A stretch of DNA of 64,000 bases, from positions 3,224,001 to 3,288,000 of the forward strand of contig NZ_CP060418.1 of the NCBI RefSeq assembly GCF_014298075.1, written 5' to 3'. Below the pieces are notes generated by a model that was given only the letters and a program-made list of their open reading frames with translations, had not been told where the DNA came from and ran no database searches. Shown piece after piece: positions 1-64,000 of this stretch. The stretch comes from Enterobacter sp. JUb54 (GTDB lineage: Bacteria > Pseudomonadota > Gammaproteobacteria > Enterobacterales > Enterobacteriaceae). The number at the start of each line of letters is the position of its first letter. Position 1 is the stretch's first letter. Position numbers and translations under genes: made by a program.

Positions 1-725
1 GGACCGTTGGACAGGAAGATCCCGTCCGGATTCATCTTCAGCACCTCTTCCGCAGAGGTTTGTGCCGGCACGACGGTCAGACGGCAGCCGCGATCGACCA
101 GCATGCGCAGAATGTTGCGTTTGGCACCGAAATCGTAGGCCACAACGTGGAACGGCAGTTCGCTTTCCGCTTTCGCTTCCGGCAGGTCGCCCGCCAGCGT
201 CCAGCTTCCTTGTGTCCAGCTGTAGGTTTCTGAAGTGGTGACTTCTTTTGCCAGGTCCATGCCGTTCAGGCCCGGGAACGCTTTGGCTTTTTCCAGCGCC
301 AGCTGTGCATCCAGGTTATCCCCTACGATGATGCAGCCGTTCTGTGCGCCCTTTTCGCGCAGCAAACGAGTCAGCTTACGGGTATCGATATCGGCAATCG
401 CCACGATGTTATGGCGCTTCAGGTAAGAAGAGAGGTCTTCGGTATTGCGGAAGTTGCTGGCAATCAGCGGCAGGTCGCGAATAATCAGACCTTGTGCATG
501 TACCTGGGAAGATTCTTCATCGGCGGCGTTGGTGCCGACATTACCGATATGAGGATAAGTAAGAGTGACAATTTGGCGGGAATAGGAGGGATCAGTGAGG
601 ATTTCTTGATAACCGGTCATTGAAGTATTGAAAACGACTTCCCCAACCGCCGTGCCCGTTGCCCCGATGGCCCGACCGTGAAACTGGGTTCCGTCTTCCA
701 GAACCAATAGCGCTGACTTAATCAA
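1..725 (-). CDS. carA: Carbamoyl phosphate synthase small subunit, C-terminus cut by window edge
   Basis: CarA is the glutamine amidotransferase subunit that feeds ammonia to CarB for carbamoyl phosphate, the shared precursor of arginine and pyrimidines. The reverse strand reads [12 protein letters not shown] from 725 and continues in frame to base 1, giving about 241 of the usual ~382 residues. The small-subunit N-terminal domain is complete, but the catalytic Cys/His/Glu part of the amidotransferase domain lies outside the window. The start codon is TTG (723-725), preceded by a strong GGAGGGTG ribosome binding site. E. coli carA also starts with TTG. The gene follows dapB in the same direction but has its own promoters and operators. 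carB is expected just beyond base 1. Confidence 0.97.
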
Positions 726-736
726 AACACCCTCCA

Positions 737-775
737 GAGAATATTCACTCACTTTATTTGCATATTAATGCATAG
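737..775 (-). promoter_or_regulatory. Two ArgR boxes at carAB P2
   Basis: Two AT-rich imperfect palindromes lie side by side just upstream of the carA ribosome binding site: GTGAGTGAATATTCTC (reverse strand, around 737-752) and TTGCATATTAATGCAT on the plus strand (around 758-773). Their spacing and sequence match the paired ARG boxes known at the proximal carAB promoter P2, where the ArgR hexamer represses with arginine. Confidence 0.75.
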
Positions 776-831
776 CGATAGCACGAATCAATGCAAATTT
801 GCTTACCTATGGATTTCTGGCAAACGGCGGC

Positions 832-860
832 ATTCTGGAGAGATGTCGGGCAAAAGTCAA
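832..860 (-). promoter_or_regulatory. carAB distal promoter P1
   Basis: On the reverse strand TTGACT (855-860) and CAGAAT (832-837) are separated by 17 bp. This arrangement corresponds to the pyrimidine- and purine-regulated upstream promoter P1 of carAB. The leader from here to the carA start is about 100 nt. PurR and RutR sites lie upstream. Confidence 0.7.
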
Positions 861-945
861 CTTAAAGCCGATATTTTTAATCTATTTTTACGTCACTGGG
901 CACTTCACACTGCTTTAGCAGGCAAAAAGATCAACTAACTATGCT

Positions 946-961
946 AAGAAAACGCTTGCGG
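946..961 (-). promoter_or_regulatory. PurR operator of carAB
   Basis: The reverse strand reads CCGCAAGCGTTTTCTT, agreeing at 14 of 16 positions with the PurR consensus ACGCAAACGTTTTCNT. It sits about 90 bp upstream of P1, where PurR is known to act on carAB in E. coli. Confidence 0.6.
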
Positions 962-1002
962 ACTAGGAAGATTGAAAAAATGCGGGCCTGAGTGTGAAAA
1001 AG

Positions 1003-1018
1003 TAGACCAAATGGTCAA
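1003..1018 (-). promoter_or_regulatory. RutR-type operator upstream of carAB P1
   Basis: TAGACCAAATGGTCAA is 15 of 16 bases identical to the RutR palindrome TTGACCANNTGGTCAA. RutR, which senses uracil and thymine, is known to act at carAB P1. The 726-1183 gap (458 bp) otherwise holds only the carAB control region and the dapB terminator. Confidence 0.55.
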
Positions 1019-1100
1019 AATTTACAATAACACAACAGAAATAGAAGAGATAAGCATGAATTATAAATGCTTGAGATAAAAACATTAATGAAACGATTAA

Positions 1101-1133
1101 AAATAAAAAGGGCAATAAAATATTGCCCTTTGC
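1101..1133 (-). terminator. Rho-independent terminator of dapB
   Basis: On the reverse strand an AAAGGGCAATA / TATTGCCCTTT stem-loop is followed by a T-rich tract. It lies about 50 bp past the dapB stop codon and separates dapB from the carAB control region. Confidence 0.8.
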
Positions 1134-1183
1134 AATCAATCACATATTGAATGCAACAACCACATCACGATGGGTAATAAATC

Positions 1184-2020
<837 letters not shown>

Positions 2021-2180
2021 TTAACTTCACGTAAATAGTTTTCAGAGTAACCAGCCCAACGATGGGCCGCTACTCAAAAACACCGATAATTAGAAATTTA
2101 TGACAAACCGCGATCGATATCAGTAAAAACTATATGTTTTTCATCATTAGAAGGAGAGATATCGTAGCGTTAAAGCACCG

Positions 2181-3215
2181 CTAACAGTCTGAGATCACTG
2201 ACTCTTTGCGCATAAATCCGCACGATTCACGGATCACCAGCGCGGGGGGCAGAATAATCCGTTTTGGCGGCTCATTATTGCCCTGAATACGGCTATACAA
2301 TAGCTCACCGGCTTTCCGACCAATCTCTTTTGCTGCCACCGAAACGGTCGTCAGGGCAGGCTGAACCAGAGCCGCCTCGGTAATATCGTCAAACCCCACC
2401 AGCGCAAAATCCCGACCCGGTTCACGCCCGGTTTTACGTAGCGCCTGCATCACACCAAGTGCCACAATATCCTGATAACAGACTGCGGCCGTTATCTCCG
2501 GATAGCGGGTCAGGAGCGCCTCGGCGACTTTCGCCCCATCAATCTGGCTGGCCTTAGCCGTGACAATCCACTCAGGATTAGGGGATATTCCGCTTTCCAG
2601 TAGCGTACTGGTGAAGCCACCAATACGTTGCGCCCGAGTACCTGAACTCAAGCTGCCACCGATAAAAGCAATATTCCGATGCTCCATTTTCAACAAGTGA
2701 GCGGTAGCCATTTGCGTGCCAAGAAAGTTATCGGTGCCGACAAAATCAAAATCCGGATCGCTGAGCGGACGTACCACCATAATGGCGGGAATATTGCGCC
2801 TTTTCAGGGCATCGAAAAATGAGGTCGGGGTTTCCCGCGCCGCGCACAACACCATGCCGCAGGCGTTGTTTCGCATGAGTGAGTCAACAAACTTCTGTTG
2901 TCGCTCGCCTGACTCTTCACTGTTTGCCAGGAACAGCAGCAGGTCGTGTCGCTCCATTTCATGACTTAAGCCCGCCGTCATCTCACCATAAAACGGGTTG
3001 GTAATATCATGCAGTAACAGTCCGACCTGATTGCTACTGCGATTCCGCAGGTTAGCGGCAGTCTGGTTGTAGACATATCCGGAATCATCCAGAGCTTTCA
3101 GCACCCGTTCACGCGTAGCTTGTGAAATCCGTCCTCGATTACGCAACACCATCGAAACGGTAGCCGTAGACACCCCTGCCCGTTCGGCCACCTGTGCCAG
3201 CGTTACTGTCGTCAT
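2181..3215 (-). CDS. LacI-family transcriptional regulator of the PTS/isomerase block
   Basis: This is a 344-residue LacI/GalR-type repressor. The helix-turn-helix and hinge helix occupy about residues 1-60 (VTLAQVAERAGVSTATVSMV, then NQTAANLRNRSS). A periplasmic-binding-protein-like effector domain starts at VGLLLHDITNPFYGEMTAGL and ends near residue 335. By pattern it resembles the MalI branch. Two ATGs are adjacent (3216-3218 and 3213-3215); the AGGAGG ribosome binding site leaves a sensible spacer only for the second, so 3215 was chosen. It is divergent from the isomerase/PTS operon, and 18-bp palindromes in that gap, plus one copy before the cupin genes, are its likely operators. The effector is probably a sugar or sugar phosphate; this is inference. 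Confidence 0.93.
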   Translation of the reverse strand: MTTVTLAQVAERAGVSTATVSMVLRNRGRISQATRERVLKALDDSGYVYNQTAANLRNRSSNQVGLLLHDITNPFYGEMTAGLSHEMERHDLLLFLANSEESGERQQKFVDSLMRNNACGMVLCAARETPTSFFDALKRRNIPAIMVVRPLSDPDFDFVGTDNFLGTQMATAHLLKMEHRNIAFIGGSLSSGTRAQRIGGFTSTLLESGISPNPEWIVTAKASQIDGAKVAEALLTRYPEITAAVCYQDIVALGVMQALRKTGREPGRDFALVGFDDITEAALVQPALTTVSVAAKEIGRKAGELLYSRIQGNNEPPKRIILPPALVIRESCGFMRKESVISDC

Positions 3216-3238
3216 CATGCCTCCTGTTCGTTCACTGA

Positions 3239-3256
3239 AGGTTAATCGAATAACCT
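3239..3256. promoter_or_regulatory. Putative LacI-family operator O1
   Basis: AGGTTAATCGAATAACCT is an 18-bp palindrome (16 of 18 bases symmetrical) with a central CG, as is usual for LacI-family operators. It lies 24 bp upstream of the regulator start, suggesting autoregulation. The same half-site recurs at 3361-3378 and 9140-9157. Confidence 0.7.
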
Positions 3257-3274
3257 AAAAAATGCATTATTCCC

Positions 3275-3290
3275 TGTGAGCACACTCACA
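3275..3290. promoter_or_regulatory. CRP-cAMP binding site between regulator and PTS operon
   Basis: TGTGAGCACACTCACA carries both CRP half-sites perfectly (TGTGA-N6-TCACA). It lies in the divergent intergenic region, 115 bp upstream of the isomerase/PTS operon start and 60 bp upstream of the regulator. It implies catabolite control of one or both units. Confidence 0.85.
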
Positions 3291-3329
3291 TTAAGACGCA
3301 TTTTAGCCCGCTGGTTGTGGATTATGGCG

Positions 3330-3346
3330 GGTTAATCGCGTTAACC
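3330..3346. promoter_or_regulatory. Operator-like palindrome with altered spacing
   Basis: GGTTAATCGCGTTAACC has the same GGTTAA/TTAACC arms as the three 18-bp operators, but the centre is one base longer. It could be a weaker auxiliary site or the site of another factor. Confidence 0.35.
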
Positions 3347-3360
3347 ATACTGTCAAAACA

Positions 3361-3378
3361 AGGTTAATCGATTAATCT
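3361..3378. promoter_or_regulatory. Putative LacI-family operator O2
   Basis: AGGTTAATCGATTAATCT lies 27 bp upstream of the isomerase/PTS operon start codon. It is the exact reverse complement of the site at 9140-9157 in front of the cupin genes. This identity is the main evidence for one regulon. Confidence 0.75.
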
Positions 3379-3404
3379 TTGTTTAGCCAATATGGAGACA
3401 AATA

Positions 3405-5150
3405 ATGCAAACGACCTATGATAAATTCCCTGATATAGCCATTCAGGGCTATGACGACCAGGCCTGGCAGGGTTGGGCCTCCATCAATACCGCACTTAAC
3501 GCCAGAACATCAACGTCCTCCAGAACCGTGCTGGTTGTGGACTGCTACCCAGGCGTGCGGATTGAGGAGCTGGAACAGCGCCTGTTGCCATCACTCAACG
3601 CTGCATTGACACTGAACGTCGAATCCGCCCGCCGCGATGAGCAAGCGTTACACGATCTCCTGGCGCGCAATCTTACCGATGACCGCGTCTTCGGCGTGCT
3701 GTCCTGCCATCACCTTGATGAGTTTTTTAATGCCGAAAAACTGCATCAGTTACGCCGCCAGGTTGACGCCGTAACGGAAGGCGTCATTGTGATCTATGGT
3801 CCTGGCGCCACGCTCGTTCACCCAGGAGACCTGCTGGTCTACGCTGATATGCCACGTTGGGAAATCCAACAACGGATGCGCCATGATGGCCTGGGAAACT
3901 GGGGGGCAGATAACCAGGACGAAGATATTCTCCGCCGCTATAAACGCGCCTTCTTTATTGAATGGCGCGTCTTCGACCGCCATAAAACGCCGTTGCTCAA
4001 ACGTACCGATTATCTGCTCGATACCACACAAAAAGATGCACCGACGCTAGTCAGCGGTGAAGCGCTGCGCGCTGGACTACAGCACACTACCGCCCGCCCG
4101 TTCCGGGTCGTCCCTTTCTTCGACCCTGGTGTCTGGGGCGGTCAGTGGATGAAACAGCAATTCGATCTCGATCCCTCCGCGCCCAATTACGCATGGTGTT
4201 TTGATTGCGTGCCCGAGGAAAACAGCCTGTTACTGCGTTTTGGTCAGGTGCGGATCGAGATCCCCTCACAAAACCTGGTATTACTCCACCCACGTGCGCT
4301 CCTTGGCGAGAAGGTCCACGCCCGGTTTGGCGCTGAGTTTCCTATTCGCTTCGATTTTCTGGATACCATCGGCGGTCAGAACCTCAGTTTCCAGGTTCAT
4401 CCGGTTACCGAGTACATCCAACAACAGTTCGGGATGCACTATACCCAGGATGAGAGCTATTACATCCTCGAAGCCGAGCCGGGAGCCGTGGTCTATTTGG
4501 GAACGCAAACGGGAATCAAACCGCAGGAGATGCTCGACGATCTACAGGCAGCCGGCCGTGGCGAAAAAGCGTTTGACGATCGGCGCTTCGTTAACCAAAT
4601 CCCGGCGCGTAAGCACGATCACTTCCTTATCCCTGCCGGTACGGTTCACTGTTCCGGAAGCGGCACAATGGTGCTCGAAATCAGCGCAACACCCTATATC
4701 TTCACCTTCAAACTCTGGGACTGGGGGCGTTTAGGCTTAGACGGTTTACCGCGCCCGGTGCATCTTGAGCATGGCGAACAGGTCATCGACTGGCAACGCG
4801 ATACGCAGTGGGTCAACGACAACCTGGTTAACCGCATTGAACCTATCACCGAAGGAGAAGGCTGGCGAGAGGAGCGGACGGGCATGCACGAACGTGAGTT
4901 TATCGAAACCCGTCGCCACTGGTTTACCGCACCGGTAACGCACCATACCAGGGGCGGCGTTAACGTATTGAACCTGATTGAAGGGGCGGAAGCTCTCGTC
5001 GACAGCCCTGACGGTGCCTTTGAGCACTTTATCGTCCACTACGCCGAGACGTTTATCATACCCGCCGCAGTAGGCGAGTATCGCATCTCTCCATCGGGGA
5101 AAGGCGCAGGACAGCAACTTGCCACCATCAAAGCCTGGGTAAGGGGATAA
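3405..5150 (+). CDS. Class I phosphomannose-isomerase-like protein with N-terminal kinase-like domain
   Basis: The 581-residue protein has two parts. Residues ~240-580 form a type I mannose-6-phosphate isomerase cupin: WGGQWM near 244, the metal-ligand motif FQVHP (Gln330, His332), DESYYIL (Glu350) and PAGTVHCSGSG (His415), the same Gln/His/Glu/His set as zinc PMIs. Residues ~1-230 look like a nucleoside/uridine-kinase-type P-loop fold, but the expected GxxxxGKS/T loop is replaced by VVDCYPGVRIEEL near 44-56, with no P-loop lysine, so phosphotransfer is doubtful. The gene is first in the operon, 4 bp before the PTS IIA gene, which argues for action on the phosphosugar the PTS delivers. True ManA enzymes are about 390 residues. 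The substrate is unknown. Confidence 0.85.
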   Translation: MQTTYDKFPDIAIQGYDDQAWQGWASINTALNARTSTSSRTVLVVDCYPGVRIEELEQRLLPSLNAALTLNVESARRDEQALHDLLARNLTDDRVFGVLSCHHLDEFFNAEKLHQLRRQVDAVTEGVIVIYGPGATLVHPGDLLVYADMPRWEIQQRMRHDGLGNWGADNQDEDILRRYKRAFFIEWRVFDRHKTPLLKRTDYLLDTTQKDAPTLVSGEALRAGLQHTTARPFRVVPFFDPGVWGGQWMKQQFDLDPSAPNYAWCFDCVPEENSLLLRFGQVRIEIPSQNLVLLHPRALLGEKVHARFGAEFPIRFDFLDTIGGQNLSFQVHPVTEYIQQQFGMHYTQDESYYILEAEPGAVVYLGTQTGIKPQEMLDDLQAAGRGEKAFDDRRFVNQIPARKHDHFLIPAGTVHCSGSGTMVLEISATPYIFTFKLWDWGRLGLDGLPRPVHLEHGEQVIDWQRDTQWVNDNLVNRIEPITEGEGWREERTGMHEREFIETRRHWFTAPVTHHTRGGVNVLNLIEGAEALVDSPDGAFEHFIVHYAETFIIPAAVGEYRISPSGKGAGQQLATIKAWVRG

Positions 5151-5154
5151 GCAA

Positions 5155-5583
5155 ATGATCAACATCATTGTTGCCAGCCACGGTCCGCTTGTCAACGCCC
5201 TGCTTGCCAGCGGGCGGATGGTTTATGGCGAATTACCGCATGTCTCTACCGTCACGCTCGACGAACAGGCGGGCATCGAAGGCTTTAAGCAGGACTTCGC
5301 CCGCACGCTGGGTGAAGTTGGTCAGCAGGCCGACGGCGTACTGGTGCTATGCGATATGCAAAGCGGTACGCCATGGAACGTCGCCTGCCTGCACGCATTT
5401 TCTTCCCAGACAACGCCTCCTGTCGCCGTACTGGCCGGGGTTAATTTCCCGATGCTGCTGCAGAGTGAAGACATTATCCACCTGACGGATGTTCACGCCG
5501 CTGCCTTACAGCTACTGGCGTTAACCGTACCCACCCTGATTAAAGCCACCCCGGTTTTAGCCATTCAGCCTGATGATTTTTAA
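5155..5583 (+). CDS. Mannose-family PTS enzyme IIA
   Basis: This 142-residue cytoplasmic domain protein accepts phosphate from HPr and passes it to IIB. The N-terminus reads IIVASHGPL, with His9 as the expected phosphorylation site. DMQSGTPWNVA corresponds to the conserved GGTPxN turn of the EIIA-man fold. It is a stand-alone IIA, as in sorbose- and N-acetylgalactosamine-type systems, rather than the IIAB fusion of ManX. It starts 4 bp after the isomerase-like gene and ends 12 bp before IIB. Confidence 0.93.
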   Translation: MINIIVASHGPLVNALLASGRMVYGELPHVSTVTLDEQAGIEGFKQDFARTLGEVGQQADGVLVLCDMQSGTPWNVACLHAFSSQTTPPVAVLAGVNFPMLLQSEDIIHLTDVHAAALQLLALTVPTLIKATPVLAIQPDDF

Positions 5584-5595
5584 AGGAAAACGCTT

Positions 5596-6090
5596 ATGAG
5601 TATCTCTTTTGTACGTATTGACGACCGGGTGATCCATGGGCAGCTCGTGACGCGCTGGGCCAAAGAGCTGCCCTGCGACGGTATCGTGGCAATTGACGAC
5701 GCTGTCGCGGCCGATCCGCTACTTTCGTCGGTGATGAAAGGCGCCGTGCAAGACATCAAAGTCTGGCTGTTCGACACCGCTACGGCCATTGAAAAACTGC
5801 CAAAAGTCATTGCCAGTGAGAAACGCTATTTCGTGATCGGCAAATCCCCGGTCACTTTACAGCGCCTGGAGGCGGCAGGGATCAGCCTGAAAAATGCCAA
5901 TGGCAAAATCAACGTTGGCCCAATGAGCGCCCGCGCGGATACCACCACCATTGGACCAAATCAGTCGGTGAATGCCGCTGAGGTCGCCGCCTTTGACTGG
6001 CTGGTACAGCACGGGCATCACGTTGAATTCCGTCTGGTTCCGGATGCCAGCTACTACAGCTGGCAGGACGCACGCCAGAAGCTGAAATAA
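5596..6090 (+). CDS. Mannose-family PTS enzyme IIB
   Basis: This 164-residue cytoplasmic IIB carries the family signature VRIDDRVIHGQLVTRW at residues 6-21, with His14 as the phosphohistidine. IIB of this family phosphorylates the sugar during transport through IIC/IID, normally at C6. A ribosome binding site AAAGGAAAA lies 7 bp upstream. The gene is between IIA and IIC in one compact operon. Confidence 0.94.
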   Translation: MSISFVRIDDRVIHGQLVTRWAKELPCDGIVAIDDAVAADPLLSSVMKGAVQDIKVWLFDTATAIEKLPKVIASEKRYFVIGKSPVTLQRLEAAGISLKNANGKINVGPMSARADTTTIGPNQSVNAAEVAAFDWLVQHGHHVEFRLVPDASYYSWQDARQKLK

Positions 6091-6100
6091 GGAGCGGATG

Positions 6101-6898
6101 ATGATTATCGAAGCTACGTTGATTGGCATTCTTTGTTATCTGGGGGCCCTCAGCAGTCCCTGGCTTCTAGGTCTGACCGGCGGCTGGTATCTGATTACCC
6201 GACCGCTGGTGTCCGGCATGCTGGTCGGGCTGATTCTGGGCGACCTGAAGACCGGGATCATGATAGGCGTTGCGGTCCAGGCGGTTTATATCGCGATGGT
6301 GACGCCGGGCGGTTCAATGCCCGCGGACCTCAACTTCGTCGCCTATCCGGCAATTGCGTTAGGTATTCTGTCAGGTAAAGGGCCGGAGGTCGCGGTAGCT
6401 CTGGCTGCCACTATCGGTATCGCCGGCACGATTTTGTTCAATGCGATGATGGTGCTGAACTCCTTCTGGAATCACCGGGCCGACGTGGCGCTGGAGCGAG
6501 GCGACGATCGCGGTATTTATCTGAACAGCGCCATCTGGCCCCAGGTCACGAACTTTGTTTTACGCTTCGTGCCTACGTTTATTGCCGTCTATTTCGGCGC
6601 ACAGTACATCAGCGGCTTTATGGACAGTTTGCCAAAGATCATTCTGTCGACGATGAACGTCCTGGGCGGCATCCTGCCTGCGGTGGGGATCGCAATACTG
6701 CTCAAACAGATCATCAAAAACTACACCATGCTGATCTATTTTCTCGTCGGTTTCGTCTGCATCGTCTTTTTAAAACTCAATATGGTCGCACTGGTGATCG
6801 TGGGTTCGTTGCTGGCGCTTATCCATTACAACTACAAACCGGAGCCGCAGCAAAACGCAGGCACAGCACCGGTCGTCGATGATGAGGATGAATTCTGA
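6101..6898 (+). CDS. Mannose-family PTS enzyme IIC (membrane)
   Basis: This 265-residue polytopic membrane protein is related to SorA, AgaC and ManY. Strongly hydrophobic stretches start at residue 3 and recur to about 250, and the family features GDLKTGIMIGVAVQAVYI and TPGGSMPADLNF are clear. IIC forms most of the sugar pathway together with IID. ATG codons occur at 6098 and 6101; the GGAG at 6091-6094 is better spaced for 6101. The C-terminal tail is short and acidic (DDEDEF). The stop overlaps the IID start by one base. Confidence 0.93.
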   Translation: MIIEATLIGILCYLGALSSPWLLGLTGGWYLITRPLVSGMLVGLILGDLKTGIMIGVAVQAVYIAMVTPGGSMPADLNFVAYPAIALGILSGKGPEVAVALAATIGIAGTILFNAMMVLNSFWNHRADVALERGDDRGIYLNSAIWPQVTNFVLRFVPTFIAVYFGAQYISGFMDSLPKIILSTMNVLGGILPAVGIAILLKQIIKNYTMLIYFLVGFVCIVFLKLNMVALVIVGSLLALIHYNYKPEPQQNAGTAPVVDDEDEF

Positions 6899-7716
6899 TG
6901 GAAGACCGTACCCTGACCCGGAAAGATCTGCGCCGTTGCTGGCGAGCGTGGATGATGCACAACCTCTCGTCCATGAGCTTTGAGCGCCTGGAATCCTTCG
7001 GCTTCTGCCTGAGCATGCTGCCGGTGGCGAAAAAACTTTACCCGGATACCGCTGAGCGTACTGAAATGCTGCGCCGCCACGCTTCGTTCTATAACACTGA
7101 ACCGCAAATCGGCGCGATTGTTAACGGTATGGTGCTGGGGCTAGAGGAGAAAAAAGCCAACGGTGATCCCATCGACGGTGAAACGATAAATACCCTGAAA
7201 GTCGGTCTGATGGGGCCGATCGCCGGGATCGGCGACTCGATGATCCCAGGCATGCTAATCCCCATCTTATTGAGTATTGGTATGGCGCTTGCGGCCGGCG
7301 GCAGTATTCTTGGGCCGCTATTTTATACCATCGCCTGGCTGGCTATTATTCTGCCGGGCTCGTGGTTCCTGTTTTTGAAAGGTTACAAAATGGGCTCCGG
7401 CTCGGTAGAAATGCTGGTCAGCAGCAAATCGGCCCGCCTGCGCGAAGCCTTGTCGCTACTGGGGGTTTTCGTGATGGGCGGCGTGGCGGCAAGCTACGTA
7501 AAGCTCGGCACCGGGCTGGAGTTTATTACGAAAGATGGCGTTAATATCCACGTCCAGCAAATGCTGGATGGTATTTTCCCGCAGTTACTGCCTCTTGTCG
7601 TGGTGCTGGGAACCTGGTATTTGATGGCCAAACGCGGCGTTTCGCCAGTGAAAGCCATGATCATGCTGCTGGTGCTGGCTGCGGCAGGCGTCGCCAGCGG
7701 TTTCTTTGCCGGTTAA
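6898..7716 (+). CDS. Mannose-family PTS enzyme IID (membrane)
   Basis: This 272-residue IID has a soluble N-terminal half with LTRKDLRRCWRAW, FYNTEP and NGMVLGLEE, then the IID hallmark LMGPIAGIGDS and three or four C-terminal membrane segments. IID exists only in the mannose family of PTS and is needed for transport. It is the last gene of the operon and is followed by a strong terminator at 7735-7759. There is no catabolic gene after it. Confidence 0.94.
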   Translation: MEDRTLTRKDLRRCWRAWMMHNLSSMSFERLESFGFCLSMLPVAKKLYPDTAERTEMLRRHASFYNTEPQIGAIVNGMVLGLEEKKANGDPIDGETINTLKVGLMGPIAGIGDSMIPGMLIPILLSIGMALAAGGSILGPLFYTIAWLAIILPGSWFLFLKGYKMGSGSVEMLVSSKSARLREALSLLGVFVMGGVAASYVKLGTGLEFITKDGVNIHVQQMLDGIFPQLLPLVVVLGTWYLMAKRGVSPVKAMIMLLVLAAAGVASGFFAG

Positions 7717-7734
7717 CATGCCTGAATAAAGCTG

Positions 7735-7759
7735 ACCGGGGCATTACGCCCCGGTTTTC
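7735..7759 (+). terminator. Rho-independent terminator of the PTS operon
   Basis: An ACCGGGGC / GCCCCGGT stem with a 5-base loop is followed by TTTTC on the plus strand. It lies 18 bp past the IID stop and directly abuts the end of the convergent cupin gene. Confidence 0.85.
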
Positions 7760-8542
7760 TTATGGATGGAAGTTGTGCCACAGCTCCGCCGTTTTATCCG
7801 GGCGGGAGATAAACTGAAAGCGCGCTGGGTCATCGATAAACTGCTGATAAATCGGATCGGAAGTTAGCCCAAATTCAGTGTACTGTCGGGGAGTGATCGC
7901 CTGTAATCGTCCTGCAACGTAATGCGGATTGTGCTGCCAGACCACGTGCTTATCTTGCAATAACGGGTACCATGCCAGCCCCTTACGCGCTCGAACAGCC
8001 TGATACTCAAAACCATATTCACGGTCGCACCAGGCACCGAAAGTGAGTGGAACATCCGGGTTAGCCGATATCGTGGCGTGCCCCCATCCTGGTGGCACCA
8101 GCACTTTTTCTCCTGGATTAGCAATCACGGCAAAGCAACGACCGGGATCGTCCTCTACGTACTCCTGCATATAGATAATTGCGCTCCCTTGCCAGATCTC
8201 ATAGAGTTCTGGCGGCGACCAACCACTGTGCTGGCTAATACGATGGATATGCCCCTGGCTGCGAATCGGCTCATCTCCTAAACGTCCGGCGGCATAGGTC
8301 ACTACGCCAAACAGCAACATTCGTTTTTGTAGCTCTTCACGATCCTGCATCCGCGCAACGTCCATGGCGATTGCATAAACATCTTGCGGTCCGTCGCAAT
8401 GCGGGTCGCGCAGCGAAGCACGGATTTGTTCGAGGTGACGGATCTCCGGCATCGGGCCGGTCACATCCTCACCATAGCTGAAACCCAGCGGCTGATGATG
8501 AATCGTCATATCCAGACCATAATCGCGGACAGAATTAGCCAT
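7760..8542 (-). CDS. Cupin-type phosphoglucose-isomerase family protein (long form)
   Basis: This 260-residue single-cupin protein belongs to the family containing archaeal metal-dependent glucose-6-phosphate isomerase. The core motif reads QGHIHRISQHSGWSPPELYE, giving His98, His100 and Glu112, and PPGWGHATIS supplies His155. These are the expected four metal ligands. The His-to-Glu spacing is longer than in the neighbouring short form, and both N- and C-terminal extensions exceed the ~190-residue archaeal enzyme, so it is probably a different subfamily or substrate. A strong AGGAGGTG site precedes the ATG, and the start overlaps the upstream cupin gene by 8 bp, suggesting translational coupling. 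Confidence 0.82.
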   Translation of the reverse strand: MANSVRDYGLDMTIHHQPLGFSYGEDVTGPMPEIRHLEQIRASLRDPHCDGPQDVYAIAMDVARMQDREELQKRMLLFGVVTYAAGRLGDEPIRSQGHIHRISQHSGWSPPELYEIWQGSAIIYMQEYVEDDPGRCFAVIANPGEKVLVPPGWGHATISANPDVPLTFGAWCDREYGFEYQAVRARKGLAWYPLLQDKHVVWQHNPHYVAGRLQAITPRQYTEFGLTSDPIYQQFIDDPARFQFISRPDKTAELWHNFHP

Positions 8543-9098
8543 TCTGCACCTCCTTTGCCTGGATCTGCTGATGTTCCTCGATAATCCGCAACGCGAAGCC
8601 GTTTACCAGCGATGCGTAGTCATGGCCTGCAACGCCGGGCCAGACGGCCAACGCAGAGAGCGTATCCTCACCGGTATTAATCAACCGGTGGGCGGTAAAT
8701 CCGGGAATAATATGCACGGACCCGACAGAAACCTTTTCGAGCCGCGCCTGTCCTTGCTCATTTTGCTGCAACAGCAAACCGCTACCGCGCAGGCCAAAGT
8801 AAACTTCGCCTTGCTCACGGCGGGCATGGTAATGCCCACGGGTCATAAAATACTCGTTGCCAACTTTCCCCGGATACAGATGGGTAACGCCGGTATACAG
8901 CTCCCCTTCGTCTGAAGGGGTATCAAACATTTCTACATCATAAACAACCTGCTCTCCCGCCATAGCCTGACGAGCCTGCTCATCGGCAAAAATACCGGCA
9001 AGATCGATGATGCGCGTTGACTTACCTAATAACGGACCATTGGAAAGTGCTCCACTGGCCCACGCCACCTGCGGTGGCTGGATAAAAGAAGGATTCAT
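8535..9098 (-). CDS. Archaeal-type cupin glucose-6-phosphate isomerase
   Basis: This 187-residue protein matches the archaeal (Thermococcales-type) cupin phosphoglucose isomerase in length and layout. It has YFMTRGHYHARREQGEVYFG with metal ligands His89, His91 and Glu98, then PGFTAHRLINTG with His137, then AVWPGVAGHDY before the C-terminal helix. The ligand positions are within one residue of those of the Pyrococcus enzyme (88, 90, 97, 136). The enzyme would interconvert an aldose 6-phosphate and fructose 6-phosphate, or a related pair. It is first in a two-gene unit with its own putative operator at 9140-9157. A standard enterobacterium already has an unrelated Pgi, so a special role is likely. 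Confidence 0.86.
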   Translation of the reverse strand: MNPSFIQPPQVAWASGALSNGPLLGKSTRIIDLAGIFADEQARQAMAGEQVVYDVEMFDTPSDEGELYTGVTHLYPGKVGNEYFMTRGHYHARREQGEVYFGLRGSGLLLQQNEQGQARLEKVSVGSVHIIPGFTAHRLINTGEDTLSALAVWPGVAGHDYASLVNGFALRIIEEHQQIQAKEVQNG

Positions 9099-9139
9099 GT
9101 TTGTCTCCGGCCCAAGGAGAACAGCAGAATCAGATTAGC

Positions 9140-9157
9140 AGATTAATCGATTAACCT
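9140..9157. promoter_or_regulatory. Putative LacI-family operator O3 before the cupin pair
   Basis: AGATTAATCGATTAACCT is the exact reverse complement of the operator at 3361-3378. It lies 41 bp upstream of the cupin gene start at 9098. A weak promoter could read TTCAAG, 17 bp, CTAATC on the reverse strand, which would put the operator in the spacer, but this promoter reading is uncertain. Confidence 0.75.
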
Positions 9158-9213
9158 TGAATGTATCACGTGGATTTGCCGTCGGTATCACAGAACCCAC
9201 GGCAGCATTGTCG

Positions 9214-9843
9214 CTATTCCAGCGTGTAGTTAACGATTAACTGCCCTTTTTTCATTTTCACCTGCAGTATCGTCACCTTGCCGAGCTCAGCCAGGCTGGC
9301 GACGTGCGTGCCGCCGCAGGGATAGCTCAGCATGTCGCCGAACCCGACCTTGCGCAGGCCATCGGCAAACGAGATCTGACGCGGTAAATGCTCTGTCTGC
9401 CAGGCTTCAACCTGCGCCAGCAACGCGCTGGCTTCGGGCAGCGACGCCTGTGCGCCGGCTTTGAAGGTGATCCGCCCTTCGCCAGGCCAATGATGAGCCT
9501 TGATGGGCTGCCAGCCAAAGCGTTCACCGGCCTGACCAATCAGATGCCCGGCAGAATGTAACCGGGCGTGCAGGTGCCTTTCTTCAGCATTCACCCGCAT
9601 GGTGACTTCCTCCAGGGGCAGCGGCTGCGAAACAATATGCACAATGCTATCGCCGCGTGCGCTAACGCTCTCTACGGGAATATCGCCGATCCAGCCGCGA
9701 TCGGCCGGTTGTCCGCCGCCCTGCGGGTGAAACAGGGTTTGATCCAGGGTGATGGCGTAGCGACCATCGGCTTCGGGCAGGCAGCCCAGTATCCGTGCGC
9801 GCCCTTCGGTCGCATCGCTGGTGTAATAAAGACGTTCAGTCAT
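9214..9843 (-). CDS. Alanyl-tRNA editing protein, AlaX type
   Basis: This 209-residue free-standing homologue of the AlaRS editing domain hydrolyses mischarged Ser- or Gly-tRNA(Ala). HPQGGGQPADRG, the HSAGH part of HARLHSAGHLIG and CGGTHV supply the HxxxH and CxxxH zinc ligands typical of AlaX. The N-terminal beta-barrel portion before HPQGGGQ is present, as in the medium-length AlaX-M class. It is divergent from a LysR gene (92-bp gap). No aminoacyl-tRNA synthetase domain is attached. It belongs to the accessory block between dapB and rihC, and its link to the sugar genes, if any, is not evident. Confidence 0.88.
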   Translation of the reverse strand: MTERLYYTSDATEGRARILGCLPEADGRYAITLDQTLFHPQGGGQPADRGWIGDIPVESVSARGDSIVHIVSQPLPLEEVTMRVNAEERHLHARLHSAGHLIGQAGERFGWQPIKAHHWPGEGRITFKAGAQASLPEASALLAQVEAWQTEHLPRQISFADGLRKVGFGDMLSYPCGGTHVASLAELGKVTILQVKMKKGQLIVNYTLE

Positions 9844-9935
9844 GGTTGTCCTCCTCTCTGTCAGGACAGTATATTGATATTACGCATGACGATAATCCCG
9901 TCATCCATCAATGGACCTTTGCCTGATGAGCACAA

Positions 9936-10838
9936 ATGAATCTTAATTTACTGCCCGACCTTGCCCTGTTTGTGCAGATTGTCGACCACGGCAGCTTCTC
10001 CGCCGTCGCCCGGCTGAACGGGGTCACGCCATCGGCGATCAGCCGCAGCGTCTCGCGGCTTGAACATGAGATGGGTTGCAAACTGCTGCAGCGCAGTACG
10101 CGTAAATTACGCCTGAGCGATGCCGGGGAATCGGTCTATAGCCACGCGCTGGAGATGCTGGCGTCGGCCCGCCAGGCGATGGACTCCGCCAGCAGTACCC
10201 AGGAGGTAGCGCAGGGCAAACTCACGCTCAGCGTGCCTAAAGCCGTCGGTCGCTTCGTGATTCATCCGCTGATGACCGAGTTTCTCGATCGCTATCCGGA
10301 AGTGGATGTCTGCCTGCGGCTCGAAGACCGCTATCTGGATTTGATTGACGATGGTATCGATCTGGCGCTGCGCATTACCCATACGCCTTCTCCGGGGCTG
10401 CACGGCAAGCCGTTAATGCCGGTGACGCACATTATCTGCGCCACTCCGGACTACTTATGCCAGCACGGCACGCCGCAGACGCCAGCTGACCTGCGTCACC
10501 ACAGCTGTATCAGCCTCGGCGAAACTCCGGCCGACTCACGCTGGAAATTCCGTCAGGCGGGCAAAACGGACACCATTGAGACTCACGGACGCTACGCCGC
10601 CAACCATACCGCGGTACGCCTGGACGCGGTGAAGCAACATTTGGGGATCGGCAGCCTGCCGCTGTTTACCGCCCGCGAGGCGCTGGAGCGCGGGGAGATC
10701 GTGCAGGTACTGGCGCAATGGGAGTTTATCAGCAGCTATAGCGGCCAGCTGTGGCTGCTGTGGTCGGGCAATAAGCATATGCCCGCCAGAATGCGGGCCA
10801 TGATCGATTACCTGAGCGAGAAGATTTACCGTCGCTAG
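9936..10838 (+). CDS. LysR-family transcriptional regulator
   Basis: This 300-residue LTTR has its N-terminal winged helix at about residues 8-65 (FVQIVDHGSFSAVARLNGVT, PSAISRSVSRLEHEMG). An effector-binding domain begins near residue 90 (GKLTLSVPKAVGRFVIHPL) and contains DGIDLALRI. It resembles the large CrgA/AaeR-like group. It is divergent from alaX across 92 bp, the usual arrangement for a regulator and its target, and convergent with rihC, with only 6 bp between the ends. The target and ligand are not known. Confidence 0.9.
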   Translation: MNLNLLPDLALFVQIVDHGSFSAVARLNGVTPSAISRSVSRLEHEMGCKLLQRSTRKLRLSDAGESVYSHALEMLASARQAMDSASSTQEVAQGKLTLSVPKAVGRFVIHPLMTEFLDRYPEVDVCLRLEDRYLDLIDDGIDLALRITHTPSPGLHGKPLMPVTHIICATPDYLCQHGTPQTPADLRHHSCISLGETPADSRWKFRQAGKTDTIETHGRYAANHTAVRLDAVKQHLGIGSLPLFTAREALERGEIVQVLAQWEFISSYSGQLWLLWSGNKHMPARMRAMIDYLSEKIYRR

Positions 10839-10844
10839 CGCCGC

Positions 10845-11759
10845 TTACGGTGCCAGAGACAGCACCTCCGCGGCCCAGCGCTGGAAACCGGCGACATCAA
10901 GATCCAGTGCTACCTGCGCGTTCGCTGGCTGGCCCAGGCGCCCTTCGATGTCGACAACGGTGGTACCGGCGGTCCAGGTTCCTTGCGTTTCCACCGCCAC
11001 AAAACACGGTTTGAGCGTAAACAGCTCCGGGCGAACCAACCACGCAATGGCGCACAGGTCATGCATACGCAGGCCGCTGCTCATGCTGCCGCTGCGATAG
11101 TGGCTGAATAACGCATGGAGCATTTTCCCGGTCTTGTTCAACGCAGGCAGCGTCGCCAGATAGTCGGGCGCCAGTAGCGCCTGGTTCGTCACGTCCAGGC
11201 CGCACATGACGATCTCCAGACCGCTGCGGAACACCTGAGCTGCCGCCTCCGGGTCAATGGCAATATTAAACTCCGCGTTGGGCGTGAAGTTGCCGCGCCC
11301 GGCGGACCCGCCCATGATCACCAGCCGGCGAATGTTAAAGCGGCATTCCGGGTACTGCGTCAGCAGCAACGCAATATTAGTCAGCGGACCAATCGCCACC
11401 AGCGTGACAGGCTCCGGGGCATGCATCAGCGCATCGCGAATCGCCTGAAAAGCCGGTTTCGGCAGCGGCTGGCAATCGTGCTCGACAAAATCATACCCTT
11501 CCATGCCGGATTCGCCGTGTACCGAGGCCGCGTCGCGTAGCGGACGTACCAACGGCATTGACGCGCCCTGGGCAAGCGGCACATCGGCCCCCCAGAAATG
11601 CAGCAGCTGCAGCGCGTTGCGGGTGGTTTTTTCCACCGACACGTTGCCCGCGACCGTGGTCATCAATTGCAGATCCAGCTCGGGGGCAAACAACGCCGCG
11701 GCTATTGCCGCCGCATCGTCGATGCCGGGATCGGTATCAAGAATGATCGGTAAGCGCAT
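10845..11759 (-). CDS. rihC: Ribonucleoside hydrolase RihC
   Basis: This is a 304-residue nonspecific nucleoside hydrolase that cleaves purine and pyrimidine ribonucleosides to base and ribose. The N-terminus [17 protein letters not shown] holds the calcium-binding aspartate cluster, and [13 protein letters not shown] and [10 protein letters not shown] are family-typical. An in-frame extension upstream runs through the ispH terminator, so the ATG at 11757-11759 was chosen; it gives the same length as E. coli RihC. A terminator hairpin ends only about 10 bp before this start, so expression may depend on read-through from ispH or a weak promoter. Confidence 0.96.
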
Positions 11760-11768
11760 GGTTTCTCC

Positions 11769-11800
11769 AAAAAAAATGCCAGACATTAAGTCTGGCATCT
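11769..11800 (-). terminator. Terminator between ispH and rihC
   Basis: On the reverse strand ATGCCAGAC / GTCTGGCAT forms a stem followed by eight T residues. The T tract runs into the ribosome-binding region of rihC, so the structure may both terminate the ispH operon and limit rihC expression. Confidence 0.85.
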
Positions 11801-11824
11801 TCTCACAACAGGGAACCAAAGAAC

Positions 11825-12775
11825 TTATTCTACTTCACGGACATCAACCCGCAGTTCTTTCGGTACTTCGAAAACAATGTTCTCTTCACGGCCTTCCAGC
11901 GGCACCGCTTCACCGCCGCCCAGCTCCTGGAGGCGCGAAATCACATTCTGCACCAGAATATCCGGCGCCGACGCGCCCGCGGTCACGCCCACGCATGTGG
12001 CCGCTTTGACCCACGCTTCCTGAATATCGGTGGCGTCGTCAATCAGATAGGCGGCTTTCCCCATCCGCTGAGCCAGCTCCGCGAGACGGTTCGAGTTAGA
12101 GGAGTTTTTCGACCCCACCACCAGCACCACATCGGCCTGTTCAGCCAGCGCGCGGACCGCTTCCTGACGGTTGGTGGTGGCGTAACAAATATCATCTTTA
12201 CGCGGCCCGACGATTTTCGGGAAGCGTTCACGCAGGGCATCAATGACCTCAGAGGTATCATCGACCGAGAGCGTGGTCTGGGTCATAAACGACAGTTTGG
12301 CGTCATTTTTCACGTCCAACGTCCAGACATCATCCGGCGACTCTACCAGGTACATTCCCCCTTGCGGGTTGCTGTACTGGCCCATCGTCCCTTCGACTTC
12401 CGGGTGACCGGCATGGCCAATCAGGATCGACTCTTCACCACGACGGCTGGCACGGGCGACTTCCATATGCACTTTGGTCACCAGCGGGCAGGTCGCGTCA
12501 AAGACCGTCAGATCGCGGCTTTTGGCTTCGTTGCGTACCGCCTGAGACACGCCATGTGCGGAGAAAATCAGGATCGCGCCGTCCGGCACTTCGCTAATCT
12601 GCTCGATGAAAATAGCGCCGCGCTGCCGCAGGCTATCGACCACATAGCGGTTATGCACCACTTCATGACGCACATAAATCGGCGCGCCATAGAGGGTCAG
12701 CGCGTTTTCGACAATGCTGATAGCGCGGTCAACGCCGGCGCAAAAGCCGCGCGGGTTAGCCAACAGGATCTGCAT
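11825..12775 (-). CDS. ispH: 4-hydroxy-3-methylbut-2-enyl diphosphate reductase
   Basis: IspH is the [4Fe-4S] enzyme that makes IPP and DMAPP in the last step of the MEP pathway. The protein has 316 residues. The N-terminus [19 protein letters not shown] has the first cluster cysteine (Cys12); [12 protein letters not shown] and [15 protein letters not shown] supply the other two. The ATG at 12775 gives the E. coli length; the longer reading overlaps fkpB. It starts one base after the fkpB stop and is last in the ribF-ileS-lspA-fkpB-ispH operon. Confidence 0.98.
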
Positions 12776-12776
12776 T

Positions 12777-13226
12777 TTACTCCTCCAGCGCCGGATCGAT
12801 TTCCAGCACTTCAATATCAAAATGGACGGTGCGCCCGGCCAGCGGGTGGTTGAAATCAACGGTGATCGAATCGCCGTTCACTTCACGGATCACGCCAGGC
12901 ATTTCGCTGCCATCCATTGCGGTAAAGAGCATAATTGCGCCGATTTCCGGCTCGCCCGCGTCGATAAATTCACGACGTGAGAAGTACTGGATAAGATCCG
13001 GGCTTGGCACGCCAAATGCGGCATCCGGCTCCAGGGAAAAGGTGGTTTTATCCCCCGCTTTCAGCCCCAGAAGATGCTGCTCCAGACCTTCAGAAAGAGA
13101 CCCGTCGCCGAGACGAAACAGCGCAGGTTTACCGTTATTACGCGTAGACTCCGCGGTGGAACCATCATCCAGTTTCAGCGTGAAGTGCACCAGCACCGCG
13201 CTGTTGCTCTGTACAGAGTTAGACAT
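12777..13226 (-). CDS. fkpB: FKBP-type peptidyl-prolyl isomerase FkpB (SlpA)
   Basis: This 149-residue FKBP/SlyD-like prolyl isomerase has an inserted-in-flap chaperone domain. [39 protein letters not shown] and [15 protein letters not shown] are the typical stretches. The ATG at 13226 ([11 protein letters not shown]) matches the E. coli start. It lies between lspA and ispH in the same direction. The gap to lspA contains a GC-rich REP-like palindrome. Confidence 0.96.
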
Positions 13227-13305
13227 GCAGGTTTGCTCTAAGTTTTTATTTGTATTGACCCCGCCGCGCCGAATAGCGCGCTGGCAGGGCAAACTTATCA
13301 TGAAG

Positions 13306-13332
13306 GCCGGGTCAGCGCGAACGCGACCCGGC
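13306..13332. repeat. REP-like extragenic palindrome between lspA and fkpB
   Basis: GCCGGGTC and GACCCGGC arms enclose an 11-base loop. The same GCCGGGT/ACCCGGC core occurs between deoB and deoD (53914-53941). It sits inside the operon, so it may modulate mRNA stability rather than end transcription. Confidence 0.5.
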
Positions 13333-13340
13333 AGGGATCA

Positions 13341-13838
13341 TCAGGCGGTTTTTTTGGCAGCGCCTGGTAAAAAACCTTCCAGCACAATCAGCGCCGCGCC
13401 GATGCAAATCGCGGTATCGGCCAGATTGAACGTGGCGAAGTGCCAGTCTCCGACATAAAAATCAATCATATCGACGACAAAGCCATGCCACAGTCTGTCG
13501 AACAGATTCCCCAGCGCGCCACCAATAATCAGCGCGTAGGCAATGTTGTTCAGCTTTTGTGTGGCCTTTGAGCGGTACATCAATACCGCCAGAATCACGC
13601 AGATACCGATGGCGATGCCGGCGAAGAACCAGCGCTGCCAGCCCCCGCTATCGGCCAGGAAGCTAAAAGCCGCACCATAGTTACGCGCATAATGCAGATT
13701 AAGCGACGGGAACAGCGATACCGTATCCCCCAGAGCGAAGTTCTGGAGGATCAGGAATTTGCTGCCCAGATCGATAATCAGCACGGCTACGACGACCCAA
13801 AGCCAGCGTAGCCCCGTTGAACAGACAGATTTACTCAT
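13341..13838 (-). CDS. lspA: Lipoprotein signal peptidase (signal peptidase II)
   Basis: This 165-residue inner-membrane aspartyl protease removes signal peptides from diacylglyceryl prolipoproteins. Four membrane segments are evident (about 12-28, 68-86, 96-112, 138-156). The two catalytic aspartates lie in VVDMIDFY (Asp123) and FNLADTAI (Asp141). The start codon overlaps the ileS stop (TGATG), so translation is coupled to ileS. The arrangement ileS-lspA-fkpB-ispH is conserved in enterobacteria. Confidence 0.98.
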
Positions 13839-16654
13839 CAGGCAAACTTACGTTGTTCGCCGTCACCGGCGACGTTGCTGACACAGCGACCGCAGATTTC
13901 TGCGTGTTCCGCTACCTTGCCGATATCACTGGTGTAATGCCAGCAACGCGGGCATTTTTCGCCCTCGGCTTTGCTCAACACGACTTTCAGGCCTTTCAGC
14001 AGTTCACTCTGCCAGGCGTCCGCCGGAGCCTGGGCATCTTCGACAACTTTCGCCCCGGAGGTCAACAGGACAAATCGTAATTCCTCGCCCAGCGCGTTCA
14101 GCTTCGCCGCCAGTCCGGCGTCGGCATACAGCGTTACCGCTGCTTCCAGAGAACCGCCTACCAGCTTGTCAGCACGCGCCTGTTCGATAACCTTGTTGAC
14201 TTCGCCACGCACCTGCAGCAGCTCGTCCCAGAAGCCGTCGTTCATCACTTCGTTGTCGGCCAGGCCGAACAGACCTTCATACCATTCACCGGTGAAGACG
14301 TATTTCTCGCGGGAACCTGGCAGGTAACCCCAGATTTCATCGGCGGTGAAGGACATGATCGGCGCCATCCAGCGCACCAGCGCTTCCACGATATGGAACA
14401 GCGCGGTCTGACAGCTGCGGCGCGCCACGCTATCCGCTTTCGCGGTGTACTGGCGATCCTTGATGATGTCGAGATAGAACGAGCCCATTTCGATGGAGCA
14501 GAAGCGCATCAGGCGCTGCACCACTTCGTGGAAATCGTAAGATTCATAGGCTTTCAGGATGTCTTCCTGTGCCGCTTGCGCGCAGCCTACCGCCCAGCGA
14601 TCGAGCACCACCATCTCTTCCGGTTTCACCATGTCTTTTACCGGATCGAAACCGTTAAGGTTCGCCAGCAGGAAGCGCGCGGTGTTACGGATACGACGAT
14701 AGCTGTCGGCAGCACGTTTGAGGATCTCATCGGAGACCGCCATCTCGCCGGTGTAGTCGGTGGAAGCCACCCACAGGCGCAGAATGTCGGCACCCAGTTT
14801 GTTCATCACATCCTGCGGCGAAACGGTGTTGCCGATGGACTTGGACATTTTACGGCCCTGGCCATCAACGGTGAAGCCGTGGGTCAGTACCTGACGGTAA
14901 GGCGCTTTGCCTTTCATCGCCGTGGAGATCATCAGCGAGGACATGAACCAGCCACGATGCTGGTCAGAACCTTCCAGATACATATCGGCGGCATGACCGG
15001 AGAACTCCGGACGCACGTCAACGACGGAGGAGTGGGTAGACCCGGAGTCGAACCACACGTCCAGGGTATCCGGCACTTTCTCGTAGCTATCGGCGTCGGC
15101 GCCAAGGATGTCGCGCGCGTCGAGATCCCACCAGGCCTGAATGCCGTCGGTTTCTACACGTTTAGCGACTTCTTCCATCAGCTCCAGCGTGCGCGGATGC
15201 AGTTCCTGAGTCTCTTTGTGTACAAACAGGGACATCGGTACGCCCCAGGTACGCTGACGAGAGATACACCAGTCAGGACGGTTAGCAACCATTGATTCAA
15301 TACGCGCCTGGCCCCAGTCCGGGATCCACTGCACGCCTTTGATCTCTTTCAGCGACTGCGCGCGCAGGCCTTTCTGATCCATGCTGACGAACCACTGCGG
15401 TGTCGCCCGGAAGATGATCGGCGACTTGTGGCGCCAGCAGCATGGATAGCTGTGCTGCATTTTTTCAACGTGCAGCAGCGCACCGCTTTCACGCAGCATC
15501 TCAACGATGATGTCGTTCGCTTTAAAGACATTAATGCCGTCCAGCGCCGGGTAAGTCCCCGCCAGGTAAGCACCATCCGGTCCTACCGGGTTGGCGATTT
15601 CCAGACCGTACTTCTGGCTGATGGTGTAGTCATCCGGACCGTGGCCGCCGGCGGTATGCACCGCACCGGTACCCGCATCCAGAGTCACGTGATCGCCGAG
15701 GATCGCCGGCACGTCAAAGCCGAGGAACGGATGCTTAAAGCGCATCAGTTCGAGTTGATCGCCCTGCACCGTCGCCAGGATGGTGTAATCCGCGATGCCC
15801 GCGCGTTTCATCACGCTTTCAACCAGGTCTTTCGCCACAATCAGCGCCTGACCGTCAACCTGCACCAGCGCATAGTCGAATTCCGCAGACAGGGAGATTG
15901 CGCGGTTTGCCGGCAGGGTCCACGGGGTTGTGGTCCAGATAACCAGGGAAACCGGACCGTTGACGTCGGCCACGCCGAATTTCGCCAGCACCGCCGCTTT
16001 GTCTACCGCGTTGAAAGCCACATCGATAGACGGAGACGTTTTGTCGTAGTATTCCACTTCGGCTTCCGCCAGCGCGGAACGGCAGTCTACGCACCAGTGC
16101 ACCGGCTTCGCGCCTTTGTGCAGGTGACCGTTGCCGATGATTTTACCCAGCGCACGGATGATGTTGGCTTCGGTTTTGAAGTCCATGGTCAGGTACGGAC
16201 GCGACCAGTCACCCAGCACACCCAGGCGAATAAAGTCTTTACGCTGCCCGTCAACCTGCGTCGCCGCATATTCACGGCACTTGGCGCGGAATTCCGCGGC
16301 GGTGAATTTCTCACCTGGCTTGCCGTATTCCTGCTCGACTTTCAGCTCGATCGGCAGACCGTGGCAGTCCCAACCCGGAACGTATGGGGAATCATAGCCC
16401 GTCAGCCCTTTGGACTTAACGATAATGTCTTTGAGAATCTTGTTAACCGAGTGACCAATATGAATGCTGCCATTCGCATATGGAGGGCCATCATGCAGAA
16501 TGAAGGTTTTTTTGCCTTTTTTCGCTGCACGGATGATGCCGTACAGGTCATCATCGGTCCAACGCGCCAGCATTCCCGGTTCGCGCTTGGCGAGATCGCC
16601 ACGCATCGGGAACCCTGTTTCCGGCAAATTCAGGGTCGATTTATAGTCACTCAT
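13838..16654 (-). CDS. ileS: Isoleucyl-tRNA synthetase
   Basis: IleS charges tRNA(Ile) and edits Val-tRNA(Ile). The protein has 938 residues, as in E. coli. The class I signatures are present: [15 protein letters not shown] (HIGH motif) near residue 60 and KMSKSIGN (KMSKS) near 600. The large CP1 editing insertion lies between them, and a C-terminal zinc-binding cluster begins CPRCWHY and ends with CGRCV. The ATG at 16654 ([20 protein letters not shown]) was chosen over an upstream in-frame start. It lies 44 bp downstream of ribF in the same operon. Confidence 0.98.
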
Positions 16655-16698
16655 CAGATTCTCGGTTCCGTATTTCGGTTTGATAAACACCAACAGGC

Positions 16699-17637
16699 TT
16701 ATGCCTGCCTGGCCAGCCCAAAGAACTCGCGGGCCGTTAACTCATCTCGTGCAATTTGCGCCTTTAGCTCATCAAGCGACGCAAATCGCTGCTCGTTACG
16801 TATTTTCTTACGCAGTATTACATCTATATGGCGACCATAGAGGTCCATTACAACGTCCAGAAGATGCACTTCCAGCTGCTGGCGCACGCCGGCAACCGTT
16901 GGACGGGTGCCAATATTGGCGACGCCCACTAGCGGTTTGTCGCCTAAGCCTGTTACTTCAACCGCATAGACCCCTTTCACCGGGGAAACCTGACGGCGCA
17001 GCGGTAGGTTCGCCGTCGGAAAACCAATGGTGCGCCCCAGCTCATCGCCGTGAACCACTCGCCCGGATATAGCAAAAGGATGTCCCAGCAGGGTTTCAGC
17101 CTGTTCGAGGTCGTCATCCGCCAGCGCCTGACGCACCGCGGTGCTGCTGATACGCACCCCGCCTTCACAAAAGGTTTGGGTACTGGTTACGTCAAAGCCG
17201 TATTCTGTTCCTGCTTTTTGTAATAGCAAGAAATCCCCCTGGCGACCAGCGCCAAAGCGGAAATCATCGCCGACCGCAAGGAACTGCACGCCCAAACGGC
17301 GCACCAGCAGTTCACTGATAAAATCCTGGGCGGTCAGCGCGGCAAAGCGTCGGTCAAAACGCACGCACAGCACATAGTCAACGCCGCTCTCAGCCAGATA
17401 GCTCAGTTTTTCCCGTAGCCGCGTTAAACGCGCGGGTGCTTTATCGGCTGCGAACAACTCCAGCGGCTGTGGTTCGAAAATCATCACCACCACCGGTAAA
17501 CCACGCTGGCGGCCCTCTGCGCGCAAACGCTGCAGCAGCGCCTGATGCCCGCGATGCACACCGTCAAAATTACCAATGGTCAGCACGCACCCGTGCGGCG
17601 CCTGACTGAGATTATGTATGCCGCGTATCAGCTTCAT
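16699..17637 (-). CDS. ribF: Bifunctional riboflavin kinase / FAD synthetase
   Basis: This 312-residue enzyme makes FMN and then FAD. The N-terminal FMN adenylyltransferase domain has [14 protein letters not shown] (the HxGH nucleotidyltransferase motif) and [10 protein letters not shown]. The C-terminal flavokinase domain has [13 protein letters not shown] and GVYAVEV. The ATG at 17637 ([14 protein letters not shown]) gives one residue fewer than E. coli RibF. It is first in the ribF-ileS-lspA-fkpB-ispH run and is divergent from rpsT. Confidence 0.97.
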
Positions 17638-17891
17638 GTCTGGCTCAAAACAGTGAAAATCGTCCGAGTATACCTTGTACAACTGACGACGTTAACCAGC
17701 GATTGCACCTCTTCACCGAAAGATCCCGGTAATTCATCAACTCAGCGTAGGAATGCGGCAAAAACTCGCCGGGGTCATCGATTTTTATGGTGGAAAGGCT
17801 GTATTCGCCAGCAACAAGCTGGTAGAATCTTGCGCCATCACTACGTAATAAAGCGTTGTTGTTTTAAGCGGCGCTTATTTGCACAAATCCA

Positions 17892-17920
17892 TTGACAAAA
17901 GAAGGCTAAACGGGCATTCT
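17892..17920 (+). promoter_or_regulatory. rpsT promoter (P2 type)
   Basis: TTGACA (17892-17897) and CATTCT (17915-17920) are spaced by 17 bp and followed by a GC-rich discriminator CCTCGGCC, typical of stringently controlled ribosomal-protein promoters. The 330-bp gap 17638-17967 holds this promoter and presumably the ribF promoter. No small gene such as E. coli yaaY is recognisable there. Confidence 0.75.
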
Positions 17921-17946
17921 CCTCGGCCTTTGAATTGTCCATATAG

Positions 17947-18231
<285 letters not shown>

Positions 18232-18252
18232 TCGCCCGTCTGTTATCGCTTT

Positions 18253-18281
18253 GAAAAAAACCCGCGAAAGCGGGTTTTTTT
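18253..18281 (+). terminator. Rho-independent terminator of rpsT
   Basis: The CCCGC GAAA GCGGG tetraloop hairpin is followed by seven T residues and preceded by an A-run. It lies about 25 bp past the rpsT stop. The A-run means it can also work on the reverse strand for nhaR read-through. Confidence 0.92.
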
Positions 18282-18325
18282 ATGCCTGTTATCCGCGCCC
18301 GGCAACGCCGGCCGCGCGCAATACT

Positions 18326-19225
18326 TTACGGCTGCGGTACGGTGAAGAGCGACGAGTAGTCGCGATTGCAAATACGCTGCACCGCCGGATGCTGAATCAT
18401 CCTCTCGGCAAAAATGGCGTGATACTCTTCCATCACATTATCCATCCGGCCGATCTCAATAATTGACTCATCCTGATAGAAATCGTGGGCGTAGAGCGTC
18501 GGCGCGACGAAAATCGCGTTGTGTGCCGCCCCAAATGCCTTCATCAGTGCCGCATCGTCAAACTCGCCGAGGATCTCAACCTTCAGCCCCTGCGAATTGA
18601 ACCAGTTGAGAAGCTTGCGACCGAGCATTGAGCGACGGCCAGGGATCAGCAGGCGGCGCTCCTCAAGACAGGCGGGGAACGGTTTCTCTGGCGGTGGGTT
18701 CATGCACCAGAAGCTCACGCTGCACTCGCCGATACGCACCGAAAACAGCCCTTCCTGTTGGGTAGAGTCGATAGGACAGTCAGAGATAATCATATCCAGC
18801 TTGTGCTGGCTGAGCTGCTCCAGCAGCATTTCGTGGGTCGACTCAAAACAGCGTAAATGAATCTGCTCATCCTCAACCACTGCCGCATCCAGCACGCCGC
18901 TCACCAGACGCTTCGACAAGGCATCGGCGACGCCAACGTCGAACAGCAGGTTAGACTCTTTGCGGTAATTCACGATATCGAGCATTTCCTGGCTGAGGGT
19001 GAACATCCGGTCCGCATAACGGAATACCAGCTCGCCCAGCTCACTCGGCTCCAGCCCTCTGCCCTTACGCTTAAACAGCTTCCCCTGTAAACGCTCTTCA
19101 AGCGCTTTGATTTGCCCGGTGATGGTTTGCGGCGTCAGGAACAGAGCCTCCGCCGCGCCAACAACGGAACCTTCCTTATAAACGTGCCAGAAGTAATACA
19201 GATGGTTGTAGTTAATATGCGACAT
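18326..19225 (-). CDS. nhaR: LysR-type activator of nhaA
   Basis: NhaR is the sodium-responsive LTTR that activates nhaA. The protein has 299 residues. Its HTH is at the N-terminus ([40 protein letters not shown]). The effector domain contains [17 protein letters not shown]. The ATG at 19225 ([15 protein letters not shown]) corresponds to the E. coli start. It lies directly downstream of nhaA, with a stable hairpin in the 53-bp gap. It is convergent with rpsT. Confidence 0.97.
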
Positions 19226-19247
19226 GTTTCGCTCCCTGATAATGCCA

Positions 19248-19271
19248 GGGAGAGCCACCACAGGCTCTCCC
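19248..19271 (-). other. Intercistronic hairpin between nhaA and nhaR
   Basis: GGGAGAGCC / GGCTCTCCC makes a 9-bp perfect stem with a 6-base loop and no T-run afterwards. It may protect the nhaA message or attenuate nhaR expression. Confidence 0.55.
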
Positions 19272-19278
19272 TCAAATG

Positions 19279-20451
19279 TTAGACAGCAGCCGTATTCGCA
19301 ACGCGCTGGCGAAGGATCATGTACCCGGTAACCGCCGAGAGGACGGAGCCAATCAGGATACCCAGCTTAGCCCAGTTGATGAGTCCAGGATCGACGTTAC
19401 CGAAGGCCAGGCTGGCGATGAAAATCGACATGGTGAAGCCGATACCACACAGGATCCCGACCGCCACGATTTGTTTGCAGGTGGTGCCTTGTGGCAATGA
19501 AGCCCACTTTAATTTCAGCGCCAGCCAGCAGAACAGACCGATACCCAGCGGCTTGCCGATAAACAACCCGGCAATGATGCCCATCGGCAGCAGCGAGGTC
19601 AGCCCTTCAATTGTCACGCCCTGCAGCGAGACCCCGGCGTTCGCAAAGGCAAACAGCGGCAGAATCAGATACGCCACCCACGGGTGCAGCACGTGCTCAA
19701 GCTGCTTCGCTGGTGACTTGCCTCCCTGCTCTTTCAGCGGGATCATAAAGCCGACAATCACCCCGGCGAGCGTTGCGTGAACGCCGGATTTCAACACCGC
19801 GGTCCATAGCACGGCGCCCACCAGAATATAGATACCGGTGCGCCGCACGCCGCACAGGTTCAGGGCTGCCAGCACGATGATGGCTCCCGCCGCAACGACC
19901 AGCGACAACACGGAAAGATCGTTGGTATAAAACAGGGCGATGATGATAATGGCCCCTAAATCGTCGATGATCGCCAGCGCCATCAGGAAGATTTTCAGCG
20001 CCGGTGGCACACGGCTGCCGAGCAGTGCCAGCACGCCCAGGGCAAACGCGATGTCGGTCGCCGCCGGAATAGCCCAACCCTCACGGGTGATCGGATCCTG
20101 GGCGTTAAACGCCAGGTACACCAGCGCAGGAACCACCATGCCACCCAGCGCGGCCACCACAGGGAAAATAGCCTGACGGCGGCTGGCCAACGCGCCCTGC
20201 ATCATCTCGCGCTTCACTTCCAGACCAATCAGCAGGAAGAAAATCGCCATCAGCGCGTCGTTAATCCACAGCAGCATGTTCTTGTTGATTTCTAATGCGC
20301 CAACACGCAGCTGCACGGGAGTGTCTAAAAAGGAGTGATACAGGCCGGTGGTGGCACTGGTATTAGCCAGCAGCATTGCCAGCACGGCCGCACAAATGAG
20401 GATAATGCCCCCTGAAGCATCGCTACTGAAAAAACGCTGCAGATGTTTCAC
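19279..20451 (-). CDS. nhaA: Na+/H+ antiporter NhaA
   Basis: NhaA exchanges two protons for one sodium across the inner membrane and is the main sodium and alkaline-pH defence. The protein has 390 residues and twelve membrane segments. The ion-binding aspartates lie in LALLGS-flanked [11 protein letters not shown] and in [21 protein letters not shown]. The start [15 protein letters not shown] resembles E. coli NhaA, which is 388 residues. The operon order nhaA-nhaR is conserved. Upstream, 20452-20671 holds its promoter region and the dnaJ terminator; the E. coli hokC/mokC genes are absent. Confidence 0.97.
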
Positions 20452-20623
20452 TTTTACTCTCTCTATTAAGGCTAATTCATCGATTAAACTATTCTAGTCG
20501 CCATAATATTTCGAAAAAATAAGATTATTATTGCTGAATAGATCGGTTTTAACGATCTAATCGTAGCACATCATCAAAGCGCAACACGGAAATCGGGCAT
20601 CACTCAGGTAGCGTGAGTCAGAA

Positions 20624-20660
20624 ACAAAAAAGCCACTTAACGATGAAGTGGCTTTTTTAA
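20624..20660 (-). terminator. Rho-independent terminator of dnaKJ
   Basis: AAGCCACTT / AAGTGGCTT forms a 9-bp stem flanked by A-runs and T-runs on either side, so it works on either strand. It ends transcription just past the dnaJ stop. Confidence 0.88.
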
Positions 20661-20671
20661 ATAACAGCAGC

Positions 20672-21808
20672 TTAGCGGGTCAGGTCGTCGAAGAATTTCT
20701 TCACACCATCAAAGAAATTTTTGGAGCGCGGGCTGTTTTTCTCGCCCGTTGGTCCGCCAAAACTTTCCTGCAGGTCCTTCAGCAGCTGTTTCTGCTTATC
20801 GTTCAGCCCGACTGGTGTTTCAACCACCACGCGGCACAGCAGGTCGCCCTGAGCACCACCGCGCACGGATTTCACACCTTTACCGCGCATGCGGAACAGT
20901 TTGCCGGTTTGCGTTTCGCCAGGCACTTTGAGATTCACCCGGCCATCCAGCGTCGGGACTTCAATCTCGCCGCCGAGGGCTGCCATGGTGAAGTTAATAG
21001 GCACTTCGCAGTACAGGTTATTGCCTTCACGCTCAAAGATGGCGTGCTGCTTAACCTGGACCTGAACGTACAGATCGCCTGCTGGTGCACCGTGTTCGCC
21101 CGCTTCGCCTTCTCCTGACAGACGAATACGATCGCCGGTATCCACGCCCGCCGGGATTTTGACCGACAGGGTTTTGGTTTTCTCAACGCGACCGTGACCG
21201 TGACATTTGTTGCACGGATCTTTAATCAGCGTACCGCGCCCCTGACAATGCGGACAGGTCTGCTGAACGGCGAAGAAGCCCTGACGCATCTGCACCTGGC
21301 CCTGACCATGACAGGTCGGACAGGTCTGCGGTTTGCTGCCAGATTTCGCGCCGCTGCCGTGGCAGACGTCGCACTCTTCCAGCGTCGGGATACGAATCTC
21401 TTTGGTCACGCCGCGAACGGCTTCTTCCAGCGTAAGATCCATGTTGTAACGCAGGTCAGCGCCACGTGCCGCACGCTGACGACCACGACCGCCGCCAAAG
21501 ATATCGCCGAACACGTCGCCAAAGATATCGCTGAAGTCGGCGCCGCCGCCAAAACCACCGCCGCCACCGCCCATGCCACCTTGTTCAAAGGCGGCGTGGC
21601 CGTATTGATCGTAGGCCGCACGCTTCTGGTCATCAGTCAGGATTTCATACGCTTCTTTGATTTCTTTGAATTTCGCTTCGGCTTCTTTATCACCCTGGTT
21701 ACGGTCCGGGTGGTATTTCATCGCCAGGCGCTTATAGGCCTTTTTGATTTCACGCTCTTCCGCTGTTTTGGAAACGCCTAAAATCTCGTAATAATCTTGC
21801 TTTGCCAT
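20672..21808 (-). CDS. dnaJ: Co-chaperone DnaJ (Hsp40)
   Basis: DnaJ stimulates the DnaK ATPase and delivers unfolded proteins. The protein has 378 residues. The J domain (1-70) contains the essential HPD within KYHPDRNQG. It is followed by a Gly/Phe-rich segment ([20 protein letters not shown]), then four CxxCxGxG zinc-finger repeats ([32 protein letters not shown]) and the C-terminal substrate-binding domain. It is 87 bp downstream of dnaK in the same heat-shock operon. Confidence 0.98.
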
Positions 21809-21836
21809 TGGTGTTTTTCAGCCCCTTAACATGCGT

Positions 21837-21869
21837 GCACGGGCGGAGAGGAAACCTCTTCGCCCGTGC
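21837..21869. other. Long hairpin between dnaK and dnaJ
   Basis: A GCACGGGCG...CGCCCGTGC inverted repeat with an inner GAGG/CCTC pairing spans the middle of the 87-bp dnaK-dnaJ gap. There is no T-run, so it is more likely an mRNA-processing or stability element than a full terminator. E. coli has a small transcript (tpke11) reported in the same gap; conservation cannot be judged here. Confidence 0.5.
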
Positions 21870-21895
21870 CAGTGTTTTACCCGTTCAAAGGGCGA

Positions 21896-23812
21896 TTATT
21901 TTTTGTCTTTCACTTCTTCAAACTCGGCGTCAACGACGTCGTCGTCTTTCGCGTTGCTTTCGGAAGCTTCAGCACCGCCAGCCTGCTGCTGAGCGTGTTG
22001 CTGTTGAGCAATTTCCATCAGCTTCTGAGAAGCCTGTGCCAGCGCCTGCATTTTCGCTTCGATATCGGCTTTATCTTCACCTTTCAGGGAAGCTTCCAGC
22101 GCGGTCAATGCAGATTCGATCGCAGTTTTGTCGTCAGCCGGCAGTTTGTCGCCAGCTTCTTCAACCTGCTTACGGGTGCTGTGCAGCAGATGGTCACCCT
22201 GGTTGCGGGTCTGAACCAGTTCTTCGAACTTACGGTCAGATTCAGCATTCGCTTCCGCATCGCGAACCATTTTTGCAATCTCTTCTTCGTTCAGACCGGA
22301 AGAAGCTTTGATGGTGATTTTCTGCTCTTTACCGCTATTTTTGTCTTTCGCGGACACGTGCAGGATACCATCAGCATCGATGTCGAAGGTGACTTCGATC
22401 TGCGGCATACCACGCGGTGCCGGGTTAATACCATCCAGGTTGAACTGACCCAGTGATTTGTTATCAGAGGCGCGTTTACGCTCACCCTGAATCACATGGA
22501 TAGTTACCGCAGACTGGTTGTCTTCTGCAGTAGAGAACACCTGGCTGTGTTTAGTCGGGATAGTGGTGTTCTTGTTGATCAGCGCCGTCATCACGCCGCC
22601 CATGGTTTCGATACCCAGCGACAGCGGAGTAACGTCGAGCAGCAGAACGTCTTTCACTTCACCGGTCAGTACACCACCCTGAACCGCAGCACCGATCGCC
22701 ACTGCTTCATCCGGGTTAACGTCTTTACGCGGCTCTTTACCAAAGAATTCAGCAACTTTCTTCTGAACCATTGGCATACGAGTCTGACCACCGACCAGGA
22801 TAACGTCCTGGATATCGGAAACGGACAGGCCCGCATCCTGCAGAGCAACTTTCAGCGGCTCGATGGAACGGTTCACCAGGTCTTCGACCAGGGATTCCAG
22901 TTTCGCACGAGTCACTTTGATGTTCATGTGTTTCGGACCGGTGGCATCTGCAGTGATGTACGGCAGGTTCACGTCGGTCTGCTGTGCGGAAGACAGCTCG
23001 ATTTTCGCTTTTTCTGCTGCTTCTTTCAGACGCTGCATCGCCAGCGGGTCGTTACGCAGGTCGATGCCCTGATCTTTCTTAAACTCGTCAACGAGGTAGT
23101 TGATCATACGGCTGTCGAAGTCTTCACCACCCAGGTGGGTATCACCGTTGGTTGCCAGAACTTCGAAGGTTTTTTCGCCGTCAACTTCGTCGATTTCAAT
23201 AATAGAGATATCGAAAGTACCACCACCGAGGTCGTAAACCGCGATAGTACGGTTGCCGACTTCTTTATCCAGACCGTAGGCCAGTGCAGCAGCGGTCGGT
23301 TCGTTGATGATACGTTTGACTTCCAGACCTGCGATACGACCGGCGTCTTTGGTTGCCTGACGCTGAGCATCGTTGAAGTAAGCAGGTACGGTGATAACAG
23401 CTTCAGTTACCGGCTCACCCAGGTAATCTTCCGCGGTTTTCTTCATTTTTTTCAGCACTTCAGCAGAGATCTGCGGCGGTGCCATTTTCTGACCTTTCAC
23501 ATCAATCCATGCGTCGCCGTTTTCGGCGCCGATGATTTTGTACGGCATGATGGATTCGTCACGCTGAACTTCTTCGTCCTGGAAGCGGCGACCAATCAGG
23601 CGTTTAATCGCAAACAGGGTGTTTTGCGGGTTAGTCACTGCCTGACGTTTAGCCGGCTGACCTACCAGGATTTCGCCGTCCTGAGTGTAAGCAATGATAG
23701 AAGGCGTGGTGCGGTCGCCCTCGGCGTTCTCCAGCACACGAGCAGTAGTACCATCCATAATCGCGACACAAGAGTTGGTTGTCCCCAGGTCGATACCAAT
23801 AATTTTACCCAT
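21896..23812 (-). CDS. dnaK: Chaperone DnaK (Hsp70)
   Basis: DnaK is the main cytoplasmic Hsp70. The protein has 638 residues, as in E. coli. It has [16 protein letters not shown] at the N-terminus, the phosphate-2 loop [15 protein letters not shown], the substrate-binding domain starting after the [15 protein letters not shown] linker region, and the helical lid with the acidic C-terminal EEVKDKK tail. It is transcribed from a clear sigma-32 promoter at 23935-23966 and is followed by dnaJ. A long antisense open frame lies over it, as is usual for dnaK genes, and is not a gene. Confidence 0.99.
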
Positions 23813-23934
23813 CTAAACGTCTCCACTAAAAATTCGATCAACATGTGGTTGTGAACCTGTAATAAGGGCGAAACCTACGGTTTCAACTGCCCGGTCATGA
23901 TTTTTTTCAGGTTCATTCACTGCGGTTGACTACA

Positions 23935-23966
23935 AGATGGGGTCGCCTGCCGCTTCATCAAGGGGG
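23935..23966 (-). promoter_or_regulatory. Sigma-32 heat-shock promoter of dnaK
   Basis: The reverse strand has CCCTTGA (-35) and CCCCATCT (-10) separated by 15 bp, an excellent RpoH promoter. It matches E. coli dnaK P1 in position, about 120 bp upstream of the start codon. Confidence 0.9.
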
Positions 23967-24256
23967 GAGATTAAAAATTTTTTATCTTTATCTCATTGAG
24001 TAGGGCACAGGAATTCAGGATATCGGCGTAAATCGCCAGTGGAAAAGGCAGAACCAACGCCGACGATAACCCCGTCAGACGGCGATTGAGCCAGACAGCT
24101 GGCGCTGAATCTTCCGTATTTTCCGGTACCTGCGTAAATTGGCGAAAAATACCTCGCCAGATCATAGACAGTTATCCCGCGCCTCATTATTATGCCGCGC
24201 CCCGCCACCGAGTCGCGGGGTAATGCTTCCCTTTCTAATCATTATTTTGAGGAATT
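23967..24256. other. dnaK-satP intergenic region without a gene
   Basis: This is the rest of the 444-bp gap between divergent dnaK and satP. Two short overlapping reverse-strand frames are present but lack a convincing ribosome binding site and resemble nothing known. E. coli yaaI and yaaW, which lie here in that species, are missing. The satP promoter must lie near the right end; only its GAGGAATT ribosome binding site is clear. Confidence 0.6.
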
Positions 24257-24823
24257 ATGGGCAACACTAAGTTGGCTAATCCGGCACCGCTGGGCCTTAT
24301 GGGTTTCGGCATGACCACTATTCTGCTTAACCTGGCAAATAGCGGCCTGTTCGCGTTTGATGTAGCTATCCTGGCGATGGGCATTTTTTACGGCGGCATT
24401 GCGCAGATTTTCGCAGGCCTGCTGGAATTTAAAAAAGGCAATACCTTTGGTTTAACGGCTTTTACTTCCTACGGCGCCTTCTGGCTGACGTTGGTTGCCA
24501 TTCTCCTGATGCCGAAAATGGGCCTGGCAGAAGCGCCGAACGCGCACTTCCTGGGCATGTATCTCGGACTGTGGGGCGTCTTTACCCTGTTTATGTTCTT
24601 CGGCACGCTGAAAGCTGCACGTATGCTGCAGTTCGTGTTCCTGAGCCTGACCGTACTGTTTGCACTGCTGGCAATCGGTCACCTGGCTGATAACGAAGGC
24701 ATCGTAAAAATCGCGGGCTGGATTGGTTTAGTCTGCGGCGGTAGCGCCATTTATCTGGCGATGGGTGAAGTCCTGAACGAGCAGTTTGGTCGCACCGTAC
24801 TGCCTATCGGCGCGCCTCACTGA
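24257..24823 (+). CDS. satP: Succinate-acetate/proton symporter
   Basis: This 188-residue AceTr/GPR1-FUN34-YaaH family inner-membrane transporter takes up acetate and succinate with protons. The signature NPAPLGLMGFGMTTILLN sits at residues 8-25, and the constriction Asn-Pro-type motif is present. Six membrane segments follow. A good GAGGAATT ribosome binding site precedes the ATG. It is monocistronic with a hairpin terminator at 24833-24855. Confidence 0.96.
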   Translation: MGNTKLANPAPLGLMGFGMTTILLNLANSGLFAFDVAILAMGIFYGGIAQIFAGLLEFKKGNTFGLTAFTSYGAFWLTLVAILLMPKMGLAEAPNAHFLGMYLGLWGVFTLFMFFGTLKAARMLQFVFLSLTVLFALLAIGHLADNEGIVKIAGWIGLVCGGSAIYLAMGEVLNEQFGRTVLPIGAPH

Positions 24824-24832
24824 TAGCACATA

Positions 24833-24855
24833 CCCTCGTCCCGGCGGGACGAGGG
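24833..24855. terminator. Bidirectional terminator between satP and the MHS transporter
   Basis: CCCTCGTCCC / GGGACGAGGG form a 10-bp perfect stem with a 3-base loop between convergent genes. The T-tract is poor on both strands, so it may act with Rho or simply block run-through. Confidence 0.6.
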
Positions 24856-24865
24856 TTGTCATGCA

Positions 24866-26176
24866 TTAAGGCAGATGCGGCACTTCACCGCCTTTTGCCG
24901 CCACATCACGATACTTTTCCTGGCGCAGCCAGATCCCCAATCCTAATCCCATCAGCGACAGCGCCAGTACGTACCAGGCAGGAGCCATCGGCGACACCCC
25001 CATTAACATGGTGACTGCAATCGGCGTCAGGCCACCGAAGATCGCGTAAGAGACGTTATAAGAGAAGGAGATACCGGTAAAACGCACTTCTGCCGGGAAG
25101 GCCCGCACCATTACGTAAGGCACCGCCCCCACTACGCCCACACACAATCCTACCGTGCCGTACAGCAGGAACAGCTGCTCCGGGCTGTCGCCGGAGAGGT
25201 GATAGAACGCCCAGCTGGAAGCCGCCAGTAACAGGCTACCGACAATAAACGTGCGGCTGGCACCGAAACGATCTGCCGCCAGCCCCGCCAGCAGGCAGCC
25301 GAAGCACAGCATAATCGTCGCAATGCTGTTGGCCTGCAGGGTAATCGCCGGCGCATAGCCGTAATGTTTTTGCAGCCACACCGGTGACATCAGAATCACC
25401 ACCACGATGCCGGCGGATAACAGCCAGGTCAGCAGCATGGAGACCACCACCGCTTGCTGATGCTTCAGCACCACCGATTTCACCGGCAATTCCTGCGCTA
25501 ACGCTTTACGCTGCTGCATCTCGAGGAAGATCGGCGTCTCCTGCAGCCAGCGGCGTAAATACATCGCCACCAGGCCAAACACGCCGCCCAGCAGGAAAGG
25601 AATACGCCAGCCGCCATCGTGAACGCCCTGTGGCGTCAGGCTGGTATTGATGAGGGTAGCCACCACCGAGCCCAGCAGAATACCGACCGTCAGACCGGCG
25701 GTCAGGGTCCCGCAGGCGATGCCAATCCGTTTTTCCGGGACGTGTTCGGCAACAAACACCCAGGCGCCAGGCACTTCACCGCCAATGGCCGCCCCTTGCA
25801 GCAGGCGCATCAGCAACAGCAGTAACGGTGCCGCAAGCCCGATCGACGCATAGGTCGGCAGCAGGCCAATCGCCAACGTCGGCAATGCCATCAGCAGAAT
25901 GCTCAGGGTGAACATCTTTTTGCGCCCGACCAGATCGCCAAAGTGGGCCATGATAATGCCGCCTAACGGACGAGCCAGATAGCCGGCGGCAAAAATGCCG
26001 AACGTCTGAACCTGGCGCAGCCATTCCGGAATATCAGCCGGGAAGAACAGCTCGCCAACGACGGCGGCGAAGAAGACAAAGATAATGAAGTCATAAAACT
26101 CCAGCGCGCCACCCAATGCAGCCAGCGTCAGCGTTTTATAATCCTGTCGATTCAGAGGTCGGGTATGTTGTGACAT
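24866..26176 (-). CDS. MFS transporter of the metabolite:H+ symporter (MHS) family
   Basis: This ~436-residue, 12-segment transporter belongs to the MHS branch that includes YhjE, ShiA and ProP. It has LEFYDFIIFVFFAAVVGELFF in segment 1, the MFS loop motif GDLVGRKKMF between segments 2 and 3, GAAIGGEVPGAWVFVAEHVP in segment 4/5, and a second-half loop AGLAADRFGASR. An earlier TTG at 26185 is possible, but ATG 26176 (MSQHTRPLNRQDYK) was preferred. Substrate is probably a small organic acid or zwitterion and cannot be told from sequence. E. coli has no gene here between satP and mog. Confidence 0.85.
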   Translation of the reverse strand: MSQHTRPLNRQDYKTLTLAALGGALEFYDFIIFVFFAAVVGELFFPADIPEWLRQVQTFGIFAAGYLARPLGGIIMAHFGDLVGRKKMFTLSILLMALPTLAIGLLPTYASIGLAAPLLLLLMRLLQGAAIGGEVPGAWVFVAEHVPEKRIGIACGTLTAGLTVGILLGSVVATLINTSLTPQGVHDGGWRIPFLLGGVFGLVAMYLRRWLQETPIFLEMQQRKALAQELPVKSVVLKHQQAVVVSMLLTWLLSAGIVVVILMSPVWLQKHYGYAPAITLQANSIATIMLCFGCLLAGLAADRFGASRTFIVGSLLLAASSWAFYHLSGDSPEQLFLLYGTVGLCVGVVGAVPYVMVRAFPAEVRFTGISFSYNVSYAIFGGLTPIAVTMLMGVSPMAPAWYVLALSLMGLGLGIWLRQEKYRDVAAKGGEVPHLP

Positions 26177-26297
26177 AACGAGCAATTCATCCAGAGGTGT
26201 GTAGAGTTATCACGCAATGTGTAAAGTAAAAAACACTATATCGTAAATAAAACGGCACACCACCGACATTGCAGGTTATGTCAGGAAAGTATTAAAT

Positions 26298-26885
26298 TCA
26301 GGATAAAGTTTCGCGTCTTGCACTTTTAGGACGAAAAGCCGCTACGACATCGCCGTCTGTCTCGACATAAGGCCCTTCAAGCAACTGTACACAATACGGT
26401 ACACTTGCGAATACCCCATGCACCAGCACCTTGCCCTCGGCATCTTTGACGCCTTCAAGCGTTTCCTGAATGGCTTTCGGCTGGCCTGGCAGATTCAAAA
26501 TGAGCGCCTGCTTGCGGATCACGCCCACCTGACGAGAAAGGATCGCCGTTGGCACAAAGTGTAGGCTAACCTGGCGCATTTGCTCGCCAAAACCCGGCAT
26601 AACGCGATCGGCAATGGCCAGCGTCGCATCCGGCGTGACGTCGCGTCTGGCAGGACCGGTCCCGCCGGTGGTTAACACCAGATGGCAGCCCATCTCGTCC
26701 ACCAGCTCACACAGCGTCTGTTCGATAATCACCTGCTCATCAGGGATTAAGCGGGTCTCCAGCTCAAAGGGGGTCGTCAGCGCACGCGCCAGCCACTCTT
26801 CAAGTGCCGGGATGCCTTTATCCTGATAGACGCCGCTGGAGGCGCGATCGGAGATGGAAACTAAGCCGATTCGTAAGGTATTCAT
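26298..26885 (-). CDS. mog: Molybdopterin adenylyltransferase
   Basis: Mog adenylates molybdopterin before molybdate insertion in molybdenum cofactor synthesis. The protein has 195 residues, equal to E. coli. Family motifs LVSISDRASSGVYQDKG, LVLTTGGTGPARRDVTPDAT and the C-terminal LNLPGQPKA are present. The ATG at 26885 (MNTLRIGLVSI) was preferred to an upstream in-frame ATG. It is downstream of talB in the same direction, with a stem-loop between. Confidence 0.97.
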   Translation of the reverse strand: MNTLRIGLVSISDRASSGVYQDKGIPALEEWLARALTTPFELETRLIPDEQVIIEQTLCELVDEMGCHLVLTTGGTGPARRDVTPDATLAIADRVMPGFGEQMRQVSLHFVPTAILSRQVGVIRKQALILNLPGQPKAIQETLEGVKDAEGKVLVHGVFASVPYCVQLLEGPYVETDGDVVAAFRPKSARRETLS

Positions 26886-26963
26886 CGTTATTCCGTTCAA
26901 ACTGTGCAATTAGACGGAATGATACACGCTGGAGGGAAATACAGACAGGGTTCAAAAGAAGTA

Positions 26964-26987
26964 GCGTGACCGGAAGCCCGGTCACGC
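26964..26987 (-). terminator. Stem-loop after talB
   Basis: GCGTGACCGG / CCGGTCACGC is a 10-bp perfect stem with a 4-base loop, 9 bp past the talB stop. On the reverse strand it is followed by a modest T-rich tract (TACTTCTTTTG), so termination may be partial, letting some transcript into mog. Confidence 0.65.
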
Positions 26988-26995
26988 CGCAATGA

Positions 26996-27949
26996 TTACA
27001 GCAGGTCGCCGATCATTTTTTCCAGTTTTTCCTGGTCGATCGCAAACTTACGGATACCTTCCGCCAGTTTGTCTACCGCCATCGGATCCTGGTTGTGCTG
27101 CCACAGGAACTGGGATTCAGTGATGCGTTCCGGGCGTGCTTTCACTTCGCCGCTGAACGTCAGTTTGCGCTCGATAGCGCCTTCGCTTTCTGCCAGCTCT
27201 TTCAGCAGAGCCGGTGCGATGGTCAGGCGATCGCAACCAGCCAGCTCAAGGATTTCGCCGACGTTACGGAAGCTTGCACCCATCACCACGGTTTCATAAC
27301 CGTGCTGCTTGTAGTATTCGTAGATTTCACTGACGGACACCACGCCCGGATCTTCAGCCGGCGCGTACTCTTTCTTATCCGTGTTTGCTTTGTACCAGTC
27401 GAGGATACGGCCAACGAACGGAGAGATCAGGAATACACCTGCTTCCGCACAAGCGCGAGCCTGAGCGAAGGAGAACAGCAGCGTCAGGTTACAGTTGATG
27501 CCTTCTTTTTCCAGCTGCTCGGCGGCACAGATGCCCTGCCAGGTAGAAGCCAGTTTAATCAGAATGCGGTCGTTACCAATGCCGGCGTCGTTGTACAGCT
27601 TGATGATGCGTTTCGCTTTGGCGATAGAAGCCTGCGTGTCGTAGGAGAGACGCGCATCAACTTCAGTCGAAATACGGCCTGGAATCAGCTTAAGAATTTC
27701 GAGACCAATGTTCACCGCCAGCTTATCGGAAGCATCGATAATCTGCTGCGCGCGATCGCTGCTCTGGCTACGAGCCCATACGACAGCGTCATCAATCAGC
27801 TTACGGTACTCAGGAATCTGAGCCGCGCCGAGAATCAAAGAAGGGTTAGTTGTGGCATCCTGAGGCTGATACAGCTTCATTGCCGCAATATCTCCGGTAT
27901 CAGCTACGACAGTGGTGTACTGACGCAGAGAGGTCAATTTATCCGTCAT
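26996..27949 (-). CDS. talB: Transaldolase B
   Basis: TalB transfers a dihydroxyacetone unit in the non-oxidative pentose phosphate pathway. The protein has 317 residues. [10 protein letters not shown] holds the conserved Asp/Asn region, and the Schiff-base lysine is Lys132 in [12 protein letters not shown]. Length and motifs equal E. coli TalB. It is divergent from yaaJ across about 200 bp; the promoter was not resolved. Confidence 0.98.
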
Positions 27950-28152
27950 GATAGTGTTTCTCTTAAACAGCAGTTAAGGGGATGTAACCGGTCTGCCAAG
28001 ATGATAACACGCTGCATCTTCAGCGCAACAGCGGACCATGCAAGAGCGCAGAGTGTGATAAACTGGATAAATTAATTCTCTGAATGCTAAGGGATTGTCA
28101 CTAAAATGGTAACGCTTACATTAGCGGGCCTGCATGGACAAGAGGATAATTG

Positions 28153-29583
28153 ATGCCTGACTTTTTCTCTTTTATCAACGAAATACTCTGGGGCTCGGTA
28201 CTGATTTATCTGTTACTGGGCGCCGGCATTTGGTTTACCTGGCAAACGAAGTACGTGCAGTTTCGCTATGTTCGCCAGTTTGGGAAAAGTCTAAAAAAGA
28301 GCCTCCTGCCGCAGCCAGATGGACTGACCGCTTTTCAGGCCCTGTGTACCAGCCTCGCCGCCCGCGTCGGCAGCGGTAACCTGGTCGGGGTGGCGTTGGC
28401 TATCTCAGCGGGCGGGCCCGGTGCCATCTTCTGGATGTGGGTTTCCGCCCTGCTCGGCATGGCCAGCAGCTTTGCCGAATGCTCCCTCGCCCAGCTCTAT
28501 AAAGAGCGCGATGCGCAGGGGCAATTCCGCGGAGGTCCGGCCTGGTACATGTCCCGGGGCCTGGGAATGCGCTGGATGGGGGTGATGTTCTCTATCCTGC
28601 TGCTGCTGGCCTATGCCGTTATTTTTAATACCGTGCAGGCCAACTCGGTCGCCCATGCCATGTCCTATGCCTTCGGGCTGCCTTCCCTGCTGACCGGCGG
28701 GGCGCTTGCCGTCCTGACGCTGCTGGTGATTATGCGCGGTTTACGGGGCGTGGCGCGGCTGATGCAGTGGATTGTGCCGCTGATGGCCCTGCTGTGGGTT
28801 GCCGCCAGCCTGCTCATTGGCCTGTGGCATATCACGGCGCTGCCGGCGATTTTCGACACCATTTTCCGCTGCGCATTCGGCTGGCAGGAAGCCGCCGCCG
28901 GCGCAGTGGGCTACACCATCAGCCAGGCGCTCACCAGCGGTTTTCAACGTGGTATGTTCTCGAACGAAGCCGGGATGGGCTCGACCCCTAACGCCGCGGC
29001 AACCGCCGCCTCATGGCCTCCGCATCCGGCGGCGCAGGGGATCGTGCAGATGATCGGCGTCTTCATCGATACGATTGTCATCTGTACCGCCAGCGCGGTG
29101 ATTATCATGCTGGCCCCGCCGTCAGAGGTGGAAAATAGCACCCACGGTATCCAGGCAATACAGCACGCCATGACCGGCATTGTCGGCAGCGGCGGCGCGG
29201 GTTTTGTCGCCATCATCGTCCTGTTTTTCGCCTTCAGTTCGATCGTGGCGAACTATATTTACGCCGAAAACAATCTTATCTTTCTGCGCCTTAACCGCCC
29301 ATGCCATATCTGGGCGCTGCGCATAGTCACCATACTGATGGTGCTCATCGGCACGCTGGTCGGTTTACCGGTCGTCTGGCAGCTGGCGGATACCATCATG
29401 GCGCTGATGGCCATCACCAACCTGACCGCCATTTTACTGCTATCACCCACGGTGCGGATCCTCGCCGGCGACTATCTCCGACAGCGACGACTGGGCGTGC
29501 AGCCGACCTTTGACGCCACGCGATACCCGGAAATCAATCAGCAGCTGGCGCCCGGCACCTGGAATGACCTGCCGCATGAATAA
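28153..29583 (+). CDS. yaaJ: Sodium:alanine/glycine symporter family protein
   Basis: This 476-residue AGCS-family transporter has about eleven membrane segments. Motifs LCTSLAARVGSGNLVGVALAI near 60-80 and GFQRGMFSNEAGMGSTPNA near 260 are family signatures that include the substrate and sodium site. The ATG at 28153 gives the E. coli YaaJ length; the adjacent TTG just before it is less likely. The substrate is presumed to be alanine or glycine. It is followed 78 bp later by yaaA. Confidence 0.95.
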   Translation: MPDFFSFINEILWGSVLIYLLLGAGIWFTWQTKYVQFRYVRQFGKSLKKSLLPQPDGLTAFQALCTSLAARVGSGNLVGVALAISAGGPGAIFWMWVSALLGMASSFAECSLAQLYKERDAQGQFRGGPAWYMSRGLGMRWMGVMFSILLLLAYAVIFNTVQANSVAHAMSYAFGLPSLLTGGALAVLTLLVIMRGLRGVARLMQWIVPLMALLWVAASLLIGLWHITALPAIFDTIFRCAFGWQEAAAGAVGYTISQALTSGFQRGMFSNEAGMGSTPNAAATAASWPPHPAAQGIVQMIGVFIDTIVICTASAVIIMLAPPSEVENSTHGIQAIQHAMTGIVGSGGAGFVAIIVLFFAFSSIVANYIYAENNLIFLRLNRPCHIWALRIVTILMVLIGTLVGLPVVWQLADTIMALMAITNLTAILLLSPTVRILAGDYLRQRRLGVQPTFDATRYPEINQQLAPGTWNDLPHE

Positions 29584-29661
29584 TGCGGCAATCGCAGCTA
29601 TCGATCCCTCCGTGACCTTTTTTTGTTAAAGTCACGGATAAAACACCTGCAAGGACTGGAT

Positions 29662-30435
29662 ATGCTGATTCTTATTTCACCGGCAAAAACGCTCGATTAC
29701 CAAAGCCCGCTGGCGACATCGCGCTACACGCAGCCTGAACTGTTGGAATATTCCCAGCAGCTGATCGGCATCGCGCGCCAGCTCTCTGCACCGCAGATCG
29801 GCAAGCTGATGAGTATCAGCGATAAGCTGGCGGACCTGAACGCCACCCGTTTTCACGACTGGCACCCGGACTTTACGCCGAAAAACGCCCGCCAGGCGAT
29901 TCTGGCCTTTAAAGGTGACGTCTACACCGGGCTGCAGGCGGAAACCCTCAGCGAAGCCGATTTTGATTTCGCCCAGCAGCATTTGCGCATGCTTTCCGGC
30001 CTGTATGGCGTGCTGCGCCCGCTGGATCTGATGCAGCCCTACCGCCTGGAAATGGGGATAAAACTGGAGAACGCCAAAGGCAAAGATCTCTACCAGTTCT
30101 GGGGGGACGTAATTACCAATACGCTGAACCAGGCGCTGCAAGCCCAGGGCGATGACATCGTGATTAACCTGGCCTCTGACGAATACTTCAGGTCGGTCAA
30201 AACAAAACAGCTGCAGGGCACGTTGATTAAGCCGGTGTTCCTCGATGAGAAAAACGGCCAGTTTAAAGTGATCAGCTTCTACGCCAAGAAGGCCCGCGGT
30301 TTAATGAGCCGCTATATCATTGAAAACCGCCTGAGCCATCCGGAGCAGCTTACCCGCTTCGACAGCGAAGGTTACTATTATGATGCCGACGCTTCCGGTG
30401 CTGGTGAAATGGTCTTTAAGCGCCACGAGCGTTAA
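29662..30435 (+). CDS. yaaA: Peroxide-stress protein YaaA
   Basis: This 257-residue DUF328/UPF0246 protein limits intracellular free iron during hydrogen peroxide stress in E. coli, where it belongs to the OxyR regulon. It starts [42 protein letters not shown] and NLASDEYF are family motifs, and the C-terminal [11 protein letters not shown] region fits its DNA-binding fold. ATG 29662 with AAGGA upstream was chosen over an upstream in-frame start. Confidence 0.96.
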
Positions 30436-30476
30436 TCCCCTCCCCGGCCACCAAACGGCAGACCGGGGAGAGCGCA

Positions 30477-30770
30477 TTAGTGATGATGCCAGTCGCGATC
30501 CGGGCCGCGCCCGCGATCGTGGTCATCATGGCGATCGCGGTCGTGGCGACGATCGTCATGCGGGCGCCAGTGGTTATCGCGCCAGTCGTAATGACGGCCC
30601 CACCATTCGTGGTCACGCCAGTGGCCGCCATCCCAGTAATTCCCGTGATTGTCGCGATCGCCGATTTGCAGTTTAATGGCCGGCACCAGCGTAATTTCCG
30701 ATGCGTGAACCACAGCAGGAGCCACCAGCGACATCGAAAGCGCAAGGATCACAGACTTCAGTGTAGACAT
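30477..30770 (-). CDS. yaaX: Small exported DUF2502 protein, His/Asp/Arg-rich
   Basis: This 97-residue protein has a signal peptide (MSTLKSVILALSMSLVAPAVVHA, cut expected after HASE) followed by ITLVPAIKLQIGDRDNHGNYWDGG and a low-complexity tail built of RHDRD/HDDH repeats ending in HHH. It corresponds to E. coli YaaX/YpeC-type periplasmic proteins of unknown function. The tail suggests metal binding, but that is inference. The repeats create open frames on all strands here; only this one carries a signal peptide and known relatives. Confidence 0.85.
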   Translation of the reverse strand: MSTLKSVILALSMSLVAPAVVHASEITLVPAIKLQIGDRDNHGNYWDGGHWRDHEWWGRHYDWRDNHWRPHDDRRHDRDRHDDHDRGRGPDRDWHHH

Positions 30771-30939
30771 AGGTTTCCCCTTTCTTAACAGTCCCCTCGA
30801 TGGGGCGATAACAAAAGATTAACCTCGCGCAACACCGCACGTTATTCTCCGCAATCCTAATCTTTGCGCGCCGGCATTTAATGGTCATTCATCCATTTTT
30901 TCTGCCACTTATCTGCATAATTCCTCCTTTTTCGCCCAT

Positions 30940-30968
30940 AAAAAAACCGGGCGCAGAGGCCCGGTTTG
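30940..30968 (-). terminator. Terminator of the thr operon
   Basis: AACCGGGC / GCCCGGTT hairpin followed by TTTTTTA on the reverse strand, 27 bp past the thrC stop. Confidence 0.9.
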
Positions 30969-30994
30969 CAAACATCGCACAACGATAATCGCCG

Positions 30995-32281
30995 TTATGC
31001 TTTGCCCATCATCAGCTGACGCAGTGCGGCGAAATCGGCCGGCAGATTATGCGACAGCAGCGGCAGGTCGGCACGATCGGCCAACGCTTTCGGCAGCGGC
31101 AGCGTCTCCTGCAGGATCTCTTCCACGCTCTCTTTAAACTTAGCCGGATGCGCGGTGCCAAGGAACAGACCGTATTCACCCGGTTGCAGCTGGTCACGCA
31201 GTGCACGCCAGGCAATCGCCGCATGCGGTTCCGAGGTGTAGCCAATGGCTTGCAGCTCGCGCATGGCCGATTTCGTGGTTTCATCATCCACCGCCGCGTA
31301 ACCCAGTTCATTGAGACGCCAGACTTTACGGCGAAACAGCTCTTCCACGCGCGGCCAGTTATTAGGCTGGCTGACGTCCATGGCGTTGGACAGCGTCGCC
31401 TGGGTTGCTTTTGGCGCCCACTGACCGTCCTGCAGGAAGCGTGGCACGGTATCATTGGCGTTGGTCGCCGCGATAAAGCGTTTGATCGGCAGACCCAATG
31501 ACTTCGCCAGCAGGCCGGCAGTCAGGTCACCAAAGTTACCGCTCGGCACCGAAATCACCAGTTGGTTGCGCGCTTCCTGCGGCAGCTGGGCCACCGCTTC
31601 GAAGTAGTAGCAAATTTGCGCCAGCAGACGGCTGATGTTAATGGAGTTCGCCGAATTTAAGCCGAGAGCCAGCTTCAGCTCTTCGTCGTCAAAGGCCTGT
31701 TTCACCAGCGCCTGGCAGGCATCGAAATCGCCATCGATGGCCACGGTTTCGATATTACCGCCCAGGGTGCAGAACAGTTTTTCCTGCAGCGGGCTGATCT
31801 TGCCGCGTGGATAGAGAATCACGACCTTCACATTCGGCAGACCGTAAAACGCGTGCGCAACCGCAGCACCGGTATCACCTGAAGTTGCCGTCAGAATGGT
31901 AACCGGTTTGTCGCCGGCGATTTGGGTCAGCATCTGCGCCATAAAGCGGCCGCCGAAATCCTTAAACGCCAGGGTCGGGCCGTGGAACAGCTCCAGACAG
32001 CCGATATCATCCTGCACCTTGCTCACCGGCGCCGGGAAGGTGAATGCCGCCGCGATACGCGCTTTCAGCACATCCAGCGGGATCTCATCGCCAATAAACG
32101 CCGAGAGAATTTTGGCGCTGCGGGAGACCAAATCCATCTCCAGCATGTCGTCGATGTCAGTCAGGCTAAATTCCGGCAGATCGTGCGGGAAGAACAGCCC
32201 CTGTTGCTTGCCAAGCCCCTGCGTGATGGCCTGCGCAAAGCTGACCTGTTCGTTATGATCTTTTAAGTTATAGAGTTTCAT
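30995..32281 (-). CDS. thrC: Threonine synthase
   Basis: ThrC converts O-phosphohomoserine to threonine with PLP. The protein has 428 residues. [14 protein letters not shown] holds the PLP lysine, [15 protein letters not shown] the phosphate-binding region, and [20 protein letters not shown] the second conserved stretch. ATG at 32281 overlaps the thrB stop by 4 bp (ATGA), so it is translationally coupled. It is the last gene of thrLABC. Confidence 0.98.
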
Positions 32282-33213
32282 TGGTTTCCCACTACGCGTG
32301 CGCCCGCCGTGTCCAGCCGGCAAATATGAACGAAGCCTTCCTGATTCTGCAGATAATGTGTCGCCAGCCAGTCGGCAACGCGTTGCGCGGTTTCTGGCTT
32401 ATCGCACAGCGCAAACAGCGTTGGGCCTGAACCAGAGATGCCGCACGCCTGCGCGCCGATCTCCATCGCCGCCTGTCGCGCTTCGCTGAAGCCCGGCAGC
32501 AGTTTGGTACGATACGGTTCGGCAATCACATCTTTCATTAATTTCGCTGCCAGCTGCGGCTGGCGGGTATAGCAGGCATGAATAAAGCCCGCCAGGTGAC
32601 GACCGTGGGCGATACAGTCCTGGCGACGATACTGCGCCGGGAGTATCGCACGCGCTTCCGCCGTCGAGACTTTGATCCCCGGATAGGCCAGCACCCACAA
32701 CCATTCGTCAAAACCGGGAACCTGCTGGCTGATGATGCCATTCTCTTCAATCATCAGTTGCATACCGCCGAGGTAGCACGGTGCGACGTTGTCATAGTGG
32801 ATACTGCCGGAAATACGCCCTTCCATCTCGCCCATCAGCGCCAGCATGCGCGTCTCATTCAGCGGCTTACCGCAGAATTCATTCATCGCCACCAGCGCGG
32901 CAACGACGGAGCAGGCGCTGGAGCCGAGGCCAGAGCCGATCGGCATGTTTTTTTCCAGCACCATCGAAACCGGGACGTTTTTACCGATTTCCTGGCAGAA
33001 GCGCTCCCAGCACTGGTAAACAATGTTCTCCTGCGGAGCGGTAGGCAGTTTGCTGGCAAAGCGGCCAACGTTTTGCAGACTAAAATGTTCTGCCGCCTCA
33101 ACCGAGACGTTATCCCCCAGCAGCGTACCATCGACTGGCGTCACCGCCGCGCCCAGCACATCAAACCCGACGCTCATATTGGCACTGGAAGCCGGGGCAT
33201 ATACTTTGACCAT
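32278..33213 (-). CDS. thrB: Homoserine kinase
   Basis: ThrB phosphorylates homoserine. This 311-residue GHMP kinase starts [20 protein letters not shown] and has the ATP loop [19 protein letters not shown] near residues 90-107 and [13 protein letters not shown] toward the C-terminus. It starts one base after the thrA stop and overlaps thrC by 4 bp. Confidence 0.98.
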
Positions 33214-33214
33214 C

Positions 33215-35677
33215 TTAAACTCCTAACTTCCATGACAGGGTGCGCAGCAGATCGGCAAACACACCGGCCGCCGTAACATCGTTACCCGCACCATAACCGC
33301 GCAGCACCAGCGGCAGCGGCTGATAATAGTGGCTGTAAAAGGCCAGGGCGTTCTCACCGTTTTTCACTTTAAACAACGGGTCGTTCCCGTCAACTGCGGC
33401 AATTTTCACTCGACAGGTACCATCCTCTTCGATGTTACCGACGTAACGCAACACTTTACCTTCATCACGCGCTTTGGCGACGCGAGAGGCAAATTCGTCA
33501 TCGAGCGAAGGCAGGCGCGCCATAAAGCTCTCGACGTCGCCGCTGGCATCAAATTGCGCGGGCAGCACCGGCTCGATAACGATATCCGACAGCTCCAGCT
33601 CACGACCGGTTTCACGGGCCAGGATCAGCAGCTTGCGGGCAACGTCGACGCCAGAGAGATCGTCACGCGGATCGGGTTCGGTATAGCCCATCTCACGCGC
33701 CAGCCCCGTCGCTTCAGAGAGATTCATCCCCTCATCGAGCTTACCGAAGATAAACGACAGCGAACCGGAAAGAATGCCGGAAAAGTGCAGCAGTTCATCG
33801 CCGGCGTTCAACAGGTTCTGCAGGTTTTCAATGACCGGCAGGCCCGCGCCCACGTTTGTATCGTAGAGGAATTTACGGCGTGAACTGCTGGCAGCATGAC
33901 GCAACTGGTGATAGTAATCCAGTGAGGACGTGTTGGCCTTTTTGTTCGGCGTGACGACGTGGAAACCTTCACGCAGGAAGTCGGCGTATTGATCGGCAAC
34001 CGCCTGGCTGGAGGTACAATCGACAATCACCGGGTTCAGTAGATGATACTCTTTGACCAGACGAATCAGACGGCCAAGATTCAGCGACTCTTTCGCTTCA
34101 GCAAGCTCCGCACGCCAGTTTTCGAGGTTCAGGCCATGCACATTGGTCAGCAAGGCCTGTGAATTGGCCACGCCGCAAACGCGCAGGTCGATGTGTTTGT
34201 TCTTCAGCCAGCCCTGCTGGCGCTTGATTTGCTCAATCAGCGCCCCGCCGACGCCGCCGACGCCGATAACGAAGACCTCAATCACCTGATCGGTGTTAAA
34301 CAGCATCTGGTGGGTCACGCGCACCCCGGTGGTGGCATCGTCATTGCTGACCACCACGGAAATAGAGCGCTCAGACGAGCCCTGGGCAATGGCCACGATA
34401 TTGATATTTGCGCGAGCCAGCGCCGCGAAGAACTTCGCGGAGATCCCGCGCAGCGTGCGCATACCGTCACCCACAACGGAGATGATCGCCAGACGATCCA
34501 TGATCGACAGCGGCTCCAGCTGCCCCTCTTTCAGCTCCAGATAGAACTCATCTTCCATCACTCGCTTGGCGCGGGCGCAGTCGCTCTGCGGTACGCAGAA
34601 GCTGATGCTGTATTCCGAAGAGGACTGGGTAATCAGAACCACGGAGATCCCGGCGCGGGACATCGTTGCGAAGACGCGGGCGGCCATGCCGACCATGCCT
34701 TTCATCCCCGGACCGGAGACGTTGAACATCGCCATATTGTTGAGGTTGGAGATGCCTTTCACCGGCAGTCCGTCTTCATCGAGGCTGGCACCAATCAACG
34801 TGCCCGGCGCCTGCGGATTGCCGGTGTTTTTGATAAGGCATGGGATCTGGAACTGAGCGATAGGAGCAATGGTGCGCGGATGCAGCACTTTCGCGCCGAA
34901 GTAAGACAGCTCCATCGCTTCCTGGTAGGACATCGACTTCAGCAGACGGGCGTCGGGAACCTGACGCGGGTCGCAGGTATAGACCCCATCAACATCGGTC
35001 CAGATTTCGCAGCAGTCAGCGCGCAGGCAGGCAGCCAGCACGGCGGCAGAGTAGTCAGAGCCATTACGCCCCAGCACCACCAGTTCGCCTTTCTCATTGC
35101 CGGCGGTAAACCCGGCCATCAGCACCATGTGGTCAGCGGGGATCTGGCTGGCGGTAATGCGACGGGTAGATTCCGCGATATCGACGGTAGACTCGAGGTA
35201 ATGACCGACAGCCAGCAGTTTTTCGACAGGGTTGATCACGGTAACTTTGTGGCCACGCGCTTCCAGCAGGCCCGCCATCACGGCGATCGATAACTTCTCA
35301 CCGCGGCAAATCAGCGCGGCATTGACGCTATCCGGGCACTGCCCGAGCAAGCTGATCCCGTGCAGAACATGTTTAATCTGAGCAAATTCCTGGGCAACAA
35401 ACGCTTTCAGCTGTGCCAGCGGAAACCCCGGTTGCGCGTCCGCGAGGCCCTGCAGCAGTTCGGCAAAAATGCGTTCAGCGTCAGCGATATTGGTGAGCGC
35501 ATCCTGACCGCCGATGGTTTTTTCAATCATCGCGACCAGATGGTTGGTAATCTTCGCCGGGGCAGACAGGACGGTCGCTACCTGCCCCTGCCTGGCATTG
35601 CTCTCCAGAATATCGGCAACTCGCAGAAAACGTTCTGCATTTGCCACTGATGTACCGCCGAACTTCAACACGCGCAT
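33215..35677 (-). CDS. thrA: Bifunctional aspartokinase I / homoserine dehydrogenase I
   Basis: ThrA catalyses the first and third steps of threonine synthesis and is feedback-inhibited by threonine. The protein has 820 residues, the E. coli length. The kinase domain begins [20 protein letters not shown]. Tandem ACT domains lie around 320-460 ([34 protein letters not shown]). The dehydrogenase domain begins near 465 with [16 protein letters not shown] and includes VTPNKKAN. The ATG at 35677 lies 27 bp past the attenuator; a longer in-frame start would run through the attenuator and was rejected. Confidence 0.98.
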
Positions 35678-35703
35678 GGTTGTTACCCCTAGATTTTTTG
35701 TCG

Positions 35704-35740
35704 AAAAAAAAGCCCGCACTGTTCAGGTGCGGGCTTTTTT
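35704..35740 (-). terminator. Threonine operon attenuator
   Basis: AAGCCCGCAC / GTGCGGGCTT makes a 10-bp stem with a 7-base loop; the reverse strand continues with eight T residues. It lies 18 bp past the thrL stop and before thrA. Ribosome stalling at the Thr/Ile codons of thrL would prevent it forming. Confidence 0.93.
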
Positions 35741-35758
35741 CTTTGTTTCCTTTACGCG

Positions 35759-35827
35759 TCAGCCCGCACCGTTACCTGTGGTAATGGTGATGGTGATAAT
35801 GGTTGTCATCATGCTGATGCGTTTCAT
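35759..35827 (-). CDS. thrL: thr operon leader peptide
   Basis: This is a 22-residue attenuation peptide starting MKRISMMTTIITITI and ending TTGNGAG. It has six Thr and five Ile codons. E. coli ThrL is 21 residues with eight Thr and four Ile; here positions 6 and 7 are methionines. It is followed by the attenuator hairpin at 35704-35740 and preceded by a promoter resembling that of E. coli. Confidence 0.93.
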   Translation of the reverse strand: MKRISMMTTIITITITTGNGAG

Positions 35828-35875
35828 GGATGTTGTGTGCTCTGTCATTGTTATCTGTCTGTGTCCTGCCTATAT

Positions 35876-35904
35876 TGGTTAAAGTATCTGCCGGTCTAAG
35901 TCAA
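35876..35904 (-). promoter_or_regulatory. thr operon promoter
   Basis: On the reverse strand TTGACT (35899-35904) is followed 17 bp later by TAACCA (35876-35881), within the sequence CTTTAACCAATATAGG that is nearly identical to the E. coli thr promoter region. The remaining 36 kb-side gap to lasT (35905-36038) shows no gene. Confidence 0.65.
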
Positions 35905-36038
35905 CGAATTTCTACATTTCACCCTTTCAGACACATCCGGGCAATGCGCCACAACGACCGGATAAAACATCCTGATCCGCCAACTTTCACCGTTACGAAT
36001 CGGCATGTATCACCATAATCAAAACTTATAACAGAGCT

Positions 36039-36725
36039 TTATTCTGGGAGGTTTTTTTCAATATCGTGCAGTAATCGGTGCAACATTGCCGTGTCTCGCT
36101 GCTGCAAAAGCCCGATCCGCTGCTGCAACCAGTCGGTCAGTTTGACGTCCTCAGCAACGCCCAGCCGGGTCAATAATTCGAGCGTCCGCAGACGTAATGC
36201 CTGGAGCTGGTTATCATCGACGCTGGCAGAAACAACCGGCGCCTGCTGCAGCAAAGTGGTCAGTTGATAGCAGTAGACCATCACCGATTGCCCTAAGTTA
36301 AGCGAAGGATAGTCCGCCACCATTGGCACCCCGGTCAGCACATCCGCCAGCGCCAGTTCGTCGTTGGTCAGCCCGGAATCCTCCCGGCCGAATACCAGCG
36401 CCGCGTGGTTCATCCACTGCGCCTTTTCCTCCATCAACGGCAGTAGTTGCTGCGGTGTGGCGTAGTAATGGAATCGCGCCCGGCTACGTGCCGTCGTCGC
36501 CACAGTAAAGTCGACATCATGCAATGCCTGTTCAAGCGTCGGATAGACCTTGATGTTATCGAGAATATCGCCGGAACCATGCGCCACCCAACGTGCCGCA
36601 GGTTGCAGATGGGCTTCGCTGTCGACAATACGCATGTCGCTAAAGCCCATCGTTTTCATCGCGCGTGCCGCCGCGCCGACATTTTCTGCCCTGGCCGGGG
36701 CCACCAATATGATAGATATGCGCAT
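36039..36725 (-). CDS. lasT: SPOUT-family RNA methyltransferase LasT (YjtD)
   Basis: This 228-residue protein belongs to the SpoU/TrmH family, close to TrmJ. It begins MRISIILVAPARAENVGAAARAMKTMG and has the SPOUT knot motifs LVFGREDSGLTNDELALAD and PSLNLGQSVMVYCYQL. It probably methylates a ribose 2'-OH in RNA, but the target is not established. The ATG at 36725 equals the E. coli start. It stands alone between the thr operon and the arcA leader region. Confidence 0.94.
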   Translation of the reverse strand: MRISIILVAPARAENVGAAARAMKTMGFSDMRIVDSEAHLQPAARWVAHGSGDILDNIKVYPTLEQALHDVDFTVATTARSRARFHYYATPQQLLPLMEEKAQWMNHAALVFGREDSGLTNDELALADVLTGVPMVADYPSLNLGQSVMVYCYQLTTLLQQAPVVSASVDDNQLQALRLRTLELLTRLGVAEDVKLTDWLQQRIGLLQQRDTAMLHRLLHDIEKNLPE

Positions 36726-37119
36726 TGTGGTCTCTTCTACTCTCATACGTCGCGTAAATGAAAATCATCCCATTTTACGCGTCGAAAATTTACAAAATTG
36801 CAACAAAAATCACTAAAATTGCCGTTGATTACCGTTAAAAAAGCCTAAACTATTTCCATCAAACCACGACCCGAGGTATGTTAACAGAACGCATTTATCC
36901 ATATGTTTGCCAATGATATTTCGCGTTATGCCTTCGGACGAGCATTAGATTCGACAAATTTATTAATTTACCAGCGTAACCATTTGAGTCGTGTAAAATT
37001 TGTGACTATAAATAGCATTTCAACACGATGATTTCACAACACTGTTAACGTGCTACAATTGAATTTGATATATGTCAACGAAGCGTAGTTTTATTGGGTG
37101 TTCAGCCTCTCTTAGCCTG
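36726..37119. promoter_or_regulatory. lasT-arcA intergenic control region
   Basis: This AT-rich stretch between lasT and yjjY holds the lasT promoter side and the distal arcA promoters. I found no protein gene in it. The arcA transcript in relatives starts several hundred bases upstream, so much of 37080-37355 is likely arcA 5' leader. An FNR-like site lies at 37065-37078. Confidence 0.5.
37065..37078. promoter_or_regulatory. FNR-type site upstream of arcA
   Basis: TTGATATATGTCAA agrees with the FNR consensus TTGATNNNNATCAA at 9 of 10 defined bases. FNR is known to activate arcA anaerobically in E. coli, and the position about 280 bp upstream of the start codon fits. Confidence 0.65.
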
Positions 37120-37260
37120 TTATATTGCTGTTAAAATGGTTAGGATAACAGCCGTTTTTGACACCGTCGGGTCCAGAGGGAAAGTACCCACGACCAAGCT
37201 AATGATGTTGTTGACGTTGATGGAAAGTGCATCAAGAACGCAATTACGTACTTTAGTCAT
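37120..37260 (-). CDS. yjjY: Conserved small protein YjjY
   Basis: The reverse strand from 37260 encodes 46 residues starting MTKVRNCVLDALSINVNNII, followed by SLVVGTF and VSKTAVILTILTA, nearly the same as E. coli YjjY over its full length. Its function is unknown. It lies antisense within the arcA leader, as in E. coli, so the conservation may reflect the overlapping arcA leader RNA rather than a protein. The ribosome binding site is weak. Confidence 0.6.
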   Translation of the reverse strand: MTKVRNCVLDALSINVNNIISLVVGTFPLDPTVSKTAVILTILTAI

Positions 37261-37355
37261 GTTACGCCGGACATGTTAATTTGCGACATGTACCAGGCAG
37301 GTCAGGGACTTTGGTACTTCCTGTTTCGATTTAGTTGGCAATTTAGGTAGCAAAC

Positions 37356-38072
37356 ATGCAGACCCCGCACATTCTTATCGTTGAAGACGAGTTGGTAACA
37401 CGCAACACGTTAAAAAGTATTTTCGAAGCAGAAGGTTACGATGTGTTCGAAGCCACCGATGGCGCGGAAATGCATCAGATCCTGTCTGAAAATGATATCA
37501 ACCTGGTGATCATGGACATTAACCTGCCAGGTAAAAATGGTCTCCTGCTGGCGCGTGAACTGCGTGAACAGGCTGACGTCGCACTGATGTTCCTTACCGG
37601 TCGCGACAACGAAGTTGATAAGATTCTCGGCCTCGAAATCGGCGCAGATGACTATATCACTAAACCGTTTAACCCTCGTGAACTGACGATTCGCGCACGC
37701 AACCTTCTCTCCCGTACTATGAACCTGGGCACCGTGAGCGAAGAACGTCGCAGCGTAGAAAGCTACAAGTTCAACGGATGGGAACTGGATATCAACAGCC
37801 GTTCACTGGTCAGCCCGCAGGGCGAGCAGTACAAGCTGCCGCGCAGTGAGTTCCGCGCGATGCTGCATTTCTGCGAAAACCCAGGAAAAATTCAGTCTCG
37901 TGCTGAACTGCTGAAGAAAATGACCGGTCGTGAGCTTAAGCCGCATGACCGTACCGTCGACGTGACCATCCGTCGTATTCGTAAGCATTTTGAATCTATT
38001 CCGGATACGCCGGAAATCATCGCCACCATTCACGGCGAAGGTTACCGTTTCTGTGGCGATCTGCAGGAATAA
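37356..38072 (+). CDS. arcA: Aerobic respiration response regulator ArcA
   Basis: ArcA is the OmpR-type regulator phosphorylated by ArcB under low oxygen. The protein has 238 residues. The receiver domain has Asp54 in [12 protein letters not shown], with the acidic pair in IVEDE and the Lys in [11 protein letters not shown]. The winged-helix DNA-binding domain ends with [12 protein letters not shown] and GEGYRFCG. It has a long upstream leader, an FNR-like site and a terminator at 38087-38110. Confidence 0.99.
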
Positions 38073-38086
38073 GACGGTCTTTTAGA

Positions 38087-38110
38087 AACACGGCGCTTCG
38101 GCGTCGTTTT
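38087..38110 (+). terminator. Rho-independent terminator of arcA
   Basis: ACGGCGC TTCG GCGTCGT tetraloop hairpin (one G-T pair) followed by TTTT, 15 bp past the arcA stop. Confidence 0.8.
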
Positions 38111-38334
38111 CTATATTATTGAAATGATAACCCTGGTTATCAATATGGTACTGCTCTCTTTTTTCACCGTTTTCCCGCCTGAATCCTAAAATCCCGCTTA
38201 CTCGATCCATCCTGCATGTTTTACTTCCTGGACCCGTTTTTCCGTTGACCTGCGTCGCATATCCACCCCTCTTCCCCCTGACTGGCATACCTATTGCTCT
38301 TTGAAAAGCTTCCTGAAAGCCGGAGAAAAGCGAT

Positions 38335-39963
38335 ATGCAACTAAGCAATGAAACACCCATCAATCACGTTTCGTTCTTTTCTAAAAAGCGAATAATAGCC
38401 AAACCCGGGTTTAACCGATGGCTGGTTCCTCCCGCGGCCCTGGCTATTCACCTGTGCATCGGTATGGCCTATGGTTTTTCAGTATTCTGGCTACCGATGT
38501 CTAATTTGATCGGAAAGACTTGTGCTCCGGAGTCCTCAGTCTGGCAGCAGCTCTTCACGACAACCTGCGACTGGCGAATTTCCCTGCTTGGCTGGACCTA
38601 CACGCTGTTCTTTATCTTCCTGGGATGCTCTGCCGCACTTTGGGGGCAGTGGCTGGAAAAAGTCGGCCCTCGCAAGGTCGGCATGGTAGCCACATTTTCG
38701 TGGTGCGGAGGATTGCTACTGGCCGCGCTTGCCATCAATCAGCACCAGCTTTGGCTTTTATGGCTAGGTGCCGGGGCTATCGGCGGAATTGGGCTAGGGC
38801 TGGGTTACATTTCCCCCGTCTCTACGCTGTTACGCTGGTTTCCCGATAAGCGAGGGATGGCTGCAGGAATGGCCATCATGGGATTTGGTGGTGGCGCAAT
38901 GATTGGCGCCCCGTTTGCCAATAAACTGATGGCCTTTTATGCCGAGGGAGCTGAAAAGGGAGTCTGGCAAACGCTGTTAACGCTGGCGGCCATTTATTTC
39001 ATCTTCATGCTTGCAGGTACGCTCAGCTACCGGCTACCGCCCATGGGCTGGAAACCGAGGGGCTGGCAGCCTTCCCCGACACAATCCGACCTTAATGTGC
39101 ACTATTCCGTTCACGTCAGCGTCGCCTGTAAAACGCGCCAGTTCTGGCTGCTTTGGCTGGTGCTGTGCCTTAATGTCACCGCCGGAATTGGGATTCTGGG
39201 CATGGCATCCCCCATGTTGCAGGAGGTCTTTGCCGGAAAATTGCTGGGTAACGACCTGAGCTGGCAGCAGCTGGACGCCCCCGCGCTCACCAGAGTCGCC
39301 GCCGTAGCCGCGGGTTTTACCGGTCTGCTGAGCTTGTTTAATATCGGAGGGCGCTTCTTCTGGGCCTCGATTTCAGACTATCTGGGAAGGAAAAAGACGT
39401 TCACGCTGTTCTTTGTGCTTGGCGCTATCTTGTATCTATTGACCATATTTGCGGCAAGTTCGAATAGCTTATGGCTGTTTGTGCTGACCTTCTGCATCAT
39501 TATTTCGATGTACGGCGGCGGCTTTGCCACCATCCCGGCCTACCTCGCCGACCAGTTCGGCACACAAATGGTTGGGGCTATTCATGGTCGCCTGCTGACG
39601 GCCTGGTCCGCCGCCGGAATATTTGGCCCGGTCCTCGTCAACTACTTACGCGAATACCAGCTTGCCCAGGGCGTTGCTCCCGCCAGGATTTATGACGTTA
39701 CGCTGTACAGCCTGGCCGCGCTGTTATGCGTTGGCTTTATTTGCAATATCCTGGTGACCCGGGTGCCCGAAAAGTACGCGATGAGCGATGAGGAGCTAAA
39801 ACAGGCCGCCTCAACCTACAAGGTGGATCCCAACACTCCCCTTGAATGGCAGGCGAACCGTTCAAGCTATCCCTGGGCTGTGCTCGCCTGGCTGGTCGTC
39901 ACGGTTCCGCTGCTGTGGGGAATTGCCATCACCCTGCAGCAGAGCATCCATCTTTTCACGTAA
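38335..39963 (+). CDS. OFA-family MFS transporter (oxalate/formate antiporter-like)
   Basis: This 542-residue, 12-segment MFS protein has the OFA-type long loop after segment 1 (LPMSNLIGKTCAPESSVWQQ) before WRISLLGWTYTLF. LGYISPVSTLLRWFPDKRGMA and GGRFFWASISDYLGRKK are typical family stretches. A C-terminal hydrophobic segment follows VPEKYAMSDEELKQA. The substrate is unknown; oxalate, formate or another carboxylate is a guess from the family. It is followed 15 bp later by a small membrane protein gene and occupies the place of creBCD in E. coli. Confidence 0.88.
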   Translation: MQLSNETPINHVSFFSKKRIIAKPGFNRWLVPPAALAIHLCIGMAYGFSVFWLPMSNLIGKTCAPESSVWQQLFTTTCDWRISLLGWTYTLFFIFLGCSAALWGQWLEKVGPRKVGMVATFSWCGGLLLAALAINQHQLWLLWLGAGAIGGIGLGLGYISPVSTLLRWFPDKRGMAAGMAIMGFGGGAMIGAPFANKLMAFYAEGAEKGVWQTLLTLAAIYFIFMLAGTLSYRLPPMGWKPRGWQPSPTQSDLNVHYSVHVSVACKTRQFWLLWLVLCLNVTAGIGILGMASPMLQEVFAGKLLGNDLSWQQLDAPALTRVAAVAAGFTGLLSLFNIGGRFFWASISDYLGRKKTFTLFFVLGAILYLLTIFAASSNSLWLFVLTFCIIISMYGGGFATIPAYLADQFGTQMVGAIHGRLLTAWSAAGIFGPVLVNYLREYQLAQGVAPARIYDVTLYSLAALLCVGFICNILVTRVPEKYAMSDEELKQAASTYKVDPNTPLEWQANRSSYPWAVLAWLVVTVPLLWGIAITLQQSIHLFT

Positions 39964-39978
39964 CAGGAAGAGCTACTG

Positions 39979-40167
39979 TTGCGCGCGTTAACAGTACTGC
40001 TTCTGTCTTTGGCCATCGGCCTGGTGACTCAGCGGACGACCCGGTGGTTTCTGGCATACTTCGCAGAAAGCCGAGAAGACCCGCTGATTGACCTTATACT
40101 GACGCTAACCATCGCCGGCGGTTCGCTGGCGGCAGCGCTGTATATCACGCGCCACTGGCGTCAATGA
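39979..40167 (+). CDS. Small membrane protein partner of the OFA transporter
   Basis: This 62-residue protein starts at TTG with AGGAAG eight bases upstream. Two membrane helices are evident: residues 3-17 ([15 protein letters not shown]) and about 37-56 ([17 protein letters not shown]). A short charged loop ([11 protein letters not shown]) joins them. Similar tiny genes next to OFA transporters are annotated in databases as MFS transporter small subunits. Its end overlaps the convergent creA end by 7 bp. The role is inferred from position only. Confidence 0.7.
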
Positions 40168-40643
40168 GCCTCCACGCCCCACGGCATGATCGGCACGGCG
40201 CTGATGGCATTTTTCGGCGAACCGTCGACCACTTTATCCGAATAGCTCATGTAGACCAGCGCATGACGTTTGCTGTCGTAAAAACGGACCACCTGCAGTT
40301 TTTTAAACACCAGAGAAGTACGTTTCTGGAATACCACACTCCCTTCGGATTTGCCGTTTTTGATTTTGTCGTTCAGTTCAATTGGGCCAACCTGCTGGCA
40401 AGAAATTGCCGCATCAGAGGTATCTTCCGCCAGTCCGAGACCGCCCTTAATCCCGCCGGTCTTCGCCCGGCTGATATAGCACGTCACGTTCTGAACATCG
40501 GGATCGTCAAATGCTTCTACGACGATCTTATGATCAGGACCAAAAAATTTGAATACGGTATCCACGGAGCCAATTTGTTCCGCATGAACAACCTGAGACC
40601 CCGCCAGTAACAGCAGCCCCGCAACTAACTTCTTGTATTTCAT
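40161..40643 (-). CDS. creA: CreA family periplasmic protein
   Basis: This 160-residue protein has a signal peptide ([21 protein letters not shown]). The conserved body includes [36 protein letters not shown] and the Cys in [12 protein letters not shown]. Function is not established. In E. coli it is first in creABCD, but creB, creC and creD do not follow here; the convergent OFA gene pair lies in their place. It is divergent from rob. Confidence 0.95.
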
Positions 40644-40852
40644 ATTGTTACCATTGTATTAAAATTTCACTAAATAACGATCGTCGACTTAGCAGAAAAT
40701 ATTTAAAGATCACAGCGTTACAAATAAAAGTATAAGTCTCGCCGATAAATCGCATTTATAAGCAAAAAAAACACTGAATGCTAAAAGATCAAAAAATGCT
40801 ATTATCCGCTACCTTAGTAGCAGGCACCTGAGTTTATGGATGAGGACATTTT

Positions 40853-41722
40853 ATGGATCAAGCAGGGATTATTCGCGATCTCCTTAGCTGGCTGGAAGGT
40901 CACCTCGATCAGCCACTTTCACTGGATAATGTGGCAGCCAAGGCGGGTTATTCCAAGTGGCATTTGCAAAGAATGTTTAAGGACGTGACCGGCCATGCCA
41001 TCGGTGCCTATATCCGCGCTCGTCGTTTATCAAAATCCGCGGTCGCCCTGCGCCTGACTGCTCGCCCTATTCTCGACATCGCGCTACAGTATCGCTTTGA
41101 TTCACAACAAACATTCACCCGTGCGTTTAAAAAGCAGTTTTCTTTAACGCCTGCGCTGTATCGTCGCTCGCCGGACTGGAGCTCTTACGGGATGCGCCCG
41201 CCGCTGCGTCTGGGCGAGTTCACCATGCCGAAGCATGAATTCGTCACGCTAAGCAACACGCCGCTGCTGGGCGTAACCCAGAGCTACACCTGCAAGCTGG
41301 AGGAGATCTCCGACTTCCGCAGCCAGATGCGCGTGCAGTTCTGGCGGGATTTCCTCGGCAATGCGCCGTCGATTCCGCCGACGCTATACGGCCTGCATGA
41401 ACCGCGCCCGAGCCTTGAGAAAGACGATGAGCAGGAGGTTTTCTATACCACTGCGCTGACGCCGGAGATGGCCAACGGTCACCTGCAAAACTCCCATCCG
41501 GTCATGCTGGAAGGCGGCGAGTATGTGATGTTCACCTACGAAGGTTTAGGCACCGGATTACAGGATTTCATCCTGACGGTTTACGGCACCTGCATGCCAA
41601 TGCTGAACCTGACCCGTCGCAAAGGTCTGGATATCGAGCGCTTTTTCCCTGAGGATGACAGCCGGGACCAGGAAACGCCGATTCAACTGCGTTGTGAATA
41701 CCTGATCCCGATTCGTCGTTAA
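40853..41722 (+). CDS. rob: Right-origin-binding AraC-family regulator Rob
   Basis: This 289-residue activator of the mar/sox/rob regulon covers drug, solvent and superoxide resistance. The N-terminal AraC DNA-binding domain has two HTHs (LDNVAAKAGYSKWHLQRMFK and ILDIALQYRFDSQQTFTRAF). A GyrI-like effector domain covers 120-289 and binds bile salts and fatty acids in E. coli. Its length equals E. coli Rob. The stop codon overlaps the convergent gpmB stop. Confidence 0.98.
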   Translation: MDQAGIIRDLLSWLEGHLDQPLSLDNVAAKAGYSKWHLQRMFKDVTGHAIGAYIRARRLSKSAVALRLTARPILDIALQYRFDSQQTFTRAFKKQFSLTPALYRRSPDWSSYGMRPPLRLGEFTMPKHEFVTLSNTPLLGVTQSYTCKLEEISDFRSQMRVQFWRDFLGNAPSIPPTLYGLHEPRPSLEKDDEQEVFYTTALTPEMANGHLQNSHPVMLEGGEYVMFTYEGLGTGLQDFILTVYGTCMPMLNLTRRKGLDIERFFPEDDSRDQETPIQLRCEYLIPIRR

Positions 41723-42366
41723 CGCTGCAGTTCATCCATGGCGGGGGCGTCAAGATGCGAAATATCCCCCGCCGTCTCCACCACCCAGCCAGGCGCCAAC
41801 CACAGGCTCTCCTGATAATCCACACGCGAAATAGAGCAGTTACGCAGGCGTAGACGACGCTCTGCATGTGCCGGCAGTCCGAGGATCGTACTCACCAGGC
41901 AGCCCAGCGCAATACCGTGGCTGACCAGCAGCGGACGGCTTCCGGCAGGCAGCTCCAGACAGGCGGCCAGTGCCGCGTGCATACGCTCGCTCAGCTCCTG
42001 CATAGATTCGCCCTGCGGAATGCGACCATCCGGGGTTCCGTCAACCAGACGACGGCGCCATGCCTCTTCTTCCACGCTCAGTGAATCGATATGGCGCTTC
42101 TCAAGCACCCCCATATCCAGTTCACGCAGTCGCGAATCCAGAATGACATCACAACCGCAGGCTTCTGCGATAATTTCAGCCGTCCGGCGCGTACGCCCCA
42201 AATCACTGGCGATGATATGCGTGATGTCCAGCGTTCTGGCGCGCTCGCCGACCTGCCAGGCCTGTCGCTCACCGTGGGGGGTTAACGGGCTGTCTGACTG
42301 CCCCTGAATGCGCCTTTCGGCGTTCCACTGCGTTTCGCCATGGCGAACAAGGTGTACCTGTAACAT
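41719..42366 (-). CDS. gpmB: Histidine phosphatase GpmB (YtjC)
   Basis: This 215-residue protein of the histidine phosphatase superfamily starts [19 protein letters not shown] with catalytic His9; [12 protein letters not shown] holds the second histidine. It is annotated as a phosphoglycerate-mutase homologue, though family members are often phosphatases. The ATG at 42366 was preferred to an upstream start. An ERIC element lies about 70 bp upstream, between it and divergent yjjX. Confidence 0.95.
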
Positions 42367-42438
42367 GCTATTTTTCCGTTCTCTGCTCTTCACAATTTCG
42401 GCTGCAGGTCTCTCGCGCTGCAACGAAAACGATTTGGA

Positions 42439-42566
42439 GTATACCCGTCATACTTCAAGCGACATAGGTGTTGGCTGCGCCCGCGCCCCCAGTCACTTAG
42501 CGGTGTAAGCTGCTGGAAATTTGCGGCCTTGCCGCCTTTATGTAACTTGAATTATTTAGGGTATAT
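42439..42566. repeat. ERIC (IRU) element
   Basis: This 128-bp imperfect palindrome has ends GTATACCC...GGGTATAT. Internal blocks CCCGTCATACTTCAAG, TTGGCTGCG, CCCAGTCACTTA, TAAGCTGCTGG and TTGCCGCCTT match the canonical enterobacterial repetitive intergenic consensus closely. It lies between divergent gpmB and yjjX and may carry or interrupt their promoters. Confidence 0.93.
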
Positions 42567-42603
42567 ACTACGACGACGTAAATTTATTCTGAGTCGTTTG
42601 ATT

Positions 42604-43119
42604 ATGCACCATGTTGTCTCAGCTACCACTAATCCCGCCAAAATTCGCGCAATTCAACAGGCTTTTAACGAGATCTTCGGCGAAGGATCCTGCCACATTG
42701 AGTCCGTCTCCGTCGAGAGCGGCGTGCCCGAACAGCCCCTTGGCAATGAGGAAACGCGCGCTGGCGCACGAAACAGGGTCGCCAATGCCCGAACAGCGCA
42801 GCCGAATGCTGACTACTGGGTGGCGATTGAAGCCGGGATCGATGATGGCAGCACGTTCAGCTGGGTCGTTATTGAGGATCGTCATCAGCGCGGGGAAGCG
42901 CGATCGGCAACGTTGCCCTTACCCGCCGTTATTCTGGAAAAAGTGCGCGCTGGCGAAGCGCTAGGACCGGTGATGTCGCAGCAAACCGGCATTGATGAGA
43001 TTGGCCGTAAAGAAGGGGCTATCGGCGTCTTTACCGCGGGTAAACTCACCCGCAGCAGCGTCTATCACCAGGCGGTGGTGCTGGCGCTCAGCCCGTTCCA
43101 TAACCTTATTTACCGCTAG
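42604..43119 (+). CDS. yjjX: Inosine/xanthosine triphosphatase YjjX
   Basis: This 171-residue non-canonical NTPase hydrolyses ITP and XTP. It has the ITPase-like N-terminal [30 protein letters not shown] in the middle and [21 protein letters not shown] 42604 lies 38 bp past the ERIC element. The earlier in-frame start would begin inside the ERIC element and was rejected. The 3' end overlaps trpR by 14 bp (convergent). Confidence 0.95.
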
Positions 43120-43438
43120 CGTTCAGCAGCGCCTGCTCCAGCCACTGTCGCAGCTCGGGTGGAGCGGATTTTAAGCTGTTAGAACCACGTGTAATGGTGG
43201 CAATCCCGGCGCCAAGTTCGCTTTTCAGCTCCCGCTGGCTCATTTCTCCACGCAGCAGCTCTTCAATGATGCGCACGCGAGTGCCCAGCGCTTCACGCTC
43301 GTCCGGGGTCAGCATCAACTGCAGTAAAGGCAGATGCAGATCGTCGCTGTAGGCCTGCTGAAGCAGGGCGACGAAGCGCAGCCATTCCTGATGACGCTGT
43401 TCGGCCACAGCCGTTGAATAAGGGGATTGTTGGGTCAT
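43106..43438 (-). CDS. trpR: Trp operon repressor
   Basis: This 110-residue homodimeric repressor is activated by tryptophan. The all-helical body contains the [28 protein letters not shown] around residues 66-90 (shown here as separate helices [11 protein letters not shown] and IATITRGSN) and [12 protein letters not shown] just before. The ATG at 43438 was chosen by length (E. coli 108). A TrpR operator lies upstream at 43484-43501, so the gene should be autoregulated. Confidence 0.97.
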
Positions 43439-43457
43439 GTTACGCCGCCTTGTTGGA

Positions 43458-43479
43458 ACAGGCGGCCATGGCCGCCTGT
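43458..43479. other. Perfect 22-bp palindrome in the trpR leader
   Basis: The arms ACAGGCGGCCA / TGGCCGCCTGT are fully self-complementary, with no loop. The sequence is transcribed ahead of trpR, ending 20 bp before its start codon. It can form a strong RNA hairpin or a DNA protein site. Confidence 0.7.
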
Positions 43480-43483
43480 CGGT

Positions 43484-43501
43484 GTACTCACTAACGAGTA
43501 C
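43484..43501. promoter_or_regulatory. TrpR operator at the trpR promoter
   Basis: GTACTCACTAACGAGTAC carries the CTAG-like centre and GTACT/AGTAC arms of trp operators. It lies 46 bp upstream of trpR, as in the autoregulated E. coli gene. Confidence 0.8.
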
Positions 43502-43589
43502 AAAGCATAACATACTCCGCTCAATACTCTATGGATTTCGCGCCATCCACCGGCGGCAGGCCGGGTACATGACGCGAAACCTCAGCGTA

Positions 43590-45527
43590 TCAGTAGCGCT
43601 GCTTCCACTCCGCGTCGCTCAGCATCGGGGCCGTTTGCCCCATGAAGTAACGGTAGTAGGCATCGTAGGACAGCACGTTCTTCACGTAGCCACGGGTTTC
43701 CGAGAACGGAATGCTCTCGACAAACGCCACCGCATCAATGCGCCCGGCGCTGTTGCCCTGCCAGGTGCGTACTCTTCCCGGACCGGCGTTGTAGGCCGCG
43801 GAAGCGTAGATACGGTTATTCCCGAACTGCTTGTAAACATATTGCAGATAGCTGGTACCAATATTGATATTGGTTTCCGGATCCAACAGCTGCGACGGGC
43901 TGCTGTAGCCAGGGATGTTGAACATACTGACCGTATGGGTCGCCGTTCCCGGCATGATTTGCATCAGGCCGCTGGCACCAACCGGTGAACGGACTTTCGG
44001 ATTCCACGCGCTCTCCTGGCGAGCGATCGCCATCGCATAGCTTTGGGGAATATCTTTGCCGCTGACATAACGAGAGAACAGATCGTTGTAGGCCAACGGG
44101 AAGCGCTCTTCCAGTTGATCCCACAGCTTCCCGGCGATCGTCGCCTGAACGCTGAGATCCCACCAGTGCTGATTGAACGCGTAGCGCGCCAGCTGCGCCT
44201 GCTGATCTTTGGTCCGGCTGGTCACCAGGTTCGCCCACTCGCTACGCGCGGTGTTGTCCATATTCCAGTACATCAGCTCACGTACCCTGGCCATTTCCGG
44301 TCCGGATGTCAGTGCGGAGTCGAGATTCGCCGGGGCTTTATCGATGCGGAAGGTGAAATCCTCTCCCAGACGCTGGGCGGCAATCATCGGGTAGAAACCG
44401 CGCTGCTGCATCAATGAATGAAGGATCGCTTTGGCCTCGTCGTCGCGCCCGCGCTCCATCAGCAGATCCGCCTGCCAGTAACGCCACTCATCTTTCTCTT
44501 TCGCATCCATCGGCAAGCGGGCCAGCCAGGTGTTTAATCCATGACGATCCCCGGCCCCCAGCGCCATTCGCACCCGACGCTCCACCAGCGAAGTGGACTG
44601 CGAGCGCATAATGGCATCATCGCGCCAGATAGCCTGCTCTTCGGTAACATCGTTGCCCATCAGACGCCAGGCGACGATATCCCGCAGCTCCTGGGTTTGA
44701 TCGTCATTAAGCTGCTGCGCCTGCACCAACGACGGGATCATCAGGCGGGCGTTTTCAGCATCCTGACGGGCCACGCTGGCAAAGGCCACCGCTGCCATCT
44801 GGCGGGTGAAGTCCGTCGCTCCGGTGGTGCGGGCAAAGGTCATCACCGTATTGGGATCGTTTGCCAGCGCAACAACCGCGGAGGAAATGGTCTGGTATTC
44901 CGGCGGCATCTGCTGCGCCAGTACCCTCACCAGGGCGGTATTGCCGGCCTTCATGGCCAGACGGATACGTTCGAGGTACGCCAGCGGATCCTGCTTCCCG
45001 GAGGAACGCCAGGCGCTAAACAGCGCGTCACAGGCGTTAGGTTGGCTTTTACCGGTCAGCCACAGCGTTTTCGCGCCATCCCAGGCTTCCTGCGTCTGGC
45101 CGACGCTCAGCTTCGCGTAGTAGTAATTACACTGCGCTTCGGTGCTGGTTGGTTTATCGGGACTGAATGCCAGCAGGCCGTTCCAGTCGGCGCGGCGTGC
45201 CAGTTCATTAACGAAGCGTGATTTCAGCGAGCGAGCCGGCGGCAGCGTCGGGTTCGCCTCAATAAAGTTTTTCACCACCAGCGTCGGCTGGTTCATCAAA
45301 TCGTCCGTTATCTGCCGGTATTGCAGATAAGGGTATAGCGGATAGCTCGCCAGCGTAGGCATCAGCTGTTCGACAACGGACATCTGCCGGCTGTCCCACG
45401 CCTGTTTAATTTGAGCATAGCGGTTGCGCTGTTCATCCAGTGAATCCGCATGCACCAGTTGACTGAACGTCAGCAGACTGATGCTGGCCGCCAGAAGACG
45501 CCATGCCATTGTTTTGGCTTTTTCCAC
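43590..45527 (-). CDS. slt: Soluble lytic murein transglycosylase (Slt70)
   Basis: This 645-residue periplasmic enzyme cleaves peptidoglycan to 1,6-anhydromuropeptides. It has a signal peptide (MAWRLLAASISLLTFSQLVHA), then a superhelical U/L domain, then the C-terminal lysozyme-like domain starting at IPQSYAMAIARQESAWNPKV with the catalytic Glu in RQESAW, followed by GASGLMQIMPGTA and SAAYNAGPGRVRTW. Length equals E. coli Slt70. It is upstream of trpR in the same direction and divergent from ettA. Confidence 0.98.
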   Translation of the reverse strand: MEKAKTMAWRLLAASISLLTFSQLVHADSLDEQRNRYAQIKQAWDSRQMSVVEQLMPTLASYPLYPYLQYRQITDDLMNQPTLVVKNFIEANPTLPPARSLKSRFVNELARRADWNGLLAFSPDKPTSTEAQCNYYYAKLSVGQTQEAWDGAKTLWLTGKSQPNACDALFSAWRSSGKQDPLAYLERIRLAMKAGNTALVRVLAQQMPPEYQTISSAVVALANDPNTVMTFARTTGATDFTRQMAAVAFASVARQDAENARLMIPSLVQAQQLNDDQTQELRDIVAWRLMGNDVTEEQAIWRDDAIMRSQSTSLVERRVRMALGAGDRHGLNTWLARLPMDAKEKDEWRYWQADLLMERGRDDEAKAILHSLMQQRGFYPMIAAQRLGEDFTFRIDKAPANLDSALTSGPEMARVRELMYWNMDNTARSEWANLVTSRTKDQQAQLARYAFNQHWWDLSVQATIAGKLWDQLEERFPLAYNDLFSRYVSGKDIPQSYAMAIARQESAWNPKVRSPVGASGLMQIMPGTATHTVSMFNIPGYSSPSQLLDPETNINIGTSYLQYVYKQFGNNRIYASAAYNAGPGRVRTWQGNSAGRIDAVAFVESIPFSETRGYVKNVLSYDAYYRYFMGQTAPMLSDAEWKQRY

Positions 45528-45740
45528 AAGCTCTTCCCCTATTTAAGTACATCTGTTTACATCAGAGCAGCATCGTGCCGCGTGTAAAATATCCCAGTGT
45601 CGCATATAGATATGCTAACCAGACAACGCCAAACGTGCCACGTCCTGGACATTTTTTTACGCTTCTGTGAATCCTATCGCCTCTCTGGGATTACCGTGCG
45701 AAAAAGGCTACACTTCGCCTTTGAAAACTATTCACTACTC

Positions 45741-45864
45741 TACTCAACATCATTCTGACTGCATCAGGGCGGCAACACAGGAATTCCCAGGGAGCATAGC
45801 TCACTATGTGACCGGCGTTTCAGATGTCGCCAACACCGAGGCAGCCTGAAGGATAACGAGTATA
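45741..45864. repeat. Degenerate ERIC-like element in the ettA leader
   Basis: In reverse ERIC orientation, AGGGCGGCAA, GGAATTCCCAGGGAGC, ACTATGTGACCGG, TCGCCAACA, CAGCCTGAAGGATA and CGAGTATA follow each other in the order and spacing of the ERIC consensus. Many bases differ, and the left terminal repeat is worn. It ends 20 bp before the ettA start, so it is probably part of the ettA 5' untranslated region. The 45528-45740 part of the gap holds the divergent slt promoter and nothing else recognisable. Confidence 0.7.
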
Positions 45865-45884
45865 TAAAAGAGGCGAAGTCCAAC

Positions 45885-47552
45885 GTGGCTCAATTCGTTT
45901 ATACCATGCATCGTGTCGGCAAAGTGGTTCCGCCGAAACGTCATATTTTGAAAAATATCTCTCTGAGCTTCTTCCCTGGCGCGAAGATCGGTGTTCTCGG
46001 TCTGAACGGTGCAGGTAAGTCTACCCTGCTACGCATTATGGCCGGCATCGATACCGATATCGAAGGTGAAGCCCGCCCGCAGCCTGGCCTGAAAATTGGC
46101 TATCTGCCGCAGGAGCCGCAGCTGAACCCGGAGCAAACCGTTCGTGAGTCCGTGGAAGAAGCGGTCGCCGAAGTGGTTAACGCGCTGAAAGGGCTGGATG
46201 AGGTGTACGCGAAGTATGCTGAGCCAGATGCCGATTTCGATAAACTCGCCGCGCAACAGGGCAAGTTTGAAGAGATCATTCAGGCTCACGATGGCCATAA
46301 CCTGAACGTTCAGCTGGAGCGTGCGGCCGATGCCCTGCGTCTGCCGGACTGGGATGCGAAAATCGCGACCCTGTCAGGTGGTGAACGCCGCCGCGTGGCG
46401 CTGTGCCGCCTGCTGCTGGAAAAACCAGACATGCTGCTGCTCGACGAACCGACCAACCACCTGGATGCCGAATCCGTGGCCTGGCTGGAACGCTTCCTGC
46501 ACGACTTCGAAGGGACCGTAGTGGCGATTACCCACGACCGTTACTTCCTCGACAACGTCGCCGGCTGGATCCTCGAGCTGGACCGCGGCGAAGGCATTCC
46601 ATGGGAAGGCAACTACTCCTCCTGGCTGGAGCAGAAAGATCAGCGTCTGGCTCAGGAAGCCTCTCAGGAAGCGGCCCGCCGTAAATCCATTGAGAAAGAG
46701 CTGGAGTGGGTACGCCAGGGCGCGAAAGGCCGTCAGTCGAAGGGCAAAGCCCGTCTGGCGCGCTTTGAAGAGCTTAACAACGTGGAATACCAGAAGCGTA
46801 ACGAAACCAACGAACTGTTTATTCCGCCGGGAGCCCGTCTGGGGGATAAAGTCGTTGAAGTCAGCAACCTGCGTAAGTCTTACGGCGACCGCGTGCTGAT
46901 TGACGATCTGACCTTCTCAGTACCGAAGGGCGCGATTGTCGGGATTATCGGGCCGAACGGCGCCGGTAAATCCACGCTGTTCCGCATGATGTCCGGTCAG
47001 GAACAGCCTGATGCCGGTGCTATCACCCTCGGTGAAACCGTGAAGCTGGCGTCCGTCGATCAGTTCCGTGATGCGATGGATAACAGCAAAACCGTGTGGG
47101 AAGAAGTCTCCGGCGGTCTGGATATCATGAAGATTGGCAACACCGAGATGCCAAGCCGCGCCTACGTCGGTCGCTTTAACTTTAAGGGCGTCGATCAGGG
47201 TAAACGCGTGGGCGAACTCTCCGGTGGTGAGCGCGGTCGTCTGCACCTCGCGAAGCTGCTGCAGGTTGGCGGCAACGTGCTGCTGCTCGATGAACCGACC
47301 AACGACCTGGATATCGAAACCCTGCGCGCGTTAGAAAACGCCCTGCTGGAATTCCCGGGCTGTGCCATGGTTATCTCGCACGACCGTTGGTTCCTCGACC
47401 GTATCGCGACCCACATTCTGGATTACCAGGATGAAGGTAAAGTCGAGTTCTTCGAAGGTAACTTTACCGAATACGAAGAGTACAAGAAACGCACTCTCGG
47501 CGCCGATGCGCTGGAGCCAAAGCGAATCAAGTACAAGCGTATCGCGAAGTAA
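45885..47552 (+). CDS. ettA: Energy-dependent translational throttle protein EttA
   Basis: This 555-residue ABC-F ATPase binds the ribosomal E site and gates the first peptide bond according to ATP/ADP ratio. Two ABC domains are present: Walker A GLNGAGKST with LSGGERRRVALC, and GPNGAGKST with LSGGERGRLHLA. The arm insertion in domain 1 and the interdomain linker rich in charged residues (EASQEAARRKSIEKELEWV) identify EttA among ABC-F proteins. The start is GTG at 45885, giving the E. coli N-terminus AQFVYTMHRV. A strong terminator follows at 47555-47587. Confidence 0.98.
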   Translation: MAQFVYTMHRVGKVVPPKRHILKNISLSFFPGAKIGVLGLNGAGKSTLLRIMAGIDTDIEGEARPQPGLKIGYLPQEPQLNPEQTVRESVEEAVAEVVNALKGLDEVYAKYAEPDADFDKLAAQQGKFEEIIQAHDGHNLNVQLERAADALRLPDWDAKIATLSGGERRRVALCRLLLEKPDMLLLDEPTNHLDAESVAWLERFLHDFEGTVVAITHDRYFLDNVAGWILELDRGEGIPWEGNYSSWLEQKDQRLAQEASQEAARRKSIEKELEWVRQGAKGRQSKGKARLARFEELNNVEYQKRNETNELFIPPGARLGDKVVEVSNLRKSYGDRVLIDDLTFSVPKGAIVGIIGPNGAGKSTLFRMMSGQEQPDAGAITLGETVKLASVDQFRDAMDNSKTVWEEVSGGLDIMKIGNTEMPSRAYVGRFNFKGVDQGKRVGELSGGERGRLHLAKLLQVGGNVLLLDEPTNDLDIETLRALENALLEFPGCAMVISHDRWFLDRIATHILDYQDEGKVEFFEGNFTEYEEYKKRTLGADALEPKRIKYKRIAK

Positions 47553-47554
47553 TA

Positions 47555-47587
47555 AAAACGGGTGGCAAATGCCACCCGTTTTTTTTT
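47555..47587. terminator. Rho-independent terminator of ettA
   Basis: AAAACGGGTGGCA / TGCCACCCGTTTT, followed by a run of nine T on the plus strand. The preceding A-run allows reverse-strand function for the convergent nadR too. Confidence 0.92.
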
Positions 47588-47616
47588 CACCCCGACAAGC
47601 GGCTCACGTCGCCCCG

Positions 47617-47652
47617 TTCAGGATAGTAGCGTCAGCGCCTTATCCGGGCTAC
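47617..47652. repeat. REP-like element overlapping the nadR stop codon
   Basis: On the reverse strand GTAGCCCGGATAAGGCGCTG, then ACGCTACTATCCTGA, follows the half-palindrome layout of enterobacterial REP units (GCC-GGAT-AAGGCG with CGTCTTATCCGGCCTAC on the other strand). The nadR TAG at 47649-47651 lies at its start. Confidence 0.6.
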
Positions 47653-48887
47653 ATGGCGAGCGGTTCACCCATTAGCTGCTTCACCAGATCGACACAGCAC
47701 AGGAAGCGCGCATCGTAGTCCGACTCCTTCACATGCACGAAGTCGATCTCATTCTCTTTAAGCAACGATATCAACAGCGTCTGGAACTCTTTGCGATCCA
47801 CCGAGCTCCCCAGACTGCGCAGGCCATCGGCCACCCACGGGGTGTTGTTCTCCAGCAGAATCACCAGGTCGAAGCGGTACTCGTCGATCAGCGCCTGAAC
47901 AAAAGGATGCTCGCGCCCTTCATACTTCAGACAAAACGCCTGAGTACTGACAAAATCCGTATCGATAAACGCCACTTTATTGGCATATTTTACTGCAAAA
48001 TCAATATACTGCGCATGGCCCAGTGCGATTTTGTCATAGTCAGAATACTGTAGCGCCATCTCATCGCCGCCAAGATGCGAAAACACATAGTCGCGGCCAT
48101 ATTCCCAGGCGCTGGTGGTATTGAAGATGTTGGCGAGCTTGTTCACCAGCGTCGATTTGCCGCTCGATTCGCCGCCGAGGATCGCCACCGTGCGCACAAA
48201 GAACGGCTTCACTTCCGTCGGGATATATTCCCAATAGCGGAAGGGGTTTTCACGAATCTGCCCGCCGCTGATGCTCATAAAGGTACGTTTCGGATCGATC
48301 AAGACGGTTTCAATTCCCAGATGCTCGAGATACTGCGCCGCATCGCCCTCCTCCGAGGTATAGATCCAGTTGGGCTCAATGCCTTTTTCATCCATAAAGG
48401 CGCGGATCCCATGGCTCCAGACGTCCCAGCCGTGCGGATAAGGCTCCATCCCCTCTTCATTGAAGGCGTGGATACGAATGTTTTTTTGATATTTAAAGGT
48501 CTGCAGCAGCCAGCGCAAACGATCAGGCACGGTCGGCTGCTGCGACATCGCACTCTTTTCAAACAGCTCGCGGTCACGGGGATCGTCGTAGCCCATGATG
48601 ATATGCAGTTCATCCACCTGGCTACAGGCGCGCTGGATAAGATAGATATGCCCGGTGTGCAGCGGATAAAATTTGCCAAACACCACGCCTACGCTCTTTT
48701 GCCGGCGCGGGAATTCAAGCCCCAGAAAACGGTGCAGCGCTTCCAGCTTCTGCGCGCTGGGGCTTTTGATCTTGGCATTCAGCAATTGGCTCAAATAGCC
48801 TTTGGTCATTCCGCTGGCTTCCGCAACCTGCTGCAGTGTACAGCCCTTCTGCTTTATGGCGGTTTTGAGATAGTCGAACGATGACAC
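47649..48887 (-). CDS. nadR: NAD biosynthesis regulator / NMN adenylyltransferase / ribosylnicotinamide kinase
   Basis: This 412-residue trifunctional protein has an HTH repressor domain at 1-60 (TLQQVAEASGMTKGYLSQLL), an NMN adenylyltransferase domain from residue 63 (GVVFGKFYPLHTGHIYL, ISGGQIRENPFRYW) and a ribosylnicotinamide kinase domain from about 230 (ILGGESSGKSTLVNKLAN). The start was set at GTG 48885-48887 because AGGAGG lies six bases before it; the further-upstream TTG would put this site inside the coding region. The last residues (GEPLAM) run into a REP-like sequence and differ from the E. coli tail. It is downstream of radA. Confidence 0.96.
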   Translation of the reverse strand: MSSFDYLKTAIKQKGCTLQQVAEASGMTKGYLSQLLNAKIKSPSAQKLEALHRFLGLEFPRRQKSVGVVFGKFYPLHTGHIYLIQRACSQVDELHIIMGYDDPRDRELFEKSAMSQQPTVPDRLRWLLQTFKYQKNIRIHAFNEEGMEPYPHGWDVWSHGIRAFMDEKGIEPNWIYTSEEGDAAQYLEHLGIETVLIDPKRTFMSISGGQIRENPFRYWEYIPTEVKPFFVRTVAILGGESSGKSTLVNKLANIFNTTSAWEYGRDYVFSHLGGDEMALQYSDYDKIALGHAQYIDFAVKYANKVAFIDTDFVSTQAFCLKYEGREHPFVQALIDEYRFDLVILLENNTPWVADGLRSLGSSVDRKEFQTLLISLLKENEIDFVHVKESDYDARFLCCVDLVKQLMGEPLAM

Positions 48888-48907
48888 AAGAGCCTCCTGC
48901 TTTAGCA

Positions 48908-48941
48908 AAAATAAAGAAAATACCCGGGGCGACGGGTATTT
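48908..48941 (-). terminator. Terminator between radA and nadR
   Basis: ATACCCG / CGGGTAT stem with a 6-base GC loop, followed by TTTCTTTATTTTT on the reverse strand. It lies immediately past the radA stop and 8 bp before the nadR ribosome binding site. Confidence 0.75.
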
Positions 48942-48943
48942 AA

Positions 48944-50326
48944 TTATAAGTCGTCAAACACACTTAGTGCGTCTGAAAGCTTTTTCACACCAAAGATTTG
49001 CATCCCTTCTGGTGCTTTTTTCGGCACGTTGGCTGCCGGAACAATCGCGCGGCGAAAACCGTGTTTTGCCGCTTCGGAAATCCGCTCCTGGCCGCTCGGC
49101 ACCGGACGGATCTCACCTGATAACCCCACTTCACCGAAGACTACCAGATCCTGCGGCAACGGGCGATCGCGCAGGCTGGAGACCATCGCCAGCAGCAAGG
49201 CCAGGTCGGCGCTGGTTTCTGCCACTTTCACCCCGCCGACGACGTTAACAAACACGTCCTGGTCGGCCATCTGCAGGCCGCCGTGGCGATGCAGTACCGC
49301 CAGCAAAATCGCGAGACGGTTCTGCTCCAGCCCCACTGCCACGCGGCGCGGGTTTGACATCATCGAGTGATCGACCAGCGCCTGGATCTCCACCAGCAGC
49401 GGACGGGTGCCTTCCCAGACCACCATCACCGAGCTGCCGGAAGTGACTTCATCGCCCCGGCTAAGGAAAATCGCCGACGGGTTGCTGATTTCACGCAGCC
49501 CCTGCTCGGTCATCGCGAAGACGCCTAGCTCATTCACCGCGCCAAAACGGTTTTTATGGCTGCGTAAGGTACGAAAGCGTGAGTCGGCGTCGCCATCCAG
49601 CAGCACCGAACAGTCGATACAGTGCTCCAGCACCTTCGGCCCGGCCAGCGAGCCGTCTTTGGTCACATGGCCAACCATGATAATCGCCACGTCGCGGGTT
49701 TTGGCGAACCGGGTCAGATAGGCGGCGGTTTCACGCACCTGAGCGACGCTGCCCGGCGACGACTGTACGTCAGCCATATGCATCACCTGGATCGAGTCGA
49801 TCACCATCAGCTGCGGCTTTTCGTCATCGGCTATCTGGCAGATTTGCTCGATGCTGGTTTCCGAGAGCATGTTGAGATTGGCCGTCGGCAGCCCCAGACG
49901 ATGCGCTCGCATCGCCACCTGCTGCAGCGACTCTTCCCCGGTGACATACAGCGTTTTCATATTTTCAGACAGCCGGCACAGCGTCTGCAGCAGCAGCGTT
50001 GATTTACCGGCGCCGGGGCTGCCGCCAATCAGAATCGCGCTGCCTGGCACCACGCCGCCGCCCAGCACGCGGTCGAACTCTTTAAAGCCGGTGGAGAAAC
50101 GCGGGAGCGCCTCGAGGCTGATCTCCGACAGTTTTTGCACTTTCGACACGCCGGCATTCCCGGCGTAGCCCGTCAGACGCTCGTTTCTCGCCACCTGCGG
50201 CGAAGCGGCAATGCGCATCTCGGTGATGGTATTCCAGGCCTGGCAGGCGCTGCACTGCCCCTGCCAGCGCGGGTAATCCGCACCACATTCATTACAGACA
50301 AATGCGCGTTTTGGAGCTTTCGCCAC
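48944..50326 (-). CDS. radA: DNA recombination protein RadA
   Basis: RadA (Sms) is a RecA-like ATPase helping branch migration in recombination. The protein has 460 residues. The N-terminal zinc finger is CNECGADYPRWQGQCSACQ, the Walker A GGSPGAGKST, the RadA-specific KNRFG motif lies in HKNRFGAVNELGVF, and a Lon-protease-like C-terminal domain closes the protein. It starts 10 bp after the serB stop and is in one operon with it. Confidence 0.98.
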   Translation of the reverse strand: MAKAPKRAFVCNECGADYPRWQGQCSACQAWNTITEMRIAASPQVARNERLTGYAGNAGVSKVQKLSEISLEALPRFSTGFKEFDRVLGGGVVPGSAILIGGSPGAGKSTLLLQTLCRLSENMKTLYVTGEESLQQVAMRAHRLGLPTANLNMLSETSIEQICQIADDEKPQLMVIDSIQVMHMADVQSSPGSVAQVRETAAYLTRFAKTRDVAIIMVGHVTKDGSLAGPKVLEHCIDCSVLLDGDADSRFRTLRSHKNRFGAVNELGVFAMTEQGLREISNPSAIFLSRGDEVTSGSSVMVVWEGTRPLLVEIQALVDHSMMSNPRRVAVGLEQNRLAILLAVLHRHGGLQMADQDVFVNVVGGVKVAETSADLALLLAMVSSLRDRPLPQDLVVFGEVGLSGEIRPVPSGQERISEAAKHGFRRAIVPAANVPKKAPEGMQIFGVKKLSDALSVFDDL

Positions 50327-50336
50327 GTGTTACCTC

Positions 50337-51308
50337 TTACTTTTGATTCATGCTGCCCGAGAGGATACAGAAGACCCCCATCAGATCGGCGTGACGAATG
50401 GTCACTTCCGACTGTTCGTTCACTTTTGGCTTGGCATGATAGGCGATCCCCAGCCCCGCCGCCTTGATCATCGGCAGATCGTTGGCGCCATCGCCAATTG
50501 CCACGGTTTGCGTAGGCTGGATTTCATATTTTTCCGCCAGCTTCTTCAGGGTCGCGGCTTTGTATTTCGCATCGACGATATCGCCGATGACGTTGCCGGT
50601 CAGCTTGCCGTCCATGATCTCCAGTTCGTTGGCGACCACGGTATCAAGATGCAGCTTATCGCGCAGGTATTCGGCAAAGAAGGTGAAGCCGCCGGAGGCA
50701 ATCGCCACCTTCCAGCCCAACGTTTCGAGCTTCAGCACCAGTTGGGTCAGGCCCGGCATCAGCGGCAGCGACTCACGGACCTGCAGCAGAATACCGGCAT
50801 CGGCATCTTTCAGCGTCGCTACGCGCTGGCGCAGGCTGGCGGTGAAGTCCAGCTCGCCGCGCATCGCGCGCTCGGTCACTTCCGACACCAGTTCGCCGGT
50901 GCCGGCCAGCTTAGCGATTTCGTCGATACACTCGATCTGAATCGCCGTTGAGTCCATGTCCATCACCAGCAGCCCCGGAGTGCGCAGATGAGGGATTTTG
51001 CCTAACGGCGCGACATCCAGCCCCGCATCGTGAGCCAGCCGGGTTGCCCGCTGCGTCAGGGAGCCCGCCAGACGAATCACCTGATAGTCGTCGACCGCCC
51101 AGGAAGCCACAATCACCAACGCCGCCCCCAGTTCACGCTGCCAGTCCGTCAGACGGCGTTTATCCAGGCCGCGTCCGTACAGCAGCCAGCCGCTACGTCC
51201 GGCGTGATAATCCAGCGGCATGACCTCATCACCGCTCAGCGAAAGCGGTAATCCAGGCCACAGGGAAACATCTTCGGGCAGATCGCACCAGGTCAAACTG
51301 TTTGGCAT
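50337..51308 (-). CDS. serB: Phosphoserine phosphatase
   Basis: SerB makes serine from phosphoserine in the last step of serine synthesis. The protein has 323 residues. The C-terminal HAD domain carries LLVMDMDSTAIQIECIDE with the nucleophilic Asp, GGFTFFAEYLRD and VAIGDGANDLPMI. The N-terminal ACT-like regulatory part covers about 1-105. It is divergent from ytjB (103-bp gap) and heads serB-radA. Confidence 0.98.
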   Translation of the reverse strand: MPNSLTWCDLPEDVSLWPGLPLSLSGDEVMPLDYHAGRSGWLLYGRGLDKRRLTDWQRELGAALVIVASWAVDDYQVIRLAGSLTQRATRLAHDAGLDVAPLGKIPHLRTPGLLVMDMDSTAIQIECIDEIAKLAGTGELVSEVTERAMRGELDFTASLRQRVATLKDADAGILLQVRESLPLMPGLTQLVLKLETLGWKVAIASGGFTFFAEYLRDKLHLDTVVANELEIMDGKLTGNVIGDIVDAKYKAATLKKLAEKYEIQPTQTVAIGDGANDLPMIKAAGLGIAYHAKPKVNEQSEVTIRHADLMGVFCILSGSMNQK

Positions 51309-51411
51309 TACGGCTCCACATTTCTTTATTCAAGCCAGGAAAATAACGCATGAGGCTACCTTGTAACCAGCGCTTCTGGCAACATTAAGCTGTAAATATT
51401 AAAGGTGGAAT

Positions 51412-52053
51412 ATGGTACGCGCAAAACTGAAATTCCGACTGCATCGCGCGGTCATTGTTCTTATCTGTCTCGCGCTGCTCGTTGCTCTGATGCAGGGCGC
51501 GTCGTGGTTCAGCCAGAACAGCCAAAAGCAACGTAATCCACAGTTAGAAGAACTGGCTCGCACCCTTGCGCAGCAGGTTACTCTGAATCTGGCCCCGATG
51601 ATGCGTAGCGAAACGCCTGATGAAAAGCGCATCGGCCAGCTGCTGGAGCAGCTCACTCGCCAGAGCCGGATCCTCGATGCCGGGGTCTATGACGATCAGG
51701 GCGATCTGGTTGCCCGCTCGGGCGAAGGGGTTAATGTCCGCGACCGGCTGGCGCTGGATGGCAAAAAAGCGGGCGGCTACTTCAATCAGCAAATCGTGGA
51801 GCCAATTGAAGGTAAAAACGGCCCGCTCGGCTACCTGCGCCTGACACTGGACACCCATACCTTAGCGACCGAGGCAAAACAGGTGGATAATACCACCAAC
51901 ATTTTACGCCTGATGCTCCTGCTATCGCTGGCTATCGGCGTGGTGCTGACTCGTACCCTGCTGCAGGGTAAACGCACCCGCTGGCAACAATCCCCCTTCC
52001 TGCTGACCGCGAATAAACCGGTGCAGGACGAAGACAAAGATGAATCAGAATAA
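51412..52053 (+). CDS. ytjB: Membrane protein YtjB (Smp)
   Basis: This 213-residue inner-membrane protein has one helix near the N-terminus ([18 protein letters not shown]) and a second near 160-178 ([17 protein letters not shown]). The segment between is an extracytoplasmic domain of about 120 residues containing [18 protein letters not shown], reminiscent of a sensor fold. The function is unknown. It lies 11 bp upstream of lplA in an operon, divergent from serB, as in E. coli. Confidence 0.93.
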
Positions 52054-52064
52054 GGAAATCGCTG

Positions 52065-53081
52065 ATGTCGACGCTCCGCTTGCTGCTCTCAGACTCCACC
52101 GATCCGTGGTTTAACCTCGCGGTCGAGGAGTGCATCTTCCGCCAGATGCCCGCCACTCAACGGGTGCTGTTCCTGTGGCGCAACGCCGACACGGTGGTGA
52201 TTGGGCGGGCGCAAAACCCGTGGAAAGAGTGCAACACCCGTCGTATGGAAGAGGATAACGTGCGCCTGGCCCGTCGCAGCAGCGGCGGCGGCGCGGTATT
52301 CCACGACCTGGGCAATACCTGCTTTACCTTTATGGCCGGTAAACCGGAGTACGACAAAACCGTCTCCACCCGGATTGTGCTGGCCGCGCTTAACGCGTTG
52401 GGCGTTACAGCAGAAGCGTCCGGGCGCAACGACCTGGTGGTGAAAACGGCCGAAGGCGATCGCAAAGTTTCTGGCTCCGCCTACCGCGAAACCAGTGACC
52501 GCGGCTTTCACCACGGCACGCTACTGTTGAATGCCGATTTGAGCCGTCTGGCAAATTACCTCAATCCGGACAAGAAAAAGCTTCAGGCGAAAGGCATTAC
52601 CTCGGTTCGCGGCCGGGTGGCAAACCTGGTCGAACTGCTGCCGGGCGTCACTCACCAGCAGGTGTGTACCGCAATTGAAGAGGCCTTTTTCGATCACTAC
52701 GGCGAACGCGTCGCCGCCGAAGTCATTTCACCGGATAAGACCCCGGATCTGCCGAATTTTGCCGATACCTTCGCGCGCCAGAGCAGCTGGGCATGGAATT
52801 TTGGCCAGGCACCGGCCTTTTCACACCTGCTGGATGAGCGCTTTAGCTGGGGCGGCGTCGAGCTGCATTTTGACGTCGAGAAGGGGCATATCACCCGAGC
52901 TCAGGTCTTTACCGATAGCCTGAATCCGGCACCGCTGGAGGCGCTGGCTGAGCGATTACAAGGCTGCGCGTATCGGGCTGAGGTATTGCAACAAACCTGC
53001 GAGACGTTGCGGGACACCTTCCCGGAGCAGGAAAAAGAGTTGAGTGAGCTGGCCACATGGATCGCGGGGGCGGTGCGGTAG
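52065..53081 (+). CDS. lplA: Lipoate-protein ligase A
   Basis: LplA attaches scavenged lipoate to the E2 subunits and GcvH through lipoyl-AMP. The protein has 338 residues. [18 protein letters not shown] and the catalytic-lysine motif [11 protein letters not shown] are present in the large domain, and the C-terminal accessory domain begins after about 245. It is second in ytjB-lplA and convergent with deoD; GC-rich hairpins fill the gap. Confidence 0.97.
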
Positions 53082-53096
53082 TACTGGCAGGTGACG

Positions 53097-53157
53097 TTCC
53101 CGCGACCGCGCCAGGCGCGCCGCGGGAAACAGCGTCCCTCCCCCACGGAGAGGGACG
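53097..53157. other. Hairpins between convergent lplA and deoD
   Basis: There are two inverted repeats: TTCCCGCG...CGCGGGAA (about 53097-53128, with an inner GCGCGCC region) and CGTCCCTC...GAGGGACG (53133-53157). Neither has a T-run. They may act as Rho-dependent or bidirectional barriers. Confidence 0.5.
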
Positions 53158-53165
53158 AGATACGA

Positions 53166-53885
53166 TTACTCTTGATCGCCCAGCAGAACGGATTCCAGCG
53201 CGATTTTGATCATATCGTTGAAGGTGGTCTGACGCTCGGCAGCGGTGGTCTGCTCGTGGGTACGGATATGATCGGAAACGGTACAGATGGTCAGCGCTTT
53301 CGCACCGAACTCTGCCGCCACGCCGTAGATCCCGGCAGCTTCCATTTCCACACCCAGGATGCCGTATTTTTCCATCACGTCGAACATTGACGGATCCGGC
53401 GTGTAGAACAGATCGGCGGAGAAAATGTTCCCCACGCGCGCGTCTACGCCCAGTGCTTTTGCCGCATCAACAGCGTTGCGCACCATGCCAAAATCGGCAA
53501 TTGCAGCAAAATCATGGTCTTTAAAGCGCAGGCGGTTGACTTTAGAGTCGGTGCACGCGCCCATCCCGATAACGACATCACGCAGTTTCACATCAGCACG
53601 TACCGCGCCGCAGGAACCCACACGAATAATCTTCTTCACGCCGAAATCGGTGATCAGCTCTTTGGTGTAGATGGAGCAGGACGGGATACCCATACCGTGA
53701 CCCATGACGGAGATTTTGCGGCCCTTGTAGGTACCGGTGAAGCCCAGCATGCCGCGCACGTTGTTCACTTCACGCACGTCTTCAAGGAAGGTTTCCGCGA
53801 TGTGCTTCGCACGCAGCGGGTCGCCCGGCATCAGCACGACGTCAGCGAAATCACCCATCTCGGCGTTAATATGTGGAGTTGCCAT
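53166..53885 (-). CDS. deoD: Purine nucleoside phosphorylase DeoD
   Basis: DeoD splits purine (deoxy)ribonucleosides with phosphate. This 239-residue hexameric enzyme starts [24 protein letters not shown] with the phosphate-site residues. [22 protein letters not shown] and [13 protein letters not shown] are the family signatures, and the catalytic Asp lies in [10 protein letters not shown]. It is last in deoCABD; a REP-like palindrome separates it from deoB. Confidence 0.98.
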
Positions 53886-53913
53886 CTTCAGTTCCTTTTA
53901 ATTTGAATTTTTG

Positions 53914-53941
53914 TGCCGGGTGGCGCTGTCGCCACCCGGCA
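53914..53941. repeat. REP-like palindrome between deoB and deoD
   Basis: TGCCGGGTGGC / GCCACCCGGCA form an 11-bp perfect stem with a 6-base loop. E. coli also carries a REP in the deoB-deoD gap, where it affects the relative level of deoD message. Confidence 0.65.
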
Positions 53942-53947
53942 ATGACC

Positions 53948-55207
<1,260 letters not shown>

Positions 55208-55223
55208 TCAGATCAGTATACCG

Positions 55224-56546
55224 CTATTCGGTGATTCGGCGATAGACCGTCGGGGTTTCTTTCGGTGCCGTATCGTCCAGTTTAATTGCCGCTTTTACGG
55301 CTTTGGCTGCTTCCTGCCAGCTGCTTTCGTCTTTCGCGTGGATCACCGCCAGCGGTCGCTGTCCGTCGATGCTGTCGCCCAGACGAGCCATATCGGTAAA
55401 GCCGACGCTATAGTCAATCAGGTCAGAAGCCTGACGACGACCGCCGCCCATCGAGACCACGGCCATTCCCAGCGCACGGGTGTCCATTTCCGCCACAAAC
55501 CCTTCGCCATCGGCGTAGACCGCTTTGCTCAGCATGGCGGTTGGCAGGTATTTCGCATAGTTTTCAACGAAATCGTTCGGCCCTTTCTGGGCGGCAACCA
55601 TGCGGCCAAAGACCTCTGCCGCCTTGCCGTTGTCCAGCACCGCCTGCAGTTTCGCCCGCGCGTCGGCGTCGTCCCGGGCCAGTTTGCCGGAGATCAGCAT
55701 TTCGACGCACAGCGCCATGGTCACATCAAACAGCCGCGGGTTACGGTATTCACCGGTCAGGAACTGTACCGCTTCGCGAACTTCGACCGCGTTACCGGCG
55801 CTGGATGCCAGCACCTGATTCATATCGGTCAACAGCGCGGTAGTGCGCACGCCGGCGCCGTTGGAGACGCCAACGATCGCTTCGGCAAGCGCCGCAGAGA
55901 GTTCATAGGTCGGCATAAACGCACCGCTGCCGACTTTCACATCCATCACCAGCGCATCCAGGCCTTCCGCCAGTTTCTTCGCCAGAATAGAGGCGGTGAT
56001 GAGCGGGATAGAATCCACCGTCGCGGTAATATCGCGGGTGGCATAAAAACGTTTGTCGGCCGGCGCCAGCGAGCTGGTCTGCCCGATAATCGCAACGCCA
56101 ACGTCTTTAATAATGTCGCGGAAACGCGCGTCATCCGGGAAGATATCGAAGCCAGGAATGGCTTCCAGTTTGTCGAGCGTGCCCCCGGTATGGCCCAGAC
56201 CACGCCCGGAAATCATCGGCACATAGCCGCCGCACGCCGCCACCATCGGGCCCAGCATCAGTGACGTCACGTCACCAACGCCGCCGGTGGAGTGTTTATC
56301 CACAATCGGGCCGTTCAGGTTCAGGCTTTTCCAGTCGAGGACGGTTCCGGAGTCCCGCATCGCCATGGTCAGCGAGACGCGTTCCGGCATGCTCATATCA
56401 TGGAAGAAAATGGTCATCGCCAGGGCGGCAATCTGCCCTTCCGACACGGTGTTATCACGAATGCCGTTGATAAAGAAACGGATTTCTTCATCGCTCAGCG
56501 CGTGACCATCGCGTTTTTTACGAATAATTTCTTGTGCGAGAAACAC
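55224..56546 (-). CDS. deoA: Thymidine phosphorylase
   Basis: DeoA cleaves thymidine and deoxyuridine with phosphate. The protein has 440 residues. The N-terminal [20 protein letters not shown], the phosphate loop [16 protein letters not shown] and the conserved [20 protein letters not shown] are diagnostic. It lies between deoC and deoB; the deoC-deoA gap carries a small GC hairpin. Confidence 0.98.
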
Positions 56547-56573
56547 GGTACCCCCCGAGGAATCAGGTTAAGT

Positions 56574-56592
56574 GCGGCGGAAAACCCGCCGC
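56574..56592 (-). other. Hairpin between deoC and deoA
   Basis: GCGGCGG / CCGCCGC with a 5-base loop lies just upstream of the deoA ribosome-binding region. There is no T-run, so it is probably an mRNA-stability or processing element. Confidence 0.5.
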
Positions 56593-56602
56593 GAAAGGAG
56601 AA

Positions 56603-57382
56603 TTAATAGGCGCTTGCGCTCTTACCATCGCCGTGGCCCAGCGCTTTCAACAGGCTGGCCAACAGGCTGGATGCGCCAAAACGGTAGTGGCGAGAATCAG
56701 CCCAGTCTGCACCAAACAGCTCGTCGGCAATCGCCAGGAACTGCTGTGCGTCTTCGGCGCTGCGCACGCCGCCCGCAGGTTTAAAACCAACGGTTTTCTG
56801 AACGCCCATATCGCGGATCACTTCCAGCATGATGCGTGCGCTTTCCGGCGTGGCGTTAACCGGCACTTTACCGGTAGAGGTTTTGATGAAATCCGCACCC
56901 GCTTTGATAGAAATTTCAGAGGCTTTGCGGATTAACGCTTCTTCTTTCAGCTCACCGGTTTCGATGATCACTTTCAGCAGTACGTTCGCCGCTGCACAAG
57001 CGTCTTTACAGGCTTTAACCAGATCGAACCCGATCTGCTCGTTACCGGCGATCAGCGCACGATACGGGAAGACCACGTCGACTTCGTCCGCGCCGTAGGC
57101 GATAGCCGCGCGGGTTTCTGCCAGCGCGATATCGATATCATCGTTACCGTGCGGGAAGTTGGTTACCGTCGCAATGCGGATGTCCGGGGTACCCTGCTCG
57201 TTCAGCGTTTTACGGGCAATCGGGATAAAGCGCGGATAGATACAGATAGCGGCAGTATTTCCTACCGGCGTTTTCGCCTGATGGCACAGCGCGATCACCT
57301 TTTCATTGGTGTCATCGTCATTCAGCGTAGTCAGGTCCATCAGTTTCAACGCGCGCAGGCTGCTTGCAGATAAATCGGTCAT
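56603..57382 (-). CDS. deoC: Deoxyribose-phosphate aldolase
   Basis: DeoC splits deoxyribose 5-phosphate to acetaldehyde and glyceraldehyde 3-phosphate. The protein has 259 residues. The catalytic set is visible: Asp102 in DEVDVVFPY, Lys167 (Schiff base) in [10 protein letters not shown] and Lys201 in GFKPAGG. The ATG at 57382 gives the E. coli length and start. It is first in deoCABD behind a promoter region with DeoR and CRP sites. Confidence 0.98.
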
Positions 57383-57434
57383 TTCATACTCCGAGGGCGT
57401 AGTGCCGTTCAATGGTTTGTTCACCTTGCGAGTC

Positions 57435-57450
57435 TGTTACTATTGTAACA
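57435..57450. promoter_or_regulatory. DeoR operator at deoP2
   Basis: TGTTACTATTGTAACA is symmetrical except at its central four bases and matches the DeoR operator TGTTAGAATTCTAACA in its outer arms. It covers the likely -10 (TACAAT on the reverse strand). Confidence 0.75.
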
Positions 57451-57467
57451 TCGCCTCGCGGTTACAC

Positions 57468-57483
57468 TTCGACATTCATCACA
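57468..57483 (-). promoter_or_regulatory. CRP site 1 at deoP2
   Basis: The reverse strand reads TGTGATGAATGTCGAA, with a perfect left half-site and a weak right half. It lies about 25 bp upstream of the DeoR operator, as the promoter-proximal CRP site of E. coli deoP2. Confidence 0.65.
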
Positions 57484-57520
57484 GTTAATGAAAACTCATT
57501 GCGAATTTGCATTACTTTAA

Positions 57521-57536
57521 TGTGACATTCATCACT
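57521..57536. promoter_or_regulatory. CRP site 2 at deoP2
   Basis: TGTGACATTCATCACT has one perfect and one near-perfect half-site. It lies 53 bp from CRP site 1. In E. coli CytR binds between two CRP sites at the same spacing; TTGCATT (57507-57513) between them resembles a CytR half-site. Confidence 0.7.
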
Positions 57537-57622
57537 TAAACAAGCGCAGCATCTCTCCTGCGGGCGACAGGTTTTCTTTAAGTCTGCTTTAAGCATAACC
57601 AGAATTCCTCATCGCGTGATGA

Positions 57623-57638
57623 TGTTATTATAATAACA
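57623..57638. promoter_or_regulatory. DeoR operator at distal deoP1
   Basis: TGTTATTATAATAACA is a perfect 16-bp palindrome with the DeoR arm TGTTA/TAACA. It lies 188 bp upstream of the deoP2 operator, consistent with a second, distal operator allowing DNA looping. Confidence 0.7.
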
Positions 57639-57772
57639 TAAAGATGTGAGAGATCTCGACCGCAACCAACATTCGTCGCATAGTAAATCGCCTAAAAAAC
57701 ACTTAACCATTGAAAGTAAGCGATTTTATTTCAAAGTCGCGCGTGATGGAATTATCACATAGAGAAGGGGGT

Positions 57773-57820
57773 CCGGCGGCACATTGCCGCCGGTACGGCT
57801 ACCGGCACGATGCCGGTAAC
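57773..57820 (-). other. Two hairpins after the nucleoside transporter gene
   Basis: TACCGGCAT...ATGCCGGTA-type (57802-57819) and CCGGCGGCA...TGCCGCCGG (57774-57794) inverted repeats follow the transporter stop on the reverse strand. No T-run is present; a GAACCCC-like tract follows. They may reduce run-through toward deoC. Confidence 0.5.
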
Positions 57821-57824
57821 CTCA

Positions 57825-59102
57825 CTACAGGGCGAGGAACACCCCGGCGATGGTGGCGCTCATCAGATTAGAGAGCGTACCCGCAGCCACGGCACGCAAG
57901 CCAAGCTGCGCGATCTCCTGGCGACGGTTCGGCGCCATGCCGCCCAGTCCGCCAATCAAAATCGCGATAGACGACAGGTTGGCAAACCCGCACAGCGCAA
58001 AGGAGATGATGGCTTTGGTCTGGGCCGAAATCACCTGCAGGCCCGCCGCCGCAACGTCGGCATCGGCTTTCAGGTACTCGCCAAAGTTCATGTAGGCCAC
58101 AAACTCGTTAATAATCAGCTTCTGACCGATAAAGGAACCGGCGACATTAGCCTCATGCCATGGCACGCCAATCACCCATGCCAGCGGTGAGAAGACCCAG
58201 CCGAGGATCATCTGCAGCGACAGATCCGGATGATTAAACCAGCCGCCGACGCCGGACAGAATACCGTTAAGCAGAGCAATCAGCGCGATGAAAGCCAGCA
58301 GCATGGCGCCGACGTTCAGGGCTAACTGCATGCCGGAGGCCGCGCCGGATGCTGCCGCATCCAGTACGTTTGCCGGAGCGTCCGGATCCGCAACGTTTTT
58401 ATCGCGGGAAGGTCGGTCGTCTGGGGTCTCGGTTTCCGGCACGATAATTTTGGCAAACAGCAAGCCACCCGGCGCCGCCATAAAGGAGGCGGCAATCAGA
58501 TACTCGAGCGGCACGCCCATCTGGGCATAACCGGCCAGCACCGAACCGGCCACCGACGCCAGACCACCGCACATCACCGCAAAGAGTTCAGAGCGGGTCA
58601 TGGTCGCGATATAGGGACGGACCACCAGCGGCGCTTCTGTCTGCCCGACGAAGATATTCGCCGTCGCGGACAGGGATTCCGTACGCGAGGTCTTTAAAAC
58701 CGCACGCAGCGAGCCACCAAGAATACGGATAACAAACTGCATAATGCCCAGATAGTAGAGCACGGCAATCAGCGAGGAGAAAAAGACGATAACCGGCAGG
58801 ACGCGCAGCGCGAAGACAAACCCGCCGCCGCCAAAGACTTCAAACATCTTGTCGGAGACCAGGCCGCCGAAGATAAAGCCGATACCTTCATTGCCATAGG
58901 CAATCACGTTGGCAACGCCTTCGGACATCGCCAGCAGCACCTTGCGCCCGGCAGGAACATAGAGCACTAACGCCCCGATCCCCACCTGAATCATCCAGGC
59001 GCCAAAGACGGTGCGCAGGTTAATCGCTTTTCGGTTATTGGAGAGGAGCACGGCAATAGCTAACAGCACTACCATGCCGATAAGTCCCATGATGATTTGC
59101 AT
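57825..59102 (-). CDS. CNT-family nucleoside transporter (NupC-like)
   Basis: This 425-residue concentrative nucleoside transporter has the CNT signatures [29 protein letters not shown] near 75-85, [14 protein letters not shown] (nucleoside/sodium site), the [10 protein letters not shown] region and [19 protein letters not shown]. About nine to ten membrane segments are present. It points toward deoC across a 442-bp control region, so co-regulation with nucleoside catabolism is likely. E. coli has yjjI/yjjW in this place instead. It is distinct from classic NupC and could be named nupX-like; the substrate range is unknown. Confidence 0.92.
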
Positions 59103-59245
59103 ACAGAGTCCCTGTGTATTGATAGTTCAGCACTAAAAACAGGATTATAACGGCATGAAACTATCTTTCTTGCCTTAACTCTCAGTTTTAAAGCAAAACA
59201 ATGAGATAAAAAGGCAAGAATGAGACTCGCATCACCAAAAGGGAT

Positions 59246-60025
59246 TTACGCCAGGGTAAACAGCGCGGTGGTATTGTCGAGCAAGGCCTGCGCGATGACC
59301 TCTGGCGGCTCGCGGCGGAGCTCACACAGAACGGTAAACACCCGTGCCGCCTGTTCAGGGCGGTTAGGCGCCCCCTGAAAACCATTGAGCGGCATATCCG
59401 GGGCATCCGTTTCCAGCAGCAGCGCCGACAGCGGCAGCCGCGCCATCACCTCCCGGGTCTTACTGGCACGCGGATAGGTAATGGTCCCGCCAACACCGAT
59501 TTTGTAGCCGGACTGCACGAAACGTTCCGCCTGCTGCAGGCTGCCCGCAAACCCGTGGACCACCCCGGTCCGCGGCAGAGCGTGTTTTTTCAGCAGCATC
59601 GCCAGCTTATCGTGGGTGCGACGGGAATGAAGGATCACCGGCAGATCGTAACGCTTCGCCAGCCGCAGTTGTGCTTCCAGGATCTGTACCTGGCGGTCAA
59701 ACTGCGGCTCTTCACGATACAGATCGAGGCCGATTTCGCCCACCGCCACCAGCTTGTGGTGACGCGCTTGCAGGCAGGTTTCGAGCTGTTCAAGGCTCTG
59801 CGCATCGTGCCGTTCAATGACGATGGGGTGCAGCCCAACGGCGGCATACAGCGCCGTATGCTGCTCCGCCAGCGCCAGCACGCGCGGGAAATGGTCCGCC
59901 TCAACGGCCGGAACAATAATCCGCGTGACCCCTGATTGCGCCGCCCTGGCGATGCTGTCAGTTTCATTCCCGCTAAAAGGGGGAAAATCAAAATGGCAAT
60001 GGGTATCAATAAACTGCAGCGTCAT
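59246..60025 (-). CDS. yjjV: TatD-family metal-dependent hydrolase YjjV
   Basis: This 259-residue TIM-barrel hydrolase has the metal motifs FIDTHCHFDF at the N-terminus, GEIGLDLY in the middle, VILHSRR and VVHGFAGS, and LLLETDAPDMP near the C-terminus, all typical of TatD proteins (3'-5' exonuclease or other phosphoesterase activity). Its start overlaps the yjjU stop by 4 bp. Length equals E. coli YjjV. Confidence 0.95.
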   Translation of the reverse strand: MTLQFIDTHCHFDFPPFSGNETDSIARAAQSGVTRIIVPAVEADHFPRVLALAEQHTALYAAVGLHPIVIERHDAQSLEQLETCLQARHHKLVAVGEIGLDLYREEPQFDRQVQILEAQLRLAKRYDLPVILHSRRTHDKLAMLLKKHALPRTGVVHGFAGSLQQAERFVQSGYKIGVGGTITYPRASKTREVMARLPLSALLLETDAPDMPLNGFQGAPNRPEQAARVFTVLCELRREPPEVIAQALLDNTTALFTLA

Positions 60026-61095
60026 GCCAGGTCCTCGTTATCGAAGCGGGCATCGTTGGCCTGCTCGGTGGCGATAAAAGTAGCCGGCTGCGGATCGTTG
60101 GCCACCGCGGCTGGCGGCACGACCACCGCCGTCGGCTGGGTGACGCGTGGCAGATGACGCACCAGTGGCGGGCTGTCGGCAAGCAGTTTGCCCACCGTCG
60201 CCAGAAAATAGCGGCCGCACTGGCGCCCGGTCTTGTAATCATCCCGCAGCGCCGGCAACCGGCTGCCCAGAGCCATACTTTTTAGCGGTTTGGGCGGGAA
60301 GATTTCCAGGATCCGCAGCTTACCCGGCGGCGTCTCGATAAACTGTTGGGTCGCACGGTAGGTCGCTTCATGATGCTGCACCAGATTCACCAACGGCTGC
60401 AGGCTGCTTTCTCCCAGCCAGCGTTCCATTCGTTTAAACCATTGCGGGGTGTAGTACATCTGCGAGGGAACCGTGCGGATCACCACAATGGTTTGCGCCC
60501 CGCGACGGGCGGCTTCCTGAACGGGGATAGGATCGCTGACGCCGCCATCCAGATAGCTGATGCCGTCCAGGGTGACGCCGCTACGGTAAAAACCGGGAAT
60601 CGCGCTCGAGGCGCGGATCAGATCGAGCCAGGTGGTTTGCGTCGGGGAGAAGTAGCTGGCCGTGTAATCATCGCCACGACAGGCACACAGCCACAGTTCC
60701 TTGCCCTGGGCGAACCGCTCCAGTGCGTAATCCATCGCCAGCGGCATTTTCTGCGCCGTCACCTCCAGCAACCAGTCGAGGTCAATCAGGTTGCCGCCAC
60801 GCACAAAACGCATCGGATCGAAAAACTCACGGGCGGTGGTATAGCGCGTGATCACCTTGCGGGCATAGCCCTGTTGGTTGCAGATATAGGCCGACAGGTT
60901 CTGCGCCCCGGCGGAGGTCCCCAGCATAATGTCGAAGGGGTTAAACCCGGCGCGCATGAACTCATCCAGCACCCCGGCGGTAAAAATACCCCGCTGACCG
61001 CCACCCTCACACACCAGGCCAAGTTTGCCCGGTCGAAACGGTTCTACGGATAACGGCGTGATATTGCCAAGCGTTACGGGAATTCGATGCCCCAC
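60022..61095 (-). CDS. yjjU: Patatin-like phospholipase YjjU
   Basis: This 357-residue patatin-fold hydrolase has the oxyanion loop CEGGGQRGIFTAGVLD, the nucleophile Ser61 in LGTSAGAQNL and the catalytic Asp183 in YLDGGVSDPI. The natural substrate is not established. It is upstream of and overlaps yjjV by 4 bp, as in E. coli. No signal peptide is visible. Confidence 0.94.
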   Translation of the reverse strand: MGHRIPVTLGNITPLSVEPFRPGKLGLVCEGGGQRGIFTAGVLDEFMRAGFNPFDIMLGTSAGAQNLSAYICNQQGYARKVITRYTTAREFFDPMRFVRGGNLIDLDWLLEVTAQKMPLAMDYALERFAQGKELWLCACRGDDYTASYFSPTQTTWLDLIRASSAIPGFYRSGVTLDGISYLDGGVSDPIPVQEAARRGAQTIVVIRTVPSQMYYTPQWFKRMERWLGESSLQPLVNLVQHHEATYRATQQFIETPPGKLRILEIFPPKPLKSMALGSRLPALRDDYKTGRQCGRYFLATVGKLLADSPPLVRHLPRVTQPTAVVVPPAAVANDPQPATFIATEQANDARFDNEDLA

Positions 61096-61225
61096 CCTGC
61101 TTTCCTGTTCTGTTTATTCTAAAAGCGCAAAAATGATCCACTACGCTACAAGCCGCCAGCGCGACAACCTGCCTGGCCTGCGATCATCGCCAGGAGTTCT
61201 CAATTATTACCCCCCAGAAAGCACG

Positions 61226-61250
61226 AAAGCCAGTCCTGAGGACTGGCTTT
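61226..61250. terminator. Hairpin terminator between ytjA and yjjU
   Basis: AAAGCCAGTCCT / AGGACTGGCTTT is a near-perfect stem with almost no loop, followed on the reverse strand by CGTGCTTTC. It is placed to end the ytjA transcript before yjjU. The 61096-61312 gap holds nothing else recognisable. Confidence 0.6.
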
Positions 61251-61312
61251 ATGTAAAACGCTATGTCATACAACGGCGTTTCGCCGGTTATGCGGCAGGG
61301 AAAACACGCTTG

Positions 61313-61474
61313 CTATGGACGCTTGCGCCCGGTAAACAGGCTGATCAGGAACAGAATAATACCGACGACAAAGACGATTTTCGCCGCCCAGGCTGCTGTA
61401 CCTGCCAGGCTACCAAATCCTAACGCTGCGGCAATCAGTGCGATGACCAGAAAAATAATGCCCCATCGAAACAT
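61313..61474 (-). CDS. ytjA: Small DUF1328 membrane protein YtjA
   Basis: The reverse strand from ATG 61474 encodes 53 residues: [20 protein letters not shown], then a Gly/Ala-rich turn ([12 protein letters not shown]), then [15 protein letters not shown] and the basic end GRKRP. Two membrane helices span most of the protein. It matches E. coli YtjA over its whole length; the function is unknown. GGAGTAGAC upstream provides a ribosome binding site. It lies downstream of osmY in the same direction. Confidence 0.92.
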
Positions 61475-61721
61475 AGTCTACTCCTTACCATAGTGAGTAA
61501 CGGTTGCATTGCCACACGCTGAAGACGCGCGGGTATCAACCCTGTCGTGCTCTTTTTATTCAACGGCTGCTCGCCATACTTCATATTACGGCCATCAAAG
61601 CGGTATCCGTTTTTTCGGGTTAATCGCGCCAATGCGCACCCGGAAATATTGCCGTTTACCGCTCGTCCGTAATGCAGAACCTGGAGATAAAAATGGCTAT
61701 AACATTATTAATGTGAATGGT

Positions 61722-62336
61722 TTATTTAACGCTGAGATTATTTTCGACGCTTTTCACGCCGGAAATGGCTTTCGCAATATCCGCTGCGCGATCCGCCTGC
61801 TGGCGGGTTTCTACGCTGCCGGATAACTGCACCACGCCGTCACTGGTTTCCACCGTGATGTTTCGCGATGGCACCATGTCATCCGCCAACAGTTTCGCTT
61901 TGATTTGACTGGTGATAGCGGTGTCGCCGGCATACCCTTTCAGGCTGGCGGACTGCTCTTCACTGACGCTTAGCTTGTCGGTAACCGTGGTAACGCCTTT
62001 GACGTTTTTCGCCACGCTCAGCGCCTGCTCCTTCTGGGCAGTGCTGTCGACTGAGCCGCTTAGGGTCACCACTTTATTCTCCGTTTTCACGGAGATACCG
62101 GCACTGCTAATACTTTTATCGTCAATCAGCGCCGCTTTCACCCGGGCGGTGATGGTGCTGTCATCCATAAAGTCGCCGACTTTATTCAGTGAGCTGTCAA
62201 CCGCCTGACCGGCGCTGTTAGCTACCGATTTTGCACTGTCTGTCGTTGAGTTTTCTGCATATGCCGAGACACTTATCATGGCTGAGCCTAAGAAGAGAGC
62301 CACCAGCGCTCCGGCATTCTTTAGTCTTGTCATCAT
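61722..62336 (-). CDS. osmY: Hyperosmotically inducible periplasmic protein OsmY
   Basis: This 204-residue periplasmic stress protein and chaperone is under RpoS control in relatives. A signal peptide ([21 protein letters not shown]) is followed by two BON domains of about 70 residues: [20 protein letters not shown] with [10 protein letters not shown], and [20 protein letters not shown] with [10 protein letters not shown]. The start at ATG 62336 follows GAGGAC; the second ATG is also possible. A clear sigma-S promoter was not pinned down in 62337-62514. Confidence 0.95.
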
Positions 62337-62514
62337 TATGTCCTCGTTATTTCTATATGGGTAAAGCTAAATAAGTAGCTTATTAAGCCAGAATCTTAAA
62401 AATTACTTATTAAATATAGTAGAAGGTGATGAGGGAGGCGGGAAATATGCACAAAAAATCACGGCAAGGCGGATCTTTAAGAACTTTCTATAACGTAAAT
62501 CAGGGGAAATTAAC

Positions 62515-62556
62515 GAGAAAAAAATAGCGTGGAGCGCGGCCAACACCGCGCTCCGG
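62515..62556 (-). terminator. Rho-independent terminator of prfC
   Basis: GGAGCGCGG / CCGCGCTCC forms a 9-bp stem with a 6-base loop, followed on the reverse strand by ACGCTATTTTTTTT. It lies just past the prfC stop and before osmY. Confidence 0.88.
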
Positions 62557-62562
62557 GAGGGA

Positions 62563-64000
62563 TTAGTGCTCGCGGGTTTTACGGAACAGAACTTCAGGAT
62601 AACGTTCCTGAGTCAGATTCAGGTTCACCATGGTCGGGGCGATATAGGTCAGGTTATCACCGCCATCCAGGGCCAGCTGAATTTCGTTTTTACGCTTAAA
62701 TTCCTCAAATTTCTTCACGTCGGTGGATTCCACCCAACGCGCGGTCGCCACGTTGACGGACTCGTAAATCGCTTCAACGTTGTACTCGCTTTTCAGTCGG
62801 GCCACGACCACATCAAACTGCAGCACGCCCACCGCGCCAACGATCAGGTCGTTATTGGCAATCGGACGGAAGACCTGCACCGCGCCCTCTTCGGAAAGTT
62901 GTACCAGCCCTTTCAGCAGCTGTTTCTGCTTCAACGGATCCTTCAGACGAATACGACGGAACAGTTCCGGCGCGAAGTTCGGGATACCGGTGAACTTCAT
63001 CGTTTCGCCCTGGGTGAAGGTATCGCCGATCTGAATAGTGCCGTGGTTGTGCAAGCCGATGATATCGCCAGGCCAGGCTTCTTCCACGTGCGAACGGTCG
63101 CCCGCCATAAAGGTCAGCGCGTCGGAAATCACCACGTCTTTACCGGTACGTACCTGGCGCAACTTCATGCCCTTTTCATACTTCCCGGAGACCACACGCA
63201 TAAAGGCCACGCGGTCACGGTGTTTCGGGTCCATGTTGGCCTGGATCTTAAAGACGAAGCCGGTAAATTTCTCTTCTTCTGCCGTCACAACACGGGTGTC
63301 GGTTTTACGCGGCATCGGCGCTGGCGCCCACTCCACCAGACCGTCCAGCATGTGATCCACGCCGAAGTTGCCCAGAGCGGTACCAAAGAAGACCGGCGTA
63401 ATTTCACCGGCAAGGAACAGCTCTTTATCAAATTCGTTTGACGCACCCTGCACCAGCTCCAGCTCGTCGCGCAGCTGCTGTGCCAGATCCTCTCCCACCG
63501 CCGTATCGAGTTCCGGGTTATTCAGCCCTTTGACGATCCGCACTTCCTGGATGGTGTGGCCTTTACCGGTCTGATAGAGGTAGGTTTCGTTTTTATACAG
63601 ATGGTAGACGCCCTTAAACAGCTTACCGCAGCCAATCGGCCAGGTGATCGGCGCGCAGGCAATCCGCAGCTCGTTCTCAACTTCGTCCAGCAGCTCCATC
63701 GGGTCGCGGATGTCACGGTCGAGTTTGTTCATAAACGTCAGAATCGGCGTGTCGCGCAGACGGGTAACTTCCATCAGCTTACGGGTACGATCTTCAACGC
63801 CTTTTGCCGCATCGATAACCATCAGGCAGCAGTCCACTGCCGTCAGGGTACGGTAGGTATCTTCGGAGAAGTCTTCGTGGCCCGGGGTGTCCAGCAGGTT
63901 CACCAGGCTGTCGTGATACGGGAACTGCATCACCGAGGTGGTAATCGAGATACCACGCTGCTTTTCCATCTCCATCCAGTCTGATTTTGCATGCTGGCTG
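62563..64000 (-). CDS. prfC: Peptide chain release factor 3, N-terminus cut by window edge
   Basis: PrfC is the GTPase that releases RF1/RF2 from the ribosome. The visible 478 residues run from [20 protein letters not shown] through [20 protein letters not shown] (G3), [12 protein letters not shown] (G4, NKLD) and the beta-barrel and C-terminal domains to the TREH end. Compared with 529 residues in E. coli, about 51 N-terminal residues including the P-loop (G1) lie beyond base 64000. The gene is followed by a strong terminator at 62515-62556. Confidence 0.98.

Follow-up and report, generated by a model that had tools for sequence, protein, structure and literature searches.

A predicted LacI regulon that joins a mannose-family PTS to three isomerase-type proteins in Enterobacter sp. 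JUb54

Enterobacter sp. JUb54 carries, in the dapB-rihC region, a set of genes in which a complete mannose-family PTS converges on a pair of cupin genes. Two questions are raised by this locus: whether the two units form one system, and which hexose such a system would bring to fructose 6-phosphate. The window referred to below is the whole stretch of 64,000 nucleotides that was analyzed.

Gene content and placement of the block

The hexose-uptake and isomerase block is real, and its eight genes are open at the coordinates given in Table 1. The LacI-type gene, Fus, PTS IIA, IIB, IIC and IID, and the cupin genes CupB and CupA, which overlap by 8 bp, make up two convergent operons. Matches above Pfam's own cut-offs were obtained for LacI, EIIA-man, PTSIIB_sorb, EII-Sor, EIID-AGA and, twice, GPI (PF06560). 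The hairpin between the operons is a consensus match only, one of 10 such sites in the stretch where 6.3 are expected, and a promoter scan found 4 sites against 4.9 expected.

Table 1. Features of the block, with positions counted from the first nucleotide of the window.
Feature	Position	Strand	Remarks
LacI-family repressor of the block	2181..3218	-	PF00532/PF00356; 345 aa; same-place orthologues in 27 enteric loci
Predicted operator GGTTAATCGAATAACC, proximal to LacI gene	3240..3255	.	1 mismatch to GGTTAATCGATTAAYC; conserved in most relatives
Perfect CRP-type site TGTGAGCACACTCACA	3275..3290	.	sole 0-mismatch match in window
Predicted operator GGTTAATCGATTAATC, 27 bp before Fus	3362..3377	.	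0 mismatches; conserved in relatives
Fus, 581-aa type I phosphomannose-isomerase relative	3405..5150	+	residues about 229-458 align with 1qwr
Mannose-family PTS IIA	5155..5583	+	PF03610, E 1e-15
Mannose-family PTS IIB	5596..6090	+	PF03830, E 3e-36
Mannose-family PTS IIC	6098..6898	+	PF03609, E 6e-66
Mannose-family PTS IID	6898..7716	+	PF03613, E 9e-88
Terminator-like hairpin between convergent operons	7734..7756	.	9 pairs, readable on both strands
CupB, 260-aa diverged cupin of PGI family	7760..8542	-	PF06560, E 9e-17
CupA, 187-aa cupin PGI relative	8535..9098	-	PF06560, E 1e-25
Predicted operator before CupA	9141..9156	.	0 mismatches on - strand

Pfam bears out the mannose-family identity of all four PTS components. 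By eye, the phosphorylatable histidines are His9 of IIA and the histidine of VIHGQ in IIB, within ASHG and DDRVIHGQ respectively, which we take to be the motifs of these components. No named substrate subfamily can be given, and the PTS substrate cannot be named, because IIA to IID fall below all NCBIfam cut-offs.

The block was originally placed between dapB and rihC. It does lie there, but rihC is not its direct neighbor, since AlaX-like and LysR genes intervene after CupA. Twelve genomes of the genus lack the block; rihC adjoins dapB in one of these, another has dapB, AlaX, a LysR gene split in two and rihC, and the stretches taken from the other 10 contain neither rihC nor the block. Its reported absence from E. 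coli holds across 5,426 complete genomes, in which neither the whole block of 6977 bp (megablast) nor the Fus gene (blastn) found a match. One related locus, L016, is labeled 'Escherichia coli' and is perhaps misnamed. Recent foreign origin was rejected, as the block genes have a GC content of 0.54-0.56 and the window 0.556.

Predicted operators and recurrence of the block

The regulator has the HTH and periplasmic-binding-protein-like domains of the LacI family (PF00356 and PF00532, above cut-off), and its predicted operator is near-palindromic with a central CG and lies at the target genes, as is typical of that family. The protein is below all NCBIfam cut-offs, although the MalI model reaches 308.4 of 310 bits. 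In the whole 5.3 Mb genome the 16-bp operator occurs, at up to 2 mismatches, only at 3240, 3362 and 9141, and no further regulon members were found elsewhere at this threshold. At up to 3 mismatches the window holds 7 matches against a shuffle mean of 0.62, and 0 of 100 shuffles reach 7; six of these come from the three sites, each of which is read on both strands, and the seventh is a 3-mismatch match at 20474. The 571 kb of the 27 Enterobacterales loci with such a block hold 75 operator sites, all of them in block intergenic regions, and 20 letter-shuffled control patterns gave 0-2. The operator precedes CupA in 21 of the 22 enteric loci that have CupA. The CRP-type site was called against what we take to be the CRP consensus; matches to it at up to 2 mismatches number 11 in the window, fewer than in its shuffles (mean 20.7).

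Because the common operator is confined to block sites, the PTS and cupin units are predicted to be one regulon, and the single LacI regulator of the original prediction is supported both genome-wide and in the 27 loci. The cupin genes carry the predicted operator of the sugar repressor, which is contrary to the view that they are not sugar-regulated. The common operator and the co-occurrence of the units also reject the idea that they are unrelated neighbors. Of 20 genomes in the genus, 8 have full-length Fus, and these same 8 have a close CupB. Gene order is the same in 22 of the 27 Enterobacterales loci, some with insertions, and a CupB-only search outside the order returned four non-centre genomes, in all of which Fus is within 5 kb. 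The co-occurrence search that had been proposed thus finds the block recurring as a unit, with PTS and cupins both present in relatives. Five of the 27 enteric loci have the PTS and Fus, with LacI and operator kept, and no cupins in the stretch examined, so the cupins are separable from the PTS and Fus.

At least 582 stretches carry Fus homologues, 80 of them among the matches listed. The 66 Fus loci outside the enteric type include 10 with CupA and CupB and 9 more with just one of the two. CupA stands alone in 6 and CupB in 3, and an obligate CupA-CupB heteromer was rejected on this ground. The 19 cupin-bearing loci have ROK in 11, MFS in 7 and Man-PTS IIC in 4 cases. Cupins have been gained or lost beside Fus repeatedly (15 changes), and the complete CupA/Fus/CupB module is present in five phyla: Pseudomonadota, Bacillota, Bacteroidota, Chlorobiota and Spirochaetota. 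Three loci (L048, L049 and L161) have Man-PTS and Fus with neither cupins nor mannosidases. P. distasonis has CupA-ROK-CupB-MFS-GH2 without Fus or an annotated mannosidase in the locus, which indicates that an adjacent Fus is not required for the cupins to work. A distant cupin lies beside hxlB (annotated as 6-phospho-3-hexuloisomerase) on a Salmonella plasmid.

The isomerase-type proteins and the sugar

Three cupin-fold isomerase-type proteins had been claimed, and Fus, CupA and CupB all keep metal-site residues. Fus scores 14.5 bits for PF20511 (cut-off 22) and matches the mannose-6-phosphate isomerase 1qwr with E 2e-10 by phmmer and E 6e-14 by profile. Its Q330, H332, E350 and H415, which are presumably metal ligands, are invariant across 37 homologues. 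The N-terminal 225 aa are conserved along with the remainder of the protein in the 37 aligned homologues and match no Pfam family above cut-off; the best match of their profile among solved structures, NDUFA10 (a complex I subunit, E 0.93), is not significant. Fus is therefore not the fusion of two known domains that its first description implied.

CupA matches the solved phosphoglucose isomerase 1j3p (E 4e-39) and has the PF06560 domain, the His/His/Glu/His metal site and the GH.Y motif of cupin PGIs. Its H89, H91, E98, H137, H159 and Y161 are invariant in 20 rows. CupB shares PF06560 and the metal site (H98, H100, E112 and H155, invariant in 19 rows), with GFEY in place of GHDY. In a hand alignment V81 and C172 occupy the positions of P. 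furiosus PGI T71 and Y152, residues whose numbering and roles we assume. Because the GHDY, T71 and Y152 positions are changed, CupB is classed as a PF06560 relative and not as a PGI.

The Fus family is widespread and is often found beside alpha-mannosidases and ROK kinases, and for this reason Fus is likeliest a mannose 6-phosphate isomerase. A mannosidase (GH38/GH92/GH76/GH125) is within 10 kb of Fus in 29 of the 66 other loci, a ROK kinase accompanies Fus in 20 of the 27 mannosidase-bearing loci without cupins, and GH38 and MngA-like PTS genes are found within three of the 27 enteric blocks. These neighbors point to the mannose 6-phosphate node, and the rare sugar of the original prediction is conjectural. 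The accompanying claim that kinase and glycosidase genes are absent stands for the block in the window, but not for its relatives, which carry ROK kinases, GH2 and GH38. Cupins and mannosidases are together in 2 of the 66 loci where 8.3 are expected (Fisher p = 0.0007, in a test that ignores kinship and on a set of loci that is not a random sample). In Priestia L051 and Clostridiaceae L085, both of them cupin loci, a canonical ManA adjoins Fus, and a mannose 6-phosphate role of Fus would be redundant there. This avoidance and these ManA genes favor the involvement of a hexose different from mannose.

We prefer, with a probability of about one half, to read the block as a self-contained LacI regulon that serves a single hexose or a few related ones. 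These would be converted to fructose 6-phosphate by Fus as mannose-6-phosphate isomerase, with the cupins widening the range. We infer its reactions, their order, the substrate and the control as follows. Without inducer the repressor would sit on the three operators and hold off both convergent operons; the inducer would be the sugar or its phosphate. On induction PTS IIA-IIB-IIC-IID would import an aldohexose and phosphorylate it at O6, and Fus would form fructose 6-phosphate in the final step. The metal-dependent CupA, with its PGI-like site, and CupB, with its diverged site, may add one or two aldose-ketose or epimerization steps, by which a hexose other than the mannose that alpha-mannosides yield could enter the route at mannose 6-phosphate or at fructose 6-phosphate. 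The restriction of the operator to the block, the co-occurrence in the genus, the mannosidase/ROK context, the three loci with MngA-like and GH38 genes, the retained cupin metal sites, the recurrence with ROK, MFS or Man-PTS, and the cupin-mannosidase avoidance all argue for this reading. Against it are the P. distasonis cupins without Fus, ManA beside Fus, the cupin-less enteric loci, the three loci without cupins or mannosidases and, if it were a plain mannose system, the redundancy with other genes of the host.

That redundancy (the host has two further type I PMI genes and two further Man-family IIC genes) counts against the idea that the block is one more inducible PTS system, for D-mannose (and glucose); this idea is possible but falls short of being probable. 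Fus would convert mannose 6-phosphate to fructose 6-phosphate, and the cupins would merely speed G6P/F6P/M6P equilibration or anomer interconversion, with no new substrate. It would account for the mannosidase-rich context of Fus, for the cupin-less enteric loci, which retain LacI, operator, PTS and Fus, and for the solved relatives of CupA, which are phosphoglucose isomerases. Also in its favor, a review describes cupin PGIs as specific for G6P and F6P (PMC12965863), and mannose regulons under LacI- and GntR-type regulators have been predicted elsewhere (PMC4052901, PMC3878776). The avoidance of mannosidase loci by the cupins, the diverged site of CupB and the regulon's predicted operator before the cupin operon argue against it.

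More tentatively, and with rather low expectation, CupA/Fus/CupB, with or without ManA, may form an undescribed isomerase-only pathway in which a rare hexose 6-phosphate passes through three or four metal cupin-fold enzymes, one after another, and ends as fructose 6-phosphate, with CupB acting beyond C1/C2 and interchangeable front ends (a Man-family PTS, or an MFS porter and ROK kinase). We consider it unlikely that the substrate is a rare aldohexose (e.g. altrose, allose or talose) processed by three isomerases in series. In that scheme CupB would epimerize C3 or shift the carbonyl from C2 to C3 or back, and the substrate of Fus would be some 6-phosphate that is not mannose 6-phosphate. The ManA genes beside Fus, the P. 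distasonis locus and the hxlB-linked cupin are in its favor, as are GH2 proteins of one cluster, which occur in four cupin loci; among the Fus loci, 3 of the 19 with cupins have GH2 and none of the 27 that have a mannosidase only. The GH2 of cupin locus L081 has no good solved-enzyme match, the best being beta-D-galactofuranosidase 2 at 55 bits. No gene names such a sugar, however, and sister Fus proteins of 79-81% identity are split between cupin and mannosidase loci (L081/L095, L043/L038, L043/L039), which argues for one Fus activity. That CupA and CupB serve sensing, side-product detoxification or central PGI backup and merely have the inducer in common is very improbable: the enteric PTS and Fus loci without cupins would fit, but the metal-site residues are conserved and the cupins recur across phyla with Fus and with a sugar kinase or PTS.

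Under the preferred reading, proteins whose annotation goes no further than 'class I mannose-6-phosphate isomerase' or 'glucose-6-phosphate isomerase family protein' become parts of a pathway that can be tested. It would sharpen a widespread annotation and give a first functional setting to the conserved Fus N-terminal domain. Pieces of the enteric gene set recur in distant bacteria, where the isomerases are accompanied by a ROK kinase and MFS porter or by a Man-PTS. Should the sugar be other than mannose, both an isomerase-only catabolic route and an activity of a cupin (CupB) would be new.

Comparison with known systems

No characterized operon of this kind with a known substrate was found among the titles and abstracts listed, at most 20 of up to 69 matching papers per search. 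E. coli mngR-mngA-mngB imports 2-O-alpha-mannosylglycerate, a mannoside, through a PTS and leads to mannose 6-phosphate. The likeness to it lies in the MngA-like and GH38 genes joined to the enteric block in L018, L020 and L022, although those of L022 are far under the NCBIfam equivalog cut-offs (GH38 634 of 1138 bits, MngA-like 427 of 763). The block of the window has a Man-family PTS and cupins and neither an MngA PTS nor an MngB/GH38 hydrolase gene, and a mannosylglycerate system was rejected for it. The B. thetaiotaomicron ManR regulon (PMC3878776) is likewise predicted to serve the uptake of mannose and its conversion to fructose 6-phosphate, but has a GntR-family regulator, SusC/D and mannosidases. 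The IIA, IIB, IIC and IID set is complete as in the ManXYZ, Aga and Sor PTS, whereas IIA and IIB are separate and below all NCBIfam cut-offs. With type I phosphomannose isomerase (ManA, 1qwr) Fus shares an alignable PMI core and its invariant putative ligands, but it is under the Pfam cut-off and has the extra 225-aa N-terminal domain. PF06560 and the metal-site residues are common to the block's cupins and the cupin phosphoglucose isomerases (P. furiosus PGI); unlike that enzyme and its relatives, the block has two paralogues in a sugar regulon, and in CupB the GHDY motif is changed.

Gene layout and the predicted regulon

All eight genes of the block are found where the original prediction placed them, and its observation of the block is confirmed. 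In the run of Fus, a relative of type I phosphomannose isomerases, and the four subunit genes of the mannose-family PTS (Man-PTS), successive genes are 4, 12 and 7 bp apart and the last two overlap by 1 bp. The cupin genes overlap each other by 8 bp and are convergent with IID, and a predicted terminator-like hairpin sits between them and IID. Seven of the eight proteins pass a Pfam cut-off, the exception being Fus, which scores below it; none reaches the cut-off of an NCBIfam model. For the N-terminal 225 aa of Fus there is no Pfam match above cut-off, and their resemblance to NDUFA10 is weak and non-significant.

Features of the window and of compared loci (coordinates are those of each record)
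Feature	Record	Position	Strand	Remark
LacI	window	2181-3218	-	
Fus	window	3405-5150	+	581 aa
Fus N-terminal region	window	3405-4079	+	conserved across phyla; 24 invariant columns, 24 rows
IIA/IIB/IIC/IID	window	5155-7716	+	
CupB	window	7760-8542	-	cupin PGI-type (PF06560)
CupA	window	8535-9098	-	cupin PGI-type (PF06560)
Predicted operator GGTTAATCGATTAAYC	window	3240		near LacI start
Predicted operator GGTTAATCGATTAAYC	window	3362		before Fus
Predicted operator GGTTAATCGATTAAYC	window	9141		before CupA
Predicted CRP-type site	window	3275-3290		perfect
ES003 sRNA (RF02750)	window	773-825	-	Rfam match, 3' side of dapB
DapZ (RF02551)	window	1100-1178	-	Rfam match, 3' side of dapB
AlaX-like editing-domain gene and LysR gene	window	9214-10838		between CupA and rihC
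MngA-like stretch and GH38 gene	L020 (Enterobacter ENT03)	6383-9992		between LacI and Fus, under operator
CupA-ROK-CupB-MFS-cellulase-like (PF12876)-GH2	L102 (P. distasonis)	8500-15894		beside SusC/D
ptsG-like, CupB-like cupin, hxlB, hxlA	L104	4800-8200		
ptsG-like, CupB-like cupin, hxlB, hxlA	L103	4261-7996		
HAD-type phosphatase	L051	19169-20086		beside cupin module
HAD-type phosphatase	L085	12686-13522		beside cupin module

At two or fewer mismatches the operator occurs in the whole genome at the three block sites only; the reversed pattern, used as a control, gave one match per strand. The 27 enteric (Enterobacterales) loci of the window's type (571,278 bases) hold 75 sites; 73 of these lie upstream of Fus or CupA at a distance of at most 260 bp, and the other two between the LacI and GH38 genes of L020. 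For 20 patterns with shuffled letters the counts ranged from 0 to 2. A predicted operator precedes CupA in 21 of the 22 enteric loci that have the gene, none being seen at this threshold in L045. Weaker CRP matches are fewer in the window than in its shuffles. Judged by these sites, the PTS-Fus and cupin units stand as one predicted regulon. In L020 the MngA-like stretch matches just 28% of a full-length relative and the GH38 gene is aligned over 99%. In genome G018 (L183) AlaX and a LysR gene split into two separated pieces lie at the corresponding place, without the block.

Distribution of the block and its parts

Full-length Fus (86-100% identity) is present in 8 of 20 genus genomes and CupB (84-100%) in the same eight; more distant matches (about 25%; G002, G005, G020) are a different gene. 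Fus relatives are encoded in at least 582 stretches, and among the 80 of these analysed are the 27 from Enterobacterales with LacI, Fus and Man-PTS (L013-L037, L045, L047). Both cupins accompany them in 22; none was seen in the locus stretches covered for the other five (L017, L027, L030, L031, L033). The PTS/Fus and cupin units recur together. At E 1e-40 CupB is rare, with 8/394 genomes of the order and 3/296, 2/378, 1/199 and 2/250 in four other groups (centre genome included in each). The L016 record, titled Escherichia coli, has the block and is perhaps a misnamed assembly; 5,426 complete E. coli genomes gave no match.

The 66 other Fus loci comprise 53 of the 80, eight from the plasmid collection (L094-L101) and L157-L161 (four fetched via CupB, one via kinship); L093 was left out. 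Complete trios of CupA, CupB and Fus occur in 10. CupA, ROK, Fus, CupB and MFS recur in varying order (L051, L078, L158, L160), also without detected MFS (L050, L099), ROK (L081) or either (L062, L080). Man-PTS accompanies CupB-CupA-Fus in L085 and Fus-CupB in L159. Where CupB is missing, an AGE-family epimerase accompanies the module in Vibrio (L041) and Aeromonas (L043). Also counted here are L042 (Enterobacteriaceae MAG; Fus with another PTS and GH38) and L161 (same-family genome G022; Fus with Man-PTS and an AGE-family gene), both without cupins. Plasmid records searched with CupB gave two full-length close matches, in Persicobacter, where Fus adjoins it, and P. distasonis, where the locus has no Fus. 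The GH2 protein of P. distasonis falls into one cluster with its counterparts from L071, L081 and L087. The HAD-type phosphatases form one cluster (Pfam basis from the L051 copy only) and perhaps, as a guess, relieve sugar-phosphate stress.

A second PTS and cupin set, with a cupin 24-25% identical to CupB and hxlB as 6-phospho-3-hexuloisomerase, is chromosomal in 132 of the 5,426 E. coli genomes and also occurs in plasmid records of Salmonella; we guess that it could move a hexose via 3-hexulose 6-phosphate.

Likely activity of Fus and the cupins

A mannosidase (GH92, GH38, GH76 or GH125) lies within 10 kb of Fus in 29 of the 66 loci (tblastn), a cupin is present in 19, and 20 have neither. 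Both occur together in two only (L078, L089; 8.3 expected; Fisher p 0.0007); p is 0.0027 without L157-L161 and 0.0031 also without Paenibacillaceae. ROK is near Fus in five of the seven annotated plasmid-collection stretches examined and one of these mannosidases in three, neither being annotated in the Listeria stretch.

A quick Fus tree was built from 77 rows (the window, the 66 loci and 10 of the 27 enteric ones), with L100, L101, L159 and L161 as long branches. On this tree 15 changes are needed to account for the cupin label (at least 9 when judged by starred branches). The label is still more clustered than expected by chance; 500 shuffles averaged 22.7 changes, and none reached so low a number. 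Fus sisters of 79-81% identity lie in unlike contexts, L081 (cupins) versus L095 (GH92) and L043 (CupA) versus L038/L039 (GH38), which argues for one Fus activity. The likeliest is mannose 6-phosphate isomerase, and the pattern argues for the cupins as a repeated add-on to Fus.

At the positions of the P. furiosus site that were compared, CupA retains H89, H91, E98, H137, H159 and Y161 (20-row alignment). CupB retains H98, H100, E112 and H155 (19-row alignment), has GFEY in place of GHDY, and carries V81 and C172 at the positions of T71 and Y152 in the archaeal enzyme (hand alignment).

These data suggest a LacI-controlled module bringing hexose to fructose 6-phosphate through mannose-6-phosphate isomerase, with the cupins widening its range. 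Against this, L048, L049 and L161 contain Man-PTS alongside Fus, and cupins and mannosidases are both absent there; apart from the block, the host genome holds two genes each for type I PMI and Man-family IIC. Two further observations against it, the P. distasonis cupin locus lacking Fus and the canonical ManA adjoining Fus in L051 and L085, fit an alternative in which Fus or the cupins act on another hexose. Mannose 6-phosphate is the best supported node, as judged from gene context. The original interpretation is supported in part: the predicted regulon and the block's isomerase-only content hold; its rare sugar substrate is a reasonable but unproven guess.

Comparison with described systems

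Literature searches for such an operon found none among the matches listed, and the block is not described in the parts consulted of PMC4052901, PMC3878776, PMC12965863, PMC6627849, PMC8378251 or PMC10101011. A specificity for G6P and F6P is ascribed to cupin PGIs (PMC12965863), and cupin PGI and lyxose isomerase are treated in PMC6627849 and PMC8378251. Predicted LacI regulons include a ManR group that serves mannose and mannosides (PMC4052901). In B. thetaiotaomicron a predicted ManR regulon with a GntR-family regulator leads from mannose to F6P (PMC3878776).
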